Shown here: positions 1 through 40,156 of the stretch, piece by piece
Position numbering within the stretch: position 1 is the stretch's first letter
Layout: each line of letters begins with the position of its first letter
Origin: a virus
Reading direction: 5' to 3' (one strand)
IMG/VR virus record: IMGVR_UViG_3300020470_000054
Coordinates: 1-40,156 of that record
DNA: 40,156 bases
The notes under the pieces: model-generated
Told to the model about the DNA's origin: nothing
Databases searched by the model: none
The model's input: the letters and a program-made list of their open reading frames with translations, nothing else
Made by a program: the position numbers and the translations under genes

Positions 1-42
1 ATAGTGGGGTTCTGACCGACCAACCCTTGAAGGAGGTGATTA

Positions 43-264
43 ATGACAGAAGAGTGGAGGTGGCAAGACCACTACCCTAGCGAACTTGAGTTTGCACGTC
101 AGATGTATTCTGATACGCACAAGGAGGTCTACGGTAGCCGTCTCATTCCTCCCCACGACGACGTTGAGCGTTTGTGGGAGGGGATAGATGAACTCTACGC
201 TCAAGCAGATGAACTCTATGAAGAGGAATGTCTGCAAGAGGCAGAGGCTCTAGCCACTGAATAG
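43..264 (+). CDS. Hypothetical acidic protein, 73 aa
   Basis: Not recognised. The start is well supported: a full Shine-Dalgarno (AAGGAGGTGAT at 29-39) sits just upstream of the ATG, one of the few genes here with such a strong ribosome binding site. The protein is acidic, rich in Trp, Tyr and Glu, and its C-terminal half (about residues 38-70) reads as one amphipathic helix with repeated Glu and Leu. No signal peptide, membrane segment or cysteine pair is visible. It is followed by a strong terminator at 324-350, so its transcript ends here. Its promoter must lie before the window. Confidence 0.7.
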   Translation: MTEEWRWQDHYPSELEFARQMYSDTHKEVYGSRLIPPHDDVERLWEGIDELYAQADELYEEECLQEAEALATE

Positions 265-323
265 CGAGTCAGACTCGGCGCTTTGTGTGAGGCGTGGCAA
301 CAGAACCACACAGTGACTACAGT

Positions 324-350
324 CCACCCCCCTAAGGGGTGGTCTTTTTT
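324..350 (+). terminator. Intrinsic terminator after first gene
   Basis: Perfect 7-bp stem CCACCCC/GGGGTGG with a 5-base loop, followed directly by TCTTTTTT. It ends the transcript of the 73-aa gene. Confidence 0.88.
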
Positions 351-363
351 GTGTATATGTGTA

Positions 364-396
364 AAAGCCCCGCATAGCTATTGGATTAGCGGGGCT
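364..396 (+). repeat. Inverted repeat AAGCCCCGC/GCGGGGCTT
   Basis: A perfect 9-bp inverted repeat with a 15-base loop lies between the terminator at 324-350 and the promoter at 402. It lacks a T-tract, so it may be a second, weaker terminator or an insulator. The flanking sequence 343-398 has a diverged second copy at about 906-958, and the GCGGGGCTT arm alone recurs near 984, 2111, 2319 and 3745. Confidence 0.5.
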
Positions 397-401
397 TCGG
401 C

Positions 402-430
402 TTGACAAGTTGAGTCAGGTGTGCTATACT
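402..430 (+). promoter_or_regulatory. Leaderless promoter for 437 gene
   Basis: TTGACA, 17-base spacer, TATACT. The ATG begins 7 bases after the end of the -10 box, where transcription should start, so the mRNA is predicted to be leaderless. Confidence 0.85.
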
Positions 431-436
431 GGTACT

Positions 437-694
437 ATGGATACTGAAATAAAAGAAGCAGAACAAAAAGAACAGTTCAACGTTACGTTTGTTTTTAGAA
501 CGGCAGTCATCGGAGTCGGTGTGATAATGCCCGAAGGAACAGGTGAGCAGTTGCTGGCAGAAAACGCCGATGGTGAGAGTCAGTTAGGAAATTCAATGGT
601 GCTAGCAGGAGCGGAAGAATTGCTAAACTCATATGGTTTTGACGTTAATGCGCATGACCTCCAAGATGTTATGATTGAGGATGTTTCGTATTAA
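437..694 (+). CDS. Hypothetical protein, 85 aa
   Basis: Not recognised. The start is placed at the ATG on the predicted transcription start of a near-perfect sigma70 promoter (402-430). A longer reading from 410 would begin upstream of that promoter's -10 box. The protein is acidic at both ends with a hydrophobic stretch in the middle (about residues 17-35, VTFVFRTAVIGVGVIMP), too short and broken for a confident membrane helix. No conserved motif was seen. It stands alone and is followed at once by a second promoter. Confidence 0.65.
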   Translation: MDTEIKEAEQKEQFNVTFVFRTAVIGVGVIMPEGTGEQLLAENADGESQLGNSMVLAGAEELLNSYGFDVNAHDLQDVMIEDVSY

Positions 695-695
695 C

Positions 696-724
696 TTGAC
701 AAGTACGTGCCTATGTGCTATCAT
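696..724 (+). promoter_or_regulatory. Promoter for probable small RNA
   Basis: TTGACA, 17-base spacer, TATCAT. The predicted start is near 731. No ATG is there, unlike at the other promoters in this region; transcription would run to the terminator at 890-914. Confidence 0.8.
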
Positions 725-730
725 AGGTAT

Positions 731-914
731 TACCCCCAGTGAGGCTGAAAGAATTGCACTGGATTGAGTGGTAATAACAGCCAATATACGTTATAAAGCG
801 TGTGAGTTGGATTCGTTTCTCACAACGTGGACTAGTCCATACGGCAAGCGGATAAGGAGTGCTACCATAGCACTTTCGGAAAGTAGCCTCTACTTCGGTA
901 GGGGTTATTTTTTT
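731..914 (+). ncRNA. Probable structured small RNA, about 180 nt
   Basis: A strong promoter (696-724) and a strong intrinsic terminator (stem-loop with a TTCG loop and T-run ending near 914) bracket about 180 bases with no convincing ORF. The only plus-strand frame, from a GTG at 768, runs through the terminator to 998 and has no ribosome binding site. Several short hairpins can be drawn: a 12-bp palindrome TGGACTAGTCCA near 829-840, GTGCTA/TAGCAC near 858-872, ACTTT/AAAGT near 873-885, then the terminator stem. The family is not recognised. A short leader peptide cannot be excluded. Confidence 0.6.
890..914 (+). terminator. Intrinsic terminator of small RNA
   Basis: Nine pairs, allowing G-T, close a TTCG tetraloop (AGCCTCTAC/GTAGGGGTT), followed by ATTTTTTT. 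This is a strong rho-independent signal. Confidence 0.85.
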
Positions 915-1014
915 GTATGTGTAGATGTCCCGCATTTGGGTTGGAATGGATTGGCGGTTCGGATTCGTTTGGAAATTTTTGCGGCGGGGCTTCTATAATG
1001 AAAGATTTTTGAGG

Positions 1015-1043
1015 TGTTTTTTGGGCGGGGTTTGTGCTAGACT
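1015..1043 (+). promoter_or_regulatory. Extended -10 leaderless promoter for 1050 gene
   Basis: TGC-TAGACT at 1035-1043 forms an extended -10; the -35 (TGTTTT) is poor. The ATG at 1050 starts 7 bases after the -10 box, giving a leaderless mRNA. Confidence 0.7.
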
Positions 1044-1049
1044 AAAAGC

Positions 1050-1199
1050 ATGTACGCAGATGAAGAAAAGGAAAAAGCATGGTTAGCCCAACTTCATAAT
1101 GCACGCAATACTAGTGATTGGGTTAGTCACTGGGCTTCCATTATACAAGAAGATTATCGTGAACGCAAACAAAAGTCAAGAAAAAAAGATAAAAAATGA
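1050..1199 (+). CDS. Small basic-tailed protein upstream of Fe-S carrier, 49 aa
   Basis: Not recognised. It begins at an ATG exactly on the predicted transcription start and ends in ATGA, sharing four bases with the start of the A-type carrier gene, so the two are an operon and probably translationally coupled. The protein has an acidic N-terminus, a Trp-containing centre (NTSDWVSHWASII) and a highly basic Lys/Arg C-terminus of about 12 residues. No cysteines. The coupling suggests a partner or regulator of the carrier, which is inference. Confidence 0.65.
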   Translation: MYADEEKEKAWLAQLHNARNTSDWVSHWASIIQEDYRERKQKSRKKDKK

Positions 1200-1513
1200 T
1201 AACACTGACTGACTCGGCTTCCGCAAAAGTAGCCCAACTTTTACAAGAAGAAGATGATGATTCGCTCGCATTAAGAGTGGGTGTACGTCCCGGCGGTTGC
1301 GCAGGTTTCAACTACGAAATGTTCTTTGATGTGAAAGGGGCTGATGACACAGAGCGGTCATTCGGTGATGTTAAGGTTATTGCTGATACTGTAAGTGCGG
1401 GGCTCTTGACTGGCGCTACTCTTGACTATCGCAATGGATTAGATGAGTCAGGGTTTAAGATAACTAACAACAAGGCACAAAAGACGTGCGGTTGTGGACA
1501 AAGTTTCTGTTAG
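1196..1513 (+). CDS. HesB/IscA-type (A-type) Fe-S carrier protein
   Basis: A-type carriers accept Fe-S clusters from an assembly scaffold and hand them to target proteins. The length (105 aa) and the three cluster cysteines match the family: C35 in GGCAGF, and C98 and C100 in the C-terminal CGCGQSFC. The fold-typical opening (LTDSASAKVAQLL) and the FKITN segment are also present. It is encoded downstream of, and overlaps by four bases with, the 49-aa gene under the promoter at 1015-1043. Possible clients in this genome are the WhiB protein (17832) and the Fe-S nuclease (19667); that link is inference. All key residues are intact. No scaffold or desulfurase gene was seen, so it must rely on host machinery. 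Confidence 0.92.
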   Translation: MITLTDSASAKVAQLLQEEDDDSLALRVGVRPGGCAGFNYEMFFDVKGADDTERSFGDVKVIADTVSAGLLTGATLDYRNGLDESGFKITNNKAQKTCGCGQSFC

Positions 1514-1636
1514 GTAGTAGGTAGTACACTAAGTAGTGGATAGGCTGACTACTAGGTAAAGGAGTATCTCTACTAGGGTAGGTACTCGCCTATGTGGGGG
1601 GCTAAAGTTTGAGGGGCTGAAGAAAGCGTAAAAACT
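1514..1636. other. Intergenic stretch with TAGTA repeats
   Basis: Downstream of the carrier gene lies a run of short TAGTAG/CTACTA repeats (1513-1575) able to form weak hairpins, and one copy of the ACTCGCC repeat family (about 1583-1589). No T-tract terminator is evident. It separates two converging transcripts. Confidence 0.4.
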
Positions 1637-1921
1637 TTACCACTTTCTCCAGTTCTTGCCCCATCTTGGACTCGTTGTTCGTAGGTAAATTCCTAATTCG
1701 GGGTACTTTTCCTCAATCATGTTTGGTAAGTACACGTGAACTATTAAGTCAATTCTTCTAATGAATCTACACGGTGAACCGAACCAAAATCTGCTACACG
1801 GTTTGCACTCGTGACGTATGTACTCTCGTACTCGCTTACGGTCAATATCCCAATAGTCTATTCCGACTTTATCGGATATGATTCGTATTCCGATGTAGTA
1901 TGGGTGTAGTATTTCTTTCAT
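1637..1921 (-). CDS. Hypothetical protein, 94 aa
   Basis: Not recognised. The start is placed at the ATG (1921) lying 8 bases after a TATACT box of a perfect TTGACA-17-TATACT promoter on the minus strand; the upstream in-frame ATG at 1957 lies within the -35 box and cannot be on that mRNA. The protein is basic and aromatic, rich in Ile, Tyr and Arg, with two cysteines close together (HECKPCSRFW) and a third nearby (GSPCRF), which might bind metal. It is the only clear minus-strand gene in the first 4 kb apart from the weak one at 2061. Confidence 0.6.
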   Translation of the reverse strand: MKEILHPYYIGIRIISDKVGIDYWDIDRKRVREYIRHECKPCSRFWFGSPCRFIRRIDLIVHVYLPNMIEEKYPELGIYLRTTSPRWGKNWRKW

Positions 1922-1928
1922 GTACTCC

Positions 1929-1957
1929 AGTATAGCATAGTTTATCTGAAGTGTCAA
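1929..1957 (-). promoter_or_regulatory. Leaderless promoter for 1637-1921 gene
   Basis: On the minus strand: TTGACA, 17 bases, TATACT, then 7 bases to the ATG. Both hexamers match the consensus almost perfectly. Confidence 0.83.
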
Positions 1958-1978
1958 GTCATTACTGTGACATGTGTG

Positions 1979-2010
1979 TTATGCACAGTTTGTGCACATC
2001 TTGTGGATAA
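1979..2010. other. Two opposed DnaA boxes, candidate origin element
   Basis: TTATGCACA at 1979-1987 (plus) and TTATCCACA at 2010-2002 (minus) are both perfect TTATNCACA DnaA boxes, facing each other 14 bases apart. The inverted repeat TGCACA/TGTGCA (1983-1997) overlaps the first. ACTCGCC repeats follow at once (2013-2030). The site is intergenic between divergent and convergent small genes. It could recruit host DnaA for replication or regulation. Confidence 0.55.
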
Positions 2011-2012
2011 CT

Positions 2013-2030
2013 ACTCGCCTTACACTCGCC
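2013..2030 (+). repeat. ACTCGCC double repeat, copy 2
   Basis: Two ACTCGCC units separated by TTAC. The same double unit is found at 3096-3114 and, with a GTGC spacer, at 3776-3793; a single unit lies near 1583. All copies are intergenic and are followed within about 25 bases by a G-rich stretch and an AAAGT or AAACT tract. Confidence 0.7.
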
Positions 2031-2060
2031 TTGTGCGGGGGCGGTGCTTCGTTAAAGTGT

Positions 2061-2255
2061 CTAATAGTCCCGTATATGTGTGATTTCGTTTATTGAGATG
2101 AAGTCTAATGGCGGGGCTTCGGTAGCGTTCAACTTTTCAACATCTATGTCAATCGTTAAGTCATCTCTGAACAGCAAAAGTGAAGTAATGTCGTTCCAAA
2201 CTGTAGCGGGTTCGCAAAACTTTGACAGAAATGTTGCACAGTGCAGTCTTTCCAT
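2061..2255 (-). CDS. Possible small protein, start uncertain
   Basis: Not recognised. The minus-strand frame is open to 2282 and the 3' two-thirds look protein-like (acidic, FRDDLTIDIDVEKL), but the plus strand is also open here. A TTGATT-17-TATAAT promoter on the minus strand (2254-2282) has its -10 box overlapping the ATG at 2255, so that ATG would not be on the mRNA. An in-frame CTG at 2246 lies exactly at the expected transcription start, which would make a leaderless non-ATG start. It may be a real gene with a CTG start or a non-coding transcript. Confidence 0.35.
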   Translation of the reverse strand: MERLHCATFLSKFCEPATVWNDITSLLLFRDDLTIDIDVEKLNATEAPPLDFISINEITHIRDY

Positions 2256-2282
2256 TATACTCATACTTTTTACGATAATCAA
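2254..2282 (-). promoter_or_regulatory. Minus-strand promoter, TTGATT-17-TATAAT
   Basis: TTGATT (2282-2277), 17 bases, TATAAT (2259-2254). The predicted start is near 2247, next to an in-frame CTG at 2246. Confidence 0.65.
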
Positions 2283-2340
2283 CCTTTTTACACTCTTTTT
2301 ACACTATATTTGGTATAAGCGGGGCTTAGCTCATTTGGAC

Positions 2341-2369
2341 TTGACAAATGTGATGAACTGTGATATAGT
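2341..2369 (+). promoter_or_regulatory. Leaderless promoter for zinc ribbon gene
   Basis: TTGACA, 17 bases, TATAGT, then 6 bases to the ATG at 2376. Confidence 0.85.
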
Positions 2370-2375
2370 GGGGGT

Positions 2376-2624
2376 ATGATTATTACAGACAGTAACACAT
2401 ACAAGACTAATATACAACCTGATGAGCACGTTGGGCACAAGTGTCCTAAGTGTGGAGACATTGGGCGTAAGATACACAGTACGTTCATTCAAGATTATGA
2501 TGAACACGGTGTGTTCGGGTATCGCACGGTTACATGTAAAGTGTGTGATTCCGATTGGCAAGAGCACTACGATATGAGGGAGATTATACTGCTTAGTGAA
2601 GGCAGGTCGCATGTCTCGGCGTAA
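2376..2624 (+). CDS. Small zinc ribbon protein, 82 aa
   Basis: Two CxxC pairs (HKCPKCGD at about residues 22-27 and CKVCDSDW at about 54-57) separated by about 30 residues form a typical zinc ribbon. Such proteins bind zinc and often DNA, RNA or protein. The length and layout match many small phage zinc ribbon proteins, but the specific role is unknown. The start sits on the predicted transcription start of the promoter at 2341-2369. It overlaps the next gene by 14 bases, so the two form an operon. Confidence 0.75.
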   Translation: MIITDSNTYKTNIQPDEHVGHKCPKCGDIGRKIHSTFIQDYDEHGVFGYRTVTCKVCDSDWQEHYDMREIILLSEGRSHVSA

Positions 2625-2802
2625 GGAAGCATTGGCTAAGTGGCGGTCTATGAACAAGTCGGAACGTATGGACTTATGGCTAGGGTTCCAATGGGAGTGT
2701 TGGAAGTCAGGACACTTTGCTAGAACTTGGAACTATGCTATGTTCTCTACATCTTCGGGCATGATAGAGAAGGCTGTTTGTGATTTAGTACTTGACAAGT
2801 AG
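2611..2802 (+). CDS. Hypothetical protein, 63 aa
   Basis: Not recognised. The start ATG at 2611 follows a GGCAGG sequence and lies inside the end of the zinc ribbon gene. An in-frame ATG at 2596 is also possible. The protein is rich in Trp (5) and basic residues (MSRRKEALAKWRSMNKSERM), with two cysteines far apart. It is likely co-transcribed with the zinc ribbon gene. The next promoter's -35 box (2792) lies inside its last codons. Confidence 0.6.
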   Translation: MSRRKEALAKWRSMNKSERMDLWLGFQWECWKSGHFARTWNYAMFSTSSGMIEKAVCDLVLDK

Positions 2803-2820
2803 TCGGCTACGTGATATGCT
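2792..2820 (+). promoter_or_regulatory. Leaderless promoter for 2828 gene
   Basis: TTGACA, 17 bases, TATGCT, then 7 bases to the ATG at 2828. The -35 box overlaps the end of the preceding gene. Confidence 0.8.
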
Positions 2821-2827
2821 GATACTT

Positions 2828-2968
2828 ATGGATAACTTAGAAGAAGCAATAGACGTATTAGAGTTAGAGAACAGAGGCTTACGCTTATGTTTGACTAAAC
2901 CAATCTACAAGTTTGTAGACAATCCGGAGAAGATAGTTGTTGATGCAACTAAGTTCACTTGGAGCTGA
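2828..2968 (+). CDS. Hypothetical small protein, 46 aa
   Basis: Not recognised. The reading frame is short, but its ATG lies at the predicted start of a consensus promoter. The first 20 residues are acidic and Leu-rich (MDNLEEAIDVLELENRGLRL), consistent with a short coiled coil. One cysteine, no membrane segment. It is followed by a structured region and a hairpin at 3053-3084. Confidence 0.55.
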   Translation: MDNLEEAIDVLELENRGLRLCLTKPIYKFVDNPEKIVVDATKFTWS

Positions 2969-2985
2969 ACACAACTAAATAGAAC

Positions 2986-3084
2986 TTAGAGAGTACGATG
3001 GTACTACGTAGTGAGATAGGCATAAGACCTAGTTACTCTCTAACACATGGGAGAATACCCTCATCTGTATAGGTGGGGGTATTC
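2986..3084 (+). ncRNA. Structured 3' region or small RNA, with terminator-like hairpin
   Basis: A perfect 10-bp inverted repeat, TTAGAGAGTA (2986-2995) with TACTCTCTAA (3034-3043), encloses 38 bases that contain the palindrome ACTACGTAGT and AGG/CCT pairing. A 13-pair hairpin follows (3053-3084, GAATACCC arm, one or more G-T pairs), then TTCT only. It lies downstream of the 46-aa gene, so it may be a structured 3' end, a processed small RNA or just a terminator. It does not fold as a tRNA cloverleaf. Confidence 0.4.
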
Positions 3085-3095
3085 TTCTATGTATA

Positions 3096-3114
3096 CACTC
3101 GCCTTACACTCGCC
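3096..3114 (+). repeat. ACTCGCC double repeat, copy 3
   Basis: Same double ACTCGCC-TTAC-ACTCGCC unit as at 2013-2030. The downstream sequence (TATG, G-rich run, AAAGTTTGAG) also matches the sequence following the single unit at about 1583. Confidence 0.7.
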
Positions 3115-3119
3115 TATGG

Positions 3120-3775
3120 CGGAGCGAAAGTTTGAGAAAGTGAAGGGCAGGAGGAGATGGAGGCGATGAGTGATGATGCGTATTCCGTCATGCGATGATG
3201 CGATGATGACATGTTGCTAAGAGATGATGGAGATAACGTTATCAGTATACCAAGTATTGAGACTAATTGCAACATATAGTGACATATTTGTGTTAATAGT
3301 TTGGGATAGTATTTGGGAAGTTGTTAAAAGTGATGATGTTTTTGTTAATTTCTTTTGGTTCACGGGTTGCATATGTGAATAGTTGATGGTATACTGGTGT
3401 TTGAATATCGTACTTTATTGCGATGATGTTGATGATGTTTGATGTTGTTGATGATTTGTCATCATGTTTGTGTGATATGTTGGTGTGATATGTGTATGTG
3501 CATGTGACGTGCGAAGCGATGGCTGACGATGTTGATGGTGTACGTATATGTGTTATGAGTCCCGTTAGTGAACGAGTTAGAGATGAGGGGGTGATGGTAT
3601 GTTGGTAAAAAGCCCCGATGTTTTGACGATTGTTTGAGAGGAGGGGAGATGCGAAGACGAGTGGGGTGATGACATGATGGCGATGACGGAAGGGTACGAT
3701 GGTTGTGACTGTATGTGTAGTGTGTGTTGTATGTATGATATGAACGGGGCTTATGTGCGTGGGGTAGGGTAGGGC
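3120..3775. other. Non-coding G/T-rich low-complexity region
   Basis: About 650 bases with many GATGATG and TGTGATATG-type short repeats and a strong excess of G and T on the plus strand. Long minus-strand frames exist (3293-3898 and 3462-3830) but they overlap one another and give Thr/His/Ile-rich low-complexity protein, so they look like by-products of composition. The same skew continues through the SNF2 and deacetylase genes to about 7080. No promoter or terminator was found within it. Confidence 0.5.
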
Positions 3776-3793
3776 ACTCGCCGTGCACTCGCC
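3776..3793 (+). repeat. ACTCGCC double repeat, copy 4
   Basis: CACTCGCC-GTG-CACTCGCC. It is followed by GTTCGGGCGC and AAAACTTTTC, a diverged form of the context seen at the other copies. Confidence 0.65.
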
Positions 3794-3824
3794 TGTTCGG
3801 GCGCAAAACTTTTCCGAACAAATG

Positions 3825-3853
3825 TTGCAAAGTTCAAACAAATGTGATAAGAT
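3825..3853 (+). promoter_or_regulatory. Promoter reading into inverted-repeat region
   Basis: TTGCAA, 17 bases, TAAGAT, predicted start about 3860. No ORF of any length follows; transcription would enter the inverted-repeat array. An 18-bp palindrome (3883-3900) lies about 25 bases downstream and could act as an operator. A primer or regulatory transcript is possible. Confidence 0.45.
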
Positions 3854-3882
3854 GAGAGTGGGGACAAGCAATGCCTTTCGGA

Positions 3883-3900
3883 TTGTGAATCGTTTCACAA
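3883..3900. repeat. Palindrome TTGTGAA-N4-TTCACAA, left copy
   Basis: Perfect 7-bp arms around TCGT. A second copy with 8-bp arms lies at 4151-4170, so the two bracket the inverted-repeat array. Typical size for a dimeric repressor site. Confidence 0.65.
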
Positions 3901-3959
3901 AGGCTACTCGCTTAACATTCGGTATAAACTGGACCTATCATCAGCCGTACAGAACGCCT

Positions 3960-4147
3960 AACACTCGGTGTACGCTAAACGAACATTAGCCGTTAGGCTG
4001 ACCTAACACTAAACGTAAAGTAAACTTAACTAACAAAAAATGTTAAGCACACCTAACATGCAAGTTACCGACTAGTAACATAGATGTTAAGCGAACCTAA
4101 CAGATAACGTTCGTTATCCCAACACTTCATGTTAAGCCGACCTAACA
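3960..4147. repeat. Inverted-repeat array with four 18-bp units
   Basis: Four copies of an 18-bp imperfect palindrome, consensus TGTTAAGCNNACCTAACA, start at 3991, 4041, 4085 and 4130; the last three are 44-45 bases apart. The first copy has symmetric GTTAGG/CCTAAC arms. Other palindromes fill the gaps: GCTAA/TTAGC near 3974-3990, GTTAC/GTAAC at 4064-4079 and GATAACG-TT-CGTTATC at 4103-4118. There is no ORF. Regular spacing of sites on DNA suggests a replication initiator, partition protein or repressor array. This is the best candidate replication or partition locus together with the DnaA boxes at 1979-2010. Confidence 0.7.
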
Positions 4148-4150
4148 TAG

Positions 4151-4170
4151 TTTGTGAAACTTTTCACAAA
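4151..4170. repeat. Palindrome TTTGTGAA-N4-TTCACAAA, right copy
   Basis: Perfect 8-bp arms around ACTT, matching the left copy at 3883-3900. It marks the end of the inverted-repeat array, about 100 bases before the 3' end of the SNF2 gene. Confidence 0.65.
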
Positions 4171-4273
4171 GTTGCGGGACTTTTTGACGTCGGCTACCAT
4201 ACGAGGGCAGCTACACACCATATTTTTGGGTTGTGGGTTGCGGATTGTATTATGTGGGGTTTTTCACTTTGTG

Positions 4274-6172
4274 TTATGTGAGTGGTGTTAGGGCGTTGAT
4301 TAGTTTTGTGGGGTCGGGTTTGTCTGTTATTGCTTTGTGGGTGTTGTGGATTTTTGTTTGTATTGTGTTGTGTACGTGGGTGTCTATGGTTCCGGGGATT
4401 ATGAGGTTGTGGATTGTTACGGGTTGGGTTTGTCCGATTCTGTGTATTCTTGCTGTTGTTTGTTGGTAGTGGGCGGGTGTCCATGGGGGTTCTATTATTA
4501 GCATGTTGTGGGCTGCGTTGAGGGTGTGTCCGTGTGCGGCTGCTGTTATGCTGATTGTGATGTTCATGTGTTTGGGGTCGGTTGTGAATTTGTGTTTTGC
4601 GGTTTCGGTTTCTTTGGGGTTTTGGCCGCCTATTATTTTGAGTCCTCCGGTTTCGTTTGCTATGGTTTGTACTATTTCTCGGTGGTGGGCGGCGATGACG
4701 ATTTTTAGTCCTTGTTCGTTGGCGTTGTTTATCCATTCTATTGCTTGTTGTATTTTGGCGTGTGCGGTTATTTGTCGTAGGGCGGTTAGTTGGATGAGGG
4801 TTTCGTTGTTTTGTGCGGCGAAGTGTGCTTGTATTCTGGCGGCGTCGGGGTTTCGTCCTTCTTGGATGGCGAGTTGTTCGCATTGTGCTTTGTACCATTC
4901 TTGGAGGTCGTGTAGGGCTTGGTTGTATTGTTTTTTGTGTTTGTTGTCTAGGGTTGCGTGTATGGTGTTGTATGTGATTGGTGGTAGGTCTGGTAGGACG
5001 TCTTCTTTTTCTCTTCTGATGTAGCAGGTTTTGCGTAGGTTGTTGTGGAGTTCTGGTAGGTTGCTGGCTCCGTGTGTTTGCCAGTGTCCCCATTGGTCTC
5101 TGTAGGCTCCGCAGTAGCGTTTGTAGAAGTTCCAGAGTCCTCCTAGTTTTTCTAGTTGTCCGATGATTTCTAGTTGGGGTGCGTATTCTGCTGGTCGGTT
5201 TGTTATTGGTGTTCCTGTGAGTAGTAGGATGTTTCCGGTTTTGGGTATGTTTTTGGCGATGTGTTTTGCTGCTTTTGTGCGTTGTGCGGTTCTGTTTTTG
5301 CAGTAGTGTGATTCGTCTAGGATGAGTGTTTGGTAGTTGTTGTTTGTTAGTCCTGTTTTGTGGTGGTTTAGGTTTGGGTAGCCGATTATGGTGTAGTCGG
5401 TTTGGGTTTGTGGGGTTTCTTTGCGTCCTTGTATGTGGGTGGTTGTTCTGTGGGGTAGTGCTTCTTTGATTTTGTTTTCCCAGTCGTGTTGTAGGCTTGA
5501 TGGGCATACGATGAGTGCTGGGTATTGGTTGGTGTGTTCTGTGACGGCTAGGGATTGGAGTGATTTGCCTAGTCCCATTTCGTCGGCGATGAATGTTCGT
5601 TGTTTGTCGGCGGCGTATGCTACTCCTGCTTTTTGGTAGGGGTAGAGGTTTAGTTTTAGTTTGGGTATGTGTATGTTTGCGTCTGTTGCTTTGCTTAGGT
5701 TGATGGCGTGTTGGTCGTGTTGTTTTTCTATGTCGGCGTGTTCTTGTATGTGTTCTGGTATGGGTATGTCAAATTTGTTTGCCCAGTCTATGATGTCGTG
5801 TATGCTTGTTTTTGGGGCGATCCATTTTTTGGTGGCTGTGTCCCATTTGATTCCGGCGATGTTTTTGAGTTGGTCTACTTTGAGGGTTTCGTAGGGGAGG
5901 GTGACTATGAGTTTGTCGGTTTTTAGTTTTATGGAGGGTTTGCCGATTGGGTGGTGGGGTATTTGTAGTTTGATGAGGTCGTTGTCTATGTTGATTCCCC
6001 ACGCTTGGCAGAATTCTATTAGTTGTGTTGTTTCGGATACTGGGATGCGCCAGACTTTGTTTATTTTGTCCCATCGTGCTGTTGGGAAGCTGTCTTTGAG
6101 TGCTTGTATTTCGTCTGGGTTGTAGGGGGTGTCTAGTATTATGTGGGTGTCTTTTAGGTATATTTTTTTCAT
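4274..6172 (-). CDS. SNF2-family (SMARCAL1-like) helicase
   Basis: A DNA-dependent ATPase of the SNF2 family, 632 aa. Two HARP-like repeats lie at the N-terminus (about residues 13-45 and 88-120, each ending in a W-x-IP or W-x-AP motif), as in annealing helicases that remodel forks. The helicase core follows: motif I DEMGLGKS (197-204), motif II DESH (286-289), motif III LLTGTP near 320 and motif VI HRIGQTQP near the C-terminus. It starts one base after the deacetylase stop (TAACATG), so the two are coupled. Wobble positions are almost only A or C, unlike the genes to the right, which suggests acquisition from elsewhere. Likely role is replication fork repair or recombination; the partner is unknown. 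Confidence 0.93.
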   Translation of the reverse strand: MKKIYLKDTHIILDTPYNPDEIQALKDSFPTARWDKINKVWRIPVSETTQLIEFCQAWGINIDNDLIKLQIPHHPIGKPSIKLKTDKLIVTLPYETLKVDQLKNIAGIKWDTATKKWIAPKTSIHDIIDWANKFDIPIPEHIQEHADIEKQHDQHAINLSKATDANIHIPKLKLNLYPYQKAGVAYAADKQRTFIADEMGLGKSLQSLAVTEHTNQYPALIVCPSSLQHDWENKIKEALPHRTTTHIQGRKETPQTQTDYTIIGYPNLNHHKTGLTNNNYQTLILDESHYCKNRTAQRTKAAKHIAKNIPKTGNILLLTGTPITNRPAEYAPQLEIIGQLEKLGGLWNFYKRYCGAYRDQWGHWQTHGASNLPELHNNLRKTCYIRREKEDVLPDLPPITYNTIHATLDNKHKKQYNQALHDLQEWYKAQCEQLAIQEGRNPDAARIQAHFAAQNNETLIQLTALRQITAHAKIQQAIEWINNANEQGLKIVIAAHHREIVQTIANETGGLKIIGGQNPKETETAKHKFTTDPKHMNITISITAAAHGHTLNAAHNMLIIEPPWTPAHYQQTTARIHRIGQTQPVTIHNLIIPGTIDTHVHNTIQTKIHNTHKAITDKPDPTKLINALTPLT

Positions 6173-6173
6173 G

Positions 6174-7082
6174 TTAGAAGTGGGCGTAGTTTTCTATAGC
6201 CTTGTTGGCTGCGTTTATTGTGTTTAGGTGACTTTCTGCTAGGCTTTCTGCTGTTTGTGATTGTGTGTAGCCTCCTGCTAGTACGAATACGCAGGGTGTT
6301 CCTTGTTTCATGGTTTTGTTGAAGACTAGTTCGTCTCGTTTTTGTAGGGTGTCGTGTGATATTTCTGGGTATGGGTCTACTCCTGCATTGTATAATATGA
6401 GGTCTGTGTTGTCCCAGTCTACGAAGTAGGCTAGTGTTGTTTCTACGTCGGTTAGGTATTCTTCGTCTGTTGTGGCTATTGTTATGTGGTGTGTGTCGTC
6501 GGCTTCGTAGCTGTCAAACATGTTTGTTGAGATGTCGTATTGGTGTACTCGGTCGTCTATTTTTAGGTCTCTTAGCATGCTTACGGTTCCTCCTCCGCAG
6601 TGTGCGTCAAAGTCTAGTATTACGATGTTTTGGTCTTTTAGTAGGTTTGCTGCTACTGCGAGTCCGTTTACGGTGCAGTATCCGTCTCCTTGGTCTGTTT
6701 TGGCGTGGTGGAGTCCTGATGAGAGGCTTCCTGCTATGAGGTGTGGGTACCAGTTTTCTCTTGGGAGTTTACTCATGGCGCTTATTACGCTTTCGCATGC
6801 GGCTAGTATTCCGGCGGTGCTGTTGGCGGCCATTTTCCATATGCCTTCGTCCCAGTCAAAGCCGTTTGATGCTGCTAGCCATTTTGGGTCACCTGTGATT
6901 AGGCTTTGTACGTATTCTTCTGAGTGGGCTTCGTGTATTCCGTGTATGGCTAGATTTACGGCGTGTTTGGGGTCCATTACGTTGTCTAGTCCTAGTTTGG
7001 CGGCGATGTCTGCGCTTTTTCGTGTGGTGTCAAATGACTCTTGTGCAGCGACGTAATGTTTGTTGTAAAATATGTCTATCAT
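6174..7082 (-). CDS. HDAC/AcuC/acetylpolyamine-hydrolase family deacetylase
   Basis: A zinc-dependent deacetylase of the arginase-deacetylase fold, 302 aa. Visible landmarks: the active-site pair H125-H126 in SGLHHAK, GYCTVNG after it, zinc ligands D159 and H161 within ILDFDAHCGGGT, D236 in YNAGVDP, and the LAGGY loop with Tyr272. The usual second His after the ligand (DxHH) is Cys here. The start is placed at the ATG at 7082, preceded by AAGGAG; an in-frame TTG at 7142 lacks one. It is the first gene of an operon with the SNF2 helicase under the promoter at 7182-7210. Wobble bases are A/C-biased. Substrate could be acetyl-lysine on a host or phage protein or an acetylated small amine; sequence alone cannot tell. 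Confidence 0.88.
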   Translation of the reverse strand: MIDIFYNKHYVAAQESFDTTRKSADIAAKLGLDNVMDPKHAVNLAIHGIHEAHSEEYVQSLITGDPKWLAASNGFDWDEGIWKMAANSTAGILAACESVISAMSKLPRENWYPHLIAGSLSSGLHHAKTDQGDGYCTVNGLAVAANLLKDQNIVILDFDAHCGGGTVSMLRDLKIDDRVHQYDISTNMFDSYEADDTHHITIATTDEEYLTDVETTLAYFVDWDNTDLILYNAGVDPYPEISHDTLQKRDELVFNKTMKQGTPCVFVLAGGYTQSQTAESLAESHLNTINAANKAIENYAHF

Positions 7083-7095
7083 TTTGCTCCTTATA

Positions 7096-7122
7096 TGAAC
7101 TAACCCCCAAACTAGTTGGGGG
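7096..7122. repeat. Hairpin in deacetylase leader
   Basis: Perfect 8-bp arms ACCCCCAA/TTGGGGGT around about 5 bases, in the 5' leader of the deacetylase-SNF2 mRNA, just before its ribosome binding site. It could modulate translation or attenuate transcription. No T-run follows it on the minus strand. Confidence 0.55.
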
Positions 7123-7148
7123 TCAGCAATCGCTATACTCAAATATTT

Positions 7149-7174
7149 TAGGTGCTATTTGTGTATTGGGGCGA
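7149..7174. repeat. 26-bp repeat, copy A
   Basis: A 26-bp sequence beginning TAGGTGCTA matches 24 of 26 bases of a second copy at 12075-12100. Here it lies in the deacetylase leader, between the promoter and the hairpin. Confidence 0.7.
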
Positions 7175-7181
7175 TACTGTT

Positions 7182-7210
7182 AGCCTAGCAAATTATAGCT
7201 TTCTTGTCAA
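7182..7210 (-). promoter_or_regulatory. Promoter for deacetylase-SNF2 operon
   Basis: Minus strand: TTGACA (7210-7205), 17 bases, TAGGCT (7187-7182). The -35 box overlaps the stop codon of the primase gene. The leader is about 90 bases, unlike the leaderless genes, and contains a repeat and a hairpin. Confidence 0.6.
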
Positions 7211-9009
7211 CCCCAGATTCCGTCATCTTCTTCAAACTCTATGTTTTCATCTGAAGTTTGCGGTTCGTTTTCTGTTTGCTGGTAGTTTTGATATTGTGCG
7301 AATTCTACTACCTCAAATGGCCATGTGTCTCCTCGTTTGCATAGCTCTGGCCATTCTCTTGCTTCTCGTTGACCTCTGTAGTGTTTGAACTGTATTAGTT
7401 CTGGGTCTGTTGGGTCGGGTGCTAGAGCGATACCGAACTCTGACCATCTTGACCATACTGCCGATCCGAATGGTCGTAGGTCTCGTTGTCCACCTGACCC
7501 TAGTGGGGCGTGGTGTTCTATCCATAGCGCACAGTCGTATGTTACTCTTAGGTAGTCAAGGAATCTTGCTATTTCAATTGATACTGATTCGGCTGTTCTA
7601 CCGCCGGGGTCTATGAATGCTTTGTAGAGCGGACCGAAGAATAGTATGTCTGGTTTTATTGCTGCTACTTGTTCTTCTATCGCTGCTCTATCTTCTGGCT
7701 TTAACAGGTTCACACCGTCCGGCTTCATCCATAGGTGTGCGTCCATGTCTTTGTGCTTGTCATGCCATTTAATCTTTTCGTAGATTCTTCTTGCGGTACG
7801 TTGAATGATTCGTTCTGGGTTTTCTAAGTCTATCATTAGTGTCCGTACTGGCTTTATTGCGTTTCGTTTGAATGGGTGTATGCCTGCTGACGACAGTAGT
7901 GCTACTTGGCGAGCGAGCGTGGTTTTACCGGCTCCTTCTGCCGCAACTACGATGACTCGTTCTTGTCTCTCTAACACGTTTGGGATTACCCAGTCGTAGG
8001 AAAGGTCAACGTCTTTTTCTAGGAATGGGCTCCATTCTACGAGTGTCCCTGCGTCTTTGTATTCGTGACGAACGTTGCCTATGAATGAGTCCATTCGTGC
8101 GTTTACTTGCGCTAGTAAAGCTTCGTCTGTTATGTCTTCTTTGTTTCCTATTTCGTGTAGATCTTTTATTAACTTGTCTACTTCTGGCCTGTTAGTTGGA
8201 TTGGTGGTAACTTCTTCTGGCGCTTCTGCGTCAAAGGGTATTAGGGATTGTGGTATTTCCCCACCGTCTTCTAATAGGTCACTTATGTCATTGTATTTTC
8301 CGGGCTTATATACTCTTACGGTGGCACCGACTTTTATAAGGTCGTTGTATACTGCTCTTGCGTGTAGATATCCAGCGTCGTCGTTATCGCATATAATTAT
8401 TACGTTTGCCCCTGCGAGTGTTTGGGTGTGATGGTCCATCCATTTGTTTTGACCTTCACCGCCTGCACCGCCCGGATTGGTAGTGGCAACTTTTCCAATC
8501 GCTTCTAGTGAGTGTACGTCTTTTTCACCTTCTACAATGTAGATGGGTTTGCCTTCTTCTTTTGCGGCAATGACCTGTGGCAGTCTGTATAGTGGTTTCG
8601 TTATGCCTGATGTTGACCAGTCCCATCCACCGTTTTCTGACGGCTTTCTTTGACGAAATGTTTTTTTGCCGCTGTCATCTATGAAACGCAAAACTTCCAT
8701 GACCTTATTACCGTCTTCGTCATAGTATTTGTATGTGTCTTGTAAAGTTAAATCTGGCTTTTTGCTCGGCATGCGTTTTGATTCTTTCGGAAATAAGTCT
8801 GATAGTGACAACCCTATGGATTCGCATACTTCTGATGCGGAGCACCCACCGCCTCGTTGGCAATGTATCAAGACTTGCTCTTGTTTTCCTACCGCTACAC
8901 GTAGCGAGGGATTTTCGTCATCGTTTCTACATGGGCACCTTGCGTCCCACTGGTTTTTACCTGACTCTTTGTGATCTAGTCTGGATAGTACATTATCAAT
9001 TGGTTTCAT
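7207..9009 (-). CDS. DNA primase-helicase (zinc finger, TOPRIM, RepA-type ATPase)
   Basis: Replication protein of 600 aa. Domains in order: a CHC2-like zinc finger (CPC at about 25-27, HC at 49-50 and a further Cys near 56), a TOPRIM domain (VEGEKD at about 159-164, CDNDDAG at about 207-213), then a RecA/RepA-type ATPase (Walker A AAEGAGKTT at about 356-364, LMIDLENP, DILFFGP as Walker B, IEHHAP). The N-terminal half makes primers and the C-terminal ATPase likely unwinds DNA. The start at ATG 9009 has GGAGG 8 bases upstream; the in-frame GTG at 9018 abuts that site. It overlaps the loader gene by 14 bases. Confidence 0.92.
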   Translation of the reverse strand: MKPIDNVLSRLDHKESGKNQWDARCPCRNDDENPSLRVAVGKQEQVLIHCQRGGGCSASEVCESIGLSLSDLFPKESKRMPSKKPDLTLQDTYKYYDEDGNKVMEVLRFIDDSGKKTFRQRKPSENGGWDWSTSGITKPLYRLPQVIAAKEEGKPIYIVEGEKDVHSLEAIGKVATTNPGGAGGEGQNKWMDHHTQTLAGANVIIICDNDDAGYLHARAVYNDLIKVGATVRVYKPGKYNDISDLLEDGGEIPQSLIPFDAEAPEEVTTNPTNRPEVDKLIKDLHEIGNKEDITDEALLAQVNARMDSFIGNVRHEYKDAGTLVEWSPFLEKDVDLSYDWVIPNVLERQERVIVVAAEGAGKTTLARQVALLSSAGIHPFKRNAIKPVRTLMIDLENPERIIQRTARRIYEKIKWHDKHKDMDAHLWMKPDGVNLLKPEDRAAIEEQVAAIKPDILFFGPLYKAFIDPGGRTAESVSIEIARFLDYLRVTYDCALWIEHHAPLGSGGQRDLRPFGSAVWSRWSEFGIALAPDPTDPELIQFKHYRGQREAREWPELCKRGDTWPFEVVEFAQYQNYQQTENEPQTSDENIEFEEDDGIWG

Positions 9010-9472
9010 CTGATGCACCTCCGTAGTTGTTTAGAATGTATTCTTCTCTAACTTTTTCATACAATGATGTGAACATTGCACGGTCAGAGTTTGTTGTTAA
9101 ACTTGTTGCGCTTGAACCTAAGCGACGCATAGTGTCTGCCAACACTGGATGTGGCTTGTCGTAATCGTAGGTTCCGCTGTAAATCTTTTGTCCAATTGCT
9201 TGAAGCACAGTCCATGCTTCTTCTGGCTCTGGTGGAAGTTCGTCTCCACGAATTTTGGCTAACGTGTTTATCCGTAGTTCAGCCGGTCTTGGGGCCCATC
9301 GTTTCCCAGATAGGGCGAGGCTTTTAATGGTTGTTTTTACTTCGTTGTAGGGAAGGTCCTGAAGGTACTCCCAGTAACCCATTGTGCGAATGTTTATTGA
9401 TGATTGGTCTAAAGGCATGTTCCAGCTAACACTAAGTAATTGGGTAGCCTTCATGCACTCTTCTTTGTCCAT
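8996..9472 (-). CDS. Probable replicative helicase loader (G39P/DnaI-type)
   Basis: 158 aa. The central motif of a short helical domain, YWEYLQDLPYNEVKT followed by RWAPRPAELR, resembles the N-terminal domain of phage helicase loaders such as SPP1 G39P. Its position directly upstream of, and overlapping, the primase-helicase gene fits that role, though a loader for a fused primase-helicase would be unusual. No Walker motif is present, so it is not a DnaC-type ATPase loader. The mRNA is predicted leaderless: the ATG at 9472 is 7 bases after the -10 box. The identification is by motif and context only. Confidence 0.6.
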   Translation of the reverse strand: MDKEECMKATQLLSVSWNMPLDQSSINIRTMGYWEYLQDLPYNEVKTTIKSLALSGKRWAPRPAELRINTLAKIRGDELPPEPEEAWTVLQAIGQKIYSGTYDYDKPHPVLADTMRRLGSSATSLTTNSDRAMFTSLYEKVREEYILNNYGGASDETN

Positions 9473-9478
9473 GACTAA

Positions 9479-9507
9479 ATGATACTCCTTTTGAATCTAA
9501 AAGTCAA
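9479..9507 (-). promoter_or_regulatory. Leaderless promoter for loader-primase operon
   Basis: Minus strand: TTGACT (9507-9502), 17 bases, TATCAT (9484-9479), then 6 bases to the ATG at 9472. Confidence 0.8.
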
Positions 9508-9523
9508 GTGTGTAACTTTGGTG

Positions 9524-9541
9524 ACCCCCCTTTCGGGGGGC
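9524..9541 (-). terminator. GC hairpin after ssb
   Basis: CCCCCC-TTTC-GGGGGG perfect hairpin between ssb and the loader promoter. No T-run follows on either strand, so it may be a pause or RNA-protecting element rather than a complete intrinsic terminator. Confidence 0.5.
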
Positions 9542-9572
9542 CGACCATTGTTATCCTTTCGCCTAGTGATGA

Positions 9573-10004
9573 TTAAAAATCTTCAAAAGGGTCAGAAGAA
9601 GGTGCAGCCGATGCCTTTGCAGGCGTTTTGCTGTACGATCCATCACCTGACTTTTGACGTCTGGTGATATCTTCAAGACCATAGACATTTACTGCGATTG
9701 AGTCTGCAACGACTTCAACCGTTGAACGTTTTTGACCTGTCTCTTTATCTTCCCATGAGCGTTGCTCAAGACGACCTTTAACGATAACTGGTAGTCCTTT
9801 TTCAAGAATTCCAGCAGCGTCTTCTGCGGTCTTTCTCCAAGCTACGACATTGAAAAATGACGTGTCTCCCGTCCATTCACCGTTAACCTGATAACGTCGC
9901 TCTGATGCCACTGAAAAGGCCAATCGTGCGTTTCCGTTATTTGAGTATTTCAACTCTGGATCAGCGGTGATATTTCCTGTAATTGCTGTGTCTGCGTTTC
10001 CCAT
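9573..10004 (-). CDS. ssb: Single-stranded DNA-binding protein
   Basis: 143 aa. The OB-fold SSB signature is clear: an N-terminal ITGNITADPELKYSNNGNAR, then FNVVAWRKTAEDAA and the LEQRSWEDKETGQKR strand, as in bacterial SSB. The C-terminus is a low-complexity linker ending in the acidic SDPFEDF tip, which in bacterial SSBs binds partner proteins. It coats single-stranded DNA for replication and recombination. Transcribed from the promoter at 10043-10071 with a leader of about 30 bases and an AGGAG site before the ATG. Confidence 0.96.
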   Translation of the reverse strand: MGNADTAITGNITADPELKYSNNGNARLAFSVASERRYQVNGEWTGDTSFFNVVAWRKTAEDAAGILEKGLPVIVKGRLEQRSWEDKETGQKRSTVEVVADSIAVNVYGLEDITRRQKSGDGSYSKTPAKASAAPSSDPFEDF

Positions 10005-10042
10005 ATTAGTCTCCTATCCATAAGTATCTTGCAGATATTTAT

Positions 10043-10071
10043 ACAATAGCAAATCTGTAGAGTCTTGTCAA
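10043..10071 (-). promoter_or_regulatory. ssb: ssb promoter
   Basis: Minus strand: TTGACA (10071-10066), 17 bases, TATTGT (10048-10043). It is back to back with the plus promoter at 10082-10110; the two -35 boxes are 10 bases apart and could be co-regulated. Confidence 0.72.
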
Positions 10072-10081
10072 GGGTTGGGGC

Positions 10082-10110
10082 TTGATTTTTTTCTAGGGCT
10101 GTATTACAAT
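10082..10110 (+). promoter_or_regulatory. Leaderless promoter for 10117 gene
   Basis: TTGATT, 17 bases, TACAAT, then 6 bases to the ATG at 10117. Confidence 0.78.
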
Positions 10111-10116
10111 AACAAT

Positions 10117-10335
10117 ATGGGTAAAGATTTAGCAGTAGAACAAATGACTTTATACGATGGAATTGTTTCCGTACTTTTAGATTTAGCGGGAATTGAAGAA
10201 GATGATGTACAGGGTTATGATGACATGACCGATATGGCTTCAGTACTTTTTGAAACTCTTGAGATAGAAGCTATAGAAGAAAAAGTAGGTACTTTCTCAG
10301 GTAAGAGGAAGATTTTGTTCAGCGCTACCATTTGA
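10117..10335 (+). CDS. Hypothetical acidic protein, 72 aa
   Basis: Not recognised. A small acidic protein (GIEEDDVQGYDDMTDMAS) with Leu-rich helices and no cysteine. The start is set by the leaderless promoter at 10082-10110, later than an in-frame ATG at 10075 that lies upstream of it. Its last 39 bases overlap the 3' end of the thymidine kinase gene on the opposite strand, so the two mRNAs share complementary tails. It is a single plus-strand gene within a minus-strand block. Confidence 0.6.
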   Translation: MGKDLAVEQMTLYDGIVSVLLDLAGIEEDDVQGYDDMTDMASVLFETLEIEAIEEKVGTFSGKRKILFSATI

Positions 10336-10908
10336 CATAAAATGTTTTCTACATACAACTTGGTAGTCAATGACAGAGTTGTTGTCAACAATTGTATCTT
10401 CTCCATGGTACGCCCTACGCCCACCGACAAATAAAGCGTTGTGGGTTGCAGGAGTTCCGCACCAACATCGTTTTCCATTTTTTATTTGTTTTATTTCGTC
10501 AGCAAGTTCTAACGCTCTACGTGAAGCTGGAAAAATTTGTCCTTTGTAAGAGGTGAGCAATCCAAATAGTTGTATGTGGATGTCACGAGTGTCTGCTAAT
10601 ATGGCTAGCGCCTCAACTTGTTCTTCTGAAAAGAATTGTATTTCGTCTGCAAGTATACAAGACACAGAAAGATTTTTTTCTTTTTCGTATGATTCAACTA
10701 GGTCAGCAATGATAGCATCGTCTTCAACGGTGGTAGCTAATTGAGACACACCTGTTCGGGAACTACAAATATTATTACCGCATCGGTCGTGTTTGTTTAG
10801 AAGCATGACTTGACCCGGAAATGCTTCGTTTAAGTTGAAGTGTGTTTGCAGGAGAAGCGTGGTTTTTCCTGACGCCATCGTGCCATGTCTAAAAATAATA
10901 TTCCCCAT
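10297..10908 (-). CDS. tdk: Thymidine kinase
   Basis: Type II thymidine kinase, 203 aa, which phosphorylates thymidine to dTMP to supply DNA precursors. Motifs: P-loop GTMASGKTT (9-17), DEIQF (88-92) with the catalytic Glu, LFGLLTSYKGQIFPAS, and the zinc-binding cysteines KRCWCGTPATHNALF plus a late VVCRKHF. The length matches the family. It starts 9 bases after the stop of the FmdB-like gene and is probably in the same transcript. The 3' end overlaps the 10117 gene tail to tail. Confidence 0.95.
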   Translation of the reverse strand: MGNIIFRHGTMASGKTTLLLQTHFNLNEAFPGQVMLLNKHDRCGNNICSSRTGVSQLATTVEDDAIIADLVESYEKEKNLSVSCILADEIQFFSEEQVEALAILADTRDIHIQLFGLLTSYKGQIFPASRRALELADEIKQIKNGKRCWCGTPATHNALFVGGRRAYHGEDTIVDNNSVIDYQVVCRKHFMSNGSAEQNLPLT

Positions 10909-10917
10909 GAGGATATA

Positions 10918-11151
10918 CTACTCGTATTGTGCAGAGTTCCAAAGAGACGATCGGTCAGTTCTGTGTGTGGGGGCTACTGTCGCAGGAGTAGGCGTGAAAC
11001 CACTTATTGCTGGAGCAGAAAACACTTTTTTAACAGGCATTAGTTCTTCGGTTTCTGGGTGAGCTATTTCAGTAAGGGTGTCTTCGGATATAGACTGATA
11101 GACTTCAATAGTTTCTTCTGTGTCAATGAACTGGTATGTGTAACGTGGCAT
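10918..11151 (-). CDS. FmdB-like protein that has lost its zinc-binding cysteines
   Basis: 77 aa. The pattern MPRYTYQF...IEVYQSISEDTLTE...VKKVFSAPAISG follows the FmdB/regulatory-protein family (MPxYxYxCxxCG, FEVxQSMSD, LTxCPxCG). At each of the usual four cysteine positions there is another residue, and the protein has no cysteine at all. It therefore keeps the family's spacing and flanking residues but should not bind zinc. Leaderless start (ATG 11151). It precedes thymidine kinase in the same operon. Function is unknown in the family. Confidence 0.65.
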   Translation of the reverse strand: MPRYTYQFIDTEETIEVYQSISEDTLTEIAHPETEELMPVKKVFSAPAISGFTPTPATVAPTHRTDRSSLWNSAQYE

Positions 11152-11157
11152 GTTAGT

Positions 11158-11186
11158 ATTTTACATCATCCGTGAACAAAAATCAA
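11158..11186 (-). promoter_or_regulatory. Leaderless promoter for FmdB-like/tdk operon
   Basis: Minus strand: TTGATT (11186-11181), 17 bases, TAAAAT (11163-11158), 6 bases to the ATG at 11151. Confidence 0.8.
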
Positions 11187-11198
11187 GTTTTAGATTAG

Positions 11199-12023
11199 CT
11201 ACTCAGCAGGAGCGTCTTCTTCAGGAGTTTCTTCCTTAGGCTCTTCTTTCTTTTTTGCTGGAGCCTTTTTCTTTGCTGGAGCTTTCTTTGGTTTGCTTTC
11301 AACCATCTCGGCTAGAGATTCTTCTACGCTTTTTGATGGTTTTTCAGGCTCTTCTGCAACTGCTTCTTCTTTGACTGCTTCTTTTTTGACTGCTTCTTTT
11401 TTAGGAGCAGGCTGAACTATTTCTATTTCATCTGGGGTTGGAACCTTTGTTGACTTTTTGAGTTTTAGAACAATTTGCATTTCGTTTGCTTCTTCTGGAA
11501 GAAATGAAGCAAACTGTGAGTTTGGTGTAACTGTAGAAGAAATTACTCCGGTAGTTTTTGGCCAATCAACATAGGATAAAATCCTGCTGTGCATGGCTAC
11601 TCCATGTGAAAGAAACTCGCCAAATTGTAGAGGCACATCAAGTTCGTCTGTTAACTTTTTAATCATTTTTGCAGTTGCTTCAAGATTTTTTTGAGGCATT
11701 GGATGCGCTTCTAAACCTACAACTAGAACCCAAAATGAAGTTCCAATTGATGCTGGAGATTTAGGTAAATGGTCATCAACTATAAGCGCCTTTTTGTCAG
11801 TAGGTAAGTGTTGATACAGCGTGTCGGTCTCCGCATCATACGTTGCGTGAGGACATAGTCTTCTTTCTTCGTAATCTGCAAACGAGCCAGCAACAGTCTT
11901 TGCGCCAGTAACACCTAGAACAAGTTTTGGGCTACCTTCAGATTGCCTAGCAACAAGGTGTGAATCGGTGATCCATGTTGGCCTAACCTGTATAGTTCCT
12001 TTGTAATTCAATAAATTTCCCAT
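11199..12023 (-). CDS. Amidase-like (PGRP-fold) protein with Lys/Glu-rich tail
   Basis: 274 aa. The N-terminal about 190 residues resemble phage N-acetylmuramoyl-L-alanine amidases: RRLCPHATYDAETDTLYQHLP, then an ASIGTSFWVLVVGLEAHP strand and later FLSHGVAMHSRILSYVDWPKT. If this is right, the usual first zinc ligand is missing: the expected V-L-H-x-T is VLGVT (Gly for His). The C-terminal about 80 residues are low complexity, with repeated AVKKEAV and KKAPAKKK units resembling histone H1-like tails. It could be an endolysin, an inactive cell wall binder or a virion protein. The start ATG at 12023 is 6 bases after a TACAAT box (12035-12030). Confidence 0.45.
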   Translation of the reverse strand: MGNLLNYKGTIQVRPTWITDSHLVARQSEGSPKLVLGVTGAKTVAGSFADYEERRLCPHATYDAETDTLYQHLPTDKKALIVDDHLPKSPASIGTSFWVLVVGLEAHPMPQKNLEATAKMIKKLTDELDVPLQFGEFLSHGVAMHSRILSYVDWPKTTGVISSTVTPNSQFASFLPEEANEMQIVLKLKKSTKVPTPDEIEIVQPAPKKEAVKKEAVKEEAVAEEPEKPSKSVEESLAEMVESKPKKAPAKKKAPAKKKEEPKEETPEEDAPAE

Positions 12024-12029
12024 GATGTT

Positions 12030-12069
12030 ATTGTACCTTACTTTGCAACCCAATGCCAGTAGGTACAAT
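12030..12069. promoter_or_regulatory. Divergent promoter pair with mirrored -10 boxes
   Basis: TACAAT on the minus strand (12035-12030) is 6 bases before the ATG of the amidase-like gene; TACAAT on the plus strand (12064-12069), with TTTGCA at 12042-12047 and a 16-base spacer, serves the secreted repeat protein. The -10 boxes, each with GG in front, form an inverted repeat (ATTGTACC/GGTACAAT), so the two genes may be co-regulated. The minus -35 is poor. Confidence 0.55.
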
Positions 12070-12074
12070 ATTGG

Positions 12075-12100
12075 TAGGTGCTACTTGTGTATTGGGGCAA
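12075..12100. repeat. 26-bp repeat, copy B
   Basis: Second copy of the sequence at 7149-7174 (24 of 26 bases identical, direct orientation). Here it covers the predicted 5' leader of the secreted repeat protein. Confidence 0.7.
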
Positions 12101-12102
12101 AA

Positions 12103-15009
12103 TTGTCTAAATTTTTTAAAAGAGCCGCTAAGGGCTGCATAGTTTGGGTATTTTTACTTGCCTTACTTGCCCCCGCTACGGCTTACGCCGCAACATATCA
12201 AGTAGATGATCTTTCGGATTGGTACTTTTACTTAGACTCAACTCAAGAGGTAACTATTTACGGAAACTCTGACCAGTCTTGTAGCTCAATTGATTGGGAG
12301 ACTACGGGAACCGATCCGTACTTATTTTTGTATGAATACAATCCAAATGGGCAAGATACATACTTAACTGAAGATGATGACGCTGGGCACGACGAGCAAA
12401 CACAGTGTGTTAGTTCAAAAATAGTTACCACTCTTGATGAGGGCGTGTACAGAATACGTGCAGGTTATTGGGACGAAAACTCCGGTAGCACTGTCAACGG
12501 TGGAACTGGGAATCCGGAGTACACTCAAGACTGGGGTGATCTGGATTACACAATTGTAACTGATTTAAACATTTCTGAAACCGTTCAGGTCGGCCCTCCG
12601 ATGAACCTGACTATAACTGATAGTGGGAATTCAATTACTTTAGATTGGGATGCTCCAAATACAGGAATCATACCTGTAGAGCGTTATGCAATCTCTTGGC
12701 GCATTCCTCCTAATGCTGGTTGGGGTGTTTCCACTGGTAACGTGGGTGATGCGAATGCTCTAAATACCGAGATAACTATACCGTATTCTTCTTTTGAATC
12801 TACGGGCGGCCTTGGTGAAACTTATGTTTTTGATGTAAGGTCTGATAATGATACCCTTGGGTTTTATTCCGGCTGGTCTACTCAGGTTAGTTTAGAGATA
12901 GGCCCTTCAGATACTGACGGTGATGGGGTCATGGACCCTGACGAAACTGAAGGGTGTATCAACGATATTGACTGCGACGATGATGGTACTGGTGACTTGG
13001 AAGACACTGACGATTTAGACCCAGATGTTCCTGTCCTTACGGTTGACACTGATGGTGATGGCGTCTTTGACGCTGAAGAAGAAGATGGTTGTGGAGACAA
13101 CGTAGATTGTGACGGTGACGGAACCAATGATGCACAAGACCCTGACGACGCTGACCCAGATGTTCCTGTGTTAACAGTAGATACTGACGATGATGGAGTT
13201 TTTGATGCAGAAGAAACAGAGGGGTGTGAGGACGACGAAGATTGTGATGATGACGGTACAGGCGATCTTCAGGATACCGATGATTTAGATCCTGATGTAC
13301 CCAACCTTACAGTAGATACAGATGGAGATGGCGTCTTTGATCAAGAAGAAACAGAAGGCTGTATTGACGACACTGATTGCGATGACGACGGAACTGATGA
13401 TTTCCACGATATTGACGACTTAGATCCTGATGTCCCAGTTCTAACTGTAGACACTGACGGTGATGGAGTGTTTGATGCCGAAGAAGAAAATGGTGAAGAC
13501 TTACAAACTGGAGAAATAGTTGAATGCCGATTCTTTGTTGACTGCGATTTTGACGGTACAGGAGACTTTGACGATCCAGACGATCACGACGCTGACGTAC
13601 CCGTATGGACTATAGACAACGATGGTGATGGCGAGTTTGATAAGGGCGAAGAAGAAGGGTGTGAGCTTACACCAGACTGTGACGGTGACGGTACAGGTGA
13701 CCTTGAGGACCCTGATGACTACGAACCTGACGTACCAGTGTGGACAATAGATAATGACGGTGACGGTGTTTTTGATAGAGGTGAAGAAGCAGGCTGTGTT
13801 TGGGATATAGACTGTGACGACGACGGTACTGGCGACTTGGAAGACCCAGATGATTACGAGCCGGACATTCCTGTGTGGACGATAGACTCAGACGGCGACT
13901 TTGTGTTTGACAGAGGAGAAGAGTTTGGTTGTGAGGATCTTGTAGACTGTGACTTTGACGGAACTTTTGACTTTGACGACCCTGATGATTTTGATCCAGA
14001 TGTTCCTTTTTTAACAATTGACTCTGATGGGGACTTGGTGTTTGACCAAGAAGAATTTGAGCAATGTATTGAAAATCCTGACTGCGACTTTGACGGCATT
14101 GAGGACTTTCAAGACATTGATCCACTTGACCCAGACTCTCCGTTTTTGACCGTTGATAGCGACGAAGATGGGGTCTTTGACGCAGAAGAGGAATTTGGCT
14201 GCGAGTTTATAGAGGACTGTGACGATGATGGATTTACTGACGATGTTGACCCTGACCCACTAGACCCAGATGTGCCCGTAGAAAGAGTTTTGATTGACGG
14301 AGAAGAGGTTGAGTTCTCGTTTGTTGATGAAGAAACAGGTGAGGAACTTAGCAGTGAAGAATTCTTTGAAGAGTTTGAAGTAGCAGAAGAAGATGAAGAA
14401 CTAGCGTTGGAACTTAACAGTCTTGGTATTGACATTGAAGACGTTGATCTTTCTGAGGTTGACGACGCCGAAGAAAAAATCATTGAAGCCCTTGATGAAT
14501 TAGATGAAGAGTTGGCTGAAGACTTCCTTGACGTTGTTGACGGCGAGGTAACTGAAGAAGAAATCCAAGACTTATTTGAAGATGAAGAAGCATTTGAAAC
14601 GCTTATTGAAGAAAACGAAGGAGCTATTGCAATAATTGTTGATGCAGTGAATGAAGCGGATGACTCCGTAAAGGAGGAATTTGAGGAAGAGGTGAATATC
14701 TTTGAAGACGAAGCTTATAACGAATACGTTGCTGCGGGTTCAAACATTGACACCGAAGATAGGCGTGTTATTGTTGCGGCGGCTGCTACAGCCACCGTTG
14801 CGGCAGCAGCAGCCCGACCTGCTCCGCCGACACCACTGCCGCCTCCTCCACCTGCAACACCGACACCTCCACCATCCGGTCCGTCGCCAGCACCATCTGG
14901 CCCAGCGGCATCAGCACCTGCTGCTTCAGGACCATCAGTTGACGTGTCATCAGGAGGGGGAGATGTCGCACCCAAGAAATCAAGAAGGTTTGGAAGGAGG
15001 AGAAAGTAA
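12103..15009 (+). CDS. Secreted calcium-binding repeat protein (thrombospondin type 3-like)
   Basis: 968 aa from a TTG start. That start is chosen because the ATGs at 12022 and 12025 lie before the promoter, and because it gives an ideal signal peptide: SKFFKRAAKGC, a hydrophobic IVWVFLLALLAPATA core and an AYA/ATY cleavage site. After it come a beta-rich domain (about 30-165, prepeptidase-C-like by eye), an FN3-like domain (about 165-265) and ten TSP3-like units of about 42 residues (DNA 12910-14270). Each unit has two DxDxDG calcium motifs and usually a Cys pair. An acidic Glu-rich part, an Ala-rich hydrophobic stretch, a Pro-rich region and a basic tail (KKSRRFGRRRK) follow. It is probably cell-surface or virion-exposed and stabilised by calcium. 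It heads the holin operon. Confidence 0.82.
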   Translation: MSKFFKRAAKGCIVWVFLLALLAPATAYAATYQVDDLSDWYFYLDSTQEVTIYGNSDQSCSSIDWETTGTDPYLFLYEYNPNGQDTYLTEDDDAGHDEQTQCVSSKIVTTLDEGVYRIRAGYWDENSGSTVNGGTGNPEYTQDWGDLDYTIVTDLNISETVQVGPPMNLTITDSGNSITLDWDAPNTGIIPVERYAISWRIPPNAGWGVSTGNVGDANALNTEITIPYSSFESTGGLGETYVFDVRSDNDTLGFYSGWSTQVSLEIGPSDTDGDGVMDPDETEGCINDIDCDDDGTGDLEDTDDLDPDVPVLTVDTDGDGVFDAEEEDGCGDNVDCDGDGTNDAQDPDDADPDVPVLTVDTDDDGVFDAEETEGCEDDEDCDDDGTGDLQDTDDLDPDVPNLTVDTDGDGVFDQEETEGCIDDTDCDDDGTDDFHDIDDLDPDVPVLTVDTDGDGVFDAEEENGEDLQTGEIVECRFFVDCDFDGTGDFDDPDDHDADVPVWTIDNDGDGEFDKGEEEGCELTPDCDGDGTGDLEDPDDYEPDVPVWTIDNDGDGVFDRGEEAGCVWDIDCDDDGTGDLEDPDDYEPDIPVWTIDSDGDFVFDRGEEFGCEDLVDCDFDGTFDFDDPDDFDPDVPFLTIDSDGDLVFDQEEFEQCIENPDCDFDGIEDFQDIDPLDPDSPFLTVDSDEDGVFDAEEEFGCEFIEDCDDDGFTDDVDPDPLDPDVPVERVLIDGEEVEFSFVDEETGEELSSEEFFEEFEVAEEDEELALELNSLGIDIEDVDLSEVDDAEEKIIEALDELDEELAEDFLDVVDGEVTEEEIQDLFEDEEAFETLIEENEGAIAIIVDAVNEADDSVKEEFEEEVNIFEDEAYNEYVAAGSNIDTEDRRVIVAAAATATVAAAAARPAPPTPLPPPPPATPTPPPSGPSPAPSGPAASAPAASGPSVDVSSGGGDVAPKKSRRFGRRRK
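12910..14270 (+). repeat. Ten tandem Asp-rich coding repeats, about 126 bp each
   Basis: Ten in-frame units begin with a T/N/S-D-x-D motif followed by VFD or similar and end near DPDVP. Protein identity is high but synonymous positions vary widely, so the units are old or kept apart by silent change. Unit 5 carries an insertion (EDLQTGEIVE). Confidence 0.8.
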
Positions 15010-15011
15010 CC

Positions 15012-15200
15012 ATGAGCTACATTAAACGTTTGCTAAAAGAGTGTTTTACGCTTGGCTTCACCTTAGCTGGAACGGGCCTCGTCCTCATCACTCTCAGTTC
15101 GTCCTTGTTAAGACAAGGTATAATAATAAGCATTGCAGGACTGGTATTACACCTTATCGGTACCGCAATTGATCACAGGAGTATGACAAAAGATGAATAG
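15012..15200 (+). CDS. Small membrane protein, 62 aa
   Basis: Two hydrophobic segments (about residues 13-32 GFTLAGTGLVLITLSSSLL and 35-54 GIIISIAGLVLHLIGTAI) with a basic N-terminus (SYIKRLLKE), fitting a two-helix membrane protein. It starts two bases after the repeat protein stop, with a GGAGG site upstream, and overlaps the next gene by 8 bases. Its position before two holin-like genes suggests a lysis-cassette membrane protein, but no family is recognised. Confidence 0.65.
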   Translation: MSYIKRLLKECFTLGFTLAGTGLVLITLSSSLLRQGIIISIAGLVLHLIGTAIDHRSMTKDE

Positions 15201-15450
15201 TTCACTAGCGTTGTTCGGTAATACCCTTTTACGCATATTAAGCGTTTTCGGAATACAGTGTATGGCAATAATTGGCGGAGCCAGTATGATAGGAGATATT
15301 CCTGTTCATAAAGCCGCAATCCTTAGTGGGGTTGCAGCCGTGGCACAAGTCCTACAAAAGATTGCTATTGCTTTCGCTGATGATGGTGTCTTGACCCGTG
15401 AAGAGTTGGATGCAGCTTTCTCAGGGTCCACTACCGTAAACAAGAAGTAA
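15193..15450 (+). CDS. Probable holin, 85 aa
   Basis: Two hydrophobic segments: about residues 9-33 (TLLRILSVFGIQCMAIIGGAS) and 38-58 (AAILSGVAAVAQVLQKIAI). They are followed by a soluble tail with DDGVLTREELDAAF, seen in actinophage holin-like proteins where a short hydrophilic tail ends the protein. Holins form membrane lesions that release the endolysin. It lies in an operon between two other small membrane proteins. The family call is by pattern and context. Confidence 0.6.
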   Translation: MNSSLALFGNTLLRILSVFGIQCMAIIGGASMIGDIPVHKAAILSGVAAVAQVLQKIAIAFADDGVLTREELDAAFSGSTTVNKK

Positions 15451-15566
15451 ATCTTAGATAAAATTACATTGTATAAAAGGAACATTGATTGGGTATATCT
15501 ACCTTATAGACTATTATTGAGGGATAAACCCCTCTGTTTTAACTTCCCCTATAAGGAGATACAAAT
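15451..15566 (+). other. Intergenic region with weak hairpin
   Basis: 116 bases between the two holin-like genes. It contains GAGGG-loop-CCCTC followed by TGTTTT (about 15520-15541), possibly a weak terminator, and the strong AAGGAG site for the next gene. No ORF. Confidence 0.35.
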
Positions 15567-15764
15567 ATGAACCCTGTTATGAAACAGATGATTGAAAAAT
15601 CAGTTGCCACATTTGTGCAATCGTTTTTGGCTGTTTTCGTAGTAACTGACTTAAGTTCTGCGAAAGGTGCTTTAGCGGCTGCTGTTGGCGCTGGCCTATC
15701 AGTCGTAAAAAGCTGGGCATCAACAAAAGTTGGAGATCCCGGTTCTACCAATATTGGTAGCTGA
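15567..15764 (+). CDS. r1t-type holin
   Basis: 65 aa. The pattern KSVATFVQSFLAVFVVTDL, then AKGALAAAVGAGLSVVKSWAST, matches the two-helix r1t holin family, in which the second helix ends in a small-residue run before a polar tail. It makes the membrane lesion that times lysis. The ribosome binding site (AAGGAG) is strong. A perfect 16-bp palindrome (CTACCAATATTGGTAG, 15745-15760) overlaps the last codons. Confidence 0.78.
   Translation: MNPVMKQMIEKSVATFVQSFLAVFVVTDLSSAKGALAAAVGAGLSVVKSWASTKVGDPGSTNIGS
15745..15760. repeat. Perfect 16-bp palindrome at holin 3' end
   Basis: CTACCAATATTGGTAG overlaps the last codons of the holin gene, 20 bases before the promoter at 15780. It could be a protein-binding site for that promoter or an RNA 3' stabiliser; there is no T-run. 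Confidence 0.6.
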
Positions 15765-15779
15765 TAGCCGTTATACTGG

Positions 15780-15809
15780 TTGACTTGCACTGCAAAAGAT
15801 CGGTATACT
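15780..15809 (+). promoter_or_regulatory. Promoter for second small RNA
   Basis: TTGACT, 18-base spacer, TATACT; predicted start near 15816. There is no start codon at +1 and no ORF follows. Confidence 0.72.
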
Positions 15810-15815
15810 AAAAAT

Positions 15816-15914
15816 TAATTCGCCGATTCTTCGGGTGAGGTTTAAGCTCCTTTTGTCCTTGCCTTGAGTTTCGCCGAGGGACTTACCCCGCTTTCTTCGG
15901 AGAGCGGGGTTTTT
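15816..15914 (+). ncRNA. Probable small RNA, about 100 nt
   Basis: A consensus promoter (15780-15809) and a strong intrinsic terminator (15886-15914) bracket about 100 bases with no ORF. Inside, CCGA-TTCT-TCGG makes a short hairpin near 15832-15843, and CGCCGA occurs twice (near 15830 and 15872). It lies between the holin operon and the convergent recA gene, so its terminator may also protect recA. No known family is recognised. Confidence 0.55.
15886..15914 (+). terminator. Strong intrinsic terminator
   Basis: A 10-pair stem (CCCCGCTTTC/GAGAGCGGGG, one G-T) around TTCG, followed by TTTTT. The T-run is on the plus strand, so it acts mainly on the small RNA. Confidence 0.9.
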
Positions 15915-15916
15915 CT

Positions 15917-16891
15917 CTACATGGTGTCGTAGATCTTTTGAGCTATTTCCTCACGAATTTCGGGATTGTCGTCAAGGAATGCTTTTGTGTTAACTCTACC
16001 CTGACCTATGTTTTCCCCATTGTAAGCATACCACGCACCTTTTTTATCTAAGATGTTTAGATCTGCCCCAATGTCAACAATGTCACCAGTTCGGCTTATT
16101 CCTTCACCATAAGTTATTTCAAACTCAGCTTGTCGGAAAGGTGGAGCGACTTTATTTTTTACAACTTTTACTCTTGTTTTATTTCCAGAGGCTTCACCGT
16201 CTGCTTTAAGCGTTTCTATTCTACGAATATCTAATCTAACAGATGAATAAAATTTCAATGCTCGTCCGCCTGTTGTTGTTTCAGGAGACCCAAACATTAC
16301 TCCAATTTTTTCACGAATTTGATTAATCATAATTAAAATAGTTTTTGAATTGTTTAAGTTGCCTACGATTTTACGCATGGCTTGCGACATCAGCCTAGCA
16401 TGCAGCCCTACGAAACTGTCGCCCATTTCTCCCTCAATTTCTTTGGCGGGTGTTAATGCAGCAACGGAGTCAACAACGATTACATCTAAGGCACCTGACT
16501 CAATTAATTTATTTGTAATGGTGAGCGCTTGTTCACCCGTGTCAGGCTGACTTACAAGCAGATTGTCAACATCACAGCCAATTGCTCCTGCGTAAATTGG
16601 GTCAAGTGCGTGCTCTGCATCAATAAAGGCGCACGAACCACCTAGTTTTTGAGCCTCTGCAATGACATGCAAAGCTAAGGTAGTTTTTCCTGACGACTCT
16701 GGTCCGTATATTTCAGTGACCCGCCCTTTTGGCAGTCCTCCTACGCCGAGCGCTATATCAAGCGCAATTGACCCAGTAGACAAAGTCTCAACCTCCATTG
16801 AGGAAGCATCGCCAAGTCTCATGATTGATCCGGCTCCGAATTGTTTTTCTATTTGGCCTAAGGCCTCTTCTAAAAGTTTTTCTTTACTCAT
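15917..16891 (-). CDS. recA: RecA recombinase
   Basis: 324 aa, strand-exchange recombinase and co-protease. Landmarks: Walker [10 protein letters not shown] (about 63-71), [19 protein letters not shown] (Walker B and following), [22 protein letters not shown]-type loop L2 region (here [10 protein letters not shown] and SPETTTGG) and [11 protein letters not shown]. It is shorter than the about 350 aa of cellular RecA because the acidic C-terminal tail is absent. The start MSKEKLL at 16891 is the leaderless one; an ATG 6 bases earlier is inside the promoter spacing. It may support phage replication, repair or host SOS modulation. Confidence 0.97.
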
Positions 16892-16897
16892 ACACAT

Positions 16898-16926
16898 ATT
16901 CTAGGGTTTTGCGAGCCTCAGGTCAA
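16898..16926 (-). promoter_or_regulatory. recA: Leaderless recA promoter
   Basis: Minus strand: TTGACC (16926-16921), 17 bases, TAGAAT (16903-16898), 6 bases to the ATG at 16891. No clear SOS box palindrome was seen. Confidence 0.82.
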
Positions 16927-16959
16927 GGGGGACCGATGGATTAAATGCCCAAATTCGTT

Positions 16960-16965
16960 TAAAAT
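16960..16965 (+). promoter_or_regulatory. -10 box of leaderless 16972 gene
   Basis: TAAAAT followed by 6 bases and the ATG at 16972, the same grammar as the other genes. The -35 is poor (TGGATT). Confidence 0.55.
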
Positions 16966-16971
16966 AATGGT

Positions 16972-17322
16972 ATGGCAGATAAACGAGGACCACGCCGATT
17001 GATTGAAGGCGGAGTAAAAATAGGAGAGTACGGAGAGACTAAATGGCACGTTCAGTTGGAGTGTGGTCACTCTATGGACCGTGTGCGAAAACCTAAGATC
17101 GGTGAAGAACGAGTTTCGTGCAAAGCCTGCCTTGAAGAAAGCTCAAATAAGCCAACCGTAATCGTTTCCCAAGACTTAGGCGAGTATGACGCTCTTGCTG
17201 ACCTTAAAACGCAAGCTGCTATAGCCTCTCACTTCGGTGTACAGATTGAACAGGTAGAAATGAAATGGGGCACGGCTACAGTCTATCTGGATGCTGTTCA
17301 GATTAAACGCATTACTGGGTGA
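16972..17322 (+). CDS. Hypothetical protein with cysteine pair, 116 aa
   Basis: Not recognised. The N-terminal half has LECGHSMDRVRKP and a later VSCKACLEE, so Cys, His and a CxxC may bind one zinc (about residues 31-54). The C-terminal half is helix and strand rich (ASHFGVQIEQVEMKWGTATVYL) and resembles small DNA-associated phage proteins only in outline. The start lies on the predicted leaderless start. It is divergent from recA. Confidence 0.6.
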   Translation: MADKRGPRRLIEGGVKIGEYGETKWHVQLECGHSMDRVRKPKIGEERVSCKACLEESSNKPTVIVSQDLGEYDALADLKTQAAIASHFGVQIEQVEMKWGTATVYLDAVQIKRITG

Positions 17323-17754
17323 TTGGGCATACTTCTCCTCCCTTTCGTGTGGTAGTAGCGTAACCAACACCAAAGCTTGAGGTAGAACCAGTAGAGTATT
17401 TAAGATCTGTTTACTTCTTGGGTCCCAAACGCATCTATCTTTTTCAATGCGCCGACACTCCCCAGATATGGCTCTGGAAGCCCGTGTGCCGAACCTGCGT
17501 GGACTCTTGCTAAGTTCGGACCCTTCATCTCAAGTCTTGATGCTCTCCGTGCAGTGACTGGTACACCCACTACGGTGCATTACTCCAGTTTATCGTGCGA
17601 TTCAAATCTTTACTCTTTGATGAGGGCGTGTCCAAGTTATCTAATCACCAGTAACGTAACGTGTCTAACCCACCGACCCTTCAGTAAACTTTTATGTCAT
17701 CGGGGTATCCCGGTTTCAGTCTATGGTGGTATCTGCTCCTTTATCGTTGGTTCT

Positions 17755-17783
17755 AGATTATCATTTTTGCCTCTTTGTGTCAA
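17755..17783 (-). promoter_or_regulatory. Minus-strand promoter into ORF-free region
   Basis: TTGACA (17783-17778), 17 bases, TAATCT (17760-17755); predicted start about 17748. It is divergent from the WhiB promoter. Confidence 0.5.
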
Positions 17784-17796
17784 GGGGAGTTTTCGG

Positions 17797-17825
17797 TTGT
17801 CTTGTTTACAAAAGTCCAATACAAT
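17797..17825 (+). promoter_or_regulatory. Leaderless promoter for WhiB gene
   Basis: TTGTCT, 17 bases, TACAAT, 6 bases to the ATG at 17832. Confidence 0.75.
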
Positions 17826-17831
17826 ATTTTT

Positions 17832-18056
17832 ATGTTGAAGTCACCGAGTTGGTTTGAAGATAGTCCGTGCAGAGGACAAGACCGATTGTTTTTTTCAAGT
17901 GAGTTGAAGGACCGTAATACGGCTAAGCAAATTTGTATGAACGAATGTCTGCATCGTGAAGATTGTTTGAAGATGGCTATAAGTCAAAATCTTCATATTG
18001 GTGTTTGGGGTGGGAAGACCGGCCCTGAGTTACGCAGGCTTCAGGAGGCTGTATGA
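17832..18056 (+). CDS. whiB: WhiB-family Fe-S transcription regulator
   Basis: 74 aa. All WhiB landmarks are present: four cluster-binding cysteines (C13, C35, C39, C45, in the C-x3-C-x5-C spacing), DRLFFSSE after the first, and the GVWGG turn (57-61) followed by a basic ELRRLQ segment that contacts DNA. WhiB proteins hold a [4Fe-4S] cluster and act with the primary sigma factor. The start on the predicted transcription start removes an upstream in-frame ATG at 17775. The family occurs only in Actinobacteria and their phages, so it identifies the host. It overlaps the next gene by 4 bases (ATGA). Confidence 0.95.
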   Translation: MLKSPSWFEDSPCRGQDRLFFSSELKDRNTAKQICMNECLHREDCLKMAISQNLHIGVWGGKTGPELRRLQEAV

Positions 18057-18433
18057 TGGATTATGATGATACAGACACTTTAGCGGTGTTGCAAAATAAA
18101 GTAGGAACGATCAGGTTTATAACTGCTGATGAGCATGCGTTAGGCACTGAAGATTTTAAGGTTCTTCTTTGGGATAAAAAGAATATGGTTATTGGGTTAG
18201 CGGAGTCTTATGTTTCAGATTTTATTGACCTGATGGTTGTGGATCAAGTTATAGAGGACCTTGAAAGAGTTGACATTGGTGATAAGGATGTGGAGCGTAG
18301 CTTAGTTAACGCTATGGCCAAGCAAAAACTTGCAACTATGTTAGAAACGATTATGGACATTCTTAAGGTTGAATCAGATCCTTCAGAGAGTTCAATTGAT
18401 GATGTGATTGAAAACATTTTAAACAATGATTGA
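18053..18433 (+). CDS. Hypothetical acidic protein, 126 aa
   Basis: Not recognised. It overlaps the WhiB stop by 4 bases (ATGA) and is probably co-translated; an in-frame ATG at 18056 is an alternative. The protein is acidic (about 25 Asp and Glu), with an N-terminal beta-like stretch (VGTIRFITADEHALG) and a Leu-rich helical C-terminus. No cysteine, no membrane segment. Confidence 0.65.
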   Translation: MMDYDDTDTLAVLQNKVGTIRFITADEHALGTEDFKVLLWDKKNMVIGLAESYVSDFIDLMVVDQVIEDLERVDIGDKDVERSLVNAMAKQKLATMLETIMDILKVESDPSESSIDDVIENILNND

Positions 18434-18458
18434 CTTTTTAGTCACAAAATTATAGAAT
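18430..18458 (+). promoter_or_regulatory. Promoter for 18487 operon
   Basis: TTGACT, 17 bases, TAGAAT, start near 18465. It gives a 22-base leader with GGAG before the ATG at 18487, unlike the leaderless genes. Confidence 0.7.
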
Positions 18459-18486
18459 ATAAGCATACTATTTATTATGGAGAAAA

Positions 18487-19026
18487 ATGAGCAAATCAAA
18501 TAAAATTATCAAGAAGTTGCTATCTGAATGTGACAATCTTGAGAAGGTTCTTTATGACGAATCCAAACCTAACCGTCATGAAGGGAAAACCTTTGAAGAT
18601 TCAAATATAACTGATGATGAGCTTATGGACTCTTTTCAGTCTCTTGGGGACTTACATTTACTCAAGTCACGTATTTCTTTTTTGTATTCCGAGCTACAAA
18701 CACACCTTGGAGATTTTGTAGGTAACACTGCTGAACCTATTCTTATTGATGGTGCATCCATTGAGATAAAGTCTGGGGCACCTCGTAAATCGTGGGACCA
18801 CGAATCTCTCACTAAAGACGTAGCCCAAAGGATCTATGAATCTTCTATAGACATGGATTCTGGAGAAGTAACTAAATCCGCAAAAGAAATGATGGAAGAG
18901 ATACTCAAGTATGGTGCTGTTTCTTATTGGCGTGTGGGCGCTTTGAAGAAACTTGACATAGATGCTGATGAGTATTGTGAAGTTGGCCCATCTAAAAAGA
19001 GCATGATTATAAGGAGAGATTCATGA
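18487..19026 (+). CDS. Hypothetical recombination-operon protein, 179 aa
   Basis: Not recognised by function, but the C-terminal pattern (IEIKSGAPRKSWDHESL, then MMEEILKYGAVSYWRVGALKKL, ending EYCEVGPSKKSM) recurs, as I recall, in actinophage proteins near annealing proteins. It overlaps the Rad52-like gene by 4 bases (ATGA), so they are coupled and this may be its partner. The N-terminal half is helical with a possible coiled coil (residues 50-75). Confidence 0.6.
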   Translation: MSKSNKIIKKLLSECDNLEKVLYDESKPNRHEGKTFEDSNITDDELMDSFQSLGDLHLLKSRISFLYSELQTHLGDFVGNTAEPILIDGASIEIKSGAPRKSWDHESLTKDVAQRIYESSIDMDSGEVTKSAKEMMEEILKYGAVSYWRVGALKKLDIDADEYCEVGPSKKSMIIRRDS

Positions 19027-19658
19027 GTGATATTTTAAATGCGTTATCGGAGCCGTTTCCGAAAGAAGTAGAACGACAGTTAAGCAAGGGAGGCACTAGC
19101 CTCACATACATACCCGTGTCGGAAGTCATTACTAGGTTGAACCGAGTTTTGGGTGTAGATATGTGGTCGTATGAGATTGTTCATGTTGGTAGAGACACAA
19201 TTGATCCAGAGTTTGTAACTGCTCATGTTAGGTTGGTAGCAACGTTTGTTCCGACTGACAGTGCTCCTTCTCTTACGGTAACTAAAGATGGTGTTGGTGG
19301 GCAAAAAATAAAACGTACTCGCAACGGCGACATTGTAGATTTAGGTGACGAACTTAAAGGTGCTGTTTCAGATGCTTTGAAAAAGGCTGCACAGCATTTA
19401 GGTGTAGGTATTTATCTGGCTAGAAGTGAAGAATCCATTACGCTTGATTTAATGGAAGAGCAGGCATCTCAACCTATTTCAGTTGAGCATTTTGAAAAGT
19501 TGCGTGATGTTTTGAACAGTCAAAGCCAAGAGGTAATTACTAAAGCTAAGTCTTATTGGAACGATATTTCTGAAGGAAAAGAATGGTCACAAGAGAACGT
19601 TACTCGTTCGTTGCTTGACCAGATGTTAGCGTTTATTAAAACTCATACTAGCGAATAG
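19023..19658 (+). CDS. Rad52-family single-strand annealing protein
   Basis: 211 aa. The Rad52/22 core is recognisable: YIPVSEVITRLNRVLGVDMWSYEIVHV at the start, a KIKRTRNGDIVDLGDELKGAVSDALKKAAQHLGVGIYL block (about 95-135) that matches the family's conserved DNA-binding part, and a more variable C-terminus. Such proteins form rings that anneal complementary single strands and serve phage recombination together with a nuclease, here probably the PD-(D/E)XK protein that follows. It overlaps the preceding gene by four bases. Confidence 0.85.
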   Translation: MSDILNALSEPFPKEVERQLSKGGTSLTYIPVSEVITRLNRVLGVDMWSYEIVHVGRDTIDPEFVTAHVRLVATFVPTDSAPSLTVTKDGVGGQKIKRTRNGDIVDLGDELKGAVSDALKKAAQHLGVGIYLARSEESITLDLMEEQASQPISVEHFEKLRDVLNSQSQEVITKAKSYWNDISEGKEWSQENVTRSLLDQMLAFIKTHTSE

Positions 19659-19666
19659 GCGCTAGC

Positions 19667-20437
19667 ATGACTGATCTTAAAGTTTATCCGGAGCCAGAAT
19701 ATATGTCTCCGAGTTCTATAGGGACATTCAATCAATGCCCAATGCGCTATAAGTTTGCGAAGTTAGATAGGCTTCCTGAGCCGTCCACTGATCCGCAAAT
19801 CCTTGGTTCGTATGTCCACGAAGTTCTTGAGGAATTATTTCATCTCCCTAGAGCAGAACGAACAATGCAGGCGGCTGGCAGTATCGCAAAAAAGCTGTAT
19901 GATGATACTTGGCGTGCCGAGTTTAAAAGCCTTGATAAGGTGGATTGCGATGAGAACACCTTTAGGTGGAGAACACGTTGGTGTCTTGAAAACTATTTTG
20001 AGTTAGAGGACCCTACTTCGTTTGATGCTGCTGGAATTGAAGCACGTATGAATGGTAAAATTGACGGTGTGCCGATTTATGGAATCATTGATAGATGGAC
20101 CATGGAAGACGACAAGATGGTTATATCTGATTATAAAACAGGTAAGAAACCTCGCCCCCAGTATGAGTGGGAAAAGAAAATGCAAATAATGATCTATTGC
20201 ATTTTATTAGAACAAGAAACTGGTTTAGAAACAAAACACGCTGAGTTAATTTATTTGAAGTCGCCTAGCGTAGCGGTGTATCATCCTACAGATAAGGTAA
20301 TTTCATCAGTTAAGGCGACGATTAGAAAGACATGGGAAGAGGTTACTACTAGTTGTAGTACTGGCGTTTTTGAAACACGCACTGGACCGCTTTGCAATTG
20401 GTGTAGCTTTAAGAGAATATGCCCGGCTTGGAATTAA
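19667..20437 (+). CDS. PD-(D/E)XK nuclease with Fe-S cluster (Cas4/AddB-like)
   Basis: 256 aa. Active-site residues: H51 (GSYVHEVLE), D142 (GIIDRW), D155 and K157 (VISDYKTG) and Q173 (MQIMIY). Four cysteines (C24 in FNQCP; C243, C246 and C252 at the C-terminus, LCNWCSFKRICP) are placed as in Fe-S nucleases of the Cas4/AddB group. It probably resects DNA ends to feed the Rad52-like annealer just upstream (8 bases away). No CRISPR array or Cas1 is in the window, so a recombination role is preferred to spacer acquisition. Confidence 0.9.
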   Translation: MTDLKVYPEPEYMSPSSIGTFNQCPMRYKFAKLDRLPEPSTDPQILGSYVHEVLEELFHLPRAERTMQAAGSIAKKLYDDTWRAEFKSLDKVDCDENTFRWRTRWCLENYFELEDPTSFDAAGIEARMNGKIDGVPIYGIIDRWTMEDDKMVISDYKTGKKPRPQYEWEKKMQIMIYCILLEQETGLETKHAELIYLKSPSVAVYHPTDKVISSVKATIRKTWEEVTTSCSTGVFETRTGPLCNWCSFKRICPAWN

Positions 20438-20438
20438 A

Positions 20439-20585
20439 ATGAATCAATTAAAAGACAATGGCCATGCTTGGCGATCTGATGACGGAGATGTTAGGTGCGC
20501 TTTTTGTGATGCACGACCCTCAGGAAGGTACGCTAGAACACTTTGTGTTCGGTATGAGCGAGAAAAGATGCGACATGATAGATGA
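20439..20585 (+). CDS. Small zinc-binding protein, 48 aa
   Basis: ATG follows the nuclease stop after one base (TAAAATG), so translation is likely coupled. The sequence has a CAFCDARPSG motif and a third Cys (TLC), typical of tiny phage zinc-finger proteins with W-x-D near the start. An in-frame ATG at 20370 would read into the nuclease frame. Basic C-terminus (EREKMRHDR). Role unknown. Confidence 0.65.
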   Translation: MNQLKDNGHAWRSDDGDVRCAFCDARPSGRYARTLCVRYEREKMRHDR

Positions 20586-21030
20586 GACAGAATTTGCTTT
20601 AATGGTTTCTGAAGATATCAAAAACAAAGCTGACGAAACTACGAAAGAGTTATTGCGAAGTAAAGAAAATAGAGATCGCTGGAGAGATACTTTAGTCCGA
20701 ATAATTGAGAACGTTAAGGAGCGGCTACATAAACTTGAGTCTGAGGCAGCATTGTTAAGGGCACAGTATAAAGACTTTGAGCATGATCCTGCTGGTTCAA
20801 TTGCGACCACAATTGAGAAGTCGCAAAGGTTCAAGTTTCATGCGGAAAAAAGATTAGCTGAAGCGGATAGATTGATCTTCCTGAATGAAGAAACACCTGA
20901 TGCCAAACTATCTAGTTTCTTAAAAGACGCTATCTTAATGCATAAGAAGTTAAAATTACAGTACAAGCGACCAGTAGACCCTGCCGATGTTGGGTTGTGG
21001 GATGCTGCTGATGGAAAGTGGTCCTTCTGA
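20575..21030 (+). CDS. Hypothetical coiled-coil protein, 151 aa
   Basis: Not recognised. It overlaps the preceding gene by 11 bases. The ATG at 20575 is chosen because earlier in-frame ATGs from 20458 lie deep in the preceding gene. Most of the protein is charged helix (KERLHKLESEAALLRAQYKD and similar), suggesting coiled coil. One Pro-rich patch (YKRPVDPADVGLW) sits at the end. The last base of its stop overlaps the next start (TGATG). Confidence 0.6.
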   Translation: MIDETEFALMVSEDIKNKADETTKELLRSKENRDRWRDTLVRIIENVKERLHKLESEAALLRAQYKDFEHDPAGSIATTIEKSQRFKFHAEKRLAEADRLIFLNEETPDAKLSSFLKDAILMHKKLKLQYKRPVDPADVGLWDAADGKWSF

Positions 21031-21566
21031 TGAAGCGTGGTAAGCCTTTGAAAAGGACGCCCCTGAAAAGAGGCACAAGTTCGTTAAAAAGAACACCCCT
21101 GCAGGCAAAGACACCTCTAAAGTCTAAAACAAGATTAAACTATAGATCTGAAAAGACTAAAGAGCTTTATAAAAGCCGACGAAAAATTGTCAGAGACATG
21201 CTAGCCGCTAACGCAGAGTGTCAGGCTTGTGTAATTATTGCTGTTTATGATCGTCAGCAAGAAAAAACTAAAAATTGGAATGACCGGCCCAGCAACAGGT
21301 ATGGTGTAATAATGTCACGCAAGCCTGTTGATATTCATGAATTAGTGAATAGGTCTCAAGGCGGAAGCATTTTAGATCGTGCAAACTTATTGGCTGTGTG
21401 CCGTGAGTGCCATATGCGAATAACAGAGAACCCAAAAGAGTCAGAACTTTTAGGTTTGCACCTCCCTAGTTGGTGTGATACGAAAGAGCACTTTAAAGAA
21501 GCAGAGAGAGTGCGAAGTTGTTGGAAAAGAGGTTATTCTTCTCTACCTTTTTGGCTTGAACAATGA
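21030..21566 (+). CDS. HNH endonuclease
   Basis: 178 aa. The N-terminus is very basic with repeated PLKRTPLK-type units. The HNH domain has a CQAC knuckle (about 66-69), DIHELVNRSQGG with the first His, a central N in ANLLAVCRECH, and the last His in that motif. The CRECH and CQAC cysteines bind zinc. Such proteins cleave DNA as homing-type or packaging-associated enzymes; here it sits between the nuclease and the resolvase in a recombination operon. The start at 21030 (TGATG) is preferred to the upstream GTG at 21018. Confidence 0.85.
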   Translation: MKRGKPLKRTPLKRGTSSLKRTPLQAKTPLKSKTRLNYRSEKTKELYKSRRKIVRDMLAANAECQACVIIAVYDRQQEKTKNWNDRPSNRYGVIMSRKPVDIHELVNRSQGGSILDRANLLAVCRECHMRITENPKESELLGLHLPSWCDTKEHFKEAERVRSCWKRGYSSLPFWLEQ

Positions 21567-22111
21567 CTTATGAAGCATCTGCTGTCGGGTTGGATTTGAG
21601 CCTTACCTCTACAGGTTGGGCTACTTCTGATGGAACTGGAACGGTCCAATCAAAACTTAAGGGTATGGAAAGACTAGATGAAATAAGTAAAGAAATTAAA
21701 AATCTTATTTCAGATGTTCCTTCCCCTATTGTTGCGCTAGAAGGCTATGCGTTCGCTAAGAGAAGTAGTCACGCTCACGCACAAGGGGAACTAGGGGGAA
21801 TAGTTAGATTACAACTACACCGAGCAAAGATACCTTTTGTAGAAATCCCACCAACCAATAGGGCTAAGTTTGTTACTGGAAGAGGAAATGCAAACAAGTC
21901 TGAAGTTGTTTCCCATGTTTCAGCTAAGACTGGTATAGTTTGGTCTGGTTCGGGCGCTGATGATGAATGCGATGCGTGGGTACTACGACAAATGCTTTTA
22001 TCACATTTACAGGGGAATGACTACGAAATGCAGGAGTCTTTTGACCTTAGCGCTTTAGTTAAAATTGATTGGGATATTGTTGATCAGTCTATAGTTAATC
22101 TGACCATTTAA
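21563..22111 (+). CDS. RuvC-like Holliday junction resolvase
   Basis: 182 aa, RNase H fold. Landmarks: GLDLSLTSTGWA with the first catalytic Asp at the N-terminus, VALEGYAF with the second acidic residue, and SGADDECDAW near the C-terminus with the last acidic residues. GRGNANKSEV resembles the RuvC K-S-x segment. It resolves branched DNA made during recombination and packaging. ATG overlaps the HNH stop (ATGA). Confidence 0.85.
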   Translation: MTYEASAVGLDLSLTSTGWATSDGTGTVQSKLKGMERLDEISKEIKNLISDVPSPIVALEGYAFAKRSSHAHAQGELGGIVRLQLHRAKIPFVEIPPTNRAKFVTGRGNANKSEVVSHVSAKTGIVWSGSGADDECDAWVLRQMLLSHLQGNDYEMQESFDLSALVKIDWDIVDQSIVNLTI

Positions 22112-22114
22112 AAT

Positions 22115-22143
22115 TTGCTTTTTATTAAGAAAGAGAGTACAAT
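22115..22143 (+). promoter_or_regulatory. Leaderless promoter for 22150 operon
   Basis: TTGCTT, 17 bases, TACAAT, 6 bases to the ATG at 22150. Confidence 0.77.
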
Positions 22144-22149
22144 AAGACT

Positions 22150-22521
22150 ATGAAAGAGGATAAGTTTGATAGGCCATACAATAGAAACACCCCAATAAGC
22201 TCTACTCAGGTTGAGTCTGAGATTATACGATTTACTGGTGAACTTGAGTCTGAAACGGAAGCCTTTGAGATTTTAGCAAAAGATCACGCAACTAAAGAAG
22301 CTGCGTATAAAAAGCAGTGGTATAAAGAGTATTTAGCGGCTGAAGGAGCCGTAAAGCAAAAAGAGAGTTGGGCTGGTTACAAAACAAGTGAACTTTATTA
22401 TGAAGTTGTTGTAGCAGAAGCCTTAGTTAAGGCAAAGCGAGAAAGACTTCATTCTTTAAGAACTGCGTGTGATGCGTTGCGTACGCTAGCAGCAAATGTG
22501 AGAGCACAGGTGCAATTTTAA
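22150..22521 (+). CDS. Hypothetical helical protein, 123 aa
   Basis: Not recognised by function. Long charged helices (residues 20-60 and 75-120, rich in Ala, Glu, Lys, Leu) predict coiled coil. Actinophages carry similar small helical proteins near their recombination genes, as I recall. It starts on the leaderless start and overlaps the ParB-like gene by one base (TAATG), so it heads the modification-like operon. Confidence 0.6.
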   Translation: MKEDKFDRPYNRNTPISSTQVESEIIRFTGELESETEAFEILAKDHATKEAAYKKQWYKEYLAAEGAVKQKESWAGYKTSELYYEVVVAEALVKAKRERLHSLRTACDALRTLAANVRAQVQF

Positions 22522-23324
22522 TGATACATAAAATAGATGATGCGATTAAAAATTTAGCGATGGATGTAGACCTTTTAACTCCCTTGGAAAGAAATCCAAG
22601 AAGTGGGGATGTTGAGGCAATAAAAGCTTCGTACAATCAGTTTGGACAGTTAAAGCCAATTGTAGCAGTTAAAGAAGCGGATGGCACACATACAGTTATA
22701 GCAGGTAACCATCAGTTAAGAGCCGCCAAAGAATTAGGGTGGTCAGAAATAGCAGTTTCAGTTGTTGCTTTAGACAGTGAAGAAGCATTAGCGTTTGCTT
22801 TGGCTGACAATAAAATTGCTGAGCTTGGGTCTTCTGACAGTGAGTTGCTTTTTGATTTAATTTCAGAAGTGTCGGGAAGCGATCTACTAGATGAGGAACT
22901 TTTTAATTCTTTAGGCTGGGATGACTTTGCTTTAGCATCAATGGAAAATGATGTTATTTATAAAGACATTGACGAAGCAGATAAAGATATGGGACGAACT
23001 GGTTGGATAGCTCCAGAGATTGTAGTAACTAACCCTATTTTGGACAAGGAAGACGACCAAGAAGAAGGCCCATTGCCTGTTTCTTCTGGGCCTACAATAA
23101 ATCCTAAAGTTGATACGGAAACAATTGTTACACAAGGTAGTACAGCCACTAAAGTAGGTGGCGGCGAATCAGCGGCTATTCAGTTTACTTTAGTTTTTTC
23201 AACTGCTGAGGAACAAGCTAAATGGTACAGCTTTTTAAGGTGGTTAAAAAACGATCCAGCTTTTGTAGGTGAAACAACTACTGAAAGATTGTTAGACTTC
23301 ATAGATTCTCATTCGGAGGCGTAA
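22521..23324 (+). CDS. ParB/sulfiredoxin-fold nuclease-like protein
   Basis: 267 aa. The N-terminal about 110 residues match the ParB/Srx fold: LTPLERNPRSGD, then IKASYNQFGQLKPIVAV, then VIAGNHQLRAAKELGW, where G-N-H-Q-L-R is the phosphate-binding motif. The C-terminal part is long, acidic, and ends in a helical FTLVFSTAEEQAKWYSFLRWL segment that is not part of ParB. Together with the PP-loop enzyme and the second ParB-like protein it may belong to a DNA-modification or regulatory module similar to IbrA/IbrB. It is not likely to be a plasmid partition ParB because there is no ParA gene beside it. Confidence 0.8.
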   Translation: MIHKIDDAIKNLAMDVDLLTPLERNPRSGDVEAIKASYNQFGQLKPIVAVKEADGTHTVIAGNHQLRAAKELGWSEIAVSVVALDSEEALAFALADNKIAELGSSDSELLFDLISEVSGSDLLDEELFNSLGWDDFALASMENDVIYKDIDEADKDMGRTGWIAPEIVVTNPILDKEDDQEEGPLPVSSGPTINPKVDTETIVTQGSTATKVGGGESAAIQFTLVFSTAEEQAKWYSFLRWLKNDPAFVGETTTERLLDFIDSHSEA

Positions 23325-23325
23325 C

Positions 23326-24504
23326 ATGACCCGAAGGAGAATGTTTTTAGATATAGATTGCGTTGAGGCTGCACGGCAAAGAATTCGCCACGTATACGAC
23401 ACTTTTGATACAGTGTGTGTTCAGTTTTCTGGAGGCAAAGATTCAACGGCTTGTCTATATTTAGCAAAGGAAGTTCACGAAGAGCGTGGTCTTGGTCCTG
23501 TTAAGGTAATTTTTAGAGATGAAGAATTTCTATCCCCATCGGTAGACCGTTTCGTAAAAGAAGTAGCAGAGTACGATTGGGTAGACTTTGAATGGTATTG
23601 CCTCCCTCAAGCGCAAGAGCTTTGGGTTTTGGGACGTAGAGAGTACATATTGTTATGGTCAAAAATGAGAGAGCGAGAAGGTCGTTTATGTAGACCTTTC
23701 CCAGACAATTGTTGGCGTGCAGAGCACTTTGGGTTAGACCCAGCAGAGCCAATCCCACTTGGGATAGATGCTTACACCTTGCAGGGAAAAGAAGGGAAGG
23801 TTGCGTTTGTTACTGGGATTAGAGCAAACGAATCTATGATGCGTTACCGTACGGTAGTTCAGAAACTACATGAGAATTACATTAACCATCCATTCGGCAT
23901 GCCTAAATCTGTTCCACTTAAATTTGCTAAAGTGATATATGATTGGACTGCCGATGATGCATTAAAGTTTATTGTTGAAGAACACAACGGTACTTATTGT
24001 GACTACTATGATTATGCAGGAATGAGTGGATCTAATCAAAGGGTAGGTATACCTTTACACTCGGTTGCATCTAGAAGAATAATGGATGTTCTACGAACAG
24101 AGCCAGAATTTTTTGATGAACTTTACAGATGTTATGAGCCATTAAACGCACAAATGAAACTTTGGAGCGAGTTTAATATAGAAAAAATGATAGATGGGTA
24201 TGAAGCTTTAGGTTGGGACGGTGTGAAAATGTGTATTGAAGAAAACATGGTAACGCCCGGCTTTAAGAGAGAAGCATTAGCTTTTGCTCATAAGTTTAAG
24301 CAAAAGCACGCTAAAGATAGTTGGGGATATCCAATTGATCATCTTTTAAGGACGATATTGCTTCATTCTTTTATTGGAGACACCCCGTCTCCAGTTGGAC
24401 CTAAAACACGAGCACATAGTAAACGTGTTGCGGCAGCAGCAAAAGCCGAAGAATTACGATTAGCAGATGCTGATTCCCTTGACAAACAAGACGACAGGAG
24501 ATAA
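23326..24504 (+). CDS. PAPS-reductase-like PP-loop protein (IbrA-type)
   Basis: 392 aa. The PP-loop motif is SGGKDSTACLYL (about 35-46), followed by FRDEEFLSPSVD. The long C-terminus and a PP-loop enzyme next to a ParB-like protein match E. coli IbrA/IbrB, a phage-borne pair affecting expression of immunoglobulin-binding genes. Related enzymes such as DndC add sulfur to DNA. The motif CRPFPDNCW has two cysteines that may be redox or metal sites. It starts one base after the ParB-like stop with GGAGG upstream. Substrate unknown; sulfur transfer to DNA, RNA or protein is inference. Confidence 0.8.
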   Translation: MTRRRMFLDIDCVEAARQRIRHVYDTFDTVCVQFSGGKDSTACLYLAKEVHEERGLGPVKVIFRDEEFLSPSVDRFVKEVAEYDWVDFEWYCLPQAQELWVLGRREYILLWSKMREREGRLCRPFPDNCWRAEHFGLDPAEPIPLGIDAYTLQGKEGKVAFVTGIRANESMMRYRTVVQKLHENYINHPFGMPKSVPLKFAKVIYDWTADDALKFIVEEHNGTYCDYYDYAGMSGSNQRVGIPLHSVASRRIMDVLRTEPEFFDELYRCYEPLNAQMKLWSEFNIEKMIDGYEALGWDGVKMCIEENMVTPGFKREALAFAHKFKQKHAKDSWGYPIDHLLRTILLHSFIGDTPSPVGPKTRAHSKRVAAAAKAEELRLADADSLDKQDDRR

Positions 24505-24506
24505 TC

Positions 24507-25028
24507 ATGGAAATGGTAAAAAGAGATAGTTTACGCCCAGCGGATTGGACTAGCACATGTTATATTGTTAAGCCCGACTTTAAACAGTTGACAAACTCTA
24601 TTAAAATGTACGGTATGCTTAGCCCAATTATAGCACAAAAAGATGGGACCATAATAGATGGTTATCACAGATGGGTTATTGCTAATGAAAATAAAATTAA
24701 AAATGTTCCTGTTGTTTACGTTGACGTAGATAAAATAGAAGCAATCTTGTTACACATTGACTTAAATCGCTACCGTGGTGTAGTTATTTCTAAGTTTTTG
24801 TCACGATTGATTCAGCGTATTTGTGCGTCGGGAAGATACTCAGACGATAAACTACGTAATAGGATGGGCATGACTTGGGATGAGTTTGATGTTCTAAAAG
24901 ATGGCTCCTTAGTAAAAATGCGTAAAATAAAACAACACACTTATTCTCCAGCGTGGGTTCCAATTGAATCCCCAACAGGAGAAGATATTCATATAGAAAG
25001 GCCTACAGGGCACAAAGAACAGGTTTAA
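24507..25028 (+). CDS. Second ParB-like protein (IbrB-type)
   Basis: 173 aa. A ParB/Srx core occupies the N-terminal half: FKQLTNSIKMYGMLSPIIAQ, then TIIDGYHRWVIAN, where D-G-Y-H-R is the active or phosphate motif, and VVYVDVDKIEA. The C-terminal half contains a possible helix-turn-helix (LRNRMGMTWDEFDVL). In the E. coli IbrA/IbrB pair the ParB-like partner sits beside the PP-loop enzyme, as here. AGGAG precedes the ATG; an in-frame ATG two codons later is possible. Confidence 0.78.
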   Translation: MEMVKRDSLRPADWTSTCYIVKPDFKQLTNSIKMYGMLSPIIAQKDGTIIDGYHRWVIANENKIKNVPVVYVDVDKIEAILLHIDLNRYRGVVISKFLSRLIQRICASGRYSDDKLRNRMGMTWDEFDVLKDGSLVKMRKIKQHTYSPAWVPIESPTGEDIHIERPTGHKEQV

Positions 25029-25029
25029 G

Positions 25030-25350
25030 ATGGGAATGGAACTTAACGCATATCAAGTTGGCGCTAAAGCTACAGTTAAGTATTCTCAGGAAGATGCCAT
25101 TGTTGTATCTGCTCTTGGATTGACTGGCGAAGCTGGAGAAGTCGCAGATATTATTAAAAAAATAATTAGAGATAGCGATGCCGAAATTTCAGAAAACGAC
25201 CGAGAGAAAATCGCTAAAGAATTAGGCGATGTGCTTTGGTATGTAGCATTGCTTGCATGGGAGCTTGGTTATTCATTAGATGAAATCGCTAAGATAAACC
25301 TTAAAAAAATATTCAGCAGGTATGGAAAAGAAGTTGGTTACAACACATGA
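25030..25350 (+). CDS. mazG: MazG-like nucleotide pyrophosphohydrolase
   Basis: 106 aa, all-alpha NTP pyrophosphatase of the MazG superfamily. The metal-binding ExxE and ExxD pairs are visible in GLTGEAGEVADIIKK and AKELGDVLWYVALLA. It removes non-canonical or excess NTPs, or could change (p)ppGpp in the infected cell. It starts one base after the ParB-like stop and overlaps the DUF932 gene by four bases. Confidence 0.9.
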   Translation: MGMELNAYQVGAKATVKYSQEDAIVVSALGLTGEAGEVADIIKKIIRDSDAEISENDREKIAKELGDVLWYVALLAWELGYSLDEIAKINLKKIFSRYGKEVGYNT

Positions 25351-26306
25351 CAAACCATTCTCCTCCGTGGCACAAACTAGGGTACCCCGTACCAAACGCC
25401 ATGTCCAAAGAGAGGCTTTTACGAGAAGCCCATGCTGACTACGATGTGATACTCAGCCCTGTTCAGGTTGAAGATGTCATTGGAGGAAAGTTCGTTACGG
25501 TTGAAGATAGATTTGTTACAGGACGAGTTGATCCTGACACGCTAGAGTTAGTTAACTGGGAAGTTGTCAAAGGACGCTACCAAGTCATTCCTAATGAAAC
25601 TATTCTTGATAAAGCCATGGCAATTGTCAGCGCTTCAAATAATGAAGCAGCGTTAGACAGTGTAGGAGTATTGGATGGTGGTAGAAAATTTTATGTTACG
25701 ATTAGAACTACTCAGTTAAACTTACACCCTAAAAATGTTTCTGAATCTGACACAGTAGACAACTATATTGTTGTAATGACTTCGCATGACGGTAGTATTC
25801 CTATTTGTTACTATAACTTAGATATTCGTAGGAGTACATCATGTGTGTACCGAATAGCGCCCGACTCTGCTTTAAGCGACTTTTCTTTACGCAAACGGCA
25901 TACCCCTCATGCAACGGATAGGTTAGAAGAAGCAGCACAGGTTATAAACATGAGAAACCAGTGGACTAAAGAACTAACCACCGCAATAGAAGATTTATCG
26001 GCCCCCCTTAGGGACTACCAAGTGTTTCAAGTCCTAAGCAGTAAGTGGAGCCTTGAGAAAGCTAATACTAAAAAGAAAAGAGAGTATGCAGAAGGGGTTC
26101 ATGAGTTAATAATGGACTTGTGTAATTCTGAGAGAAATGTGGGAACATTTGGTGAGACAAAATGGGCACTGTATAATGCGATTTGTGAGTTTTATGATTT
26201 CCATAGGAACATAGATGAGCTAGAAAGCATACAGCAATCTTTTGAGTTAGATAACTTCGTTCATAGAGAAAAAATCTCTGTATTCAAAACACTTTTAGGG
26301 GTATAG
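25347..26306 (+). CDS. DUF932 (TIGR03299-like) phage protein
   Basis: 319 aa. The start SPPWHKLGYPV and later blocks (GRYQVIPNE, VTIRTTQLN, YIVVMTSHDGS, then RIRHTPHA-type RKRHTPHATDRL) match phage/plasmid proteins of the DUF932 family. Function in the family is unknown. It is in the operon with MazG and the ParB-like pair. Confidence 0.85.
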   Translation: MTNHSPPWHKLGYPVPNAMSKERLLREAHADYDVILSPVQVEDVIGGKFVTVEDRFVTGRVDPDTLELVNWEVVKGRYQVIPNETILDKAMAIVSASNNEAALDSVGVLDGGRKFYVTIRTTQLNLHPKNVSESDTVDNYIVVMTSHDGSIPICYYNLDIRRSTSCVYRIAPDSALSDFSLRKRHTPHATDRLEEAAQVINMRNQWTKELTTAIEDLSAPLRDYQVFQVLSSKWSLEKANTKKKREYAEGVHELIMDLCNSERNVGTFGETKWALYNAICEFYDFHRNIDELESIQQSFELDNFVHREKISVFKTLLGV

Positions 26307-26534
26307 ATGAAAGATCTTCGTAAAACAGAATGCTATTTTTGTGGAGATCCTGTAAAGATTGGCGAAGTTGGTGCGTACAGAAAAGTAAGTGGCTGGGCGC
26401 AAGTCCGTGAACAGGGAGGTAGTAATTCTTTAGCCTTCATGTCAAAGCCAGAAGCGTGGGCGCATGCTCCATGCATAGACAGAGAAAAGCAAAAACGCAG
26501 TGGACGGGTTGCTCAAACAGAAACGCTTTTCTAA
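26307..26534 (+). CDS. Small zinc-finger protein, 75 aa
   Basis: CYFCGDPV near the N-terminus and a HAPCIDRE later make a Cys4 or Cys3-His metal site, as in small actinophage proteins with this arrangement. It starts right after the DUF932 stop (TAGATG). Function unknown. Confidence 0.75.
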   Translation: MKDLRKTECYFCGDPVKIGEVGAYRKVSGWAQVREQGGSNSLAFMSKPEAWAHAPCIDREKQKRSGRVAQTETLF

Positions 26535-26701
26535 TGGATGACAAAGAAGACATAACGATAACATTTTCATTTGAAGTAGCGGTTGCCGCCCTTGCATCAA
26601 TAGAAGCGGCGAAAGACCGTGTTGATCCTGATAGGGTTGAATATAAACAAAGATTATATGATGCCCAAAGAATACTTATGGAAGCTATGGGCGTTAATTA
26701 A
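26534..26701 (+). CDS. Hypothetical protein, 55 aa
   Basis: Not recognised. The ATG overlaps the preceding stop by one base (TAATG), so it is co-translated. A beta-like N-terminus (DITITFSFEVAVAALASIEAA) is followed by a charged helix. It ends convergently with the terminase gene: the last bases of the two genes overlap by 4. Confidence 0.65.
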   Translation: MDDKEDITITFSFEVAVAALASIEAAKDRVDPDRVEYKQRLYDAQRILMEAMGVN

Positions 26702-28017
26702 ACGATTATTTCTACCCGTTTACGCAGCCCCATTCCCAATCCTGCACATAAATTAAAAGCGTGCACAGAGGCATCAACTTGGTCGTCATGGACATTTGCT
26801 TCTGGAAATGCTGACATTTCATCAATAAAGTCTGTGTTCCAGTTACCTCGTAACAACCTCACGTTACCATTAGCAACTGCAGCAGCCATTGGCTTAGCTC
26901 TTGTCTCTTTATCTCCTGTTGCTCTTTGACCAGTAAAAGCATACCCCGGCAACACATATCGTGCGTATTGGTCTATAAGATTTTTTCCCGCAGATCCGGG
27001 TTCTTGTTCCATCTGAATAGATATGTCCGGTCCGTCCTCTTCGGCTGTTGCTTTTATAAATTTTTCAACCTTATCACCTTTTGCTCTTATTCTTCTAATA
27101 TCCATTATGTAGAATATTCCATCATGCATCGCACCTAAACACCCAACTGTCCAGTCGGGGTCTGGATAAGATGGTGACGGCTCGCTTCCGGCAAGGTCCC
27201 AAAACCTTATAATTTGCGTATCTGAATCAAAATCAGGTACTTCTGCTGGTTCAACAATTTCAAACATGGTCCTATCAAACATAGACCCTAATGTCGTGGC
27301 CCACCAGTCACCGAATTCTAATCGCTTTCGCTCTACTGGGTCTAGCTCTTGAAGAACCGCACGGTATGACTCTGGGTCAATTCCGGGGTTATCAGTAAGT
27401 TTTGAGGGCACAAATATTCGTCCTTTTTCGTTGCCCTCTACAAGAAACCTTTGACGCACCCAGTTTGGTGCAGGGTTTGTTGCCGCCCTCATCCTCAACG
27501 GCACTTGGGCCAATGGTCCAGTTGATGGGCGACGCAAACGAGAGAAAAGGTACCTGTAGTCAGCTTCTCTAATTTCGGTAACCTCATCCATTCCTATAAA
27601 CTGAAATTCAGAACCTTTATACCTCAGGTAATCTTGACTGTTATTTAGGTAACCAAATGTTACCCTAGCCCCACTTGGGAAGGTTGCTGTGTATTGGTTA
27701 GCATTCCAATGAATGTCATCATAGTTAGATATCCATTCCCTAAACCTATCCATTAGCGCTCCGGGAAGTGACAAGTCGGCATAAGTACGACGAAAAAGAA
27801 TAGCAGAGTAGTTAGGTACATCCACGTATTGTAGTGCCGCCATCAAAAGTGCGGAACTTTTTCCACCACCTGCGGCTCCACCAAACAAAACTTCTTGTGC
27901 GGTTGTCTTTAAAAAGACTTTTTGGGTTAATGAGGGAGCTTCTACCCAATAATCCGAGGATTTTGGTTGCAGCCATTCATTTATCGCTTCCCAGTCTTCT
28001 TCTTTCGTTAGCGCCAT
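26698..28017 (-). CDS. terL: Terminase large subunit
   Basis: 439 aa packaging motor. ATPase motifs: Walker A GGAAGGGKSS (about 46-55), Walker B FIGMDEVTE, then the RNase H-like nuclease domain with FWDLAGSEPSPS and a final HDDQVDASVHAF. It cuts concatemers and drives DNA into the prohead. AAGGAG lies 11 bases before the ATG. It reads away from the portal gene, which is on the opposite strand; a small-subunit gene was not recognised in the window. Confidence 0.96.
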   Translation of the reverse strand: MALTKEEDWEAINEWLQPKSSDYWVEAPSLTQKVFLKTTAQEVLFGGAAGGGKSSALLMAALQYVDVPNYSAILFRRTYADLSLPGALMDRFREWISNYDDIHWNANQYTATFPSGARVTFGYLNNSQDYLRYKGSEFQFIGMDEVTEIREADYRYLFSRLRRPSTGPLAQVPLRMRAATNPAPNWVRQRFLVEGNEKGRIFVPSKLTDNPGIDPESYRAVLQELDPVERKRLEFGDWWATTLGSMFDRTMFEIVEPAEVPDFDSDTQIIRFWDLAGSEPSPSYPDPDWTVGCLGAMHDGIFYIMDIRRIRAKGDKVEKFIKATAEEDGPDISIQMEQEPGSAGKNLIDQYARYVLPGYAFTGQRATGDKETRAKPMAAAVANGNVRLLRGNWNTDFIDEMSAFPEANVHDDQVDASVHAFNLCAGLGMGLRKRVEIIV

Positions 28018-28024
28018 TTTCTAG

Positions 28025-28053
28025 TTGTCTCCTTGACAAAATACTGATAAACT
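28025..28053 (+). promoter_or_regulatory. Leaderless promoter for head operon
   Basis: TTGTCT, 17 bases, TAAACT, 6 bases to the ATG at 28060. A TTGACA at 28033 is in the wrong position for this start. The region also holds the terminase ribosome binding site on the other strand. Confidence 0.65.
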
Positions 28054-28059
28054 AATTAT

Positions 28060-28227
28060 ATGAAAACGTTAAAGAGGTATTTTAATCGCTCTGTAGCCGC
28101 TCATTCCCTAATTTGTATGGGTATAATAACATTAGGTCTTGGTATTAGTATAGTTCATTTAGGGTTAGGTATTGCAAGCGGTGGCGCAGCGTGTGCCATT
28201 TATGGTTACATTTTAGGGGCTGAATAA
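28060..28227 (+). CDS. Small membrane protein, 55 aa
   Basis: Short basic N-terminus (KTLKRYFNR) and one long hydrophobic stretch (about residues 12-38, or two short helices with a Gly-rich turn, GIASGGAACAIYGY). It overlaps the portal start by one base (TAATG). Function unknown; gene position between terminase and portal is unusual for a membrane protein. Confidence 0.65.
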   Translation: MKTLKRYFNRSVAAHSLICMGIITLGLGISIVHLGLGIASGGAACAIYGYILGAE

Positions 28228-29939
28228 TGGCGTGGAATAAGCCAGAAAACAAATCAATTCAAAGTATAGATACAACTGCTAAAGCGGCCCCAATTTCTGT
28301 TGGTGCCCCTATTTCATATAGCCCCAGTTTACAGCCTAAAACAGGTTACCACGATGGTTGGGACATCACTAAAGCCTATCAAGATGGTGTAGCAAAAGTT
28401 ACTTGGGTTTATCGGTGCATTGACGTTATTGCTTCAAACCAAGCAAAACTACCTATGGTCTTCCGAAAAGACAACAACCCTTTTGGTGAAGTTATCACAG
28501 AAGCCCCATTACTTGAGATTTTTAACAACACAACCAATGTTGGTGAAAATGCGTTTGCTTTCAGATACAGACTTTCCGCACAACTTTTGATGAGCACCAG
28601 AGGTGTCTTTATTGAAATTGTTAGGAATAAGATTGGTGACCCAATTGCCTTGCACTTATTACCACCAGCAGACACTGCACCAATTCCAGATATTAAAAAG
28701 TTCGTAAAAGGGTACGAGGTAAAACTACCTCAAGGCGACACACGAGTAATTAAGCCCGAAAACGTAATATGGATACGTCGCCCTCACCCATTAGATCCTT
28801 ACTTGTCAATGACTCCAATGGAATCCGCTGGGGTGGCTATTGAAGTAGAGAATCTTGCAAAGATTTATAATAGAAACTTCCTCATAAACGATGGTAGACC
28901 GGGCGGTCTCCTCGTTTTAAGAAGCGAAATAAATGAAGAAGATAAAGACGAGCTTAGGTCTCGTTTTCAGGGAAACATTGCTAGGGCTGGGGCAGTAGGA
29001 GTTATAGCCTCAGATGACGGTGCTGATTTTGTAGACACAGCAGCAAGCCCTAGAGATGCGGCCTATATTCAAATGAGGACAATCAACAAAGAAGAAATAT
29101 TTGCTGCTTTCGGTGTACCAGAGTCCATTATAGGCAACTCTTCAGGAAGAACTTTCTCTAACGCTATGGAAGAGGGTAAGGTTTTCTGGATGGAAACAAT
29201 GGAGCCGCACCTTGATCTCATTGCTAGATCTTTTGACCCAATTGATCCAATTTATTTTGTGGATTTTGATGTTTCTGGTGTTCCTATCCTAATTTTAACC
29301 AAACAGGAACAACACGGCTTTTATTTACAAGAATACCAACAAGGACTAATTAGTGTTAACGAATACAGGACTTTAACGGACAGGAAAAAGGTTGAAGCCG
29401 AATTGGCTGATTCTATTCTTGCTAATCCAAATCTTACACCTATTGCTAACACAGAAAAACCAATGGAAGATCCAGCGGCTGCTCAACAAGATCCTATGGC
29501 AGCAGCAGGTGGAGCAGGAATGCCCGGAGTTCCGGGCGCTGACCCAATGGCATCTCCTGAAGGGGCTGTTCCTATGGGTCCTGAAGGTGCTCCGGCTGGC
29601 CCTGAAGGTGCTCCGGCTGGTGCTCCAGCTGGACCTGAAGGCGCTCCTATGGAAGAGCCTCCTGCCCCTATGAATCTTCAAGCAGGAGTTCCGCTAACTG
29701 AACAAGCAAGCCAAGCCCAACAATCAATTGCTACAGAGTTTAGCCCAGAAGAAGGGGGCTTTGTTCCACTTGGTACGGTTTCAGGTACAGACGACATTGA
29801 ACTTGCGGCAGCAGATGTTGAAAGCGAGTTAGATGGTTTTGAGTTAGAAGATGAAGAAGATGAAACAGAGCTAGAAGGTTTTGAGCTAGAAGAAGAAACT
29901 GAGGGTAGGAAGAGTCTCCCTTTTCTGAGATCAGTCTAA
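28227..29939 (+). CDS. Portal protein
   Basis: HK97-type portal, 570 aa. Recognisable blocks: TWVYRCIDVIASNQAKLPM, LMSTRGVFIEIVRN, LHLLPPADT, PYLSMTPMESAG and the long NDGRPGGLLVL to IGNSSGRTFSNA core. The C-terminal about 180 residues are low complexity: a repeated GPEGAPAG unit (DNA 29578-29660) and a Glu-rich end. The portal forms the DNA gate of the head. The last codons contain a -1 frameshift signal (29918-29924), so a fraction of ribosomes may make a longer portal-MuF fusion. The first bases overlap the membrane protein stop. Confidence 0.95.
   Translation: MAWNKPENKSIQSIDTTAKAAPISVGAPISYSPSLQPKTGYHDGWDITKAYQDGVAKVTWVYRCIDVIASNQAKLPMVFRKDNNPFGEVITEAPLLEIFNNTTNVGENAFAFRYRLSAQLLMSTRGVFIEIVRNKIGDPIALHLLPPADTAPIPDIKKFVKGYEVKLPQGDTRVIKPENVIWIRRPHPLDPYLSMTPMESAGVAIEVENLAKIYNRNFLINDGRPGGLLVLRSEINEEDKDELRSRFQGNIARAGAVGVIASDDGADFVDTAASPRDAAYIQMRTINKEEIFAAFGVPESIIGNSSGRTFSNAMEEGKVFWMETMEPHLDLIARSFDPIDPIYFVDFDVSGVPILILTKQEQHGFYLQEYQQGLISVNEYRTLTDRKKVEAELADSILANPNLTPIANTEKPMEDPAAAQQDPMAAAGGAGMPGVPGADPMASPEGAVPMGPEGAPAGPEGAPAGAPAGPEGAPMEEPPAPMNLQAGVPLTEQASQAQQSIATEFSPEEGGFVPLGTVSGTDDIELAAADVESELDGFELEDEEDETELEGFELEEETEGRKSLPFLRSV
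29578..29660 (+). repeat. GPEGAP coding repeat in portal
   Basis: Short tandem in-frame units reading GPEGAPA and GAPAG encode a collagen-like Gly/Pro/Ala linker in the portal C-terminus. Confidence 0.7.
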
Positions 29940-29972
29940 AGTCGTTAGATTGGGAAACTAAAGTTGAACGAC
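29905..29972 (+). promoter_or_regulatory. -1 programmed ribosomal frameshift signal (portal to MuF)
   Basis: The slippery heptamer C-CCT-TTT (29918-29924) is in the correct zero frame of the portal. After an 8-base gap comes a 7-pair stem (29933-29939 with 29945-29951, one G-T) whose loop bases GTCG (29941-29944) can pair with CGAC at 29969-29972, forming an H-type pseudoknot. An AGGA about 10 bases upstream resembles the dnaX frameshift stimulator. Slippage continues in the MuF frame, which otherwise has no in-frame start codon before a TTG at 30077. Confidence 0.75.
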
Positions 29973-30709
29973 AGGTCCTTTCTCTTGAGGATAAATACAA
30001 AAAAACAGTAGATGCTGTCATAGATGCCCAAGAAGAATTAGCTTTAGCTAAACTAGAAGAAGACACAACATTAGCTTTGATTGGTCTAGGCTCAAATGCC
30101 GATTTTTCTTCAGTTGTTTCTATGGCAGAGCTTATTGAAACATCTCAGCCTTTAGTAGACGGAATGAAAGAAGCCTACGAAACTGGTGCTAAGGATAACG
30201 TTCAAGAAGGGTATGGGGCTTCTATTGAAGAAACTTTTGCTAATGCGGCCCTGTCTCAACAAATAGCAACCGTCAATGAGTTTAATTCAACGACACAGGA
30301 CCAAATAGTTAGCGCTTTAACTGAAGCGAGTATTTTAGAGAACGATAGTGGGGATGTTGATATTGCGCTTAAGGCATATTTAGCATACACACTCATTAAA
30401 GCTATTTTCAATAAACTTAGGGATAAACGCAGAAAACTTATTATAGATACGGCCATTTTAGGTTCATATAATATGGGTGTGTATGATTCTGCTGTTTCAG
30501 ACAGAAAACAGTTCCCTTCATTGAAAAAAACGTGGCTTTCTATGCAGGATGATAAGGTTAGATTAAGCCATAGGATACTAAATAGAAACTCAGTTCCGGT
30601 AGCTGAACCCTTTATTGTTGAGGGAATTCCTATACGTTTTCCAAAAGATCCAGTGGCTCCGCCTTCTTTAACAATAAATTGTAGATGTTTCTTAAAGTTC
30701 TCTAAGTAA
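29924..30709 (+). CDS. MuF-like head protein, made by -1 frameshift from portal
   Basis: 261 aa in the -1 frame of the portal. This frame opens after a stop at 29906 and reads as ordinary protein (LKSLDWETKVERQVLSLED) from before the portal stop, but there is no ATG, GTG or TTG before 30077, so frameshifting at 29918 is the likely route, giving a fusion of about 827 aa. The C-terminus has the MuF signature: LSHRILNRNSVPVAEPF and INCRCFLKF. MuF proteins are minor head proteins associated with the portal. Alternative: initiation at TTG 30077 makes only the last 210 aa. Confidence 0.75.
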   Translation, partial: SEISLKSLDWETKVERQVLSLEDKYKKTVDAVIDAQEELALAKLEEDTTLALIGLGSNADFSSVVSMAELIETSQPLVDGMKEAYETGAKDNVQEGYGASIEETFANAALSQQIATVNEFNSTTQDQIVSALTEASILENDSGDVDIALKAYLAYTLIKAIFNKLRDKRRKLIIDTAILGSYNMGVYDSAVSDRKQFPSLKKTWLSMQDDKVRLSHRILNRNSVPVAEPFIVEGIPIRFPKDPVAPPSLTINCRCFLKFSK

Positions 30710-30733
30710 TTTATATAAAGGATTTATATAAAG
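30709..30733 (+). repeat. Tandem 12-bp repeat before protease promoter
   Basis: ATTTATATAAAG occurs at 30709-30720 and 30722-30733, one base apart, just upstream of the -35 box at 30739. Probable AT-rich upstream element or regulator site. Confidence 0.65.
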
Positions 30734-30738
30734 TGTGC

Positions 30739-30767
30739 TTGAACGGTCTTAAATAATGCTGTAATAT
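30739..30767 (+). promoter_or_regulatory. Promoter for protease-scaffold genes
   Basis: TTGAAC, 17 bases, TAATAT, start near 30774, with a GAGG site before the ATG at 30804. It restarts transcription inside the head operon. Confidence 0.6.
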
Positions 30768-30803
30768 AGTATTGTTCGGACATCAAAAACACAGAGGTTA
30801 ACC

Positions 30804-32477
30804 ATGAGCAGTGTAACTTTAGCCCCATTAAGCGCTAATAGCGTTAACGAAACAGACGTTAATTTTAAAGCCATTTCTGGGCAAATTGGAATTGATAAAG
30901 CACAAGGTATTGTAGAATGCTTCGTATCTGGTGTGGGAAATAAAGACTCTGTAGGCGACATTGTGCTTCCCGGAGCATTTAATGCCTCATTAAAGCGAAG
31001 AAAACCACGTGTTGTGTGGGGTCATGACTGGAATCAACCAATTGGTAAAGTTATAGAAATTTATGAAGTTCCAGCATCTGATCCTCGGCTTCCAGATAAA
31101 ATGAAAGAAGCTAAAATTGGTGGACTTTTTGCTAAAGTTCAGTTTAATTTAAACACTGAAAGAGGTCGTGAAGCCTTCGCAAATGTAGCTTTCTACGACC
31201 AAGAACAAGAATGGTCAATTGGATATAAAACCATAAATGCTGATTTTGATGCAGGAAGACAAGCAAATCTTCTAAAAGAAGTAGAACTTTATGAAATTTC
31301 ACCTGTTTTACATGGAGCTAACCAACTCACAGGTACTATTTCTGTTAAAAACGAAGAAAGAGGAGTTTCTAAAGAAATGACTGAAGAAAAAGGCGGATTA
31401 AACAATACGCACATGGGAGACCCAAATGATCCTAAGAAAATTCTTAGGACAGCGTTGTCTCAAGCTTTAAATCGCCCAATTGAAATTTTAAATATGGACG
31501 AAAACACTGTTGTTTTTGAGTCCGCCCCCGGAATGACGTGGCAGGCTGGATTTCATAGACAGGGTAATCGCTATATGGTAGGTGCACCATCTCGGGTAAA
31601 ACCTATCACATCTTATATACCCCTTTATGGTGGTGTGCCAGAAGCCATGCCTCAATCTGAGACAGAGGCCGAAAGAATGGATAGGAGTCCAATGTCAGGT
31701 GCAAAAACAGAAGATACACGACCAGTTCTCATGCGTGATGGCGGAGAAGACAATGGTGAACCAAATACTCAGTTTGGTTTCACTGGTGAAGAAGCAGCCA
31801 TGTCGTGGGCAATGACCTTAAATTGTGAAGGATTCCATTCTTATGATGGTAAATTCTGGCCTTGCTCAGATCGTGACACGTATTTAGAAGCGCTTAGAGC
31901 GTTTGACAACAATTCAAACGTAAGTTCGTACAATGACTACGTTAGTGATGCAGAGGTTTCTGAAGACTCAACTGTAGGCAAGAAAGATGCGGGAGCATGT
32001 TCTTGTGAAACCGAGACAAAAGGTCACGGTGGATACAAGAAAGAAAATTGGCTAGACAACGTTAAAAGAGACCCAATGGCCCTATTGTTAATGGCTTACA
32101 GTGCAATGCTTCCTTTGAAAGGCGCTTCTGAAGAAAGAGAAGCTCTTTTAGCACTTATTGATTTGGTTGAAGATTTCTTAACAAAAGACCGTGAAGAAGA
32201 AATTGAAGTCGTTATGGCGTCCTCAAAGTCAGTTTCAGGGTATGTTGTTAATGTAAAGTGCAAAGGGGAAGAAAAGTTTGATGTCATAGACAGCATGCGA
32301 CGTGTCCCTGTGTACGCACAAGAAGTAAAAAATGGGGTTGATCTTTTCTTCTCCAGCAGAGCAAAGCATGAAACAATAATGGATCGTGTAGCTAAGGGTT
32401 TAGCTGTATTACCATTTGATCCTGTTGTGTCTGGAAGATATGAAAAACAAGTTGACACCAACAATGGTGTTAAGTAG
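30804..32477 (+). CDS. HK97-type prohead protease with long C-terminal extension
   Basis: 557 aa. The protease occupies about residues 30-190: GDIVLPGAFNASLKRR, VVWGHDW with the catalytic His, QEWSIGYKTI with the Ser and EVELYEISPVLHGAN. It cleaves scaffold and capsid during head maturation. The extension of about 360 aa is unlike usual proteases (about 200 aa). It contains ERMDRSPM near residue 292, and a CEGFHSYDGKFWPC motif (C341) that is repeated in the next protein. The extension may act as scaffold fused to the protease. Confidence 0.88.
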   Translation: MSSVTLAPLSANSVNETDVNFKAISGQIGIDKAQGIVECFVSGVGNKDSVGDIVLPGAFNASLKRRKPRVVWGHDWNQPIGKVIEIYEVPASDPRLPDKMKEAKIGGLFAKVQFNLNTERGREAFANVAFYDQEQEWSIGYKTINADFDAGRQANLLKEVELYEISPVLHGANQLTGTISVKNEERGVSKEMTEEKGGLNNTHMGDPNDPKKILRTALSQALNRPIEILNMDENTVVFESAPGMTWQAGFHRQGNRYMVGAPSRVKPITSYIPLYGGVPEAMPQSETEAERMDRSPMSGAKTEDTRPVLMRDGGEDNGEPNTQFGFTGEEAAMSWAMTLNCEGFHSYDGKFWPCSDRDTYLEALRAFDNNSNVSSYNDYVSDAEVSEDSTVGKKDAGACSCETETKGHGGYKKENWLDNVKRDPMALLLMAYSAMLPLKGASEEREALLALIDLVEDFLTKDREEEIEVVMASSKSVSGYVVNVKCKGEEKFDVIDSMRRVPVYAQEVKNGVDLFFSSRAKHETIMDRVAKGLAVLPFDPVVSGRYEKQVDTNNGVK

Positions 32478-32506
32478 ACTAAGTTGAGAGACTTTAGGAG
32501 TTTATA

Positions 32507-34138
32507 ATGGATGAAAAAACAGAAGATCAGCTAGCTAAGTTTGAAGAACTTCAGGCTCAACTTGAGGATACTGAAGTTAAAGCTGTTGAGGAAGAAGACG
32601 AAGAAATTGTTGAAGACGACGAAGAAGTTGTTGAAGACGAAGAAGAAAAAGATCTTGATCCCGACGAAGAAGTTGATGAAGACGAAGAAGGTCAAGGAGA
32701 ACGTTTAGAGCGTGTCCCCATGAAACCTTTGAAGGGTAAAAAGCCTAGCAAAATTGGCAAAAAGGCTGCTGCTATTTATGCGCAGTTAGAACGAGAAGCA
32801 GACGAAGACGAAGAAGAAAACCCAGATGTACCTGAGGTCTTCCTAGCCAAGTCCGACTTTGATGATAAGTGTCATGCTGGTGAGTACCTAAGCATTAAAG
32901 AATACGATGAATTAGATGAAGATGCAAAAGATGCATACGAAATGATTCAGGTGTTTGATGAAGACTCTAAAAAAGGGTATGGAATGCGTTGGCGTAGGCA
33001 TGGTAAAAAGCCAAAACGGCGCATGCCAATAGAAGACACCTTAGAAAGAAAAGAAAAGTTTTACGACTCCGCTGAAGAAGCAGCAGAGGCCGCTTTAGAA
33101 ATAGGTTGTGAAGGCTATCATGAAATGGATGGAAAATTCATGCCATGTCAAACTCATGAGTCTTACCTAGAGCGAACTGGACAAGGCGAAGCGCAACGTT
33201 TAGAACGTGCCCCTATGGAAGGTATGGAAAAAAGCGAAGATTTCCTTTGTGGTTTCCAACGTAAATCTGTACAAGCACCATGTGATTTCTGTAGAGGAGG
33301 GTGCGCTCCTGAAGATGGGCTGCCCGGACTTGCTGATATTGAGCAAATGGTTATGAAGTCGTATGAAGGTTCACAGATCATAAGTTCTGGCTACTCAAAC
33401 GTTGATGATATTTTTGTTGTTGATGTTAAGCGTGCAGACAACTCTGCTATTGAGGTTTTCCTTTCTGGCGAAGGTGATGAACTTGGATGGCTAAAAATTG
33501 ATGACGAACTTCTAGAGGAAGTATCTAAAAAGTCATTGGACATAATTTCCACGCATGATGCTGAAGATATTGCTATCAAAACACTTGGTGGAGAGGCATC
33601 CAGCGTTACAGCAGATGTATTTAACCAGCAAGATGTTTACGTCGTTGAGGTTAATACATTTGACGAAAAGAGTTATGATGTGTTTGTTTCTACAGATGGA
33701 AGAATACTTGGCTATGATGAATATTCTGTTGAGTCTCCACTTTCAGAAGATGAAGAAATTAAAGCACTTGAAGCTGAGCTAAACATAAAGAGAATGTACT
33801 CTCGTGAACAGCGTGAAGAAATGGCTGAAAATGGAGAAGCTTTAGAAGATGGGTCTTTCCCAATCGCTGATGAAGCTGATCTTAAGAATGCCATTCAAGC
33901 GTTTGGTCGTGCAGGAGATAAAGCAGCGGCTAAGGCACACATTATGAAGCGTGCAGAAGAACTTGGCTTAGATGATCTTATTCCTGCGGACTGGTTACAA
34001 GAAGGCTCTCCTCCAGCAGATGCCCCTGACGAAGCGGCACGACTTGAAGATGAAAAAGGTTTAGAAGACGCTGACGTTGATCTTAAAGAAGCCTTGAAGG
34101 AATTTGAGGAACTTAAAAGAGATAACGGTCTTTCCTAA
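32507..34138 (+). CDS. Acidic head protein, possible scaffold
   Basis: 543 aa. The N-terminal about 60 residues are extremely acidic. RLERVPM (66-72) and RLERAPM (about 230) flank a CEGYHEMDGKFMPC motif (C201) that copies the protease extension. A further Cys-rich patch (about 250-270, APCDFCRGGC) follows. The C-terminal domain (REEMAENGEALEDGSFPI, then AFGRAGDKAAAKAHIMKRA, ending LIPADW) matches a domain common in phage head and protease proteins (I recall DUF6582). A role in scaffolding or as an internal head protein is likely but unproven. AGGAG precedes the ATG. Confidence 0.65.
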   Translation: MDEKTEDQLAKFEELQAQLEDTEVKAVEEEDEEIVEDDEEVVEDEEEKDLDPDEEVDEDEEGQGERLERVPMKPLKGKKPSKIGKKAAAIYAQLEREADEDEEENPDVPEVFLAKSDFDDKCHAGEYLSIKEYDELDEDAKDAYEMIQVFDEDSKKGYGMRWRRHGKKPKRRMPIEDTLERKEKFYDSAEEAAEAALEIGCEGYHEMDGKFMPCQTHESYLERTGQGEAQRLERAPMEGMEKSEDFLCGFQRKSVQAPCDFCRGGCAPEDGLPGLADIEQMVMKSYEGSQIISSGYSNVDDIFVVDVKRADNSAIEVFLSGEGDELGWLKIDDELLEEVSKKSLDIISTHDAEDIAIKTLGGEASSVTADVFNQQDVYVVEVNTFDEKSYDVFVSTDGRILGYDEYSVESPLSEDEEIKALEAELNIKRMYSREQREEMAENGEALEDGSFPIADEADLKNAIQAFGRAGDKAAAKAHIMKRAEELGLDDLIPADWLQEGSPPADAPDEAARLEDEKGLEDADVDLKEALKEFEELKRDNGLS

Positions 34139-34157
34139 TTTGATCTAGGAGGGTCCG

Positions 34158-34265
34158 ATGCAAAACGCTCAGATTTTAATAAAAATCCGAGAAATAAAAG
34201 CAACTATAGGTTTTCCAGAGATAGAATATCTCTGTAAATGTTCATGGATTGGGACGGGTAGATGA
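34158..34265 (+). CDS. Small hypothetical protein, 35 aa
   Basis: A GGAGG site (AGGAGGGTCCG) precedes the ATG, and the stop overlaps the next ATG by four bases (ATGA), so a short gene that couples translation of the giant frame is likely. The peptide is hydrophobic-basic with LCKCSW near the end. Too short for recognition. Confidence 0.55.
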   Translation: MQNAQILIKIREIKATIGFPEIEYLCKCSWIGTGR

Positions 34266-37200
34266 CAATTTTTGAATCCAAAGCTCCACATGAAGCTATC
34301 CTAGACCTTCCGCAAGAACGCATCACTGGTGACATCCTTAGAGGACGAGGACCAAGGCGAGGAAACTTAGAGCGGTTAATCAAATATTGGCGACCAATTA
34401 TGCGCAAACCCGGAGGTTTTCGTAGGTGCCTTGTTATTTTAGCTAATCATCCTGAGCTTTATCCTCTTGAGAGAATTTGCGCATGGCTACATCATGAGAC
34501 AACAGGGCTATGGCCGAATGAAGGCAATCATCATGAAGGCGGAAAACTTGGCCCTATAGTTGGACAAGCTAGAAGATTTTTGAAGAAACCAAAACGCAAA
34601 AAGCGTGGTAAACGTAAAAAGAAAGATGATGGTATCTACCTTGATCCAGAAACCTATAGCCTTAGAGCTATGGTTGGTGAGTCTCGCTTATTTGACGGAA
34701 TCTTAGTTCAGCCTATAGCAGGACGACAGAACGTAGTGGAAATGAAAGCCGCTATGTTTGCTAACAGAATGTCTGAAGTTAGAGTTGCCAGCAATGAAAT
34801 AGAATTTAAAAAAGTTGGACTTATTGGAAGCGGTAGTGCTGCTGGACAGGCCCTACAGGCGGCTGGAAGTATTTTATTGCCCGGCGATATCTCTGACTTT
34901 AGAAGCCCAGTTAGATCTCAAATTTATGAGACATTAACTCCGGGCGGTGGACGTGGACTCCCTAGTGCTAGACGACTTATACGAGGCGCTGGAAGTGGTG
35001 CACGAAACAAATACAGATGTCCCCCCGGCTTCCAAAAAGGTGGGACATTTACAAATAAAACATTTTCTACTTGTGGTGCTCAGGTTCTAGCGCTTCCGGA
35101 TATGGGTCCGGGTTCGTTAAATGCTGACGCCCAAAGAGCGCTTGCCGATTTAGCTAGAGATGCAAGCATGGTGCGAAGCGTAGGGGAGCTTAGAAGCAAC
35201 TCCAACCCTTACGCAGTTATTCGTGCTGCTCAAATACCTTTCGCCCCCAAGAAGGGGAGCCCCACTAGACGACAGATATCAACAGATCTTATTTTAGGTC
35301 GTGTGTTTGATGGAGAAGAATTTGGCCCTAGGTTTGTCCGTAGAGACGGAGTTATTTTAGAGCCAATGGTTTCTGAAGAGTTTTTAAGCAAAATGGACGA
35401 GTTTGACGACATGGTTGATGGCTCGTTTGTGACGACTTATAAAGAAGGCGTTGTTGGTATTGATTCTTTACGTACGTTTGGAACAGGAATCAGAGACACA
35501 TACATAGCTATTCCAGATACTGGTGTTGTTAAAGTAAGTAGGGTTGGTGGAGAGATTTCTCCCGAGACTCGTGCAGGCACCATTAGAGCGTTTAATGCCG
35601 AGCAAGGCCGTTCGCCTAATATTATTTTTCCGCTGCTTGAATTTGTTAATAGTTCTGATGGAAAGTTTGATGTTGAGTTTGGTGATATTACTAATAACAA
35701 GTATGTCCCTGCAACAGACGAGACAAATGCACTAGTAAAGGTTAAGTCTGGAAACATAACCAAGTTGGTCCCTCAGTGGGTTTACAATACTTTCTTGTCA
35801 AGGTCTGCTCCACGTAGAGCGAAAGACGCACCCATTTTTGAGATGGTCTCCGACAAGCCAAACGAAAAAACCTTGTTAGCTAAATCGCTAACTAAAAATT
35901 ATTTAGACCAGTCTTCTGCACATTCTTACCACATTTTTATTGATACTAAAGCTGCTAAGTTTAATGCAGCACTACATAGTGCAGATTTAGAGTTGAAAGT
36001 TAAGTTGCGCAGGGCAGGAAGACGATTTGGCGCTACCGCTGAATCTGTTGGCGATGTCGCTGGTGGCGCTTCTGCAATATTTGACTCTACCTTGAAACGA
36101 TATCGCTGTCCTCCGGGAACTAGAAGAGGTGGCTCATTTTCCGATAAGTTCGGAACTAATTGTGGCTACTCACTCCCCAAGAATTTAGTTAATAATTTCA
36201 TTAATGTTGGGAAAGACCTTGCTAATGCAGCTAAGTTAAAACCCTTCAAGAGAGCTAATAACCCCGGAGTCAAGACACAAATATCAAGCTTAGGACGTGT
36301 TAAAGAAACACTTACATCAACTCTAGCAAAAACTGAAGACAAAGTAGGAAGCGGTATAGGTAGAACGATTGCTCAATCTAGAAAGTTGCGTTCATTAACT
36401 CCTGAAGAGCGTACTTCTTTAGATGGTGAGCCTTTGCGTGATTCTTTAAGAAATTTAAGGTCTTTTGTGCAATCTAACAGAGATAGTCTTTCTGTTGGAG
36501 ATACAAGGAAGATATTTAAGGAGCTTTCAGATTTAAGCGCTTTAGAGGCTGGGCGTATAACTGATAACCCAGACGGAGATAAAAACATTCAAAGAGAAAT
36601 ATCTGATTTGATGGATGGGACTCTTAATGATCTTAGGTCTATTGTTAAAGGCGCAACCCCTGATGTTGATGTAGATCCTAAACCACAGAAAAGAAGAGAT
36701 GATCGTGAAGCACGATTGTTACCATCTGTGGATGAGATTGTAGCTGACACTCCACGACGCATAAAAAGAGGGAAAGACATTCCCGAAGTTAGGGCTCTAC
36801 AATTCCGCACAGACCCAACAGACATAAATTCTGATGTAGACCCTGACAAAGTAAGACGCATGAGAAGCATTATAGAGGCTGAGCAAATTCGTTTGGCCGA
36901 TGAGATGAATTCTCAAATGGGACGTAGGTCTAGAAATCTACGTGTGACGGACAGACGTCGTCGTGGCCGTGGCTCTACTACCCTAGTCAGCGATAATGTT
37001 GCAGATTTAGATGACCTAGAAGAGCAGGCACGAGCGTACATTAGGGCGAATCCCGACAAGACCGCATTCCAAAGACGATATATGGACCTTAGGGAACTTC
37101 GCGAACTACAAAGCCTACCTGACGATGGACCAGTAGGAACTAGGTTATTAGATTTAGCTGAGAACTCTGTAAGGCGTTTAGCCCCAGTACGAAGAGATAA

Positions 37201-40156
37201 TATTGTTAGTGCGTTTGTTAGCGATAGAGAAGACGGCTTAGAACGTATACAATCATACCGAGCACGAGTAACCGATCAAGCGGCCAAGAGAGGTCCAGCC
37301 ACAAAAGTCCGATCACGTATAGCTGAAACACGGGCAAAGATAGCCGAAAACAAACGCTTAAGAGCGGATGGAAGAGGAGTTCAATATGTTGACCCAGACA
37401 GGTTAACTACTCCGAAGAGCAAGTCAGCGCAGTCTGCACAAGAAGGCGTGTTAGGAACTTTAGATCTTGATAGCTCTATTACTGACGTTACTCAGGTGGA
37501 TTGGGAAGTGCAAGGCGCTATTGAGCGTGCGAGAATGCAAAGAGAATTTGATTATTTCCAACAGTTGTCTGAAGCTTTAGGCTTTGAGCGTTCTGATTGG
37601 GATTTAGGCGATGGCGATCTAGATGTAGGTTATGCAAGACTTAGAGAGATTTCCAACGATCCGGATGCTTCATTAGAGTGGGCTAGAAAAGCTTTAGGTC
37701 ATGAGAAACGAGTTTTCCACAAAGATCCTCCTTTTGTAGTAAACATTGATGGTCAAGACCGAACGGTAAGGAAGACTTTAAAACCCACCATTGCAGGTGT
37801 TGAGAAGAGCGGAGATGAACTGGTTATTGCAGGTGCAGTTGAATTCGCATTAGTTGATGTTGATACTAACGAGGTTGTTTTTGTAGGTAGCCCACCGAGT
37901 TCCCCATGGAATCAAAGCGGAGTTTTAACTCTTGGGCTAAAACTTCCTGCAGATAGGCGTAGGTCTGAGTTAGACGCCAAGATGTTAGGCATAGATTATC
38001 AAACCACAATTGGTGGACAGCCAGTAAGTTGGGCTTCAGGAGGGTTTTCTGAAGAATTAATTAAAGGTGGTTTACCTTTTATGCGTGGCGGAGGTATTGA
38101 CACTGTCAAAGTACATGCTGCCGACATGGGTGAGGCGGCATGGCCGAAGAAAAGTTTCCGAGAGAGTAGCGTTGGTAGAATACAAAGTCTAAATAAGGAA
38201 ATGGGGGAAAAGGTTGGCGCATTCCGTTCTGCCCGAAGAGCGCAGGCAGAAGGAAGAGAACTTACCGTAAGAGAAAAAGCTGCTATAGTTTTCTTTAGCA
38301 ACGATGACTCCATTGCTGATGAAGTAGAGAGAATGAGTCGGACTGCGACTAGTGCTACTGAACGAAACATGCCGGGCCACCACGATTATATGAATGTTTT
38401 ATGGAAGCGTGATCCTGAACGGAATGAGCTCGGCGGAGACGGCGGATTTGTCACAAACACCACACTTTTCCATTCTTTTGGTGCTAGAAGTTGGGGTGGC
38501 CTTTCTGATGCTGACCGAGAGGCTGTTATTAGAGAGTACAGGGAAATTTGGCCTGATGCTGACGAAAACGAAGTAAGGCAAGCCTTTAATTCCTCTAGCA
38601 TAGATAATAGTTTTAACTCAGGGGTTATGGACATTAGCCACTTAAAGGTAAGAAGCCAAAGCGACCTAGATGAGATAATACAAAACTATGAGAATCCTAA
38701 CGCAGGATTGGTTAATGTTTACGGCGAGGGAATATCTTCAGAAGTTAGATCGGTTACTCACAATGGAGTTACTCAGGAAATAAGCTTACTTCCTGATGGT
38801 GAAATTCCACGAATGGCGGCGCTTAACGATTCAGAACGACGTGCGATGTCGTCTGGTATAGTTAGCAGCTTAAGAGAACTAGAAGTGAATGAGGGGATTG
38901 GTGACGATGATCCGGGTGTGGCTAGAGTTATTGCCTTAAACGATGCGTTATCTGATCCTGAAACGAGAAGATTAGATAGAAACCTAATTAATTTAGGTAG
39001 CGATGAAAATGTTGAGTTGCTTCGTTCAGACATATTAGACCTTAGAGAGATTGCTGATGATGCTGGAGACACTGAATCCAGAGATTCTCTTGACTCATTG
39101 TTAGTAGCCTTAAATGGTGATCCTGATGGAACCCGAATCTTTGTTCCTGATGATGCCGGAGAGGCTGAATGGCTGATTAGCCCTAGTGCAACTGATCGCT
39201 ATGCAGATGAGATCAGTGATAGGGGAAGCGTTCGGACAGGAAGAGCTATGCGTTCTGTTGAAGGACGCTATGACATGCAGGGTCCTACGGGAGATCTTTG
39301 GGAAGAAGAAGACTTAAATGAAGAGGTATTAGAAGTAAGGCTTGGAAATCGCTTAGACGACGTTAATGTCAGCGATGAGGACTGGGACGGAATGTCGCTT
39401 GATGATGCCGCTGAATTCCTAAACATGCCCAAGGAAGAAGTTAGAGAGCGTGCTCACGCTGCAAGAACTAGACGAGCAATGGAAGAGTTAGGCGATCAAG
39501 AGGTTGATATTTACAATAACACTGTCCCTTCTGAAGCGCACACTATGACATTATCAAAGGATGAATTATTGTCTTTGGAGGCTGCTCTTAATCTATCTTT
39601 AGACGCTTACCCAGATGAAGATGGTGATGATAAGTTAACGTCTTTGTTGTTTGAAGTTCGTGAGGCTAATATTGATGGAGAAGAGCGTGCTGTTTATCTT
39701 GGTAGTTTAGAGAATGTTGGCGAATTACAAGATTTGTTAGATAATAAACTAAATAGATTTATGGATGATGACGAAAGAGGCGCTACATGGGTCGCAGAGC
39801 TTGAGGAGACTGTTGATCATTTCCGTTCCGCAAAAACAGATCGGAATCTTATTTCTCGTAGCGTTTTAGAGGCGGGTGAAATTACTTCTGGTGATTTGGA
39901 TTCTAGCGAGCTTATTGAAGATTTAAGAGTTGGTCGGGCTACACGTGGCACTGACGCTCCTTCTCCTAACATTCTTTCTGCATGGCCTGATAGGGATGAC
40001 GATTCAACTTTTGAAGCCCGTTTGGCTAAGTTTAGAGAAGATCGTGATGCCTCAAGGTTCACTAATAGAGAGCTTGAGAGAGTAGTAGAAGAATTAAGCA
40101 TGGGTCCTCCGGAGTTCCGTAGAGGTAGAGCTTCTAGGGAAGCGTTTACTGATACC
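34262..40156 (+). CDS. Giant protein, partial, function unknown
   Basis: The frame is open without a stop for 1965 codons and leaves the window, so it is truncated only by the window edge. It starts in an ATGA overlap with the 35-aa gene. A motif RYRCPPG followed by GG-x-F and a CG ending occurs at about residue 253 (first Cys) and again near 616. Much of the rest is charged, Arg/Asp/Leu-rich and helical, without a recognised enzyme or membrane segment. A lysine/arginine block (RFLKKPKRKKRGKRKK) lies near residue 110. Position after the protease suggests a very large virion or ejected internal protein. No known giant phage enzyme (for example virion RNA polymerase) was recognised. Confidence 0.7.
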   Translation, partial: MTIFESKAPHEAILDLPQERITGDILRGRGPRRGNLERLIKYWRPIMRKPGGFRRCLVILANHPELYPLERICAWLHHETTGLWPNEGNHHEGGKLGPIVGQARRFLKKPKRKKRGKRKKKDDGIYLDPETYSLRAMVGESRLFDGILVQPIAGRQNVVEMKAAMFANRMSEVRVASNEIEFKKVGLIGSGSAAGQALQAAGSILLPGDISDFRSPVRSQIYETLTPGGGRGLPSARRLIRGAGSGARNKYRCPPGFQKGGTFTNKTFSTCGAQVLALPDMGPGSLNADAQRALADLARDASMVRSVGELRSNSNPYAVIRAAQIPFAPKKGSPTRRQISTDLILGRVFDGEEFGPRFVRRDGVILEPMVSEEFLSKMDEFDDMVDGSFVTTYKEGVVGIDSLRTFGTGIRDTYIAIPDTGVVKVSRVGGEISPETRAGTIRAFNAEQGRSPNIIFPLLEFVNSSDGKFDVEFGDITNNKYVPATDETNALVKVKSGNITKLVPQWVYNTFLSRSAPRRAKDAPIFEMVSDKPNEKTLLAKSLTKNYLDQSSAHSYHIFIDTKAAKFNAALHSADLELKVKLRRAGRRFGATAESVGDVAGGASAIFDSTLKRYRCPPGTRRGGSFSDKFGTNCGYSLPKNLVNNFINVGKDLANAAKLKPFKRANNPGVKTQISSLGRVKETLTSTLAKTEDKVGSGIGRTIAQSRKLRSLTPEERTSLDGEPLRDSLRNLRSFVQSNRDSLSVGDTRKIFKELSDLSALEAGRITDNPDGDKNIQREISDLMDGTLNDLRSIVKGATPDVDVDPKPQKRRDDREARLLPSVDEIVADTPRRIKRGKDIPEVRALQFRTDPTDINSDVDPDKVRRMRSIIEAEQIRLADEMNSQMGRRSRNLRVTDRRRRGRGSTTLVSDNVADLDDLEEQARAYIRANPDKTAFQRRYMDLRELRELQSLPDDGPVGTRLLDLAENSVRRLAPVRRDNIVSAFVSDREDGLERIQSYRARVTDQAAKRGPATKVRSRIAETRAKIAENKRLRADGRGVQYVDPDRLTTPKSKSAQSAQEGVLGTLDLDSSITDVTQVDWEVQGAIERARMQREFDYFQQLSEALGFERSDWDLGDGDLDVGYARLREISNDPDASLEWARKALGHEKRVFHKDPPFVVNIDGQDRTVRKTLKPTIAGVEKSGDELVIAGAVEFALVDVDTNEVVFVGSPPSSPWNQSGVLTLGLKLPADRRRSELDAKMLGIDYQTTIGGQPVSWASGGFSEELIKGGLPFMRGGGIDTVKVHAADMGEAAWPKKSFRESSVGRIQSLNKEMGEKVGAFRSARRAQAEGRELTVREKAAIVFFSNDDSIADEVERMSRTATSATERNMPGHHDYMNVLWKRDPERNELGGDGGFVTNTTLFHSFGARSWGGLSDADREAVIREYREIWPDADENEVRQAFNSSSIDNSFNSGVMDISHLKVRSQSDLDEIIQNYENPNAGLVNVYGEGISSEVRSVTHNGVTQEISLLPDGEIPRMAALNDSERRAMSSGIVSSLRELEVNEGIGDDDPGVARVIALNDALSDPETRRLDRNLINLGSDENVELLRSDILDLREIADDAGDTESRDSLDSLLVALNGDPDGTRIFVPDDAGEAEWLISPSATDRYADEISDRGSVRTGRAMRSVEGRYDMQGPTGDLWEEEDLNEEVLEVRLGNRLDDVNVSDEDWDGMSLDDAAEFLNMPKEEVRERAHAARTRRAMEELGDQEVDIYNNTVPSEAHTMTLSKDELLSLEAALNLSLDAYPDEDGDDKLTSLLFEVREANIDGEERAVYLGSLENVGELQDLLDNKLNRFMDDDERGATWVAELEETVDHFRSAKTDRNLISRSVLEAGEITSGDLDSSELIEDLRVGRATRGTDAPSPNILSAWPDRDDDSTFEARLAKFREDRDASRFTNRELERVVEELSMGPPEFRRGRASREAFTDT

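Follow-up and report, generated by a model that had tools for sequence, protein, structure and literature searches.

Codons ending in A or C prevail on one strand of vertebrate mitochondrial DNA, to a degree that is graded from the origin, and at the bacterial oriC the skew changes sign, the leading strand being rich in G+T. According to the SkewDB report (PMC8941118), the typical GC skew of bacteria is about 2.5%. The locus described here departs from both patterns: its bias is found in dsDNA phages, is limited to about 5 kb and comes near to 100% at wobble sites, unlike that of mitochondria, and over positions 4-6 kb its GC skew is 0.38-0.42 and its AT skew -0.45 to -0.60, far from the bacterial figure.

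The same locus encodes a zinc deacylase of the histone deacetylase (HDAC) superfamily, for which the closest described proteins are Vibrio cholerae HdaH (9GKV/9GKY, cluster 5b) and Leptospira HDAC11 (9GZ5), both of them class IV-like bacterial deacylases. Two clades of cluster 5 are distinguished in PMC13325672, clade B by an HPFD loop and a Phe gatekeeper and clade A by HRFD and Thr, and close class IV relatives are described there as inactive on the acyl-peptides assayed. Giant viruses likewise encode members of the superfamily, the characterised enzymes being acetylpolyamine amidohydrolases (APAHs) of Imitervirales (PMC9992855), whereas the phage protein is nearer to class IV in both sequence and fold. 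Rhodococcus phage E3 gp202, a putative histone deacetylase, belongs to the same subfamily as our protein (38.6% identity) and has the same DFDAHCGGGT motif, with Gly at the site of an Asp in V. cholerae HdaH; unlike our gene, it has ordinary GC-rich wobble bases, and no SNF2 gene is annotated within 10 kb of it.

Results

The window, that is, the whole stretch of DNA analysed (40,156 nt, IMG/VR record IMGVR_UViG_3300020470_000054), holds the terminal part of a replication operon with the order TK-SSB-loader-primase-HDAC-SNF2. Its features are as follows.

4040..4148, plus strand: three copies of a near-palindromic 20-nt repeat, ATGTTAAGCNNACCTAACAT, spaced 44-45 bp apart, possibly origin iterons
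4168..4185, plus strand: AAAGTTGCGGGACTTTTT, recognised by eye as a loose, inverted-orientation copy of the relatives' edge element AAAAGTTTGCGGGRCT
4190..4225, no strand: sharp, non-coding edge of the gradient, about 50-80 bp past the SNF2 stop codon, beyond which the bias changes sign
4205..9018, no strand: strand-asymmetry gradient, minus strand A+C-rich and plus strand G+T-rich
4274..6172, minus strand: SNF2-family helicase, 632 aa, final operon gene (Pfam PF00176, PF00271; wobble counts)
6174..7082, minus strand: zinc deacylase with HDAC fold, 302 aa, starting with the ATG at 7082 (Pfam PF00850, AlphaFold2, structure match)
7207..9018, minus strand: primase/helicase, preceding HDAC in the operon (Pfam Toprim/AAA_25; PHROG primase; intermediate wobble bias)
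8996-9472, minus strand: helicase-loader-like gene (the remainder of the replication operon spans 8996..10908)
9573-10004, minus strand: SSB, replication operon
10297-10908, minus strand: thymidine kinase (TK), replication operon

Synonymous wobble sites of the SNF2 gene carry A or C in 573 of 575 cases (A in 278/279 purine choices, C in 295/296 pyrimidine choices); the corresponding counts are 132/134 and 127/140 for the HDAC gene and 262/320 and 155/234 for the primase gene, and in the other 26 measured genes of the window the share of A is about 0.50-0.81 and that of C 0.18-0.54. Chance cannot account for such a difference. The original prediction, which had described wobble bases in the HDAC and SNF2 genes as almost only A or C and had proposed the comparison with the rest of the genome, was if anything too cautious on this point; its picture of a block unlike its neighbours holds for composition, but the bias is graded and runs into the primase gene, so that the block is not sharply bounded on both sides. 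A+C falls from about 0.76 over the 2 kb adjoining the edge to about 0.55 by 5-6 kb, and the effect is one of bases beyond wobble positions, with TTR at 0 of 52 Leu codons and ATT at 0 of 71 Ile codons. A dual-coding gene (long antisense or second-frame open reading frames), in which the second frame should be more open than in synonymous shuffles, was rejected: the longest second-frame run of the window SNF2 is 497 codons, against a mean of 609 over 300 shuffles.

At the edge of the gradient in the window, A+C per 50-bp bin is 0.86 and then 0.48, 0.48, 0.40 and 0.32. The relatives behave similarly: coding-strand A+C climbs along the replication operon, is highest in the final gene and ends within about 100 bp beyond its stop codon, after which the strand bias flips. 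All nine loci that display the edge show it sharply: A+C is 0.76-0.98 over the first 50 bp past the stop codon and 0.34-0.58 over the following 50 bp, and at 100-150 bp it is below 0.5 in eight of them. An exponential fit over 184 gene values gives a decay length of 3.0 kb. For one and the same gene the bias falls with distance, as seen for HDAC (rho -0.57, n=14), primase (rho -0.56, n=19) and epimerase (rho -0.77, n=10), in records that are not independent; the distance effect was not significant for ThyX, HAD, PhyH and a small gene. SNF2 orthologues with a common gene order and bias were found in 18 further records and lose the bias when far from an edge, and one layout (L023/G021) is the same yet only weakly biased (SNF2 0.73). 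Inter-gene spacers near the edge are less extreme (A+C 0.54-0.75) than wobble sites, and a 185-bp non-coding stretch of locus L165 reaches 0.91. Between relatives, T and G at fourfold sites are replaced by either A or C, so that a clean transition signature is gone, and the sites are saturated.

Position relative to the edge, not gene identity, sets the bias. In L165 the edge gene is an HDAC gene with A or C at 283/283 wobble sites, in L235 an HNH gene (151/152) and in L210 an uncharacterised 120-aa gene (108/117); a 162-aa gene of L029 (143/150) and an intein within the SNF2 of L022 (316/342) are also strongly biased. A bias specific to SNF2 is ruled out both by these genes and by the SNF2 genes of Ottawa, RM378 and LR756508, which lack it (A/C wobble 0.65, 0.40 and 0.58). 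The E3 HDAC gene likewise lacks the bias, and A/C wobble is at most 0.71 in 65 of 66 other phage HDAC genes. In the SNF2 group the operon has its 3' end at the edge; in L165, L206, L210, L227 and L235 a gene does.

Beyond the edges lie lineage-specific palindromic repeats and, in some lineages, DnaA boxes. GAAC-N4-GTTC occurs in 24 copies in the 6.5 kb beyond nine edges versus 2 in 174 kb, and DnaA-box clusters are present at the edges of L018 and L165; in the window there is neither a DnaA box near the edge nor a GAAC-N4-GTTC, and it has its own repeat family instead. When matches to the edge element AAAAGTTTGCGGGRCT in new sequences were picked by sequence first and tested for composition afterwards, 7 of 25 testable matches, representing three sequence groups, lay at a biased edge and 18 did not, against a background of 2.5% of windows equally biased. 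Judged from its sequence, an array resembling initiator-binding repeats sits at the skew reversal, as would be expected of an origin.

The SNF2 protein matches SNF2-rel_dom (PF00176, E 1.4e-31, 110.1 bits) and Helicase_C (PF00271, 39.3 bits), both above cut-off, which identifies it as an SNF2-family helicase, a type common among phages (952/50,697 records). The HARP part of the predicted HARP-SNF2 helicase was not supported: the N-terminal match scores 11.8 bits, short of the cut-off of 25, HARP is sub-threshold in 8 of 15 records including the window and above cut-off in none, and as a whole protein the L022 SNF2 is the only relative to pass (27.9 bits against 25). On this basis we do not assign the window protein to the HARP/SMARCAL1-type annealing helicases. 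The phage carries its own RecA, and TerL lies far from the edge (26698-28017). Among 50,697 records, megablast with window positions 1-25000 found no near-identical cultured relative. Primase and SNF2 matches come from Arthrobacter and Gordonia phages, and the bacterial HDACs nearest to that of the window are from marine Acidimicrobiales; an actinobacterial host may be guessed from these matches.

The intact zinc deacetylase of the original prediction was borne out. The protein matches PF00850 (Hist_deacetyl) with E 8.1e-25 and 88.2 bits against a curated cut-off of 27.9, and the HH pair, D-x-D-x-H, the Asp of AG-x-D and the Tyr of GGY, whose catalytic roles are those of HDAC8, are invariant in the alignment of 13 phage HDACs, so that the protein belongs to the superfamily. 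Its AlphaFold2 model (pLDDT 84.3) matches V. cholerae HdaH (9gkv) best among solved structures, over the whole length (Z 28.2, 2.8 A over 273 residues, 26% identity), followed by 9gz5 (Z 26.6) and a next match at 25.4; HdaH also ranks first by sequence. The zinc ligands, His pair, GGY Tyr and an SxG-x-HH loop replacing RPPGHH are common to the three proteins. The window protein differs in having ESFD at the site of the HPFD/HRFD loop, the HP being missing, and Leu124 as gatekeeper before the HH pair, a Leu found in 13/13 phage HDACs in place of the Phe of clade B or the Thr of clade A described in PMC13325672. On account of these two features we do not place the protein formally in class IV/cluster 5 and call it class IV-like, a term that the model's nearest solved structures support. 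PHROGs and NCBIfam yielded no family for it, and a BFVD search gave five matches at E <=0.001, all giant-virus proteins. Such HDACs were expected to be rare in phages, and in culture only one phage (2/50,697 records) has one, but the subfamily is present in at least 92 IMG/VR contigs and is not rare among uncultured phages.

The window SNF2 gene starts one base past the HDAC stop codon, as had been noted, and the linkage is kept in two relatives, with the same one-base gap in L002 and a 4-bp overlap in L004. A dedicated unit is not borne out: the genes are directly adjacent in 3 of 14 operons having both and more widely spaced in the other operons, by 3.1 kb or more in some, and five operons have SNF2 without HDAC. 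The common promoter of the original prediction was likewise not supported, no sigma-70-like match being found on the coding strand of the primase-HDAC gap. Among 66 distant phage HDAC loci, SNF2 lies within about 1.3 kb of HDAC in four, two of which are identical in sequence, and a phosphatase gene directly precedes HDAC in 26, an order also seen in Acidimicrobiia L056, L057 and L078. Coupling of HDAC to SNF2 is thus weak. Metabolic genes (ThyX, TK, epimerase) are numerous around the locus in the relatives.

Discussion

On balance we favour, though not strongly, the combined reading that the edge is a candidate replication origin whose displaced strand is mutated as in mitochondria and that the HDAC is a class IV-like accessory deacylase. 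Rightward forks from an origin at the edge would displace the plus strand as lagging-strand template, which would stay single-stranded longest near the origin; deamination on it (C to T, A to G) would yield a G+T-rich plus strand and A- or C-ending codons on the coding strand. Strand bias in mitochondrial DNA has the same sign and gradient. The phage bias is graded with distance, has the right sign and includes non-coding DNA, and its reversal past the edge fits diverging forks. Counting against this reading are the window's lack of a DnaA box near the edge and of GAAC-N4-GTTC, the 18 element matches away from an edge, the milder bias of spacers, the loss of a transition signature at fourfold sites, the weak bias of L023/G021, the distance effects that were not significant and, for the deacylase, the inactivity described for close class IV relatives. 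Tentatively, and with more doubt than conviction, we extend this to a broad group of uncultured dsDNA phages, which might replicate, at least initially, through a slow displacement of one strand that starts at an origin driven by DnaA or iterons, the exposed single strand persisting long enough to turn nearby genes to near-pure A/C wobble. We found no description of such an edge or of a mitochondria-like mode in a dsDNA phage in the accessible literature, in which subscription papers are under-represented.

A live rival, although in our view an unlikely one, is that selection on the DNA and not mutation maintains the A/C-only strand, for example for a G/T-rich strand that aids RecA loading at the origin or for an unstructured transcript. 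Extremes such as 573/575 and 283/283 are hard to reach via mutation alone; spacers less biased than wobble sites are unexpected under pure mutation unless they are constrained; the phage has its own RecA, and RecA prefers TGG repeats (PMC3763553). However, a smooth 3-kb decay over unrelated genes is natural for replication-linked mutation, and the almost equally biased non-coding DNA of L165, the intein drawn to nearly the same level and the sign reversal beyond the edge speak against selection.

We give little credence to an edge that marks the end of the genome, a packaging site or the termination of transcription, with the skew arising from end resection or transcription. The edge does sit at the 3' end of an operon or gene, and some contigs end near it, but several run at least 2 kb beyond, TerL is distant, edges bear DnaA-box clusters and palindrome arrays, and the reversal suits diverging forks. 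Exposure of the non-template strand in transcription should also give the opposite sign, and transcription or R-loop deamination was rejected on that account. Recent foreign acquisition of HDAC and SNF2 with donor codon use, in line with the foreign codon use originally predicted, has in its favour a composition unlike that of the neighbours but is practically untenable, since the gradient refutes it: the bias recurs at the same place in the 18 further records and in unrelated genes, tracks edge distance, is lost from the same orthologues far from the edge, and is absent from three other phage SNF2 genes, the E3 HDAC and 65/66 other phage HDACs.

As for the deacylase, we infer a class IV-like enzyme carried as accessory cargo of phage replication modules, which would most likely deacylate lysines on a protein of the host or the phage and not act in a unit with SNF2; a phosphatase as the commoner neighbour elsewhere fits an eraser of modifications. 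It is doubtful that its substrate is a small molecule, for example an acetylpolyamine, with no link to DNA. Giant viruses encode working APAHs (PMC9992855), metabolic genes abound around the relatives, and APAH structures (Z about 25) lie only about 3 Z units under the best match; the best sequence and fold matches are nevertheless class IV/cluster 5 lysine deacylases, and many loci have the phosphatase neighbour. Joint deacetylation and remodelling of a DNA-bound host protein by HDAC and SNF2, which the close spacing in L002 and L004 and the four distant loci would favour, is improbable given the five operons that keep SNF2 alone, the separations of at least 3.1 kb and the 952 phage records with SNF2-type genes as against two with such an HDAC. 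A still longer shot is that the deacylase strips acetyl groups that inhibit host DnaA, so that the phage origin fires in slow-growing, acetylated cells; the idea draws on three DnaA-box clusters, the only ones among the 66 HDAC loci that fall outside the family of the window, each of which lies within about 600 bp of HDAC, and on the inhibition of initiation by acetylation of Escherichia coli DnaA, reported in PMC4971506 and PMC5397419.

Codon-use islands in phages, as this locus cautions, need not be foreign. Should the edge be an origin, the start of replication and the asymmetry of the forks could be read from base composition alone in uncultured phages. The locus would then also exemplify, in nature, nearly all synonymous bases being dictated by replication instead of by the codon choice of the host, with a shift in the amino-acid composition of a protein as well. 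The widespread phage deacylase subfamily, often encoded after a phosphatase gene, is a candidate for erasing modifications from host proteins.

Results

The window, an IMG/VR virus record of 40,156 bp, is classed as linear and is probably a fragment. The original prediction described a phage histone-deacetylase-like zinc deacylase (HDAC) gene beside an SNF2 helicase gene, both with almost only A or C at wobble positions; the coordinates and description of the two genes hold, and the wobble bias is real, with counts more extreme than first stated. One base separates the two genes, and genes for a primase/helicase, a helicase-loader-like protein, SSB and thymidine kinase lie upstream of HDAC. 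Features of the window are as follows.

6174-7082, minus strand: HDAC superfamily protein, 302 aa
4274-6172, minus strand: SNF2 helicase, 632 aa
4194-5507, minus strand: very long open second-frame ORF in the A/C-rich region, with similar ORFs in relatives
1196-1513, plus strand: A-type iron-sulphur carrier protein (PF01521), with a counterpart of 67% identity in the related record G021
12022-15009, plus strand: 995-aa protein rich in DxDxDG-type acidic repeats (found by eye), adjoining the operon in relatives too, with very variable length
15917-16897, minus strand: phage-encoded RecA, with about 84-88% identity within the phage family

At wobble positions, A among purines and C among pyrimidines account for 278/279 and 295/296 choices in SNF2, 132/134 and 127/140 in HDAC, and 262/320 and 155/234 in the primase; this bias is not common to the other window genes measured. 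Synonymous first positions go with the bias like wobble sites: SNF2 uses TTR for 0/52 leucines and ATT for 0/71 isoleucines, compared with 13/28 and 17/30 in RecA. The long second frames of the window and its relatives are open because T is lacking, and a second gene there was rejected.

The main surprise is an origin-like edge with near-total strand bias, the edge being the abrupt end of the A+C-rich coding-strand gradient in non-coding DNA past the SNF2 stop (about 4190-4225). Going back from it, coding-strand A+C per 1 kb is 0.76, 0.77, 0.66, 0.60, 0.58 and 0.55, then about 0.50-0.57. In all nine loci with sequence beyond the SNF2 end, A+C falls from 0.76-0.98 over the 50 bp that follow the stop to 0.34-0.58 over the 50 bp after that; eight of them are under 0.5 at 100-150 bp (the exception, L040, has 0.56), and the bias therefore reverses in non-coding DNA. 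The edge region is the strongest of the record in G032 and G016 (100-105 kb); in G021 (128 kb) the peak also lies there, but is mild.

A scan with the window primase gave 52 related contigs. Sufficiently long ones have the order primase, epimerase, HAD, ThyX, HDAC, PhyH-like dioxygenase, small gene and SNF2, with variable gene content. The bias climbs towards SNF2 in the 18 loci compared, and SNF2 is the last gene wherever the end is visible. An exponential decay of length 3.0 kb describes the excess across 184 gene values pooled from 19 records, the edge position being projected where a record breaks off within SNF2. Bias falls with distance from the edge for orthologues of HDAC (rho -0.57, p 0.03, n=14), primase (rho -0.56, n=19) and epimerase (rho -0.77, n=10), p-values being optimistic because the records are related; for ThyX, HAD, PhyH and the small gene the sign is the same and the effect not significant. 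The proposal of foreign codon use is thus mostly wrong, since relatives show the same graded bias and orthologues lose bias with distance from the edge.

The bias is set by position, not by gene. In the distant phage contig L165, the edge gene is an HDAC of 40% identity with wobble choices of 66/66 A and 217/217 C, followed by 185 non-coding bp of 0.91 A+C and then the reversal. A 162-aa gene unrelated to SNF2 in L029 has 65/68 and 78/82. Two relatives carry an intein within SNF2, recoded to 92% A/C wobble (316/342 and 314/342, compared with 407/407 in the C-terminal extein).

L022, 14580-17537: LAGLIDADG-type intein-like insertion in the SNF2 gene
L052, 15712-18669: the same type of insertion

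A 16-base element, AAAAGTTTGCGGGRCT, was noticed at several edges and then scanned in viral contigs, giving 30 matches, three already known. Of 25 new matches testable among 27 (A+C of at least 0.62 over the 500 bp preceding it), seven, in three sequence groups, sit at an edge and 18 show no composition edge; across the new loci, 2.5% of all sequence windows are biased to that degree. In L226, too short for this test, A+C drops from 0.94 to 0.14 across the element. Edge genes at element loci include an uncharacterised 120-aa gene and an HNH gene (151/152 wobble choices). The element occurs in unrelated phages (the L206-L235 matches), some copies being next to CGAACGTGTGTTCG palindromes and composition edges.

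Discussion

Several signs at the edge recall a replication origin. GAAC-N4-GTTC palindromes number 24 in the 6.5 kb past nine edges (7/9 loci) versus 2 in the other 174 kb, and G021 has its own palindrome array beyond SNF2. Clusters of at least four DnaA-like boxes in 300 bp occur in three family loci (L002-L055 except L003, 720 kb), at the edge in L018 and several kb past the primase in L025 and L026, and in 3/66 other HDAC loci (845 kb), namely L156, L165 and L181, each time no more than about 600 bp from HDAC. The window carries three ATGTTAAGCNNACCTAACAT repeats, and neither the GAAC-N4-GTTC nor the DnaA-box motif near its edge. A fork leaving about 4.2 kb rightwards would have the plus strand as lagging template, where deamination would make that strand G/T-rich, matching the sign observed; a second fork on the other side may fit the reversal. 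A G/T-rich strand kept by selection at the putative origin nevertheless retains a substantial share of our belief, because spacers (A+C 0.54-0.75) are less biased than wobble sites, which pure mutation would predict only if spacers are constrained, because fourfold sites show no transition signature (they are saturated, A and C both replacing G and T), and because G021 has only a weak bias.

The coupling of HDAC to SNF2 proposed in the original prediction is mostly wrong. The genes are direct neighbours in 3/14 operons of the family (the window, L002 and L004) and 116 bp apart in L005; five operons keep SNF2 without HDAC (L008, L010, L013, L014 and L040), and SNF2 lies near HDAC in 4/66 further phage loci, two of which (L166 and L180) are the same sequence. 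In 26/66 of these loci, the end of an ORF bearing an HCHAGxSRST-like signature lies no more than about 20 bp from HDAC; the two such ORFs that were scanned match dual-specificity phosphatases weakly. This ORF-HDAC pair recurs in Acidimicrobiia (L056, L057 and L078), in two cases within a trio of possible modification erasers.

L056 and L057, about 3188-6879: ADP-ribosylglycohydrolase, dual-specificity phosphatase and HDAC in a row, in marine Acidimicrobiales/Actinobacteria single-cell genomes

Scanning with a 13-sequence alignment found HDAC in at least 92 IMG/VR contigs (80 kept) and in 47 genome contigs of Actinomycetota and of several further phyla, a number of these contigs appearing to be viral (such as L059, with a primase); the subfamily is also present in a 618,736-bp viral contig (L182). 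An AlphaFold2 model from 12 phage sequences (pLDDT 84.3) best matches the solved structures of V. cholerae HdaH (Z 28.2) and Leptospira HDAC11 (Z 26.6), other bacterial HDACs following at about 25. HdaH is described as a cluster 5b lysine de-decanoylase (PMC11532494), and clade A class IV enzymes as inactive on the acyl-peptides tested there (PMC13325672). The phage subfamily has Leu before the HH pair and a loop without HP, and its DFDAHCGGGT motif has Gly where HdaH has Asp. Lysine deacylation is the likeliest activity, and HDAC is best regarded as an accessory gene carried in replication modules.

Follow-up and report, generated by a model that had tools for sequence, protein, structure and literature searches.

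How a reading frame that offers no start codon over its first stretch comes to be translated is the question raised by the junction of two head genes in a 40,156-base IMG/VR virus record, which we analyzed over its whole length and refer to as the window. The upstream gene encodes a portal protein: its PF04860 match extends over the whole domain (residues 60–383 against positions 2–319 of the 321-position profile), and its tail, after about residue 410, is rich in Pro, Ala and Glu. The frame that overlaps its 3′ end belongs to the MuF family, and a prohead protease gene follows the pair. Our main conclusion, drawn from the comparison of sequences, is that ribosomes undergo a programmed −1 frameshift at this junction, to which we assign a probability of about 0.93.

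The portal–MuF junction

The MuF frame of the window matches phrog_2468 (1.9e-21) and head-morphogenesis PHROGs, and reaches 27 bits against PF04233, just below the Pfam cut-off of 29.6. The same profile is matched (E<=0.01) by all 16 of the MuF homologues scanned, with a best value of 1.7e-12, and it is this match in the homologues, together with the position directly after the portal, that places the frame in the family. An AlphaFold model of the frame built on 16 homologues (pLDDT 82.5) has its best Foldseek neighbours among minor capsid proteins and head morphogenesis proteins of phages, together with some portal proteins; a search of the PDB for relatives of solved structure, by sequence or by fold, returned nothing useful.

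Table 1. Features at the junction, in positions of the window.
Feature	Position	Strand	Basis or remark
Portal gene, 0-frame product 570 aa	28227..29939	+	Pfam Phage_portal PF04860 E 7.7e-53; phrog_2662 9e-58; phrog_12 6e-52
MuF-family frame, −1 relative to portal	29909..30709	+	PF04233, PHROG, AlphaFold/Foldseek
Frameshift element GAGGGT-AGG-AAG-AGT-CTC-CCT-TTT	29901..29924	+	Conserved in homologues
SD-like purine block GAGGGTAGGAAGAG, probable 5′ stimulator	29901..29914	+	Anti-SD pairing
Heptamer C_CCT_TTT	29918..29924	+	CCT>CCC in P site, TTT>TTT in A site
Pre-start segment of MuF frame	29924..30076	+	Precedes any ATG/GTG/TTG; helix and invariant residues
Stem-loop and possible pseudoknot	29931..29972	+	Present in window; not conserved

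The earlier note on this DNA had drawn attention to a slippery heptamer in the frame of the portal, to an SD-like AGGA before it, and to a downstream frame that is open from before the portal stop and yet startless until TTG 30077, and we find all three in place. CCCTTTT is phased as C_CCT_TTT in the portal ORF, and thus has the X_XXY_YYZ form of bacterial −1 sites, in 0-frame phase, inside the ORF overlap and with the downstream ORF at −1. GAGGG ends 12 nt and AGGA (29907–29910) 7 nt upstream of it. On its upstream side the −1 frame is closed by TAG 29906–29908. The window has 0.0044 in-frame X_XXY_YYZ heptamers per codon, so that about 0.04 are expected by chance in the 10-codon overlap and the heptamer alone is only mildly surprising.

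Under the frameshift reading, most ribosomes would finish the portal protein at TAA 29937–29939, and a fraction would pause at the heptamer, aided by pairing of the 16S rRNA with the SD-like block. A slip of one base back would move tRNA-Pro from CCU to CCC and tRNA-Phe from UUU to UUU, and reading would continue in the MuF frame, giving a fusion of 827 aa (566 portal residues ending SLPF, then 261 aa from SEISLK). Short and long portal proteins would co-assemble in the 12-subunit ring, so that few subunits carry MuF inside the head. We infer the efficiency of the slip, the tRNA re-pairing, the mixed ring and the importance of its ratio, as well as the minor share of the fusion and its presence in the head.

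Conservation and coding constraint

A portal search in IMG/VR yielded 80 relatives. The window and the contigs of 61 of these have a MuF frame at −1 that overlaps the portal, and every one of them carries C_CCT_TT[T/A/C] in the right phase. The heptamer and the SD-like block stand at fixed spacing in 42 of 42 distinct −1 junctions, and the element is found in 0 of the 22 distinct junctions of other architecture, among which one contig cut before its stop, L055, is not counted. Once the homologues are considered in this way, the case against chance is overwhelming. In all, the −1 set comprises about 70 IMG/VR contigs falling into 18 portal clusters at 90% amino acid identity; CCCTTT is invariant in all 18, the seventh base being T, A or C. 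The 0-frame portal stop varies in codon and in place, from 3 to 36 nt past the element, whereas the spacing within the element is constant.

When 2.9 million viral contigs were scanned blindly for the DNA motif by itself, GAGGGTRRGAAGAGYNNCCCTTT, 60 contigs matched, eight of them new with respect to the portal search. Each match falls close to the 3′ end of a portal homologue and is in the frame of that gene, and all 59 that could be assessed have MuF in the −1 frame. The comparison establishes, at the level of sequence, both the conserved element and its frame relation to MuF. Among 257 Gb of bacterial and archaeal genomes the motif matched once, outside any portal gene. Two further portal scans returned mainly contigs already found, indicating that, at this sensitivity, IMG/VR contains few further members of the clade. 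Portal and motif searches of 84,980 bacterial and archaeal genomes found no portal relative; the nearest isolates infect Actinobacteria, a weak hint at the host. A further regularity of the 60 motif loci is a TGA, TAG or TAA that closes the −1 frame upstream, always exactly 9 nt from the heptamer; the motif pattern permitted TGG at this position, but all 60 have a stop there.

For an analysis of codon usage we took one portal per 90% cluster (18) and the 263 columns with a conserved, degenerate residue. The commonest codon averages 57% over these columns, and five are codon-invariant. Four of the five fall in the frameshift element, namely GAG, GGT, AAG and the P-site CCT, a clustering with a hypergeometric P of about 1e-7. 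The codon before CCT varies in amino acid (Leu, His, Val, Arg or Asp), with a third base that is always C, the base required by the heptamer at this point. As the element codons are invariant and the preceding codon keeps its C while its residue changes, selection acts on the nucleotides, and the heptamer is conserved beyond what its amino acids require.

The MuF frame is under protein-level constraint ahead of any start codon. Between the portal stop and the first ATG, GTG or TTG its dN/dS over the homologues is 0.16, whereas the other two frames give 1.5 and 3.4 (106 pairs, which are non-independent). AlphaFold confidently predicts a helix in this segment (residues 15–49), and E27, D39, Q41 and E42 are invariant among the homologues. 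A conserved near-cognate start (ATT, ATC, ATA or CTG) was sought in the −1 class and none was found; the first in-frame starts of this class almost all lack a ribosome-binding site, and none is conserved. In the motif-scan set, the first ATG, GTG or TTG lies 38–212 nt beyond the portal stop, at unconserved places. With this constrained stretch ahead of every start codon, and with neither a near-cognate start nor a ribosome-binding site conserved, the ribosomes that translate it must come from the portal frame. The proposal of the earlier note, that programmed −1 frameshifting is how the MuF frame is translated to give a portal–MuF fusion, is strongly supported by this comparative evidence of the element and of the constraint. 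One practical consequence is that gene callers will give these MuF genes a false start and drop their first 20–75 residues.

Stimulators and alternative explanations

Pairing of the upstream block with the anti-SD of 16S rRNA amounts to −9.8 to −10.6 kcal/mol in 14 of the 18 clusters and to −6.2 to −6.9 kcal/mol in the other four. The window's own cluster is among the latter, at −6.2, where GAGGGTAGGAAGAG offers two weaker registers. The GAGG core ends 12–13 nt before the heptamer, slightly beyond the reported optimum: an SD 8–11 nt upstream stimulates −1 shifting in dnaX (PMC6321510), and a search range of 6–17 nt has been used for SDs at −1 sites (PMC4066793). Such 5′ SD stimulators are frequent at bacterial −1 sites (PMC5009743). 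In E. coli, the most efficient motifs are those that allow cognate re-pairing of the A-site tRNA (PMC4066793), a rule with which UUU to UUU re-pairing would agree. Codon invariance, anti-SD pairing and the comparison of junctions all point to an SD-like stimulator upstream of the heptamer. A hairpin within the element, GGAGG/CCTCC, was seen by eye in many members and rejected; it is not conserved, since the CTC codon varies to GCC, GAC, GTC, CAC and CGC.

The earlier note had also described a downstream stem with a pseudoknot, and a reading in which this is the key stimulator would draw on pairings that do exist in the window: the stem 29933–29939/29945–29951 has seven pairs, one of them G.U, and can be extended to nine, and the loop GTCG (29941–29944) pairs with CGAC (29969–29972). 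Folding downstream of the heptamer is not beyond chance, however (for the window, z = −1.6 with 45 nt and +0.9 with 60 nt), and over the family it is average, with a mean z of 0.06. All three distinct closest relatives lack the central C–G pair of the stem, most close relatives no longer have the loop pairing, and the structure is broken in relatives with 81–91% portal identity that keep the heptamer. Of what the earlier note expected homologues to share, then, the heptamer and the start-codon gap are kept and the stem is not. A hairpin or pseudoknot is optional at bacterial sites, and the family has no conserved one, so that a leading role for the pseudoknot is very unlikely; the conserved stimulator is probably the SD-like purine block. 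Against the frameshift reading itself count the lack of a conserved 3′ structure, which many −1 sites have, the weaker SD block in the window's own cluster, and the position of the GAGG core just outside the reported optimum.

MuF might alternatively be a separate protein with its own, possibly non-canonical, start reached by termination–reinitiation, the SD-like block being its ribosome-binding site. SDs near gene ends do serve coupled starts in many operons (PMC5009743), and the relatives L049–L054 really use an ATG that overlaps the portal stop. For these contigs an own start is true; for the −1 class, near-cognate starts included, we reject the explanation as highly improbable, given the distant and unconserved first starts, mostly without an SD, the constraint upstream of them, and a portal stop that moves relative to an element of fixed spacing. 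It would also leave the invariant C_CCT_TTN unexplained. An error of sequencing or assembly might be supposed to have broken a single portal–MuF ORF, such as the relatives outside the clade possess, but this has a negligible chance of being correct: it is refuted by the recurrence of the same break in 18 diverged clusters and in about 70 contigs of many different metagenomes, with 0-frame stops that differ in codon and place between clusters. Transcriptional slippage would join the frames into an identical fusion product, and usually requires longer homopolymers than the runs present here, which are merely CCC and TTT(T). As the fixed codon phase and the upstream SD block suit a ribosomal mechanism, we consider slippage of the polymerase extremely improbable. 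A more serious contender accepts the frameshift and holds that the fusion alone matters, the short portal being a tolerated by-product and the ratio of the two having no role. Relatives with the fused gene manage with MuF on all of their subunits, and L055 appears to have been re-fused, but the element has stayed intact over large portal divergence even though one indel would restore a single ORF; this makes the by-product explanation unlikely, if far from negligible.

Evolution and significance of the portal–MuF arrangements

In the portal-core tree the fused state, a single ORF, is found in all outgroups, which are the isolates Cantare, ChisanaKitsune, GMA6 and Gilgamesh and the environmental contigs L074–L081. 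All frameshifted genomes fall into one supported clade (100/99). Within this clade, one subclade (L040, L042, L065, L177, L190, L194, L199 and L200) has neither MuF nor the element, and its protease gene directly follows the portal; another, L049–L054, with its own MuF ATG, has no element either. In L055 (3372–5243 of a cut contig), portal and MuF are apparently re-fused in frame and an element remnant, GAGGGTAAGCAGTTGTACCCTTTA, is kept. A −1 shift at the remnant would terminate after 7 codons, so here the element may act in reverse, with the 0 frame giving the fusion and the shift ending translation. The simplest history, and a likely one on this tree, leads from a fused gene to the frameshift and then to losses, an own ATG or re-fusion; its direction is likely rather than proven, because the tree is rooted at its midpoint and the branches of the isolates are long. 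A single origin of the frameshift is probable, and the 18 clusters are thus conserved descendants and not independent origins. Since L055 appears re-fused and one clade lost MuF, some of these phages do without a fixed ratio or without MuF itself, which also weighs against the main reading. For the earlier note, a homologue whose MuF gene has a normal start codon, or one that has lost the heptamer, would have spoken against its proposal. Homologues with their own MuF start (L049–L054) or without MuF (L040, L042 and L065) do exist, but they are exactly the ones that lack the element, which strengthens the case for frameshifting.

Portal–MuF fusions as single ORFs have been published for the Microbacterium phage clusters EA3, EA5, EA8 and EB (PMC7302621). 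Natural fusions such as phrog_2662 and gp46 of Streptomyces phage Gilgamesh join these two domains, in identical order, in a single chain, and their portal is homologous to that of the window (36–43% identity to the nearest isolates). In contrast to these single ORFs, which place MuF on all subunits, the arrangement described here needs a −1 shift, and most of the product should lack MuF. SPP1 gp6/gp7 likewise holds MuF in the head via the portal and in few copies (PMC5576092, PMC6316719), but as a separate gene product bound non-covalently rather than through the covalent fusion proposed here.

As a mechanism, frameshifting at this junction is of a known kind. The tail assembly chaperone G/GT, found in long-tailed phages such as lambda (PMC3483164 and PMC7911831, citing Xu et al. 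2004), also makes a minor C-terminally extended form by a −1 shift at X_XXY_YYZ near the 3′ end. It differs in that here the genes are portal and MuF, of the head and not the tail, with a strong conserved SD block and the heptamer CCCTTTN. We rejected an identification of the pair itself as G/GT, as it is a portal and a MuF gene ahead of a prohead protease. E. coli dnaX also combines a slippery heptamer with an upstream internal Shine-Dalgarno, but its shift yields a shorter product and uses a downstream hairpin, whereas the product here is longer and no hairpin is conserved. Frameshifts in coat and tail-tube genes, given for the head protein of Lactobacillus A2, for Listeria PSA, A118 and A500 and for the T3 coat protein in PMC5009743, similarly give a virion protein that forms oligomers a minor, extended version; their extensions are often Ig-like domains, in place of a MuF domain on a portal ring. 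The phage frameshifts reported are in tail chaperone, coat and tail-tube genes (PMC5009743), the portal being unmentioned in the part of that review covered here, and the PRFect paper names MuF only in connection with fusion genes (PMC10885494). We found no published portal/MuF frameshift in the largely open-access literature that was searched, and such absence is not proof. As far as we have seen, the portal/MuF location is new.

In SPP1, the MuF protein gp7 binds the portal and is present at 1–2 copies per capsid (PMC5576092). A minority of portal–MuF subunits made by frameshifting would be a direct way to reach so low a number in a 12-mer, and we rate the chance that the frameshift doses MuF copies per ring as about even. 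Somewhat more tentatively, this may be the first case of recoding for an asymmetric portal, with the shift efficiency acting as a dosing device that sets some 1–2 MuF subunits per 12. If the frameshift reading is true, the portal becomes one of the few virion proteins known in a form extended by frameshifting, and there is a testable answer to how a phage restricts an internal MuF protein to a few copies in a portal of 12-fold symmetry. The four states of MuF that the clade provides, namely fused, frameshifted, with its own start and lost, form a natural series for studying what MuF does.

Other features of the window and its relatives deserve mention. The palindrome TTTATATAAA occurs twice, at 30710–30719 and 30723–30732, directly after the MuF stop and 70–95 nt before the protease ATG, where 0.1 copies are expected by chance. 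A near-identical motif, in one or two copies, stands in the same place in 16 of the 17 clusters examined and is rare elsewhere in the loci; the palindromes are candidates for a late promoter or operator. The terminase large subunit gene (26698–28017, − strand) lies directly upstream of the portal operon on the opposite strand, whereas in the isolates it is co-directional with the portal. An ORF at 34262–40156 (+) encodes at least 1,965 aa before running off the end and has no Pfam match and one weak PHROG match; Gilgamesh also carries a giant ORF after its portal–MuF gene. At 12022–15009 (+) a 995-aa protein without a Pfam match has a hydrophobic N-terminal stretch and DTDGDGVFDAEE-type repeats, and at 6174–7142 (−) the phage carries a gene for an enzyme of the histone-deacetylase fold (PF00850, E 1e-24).
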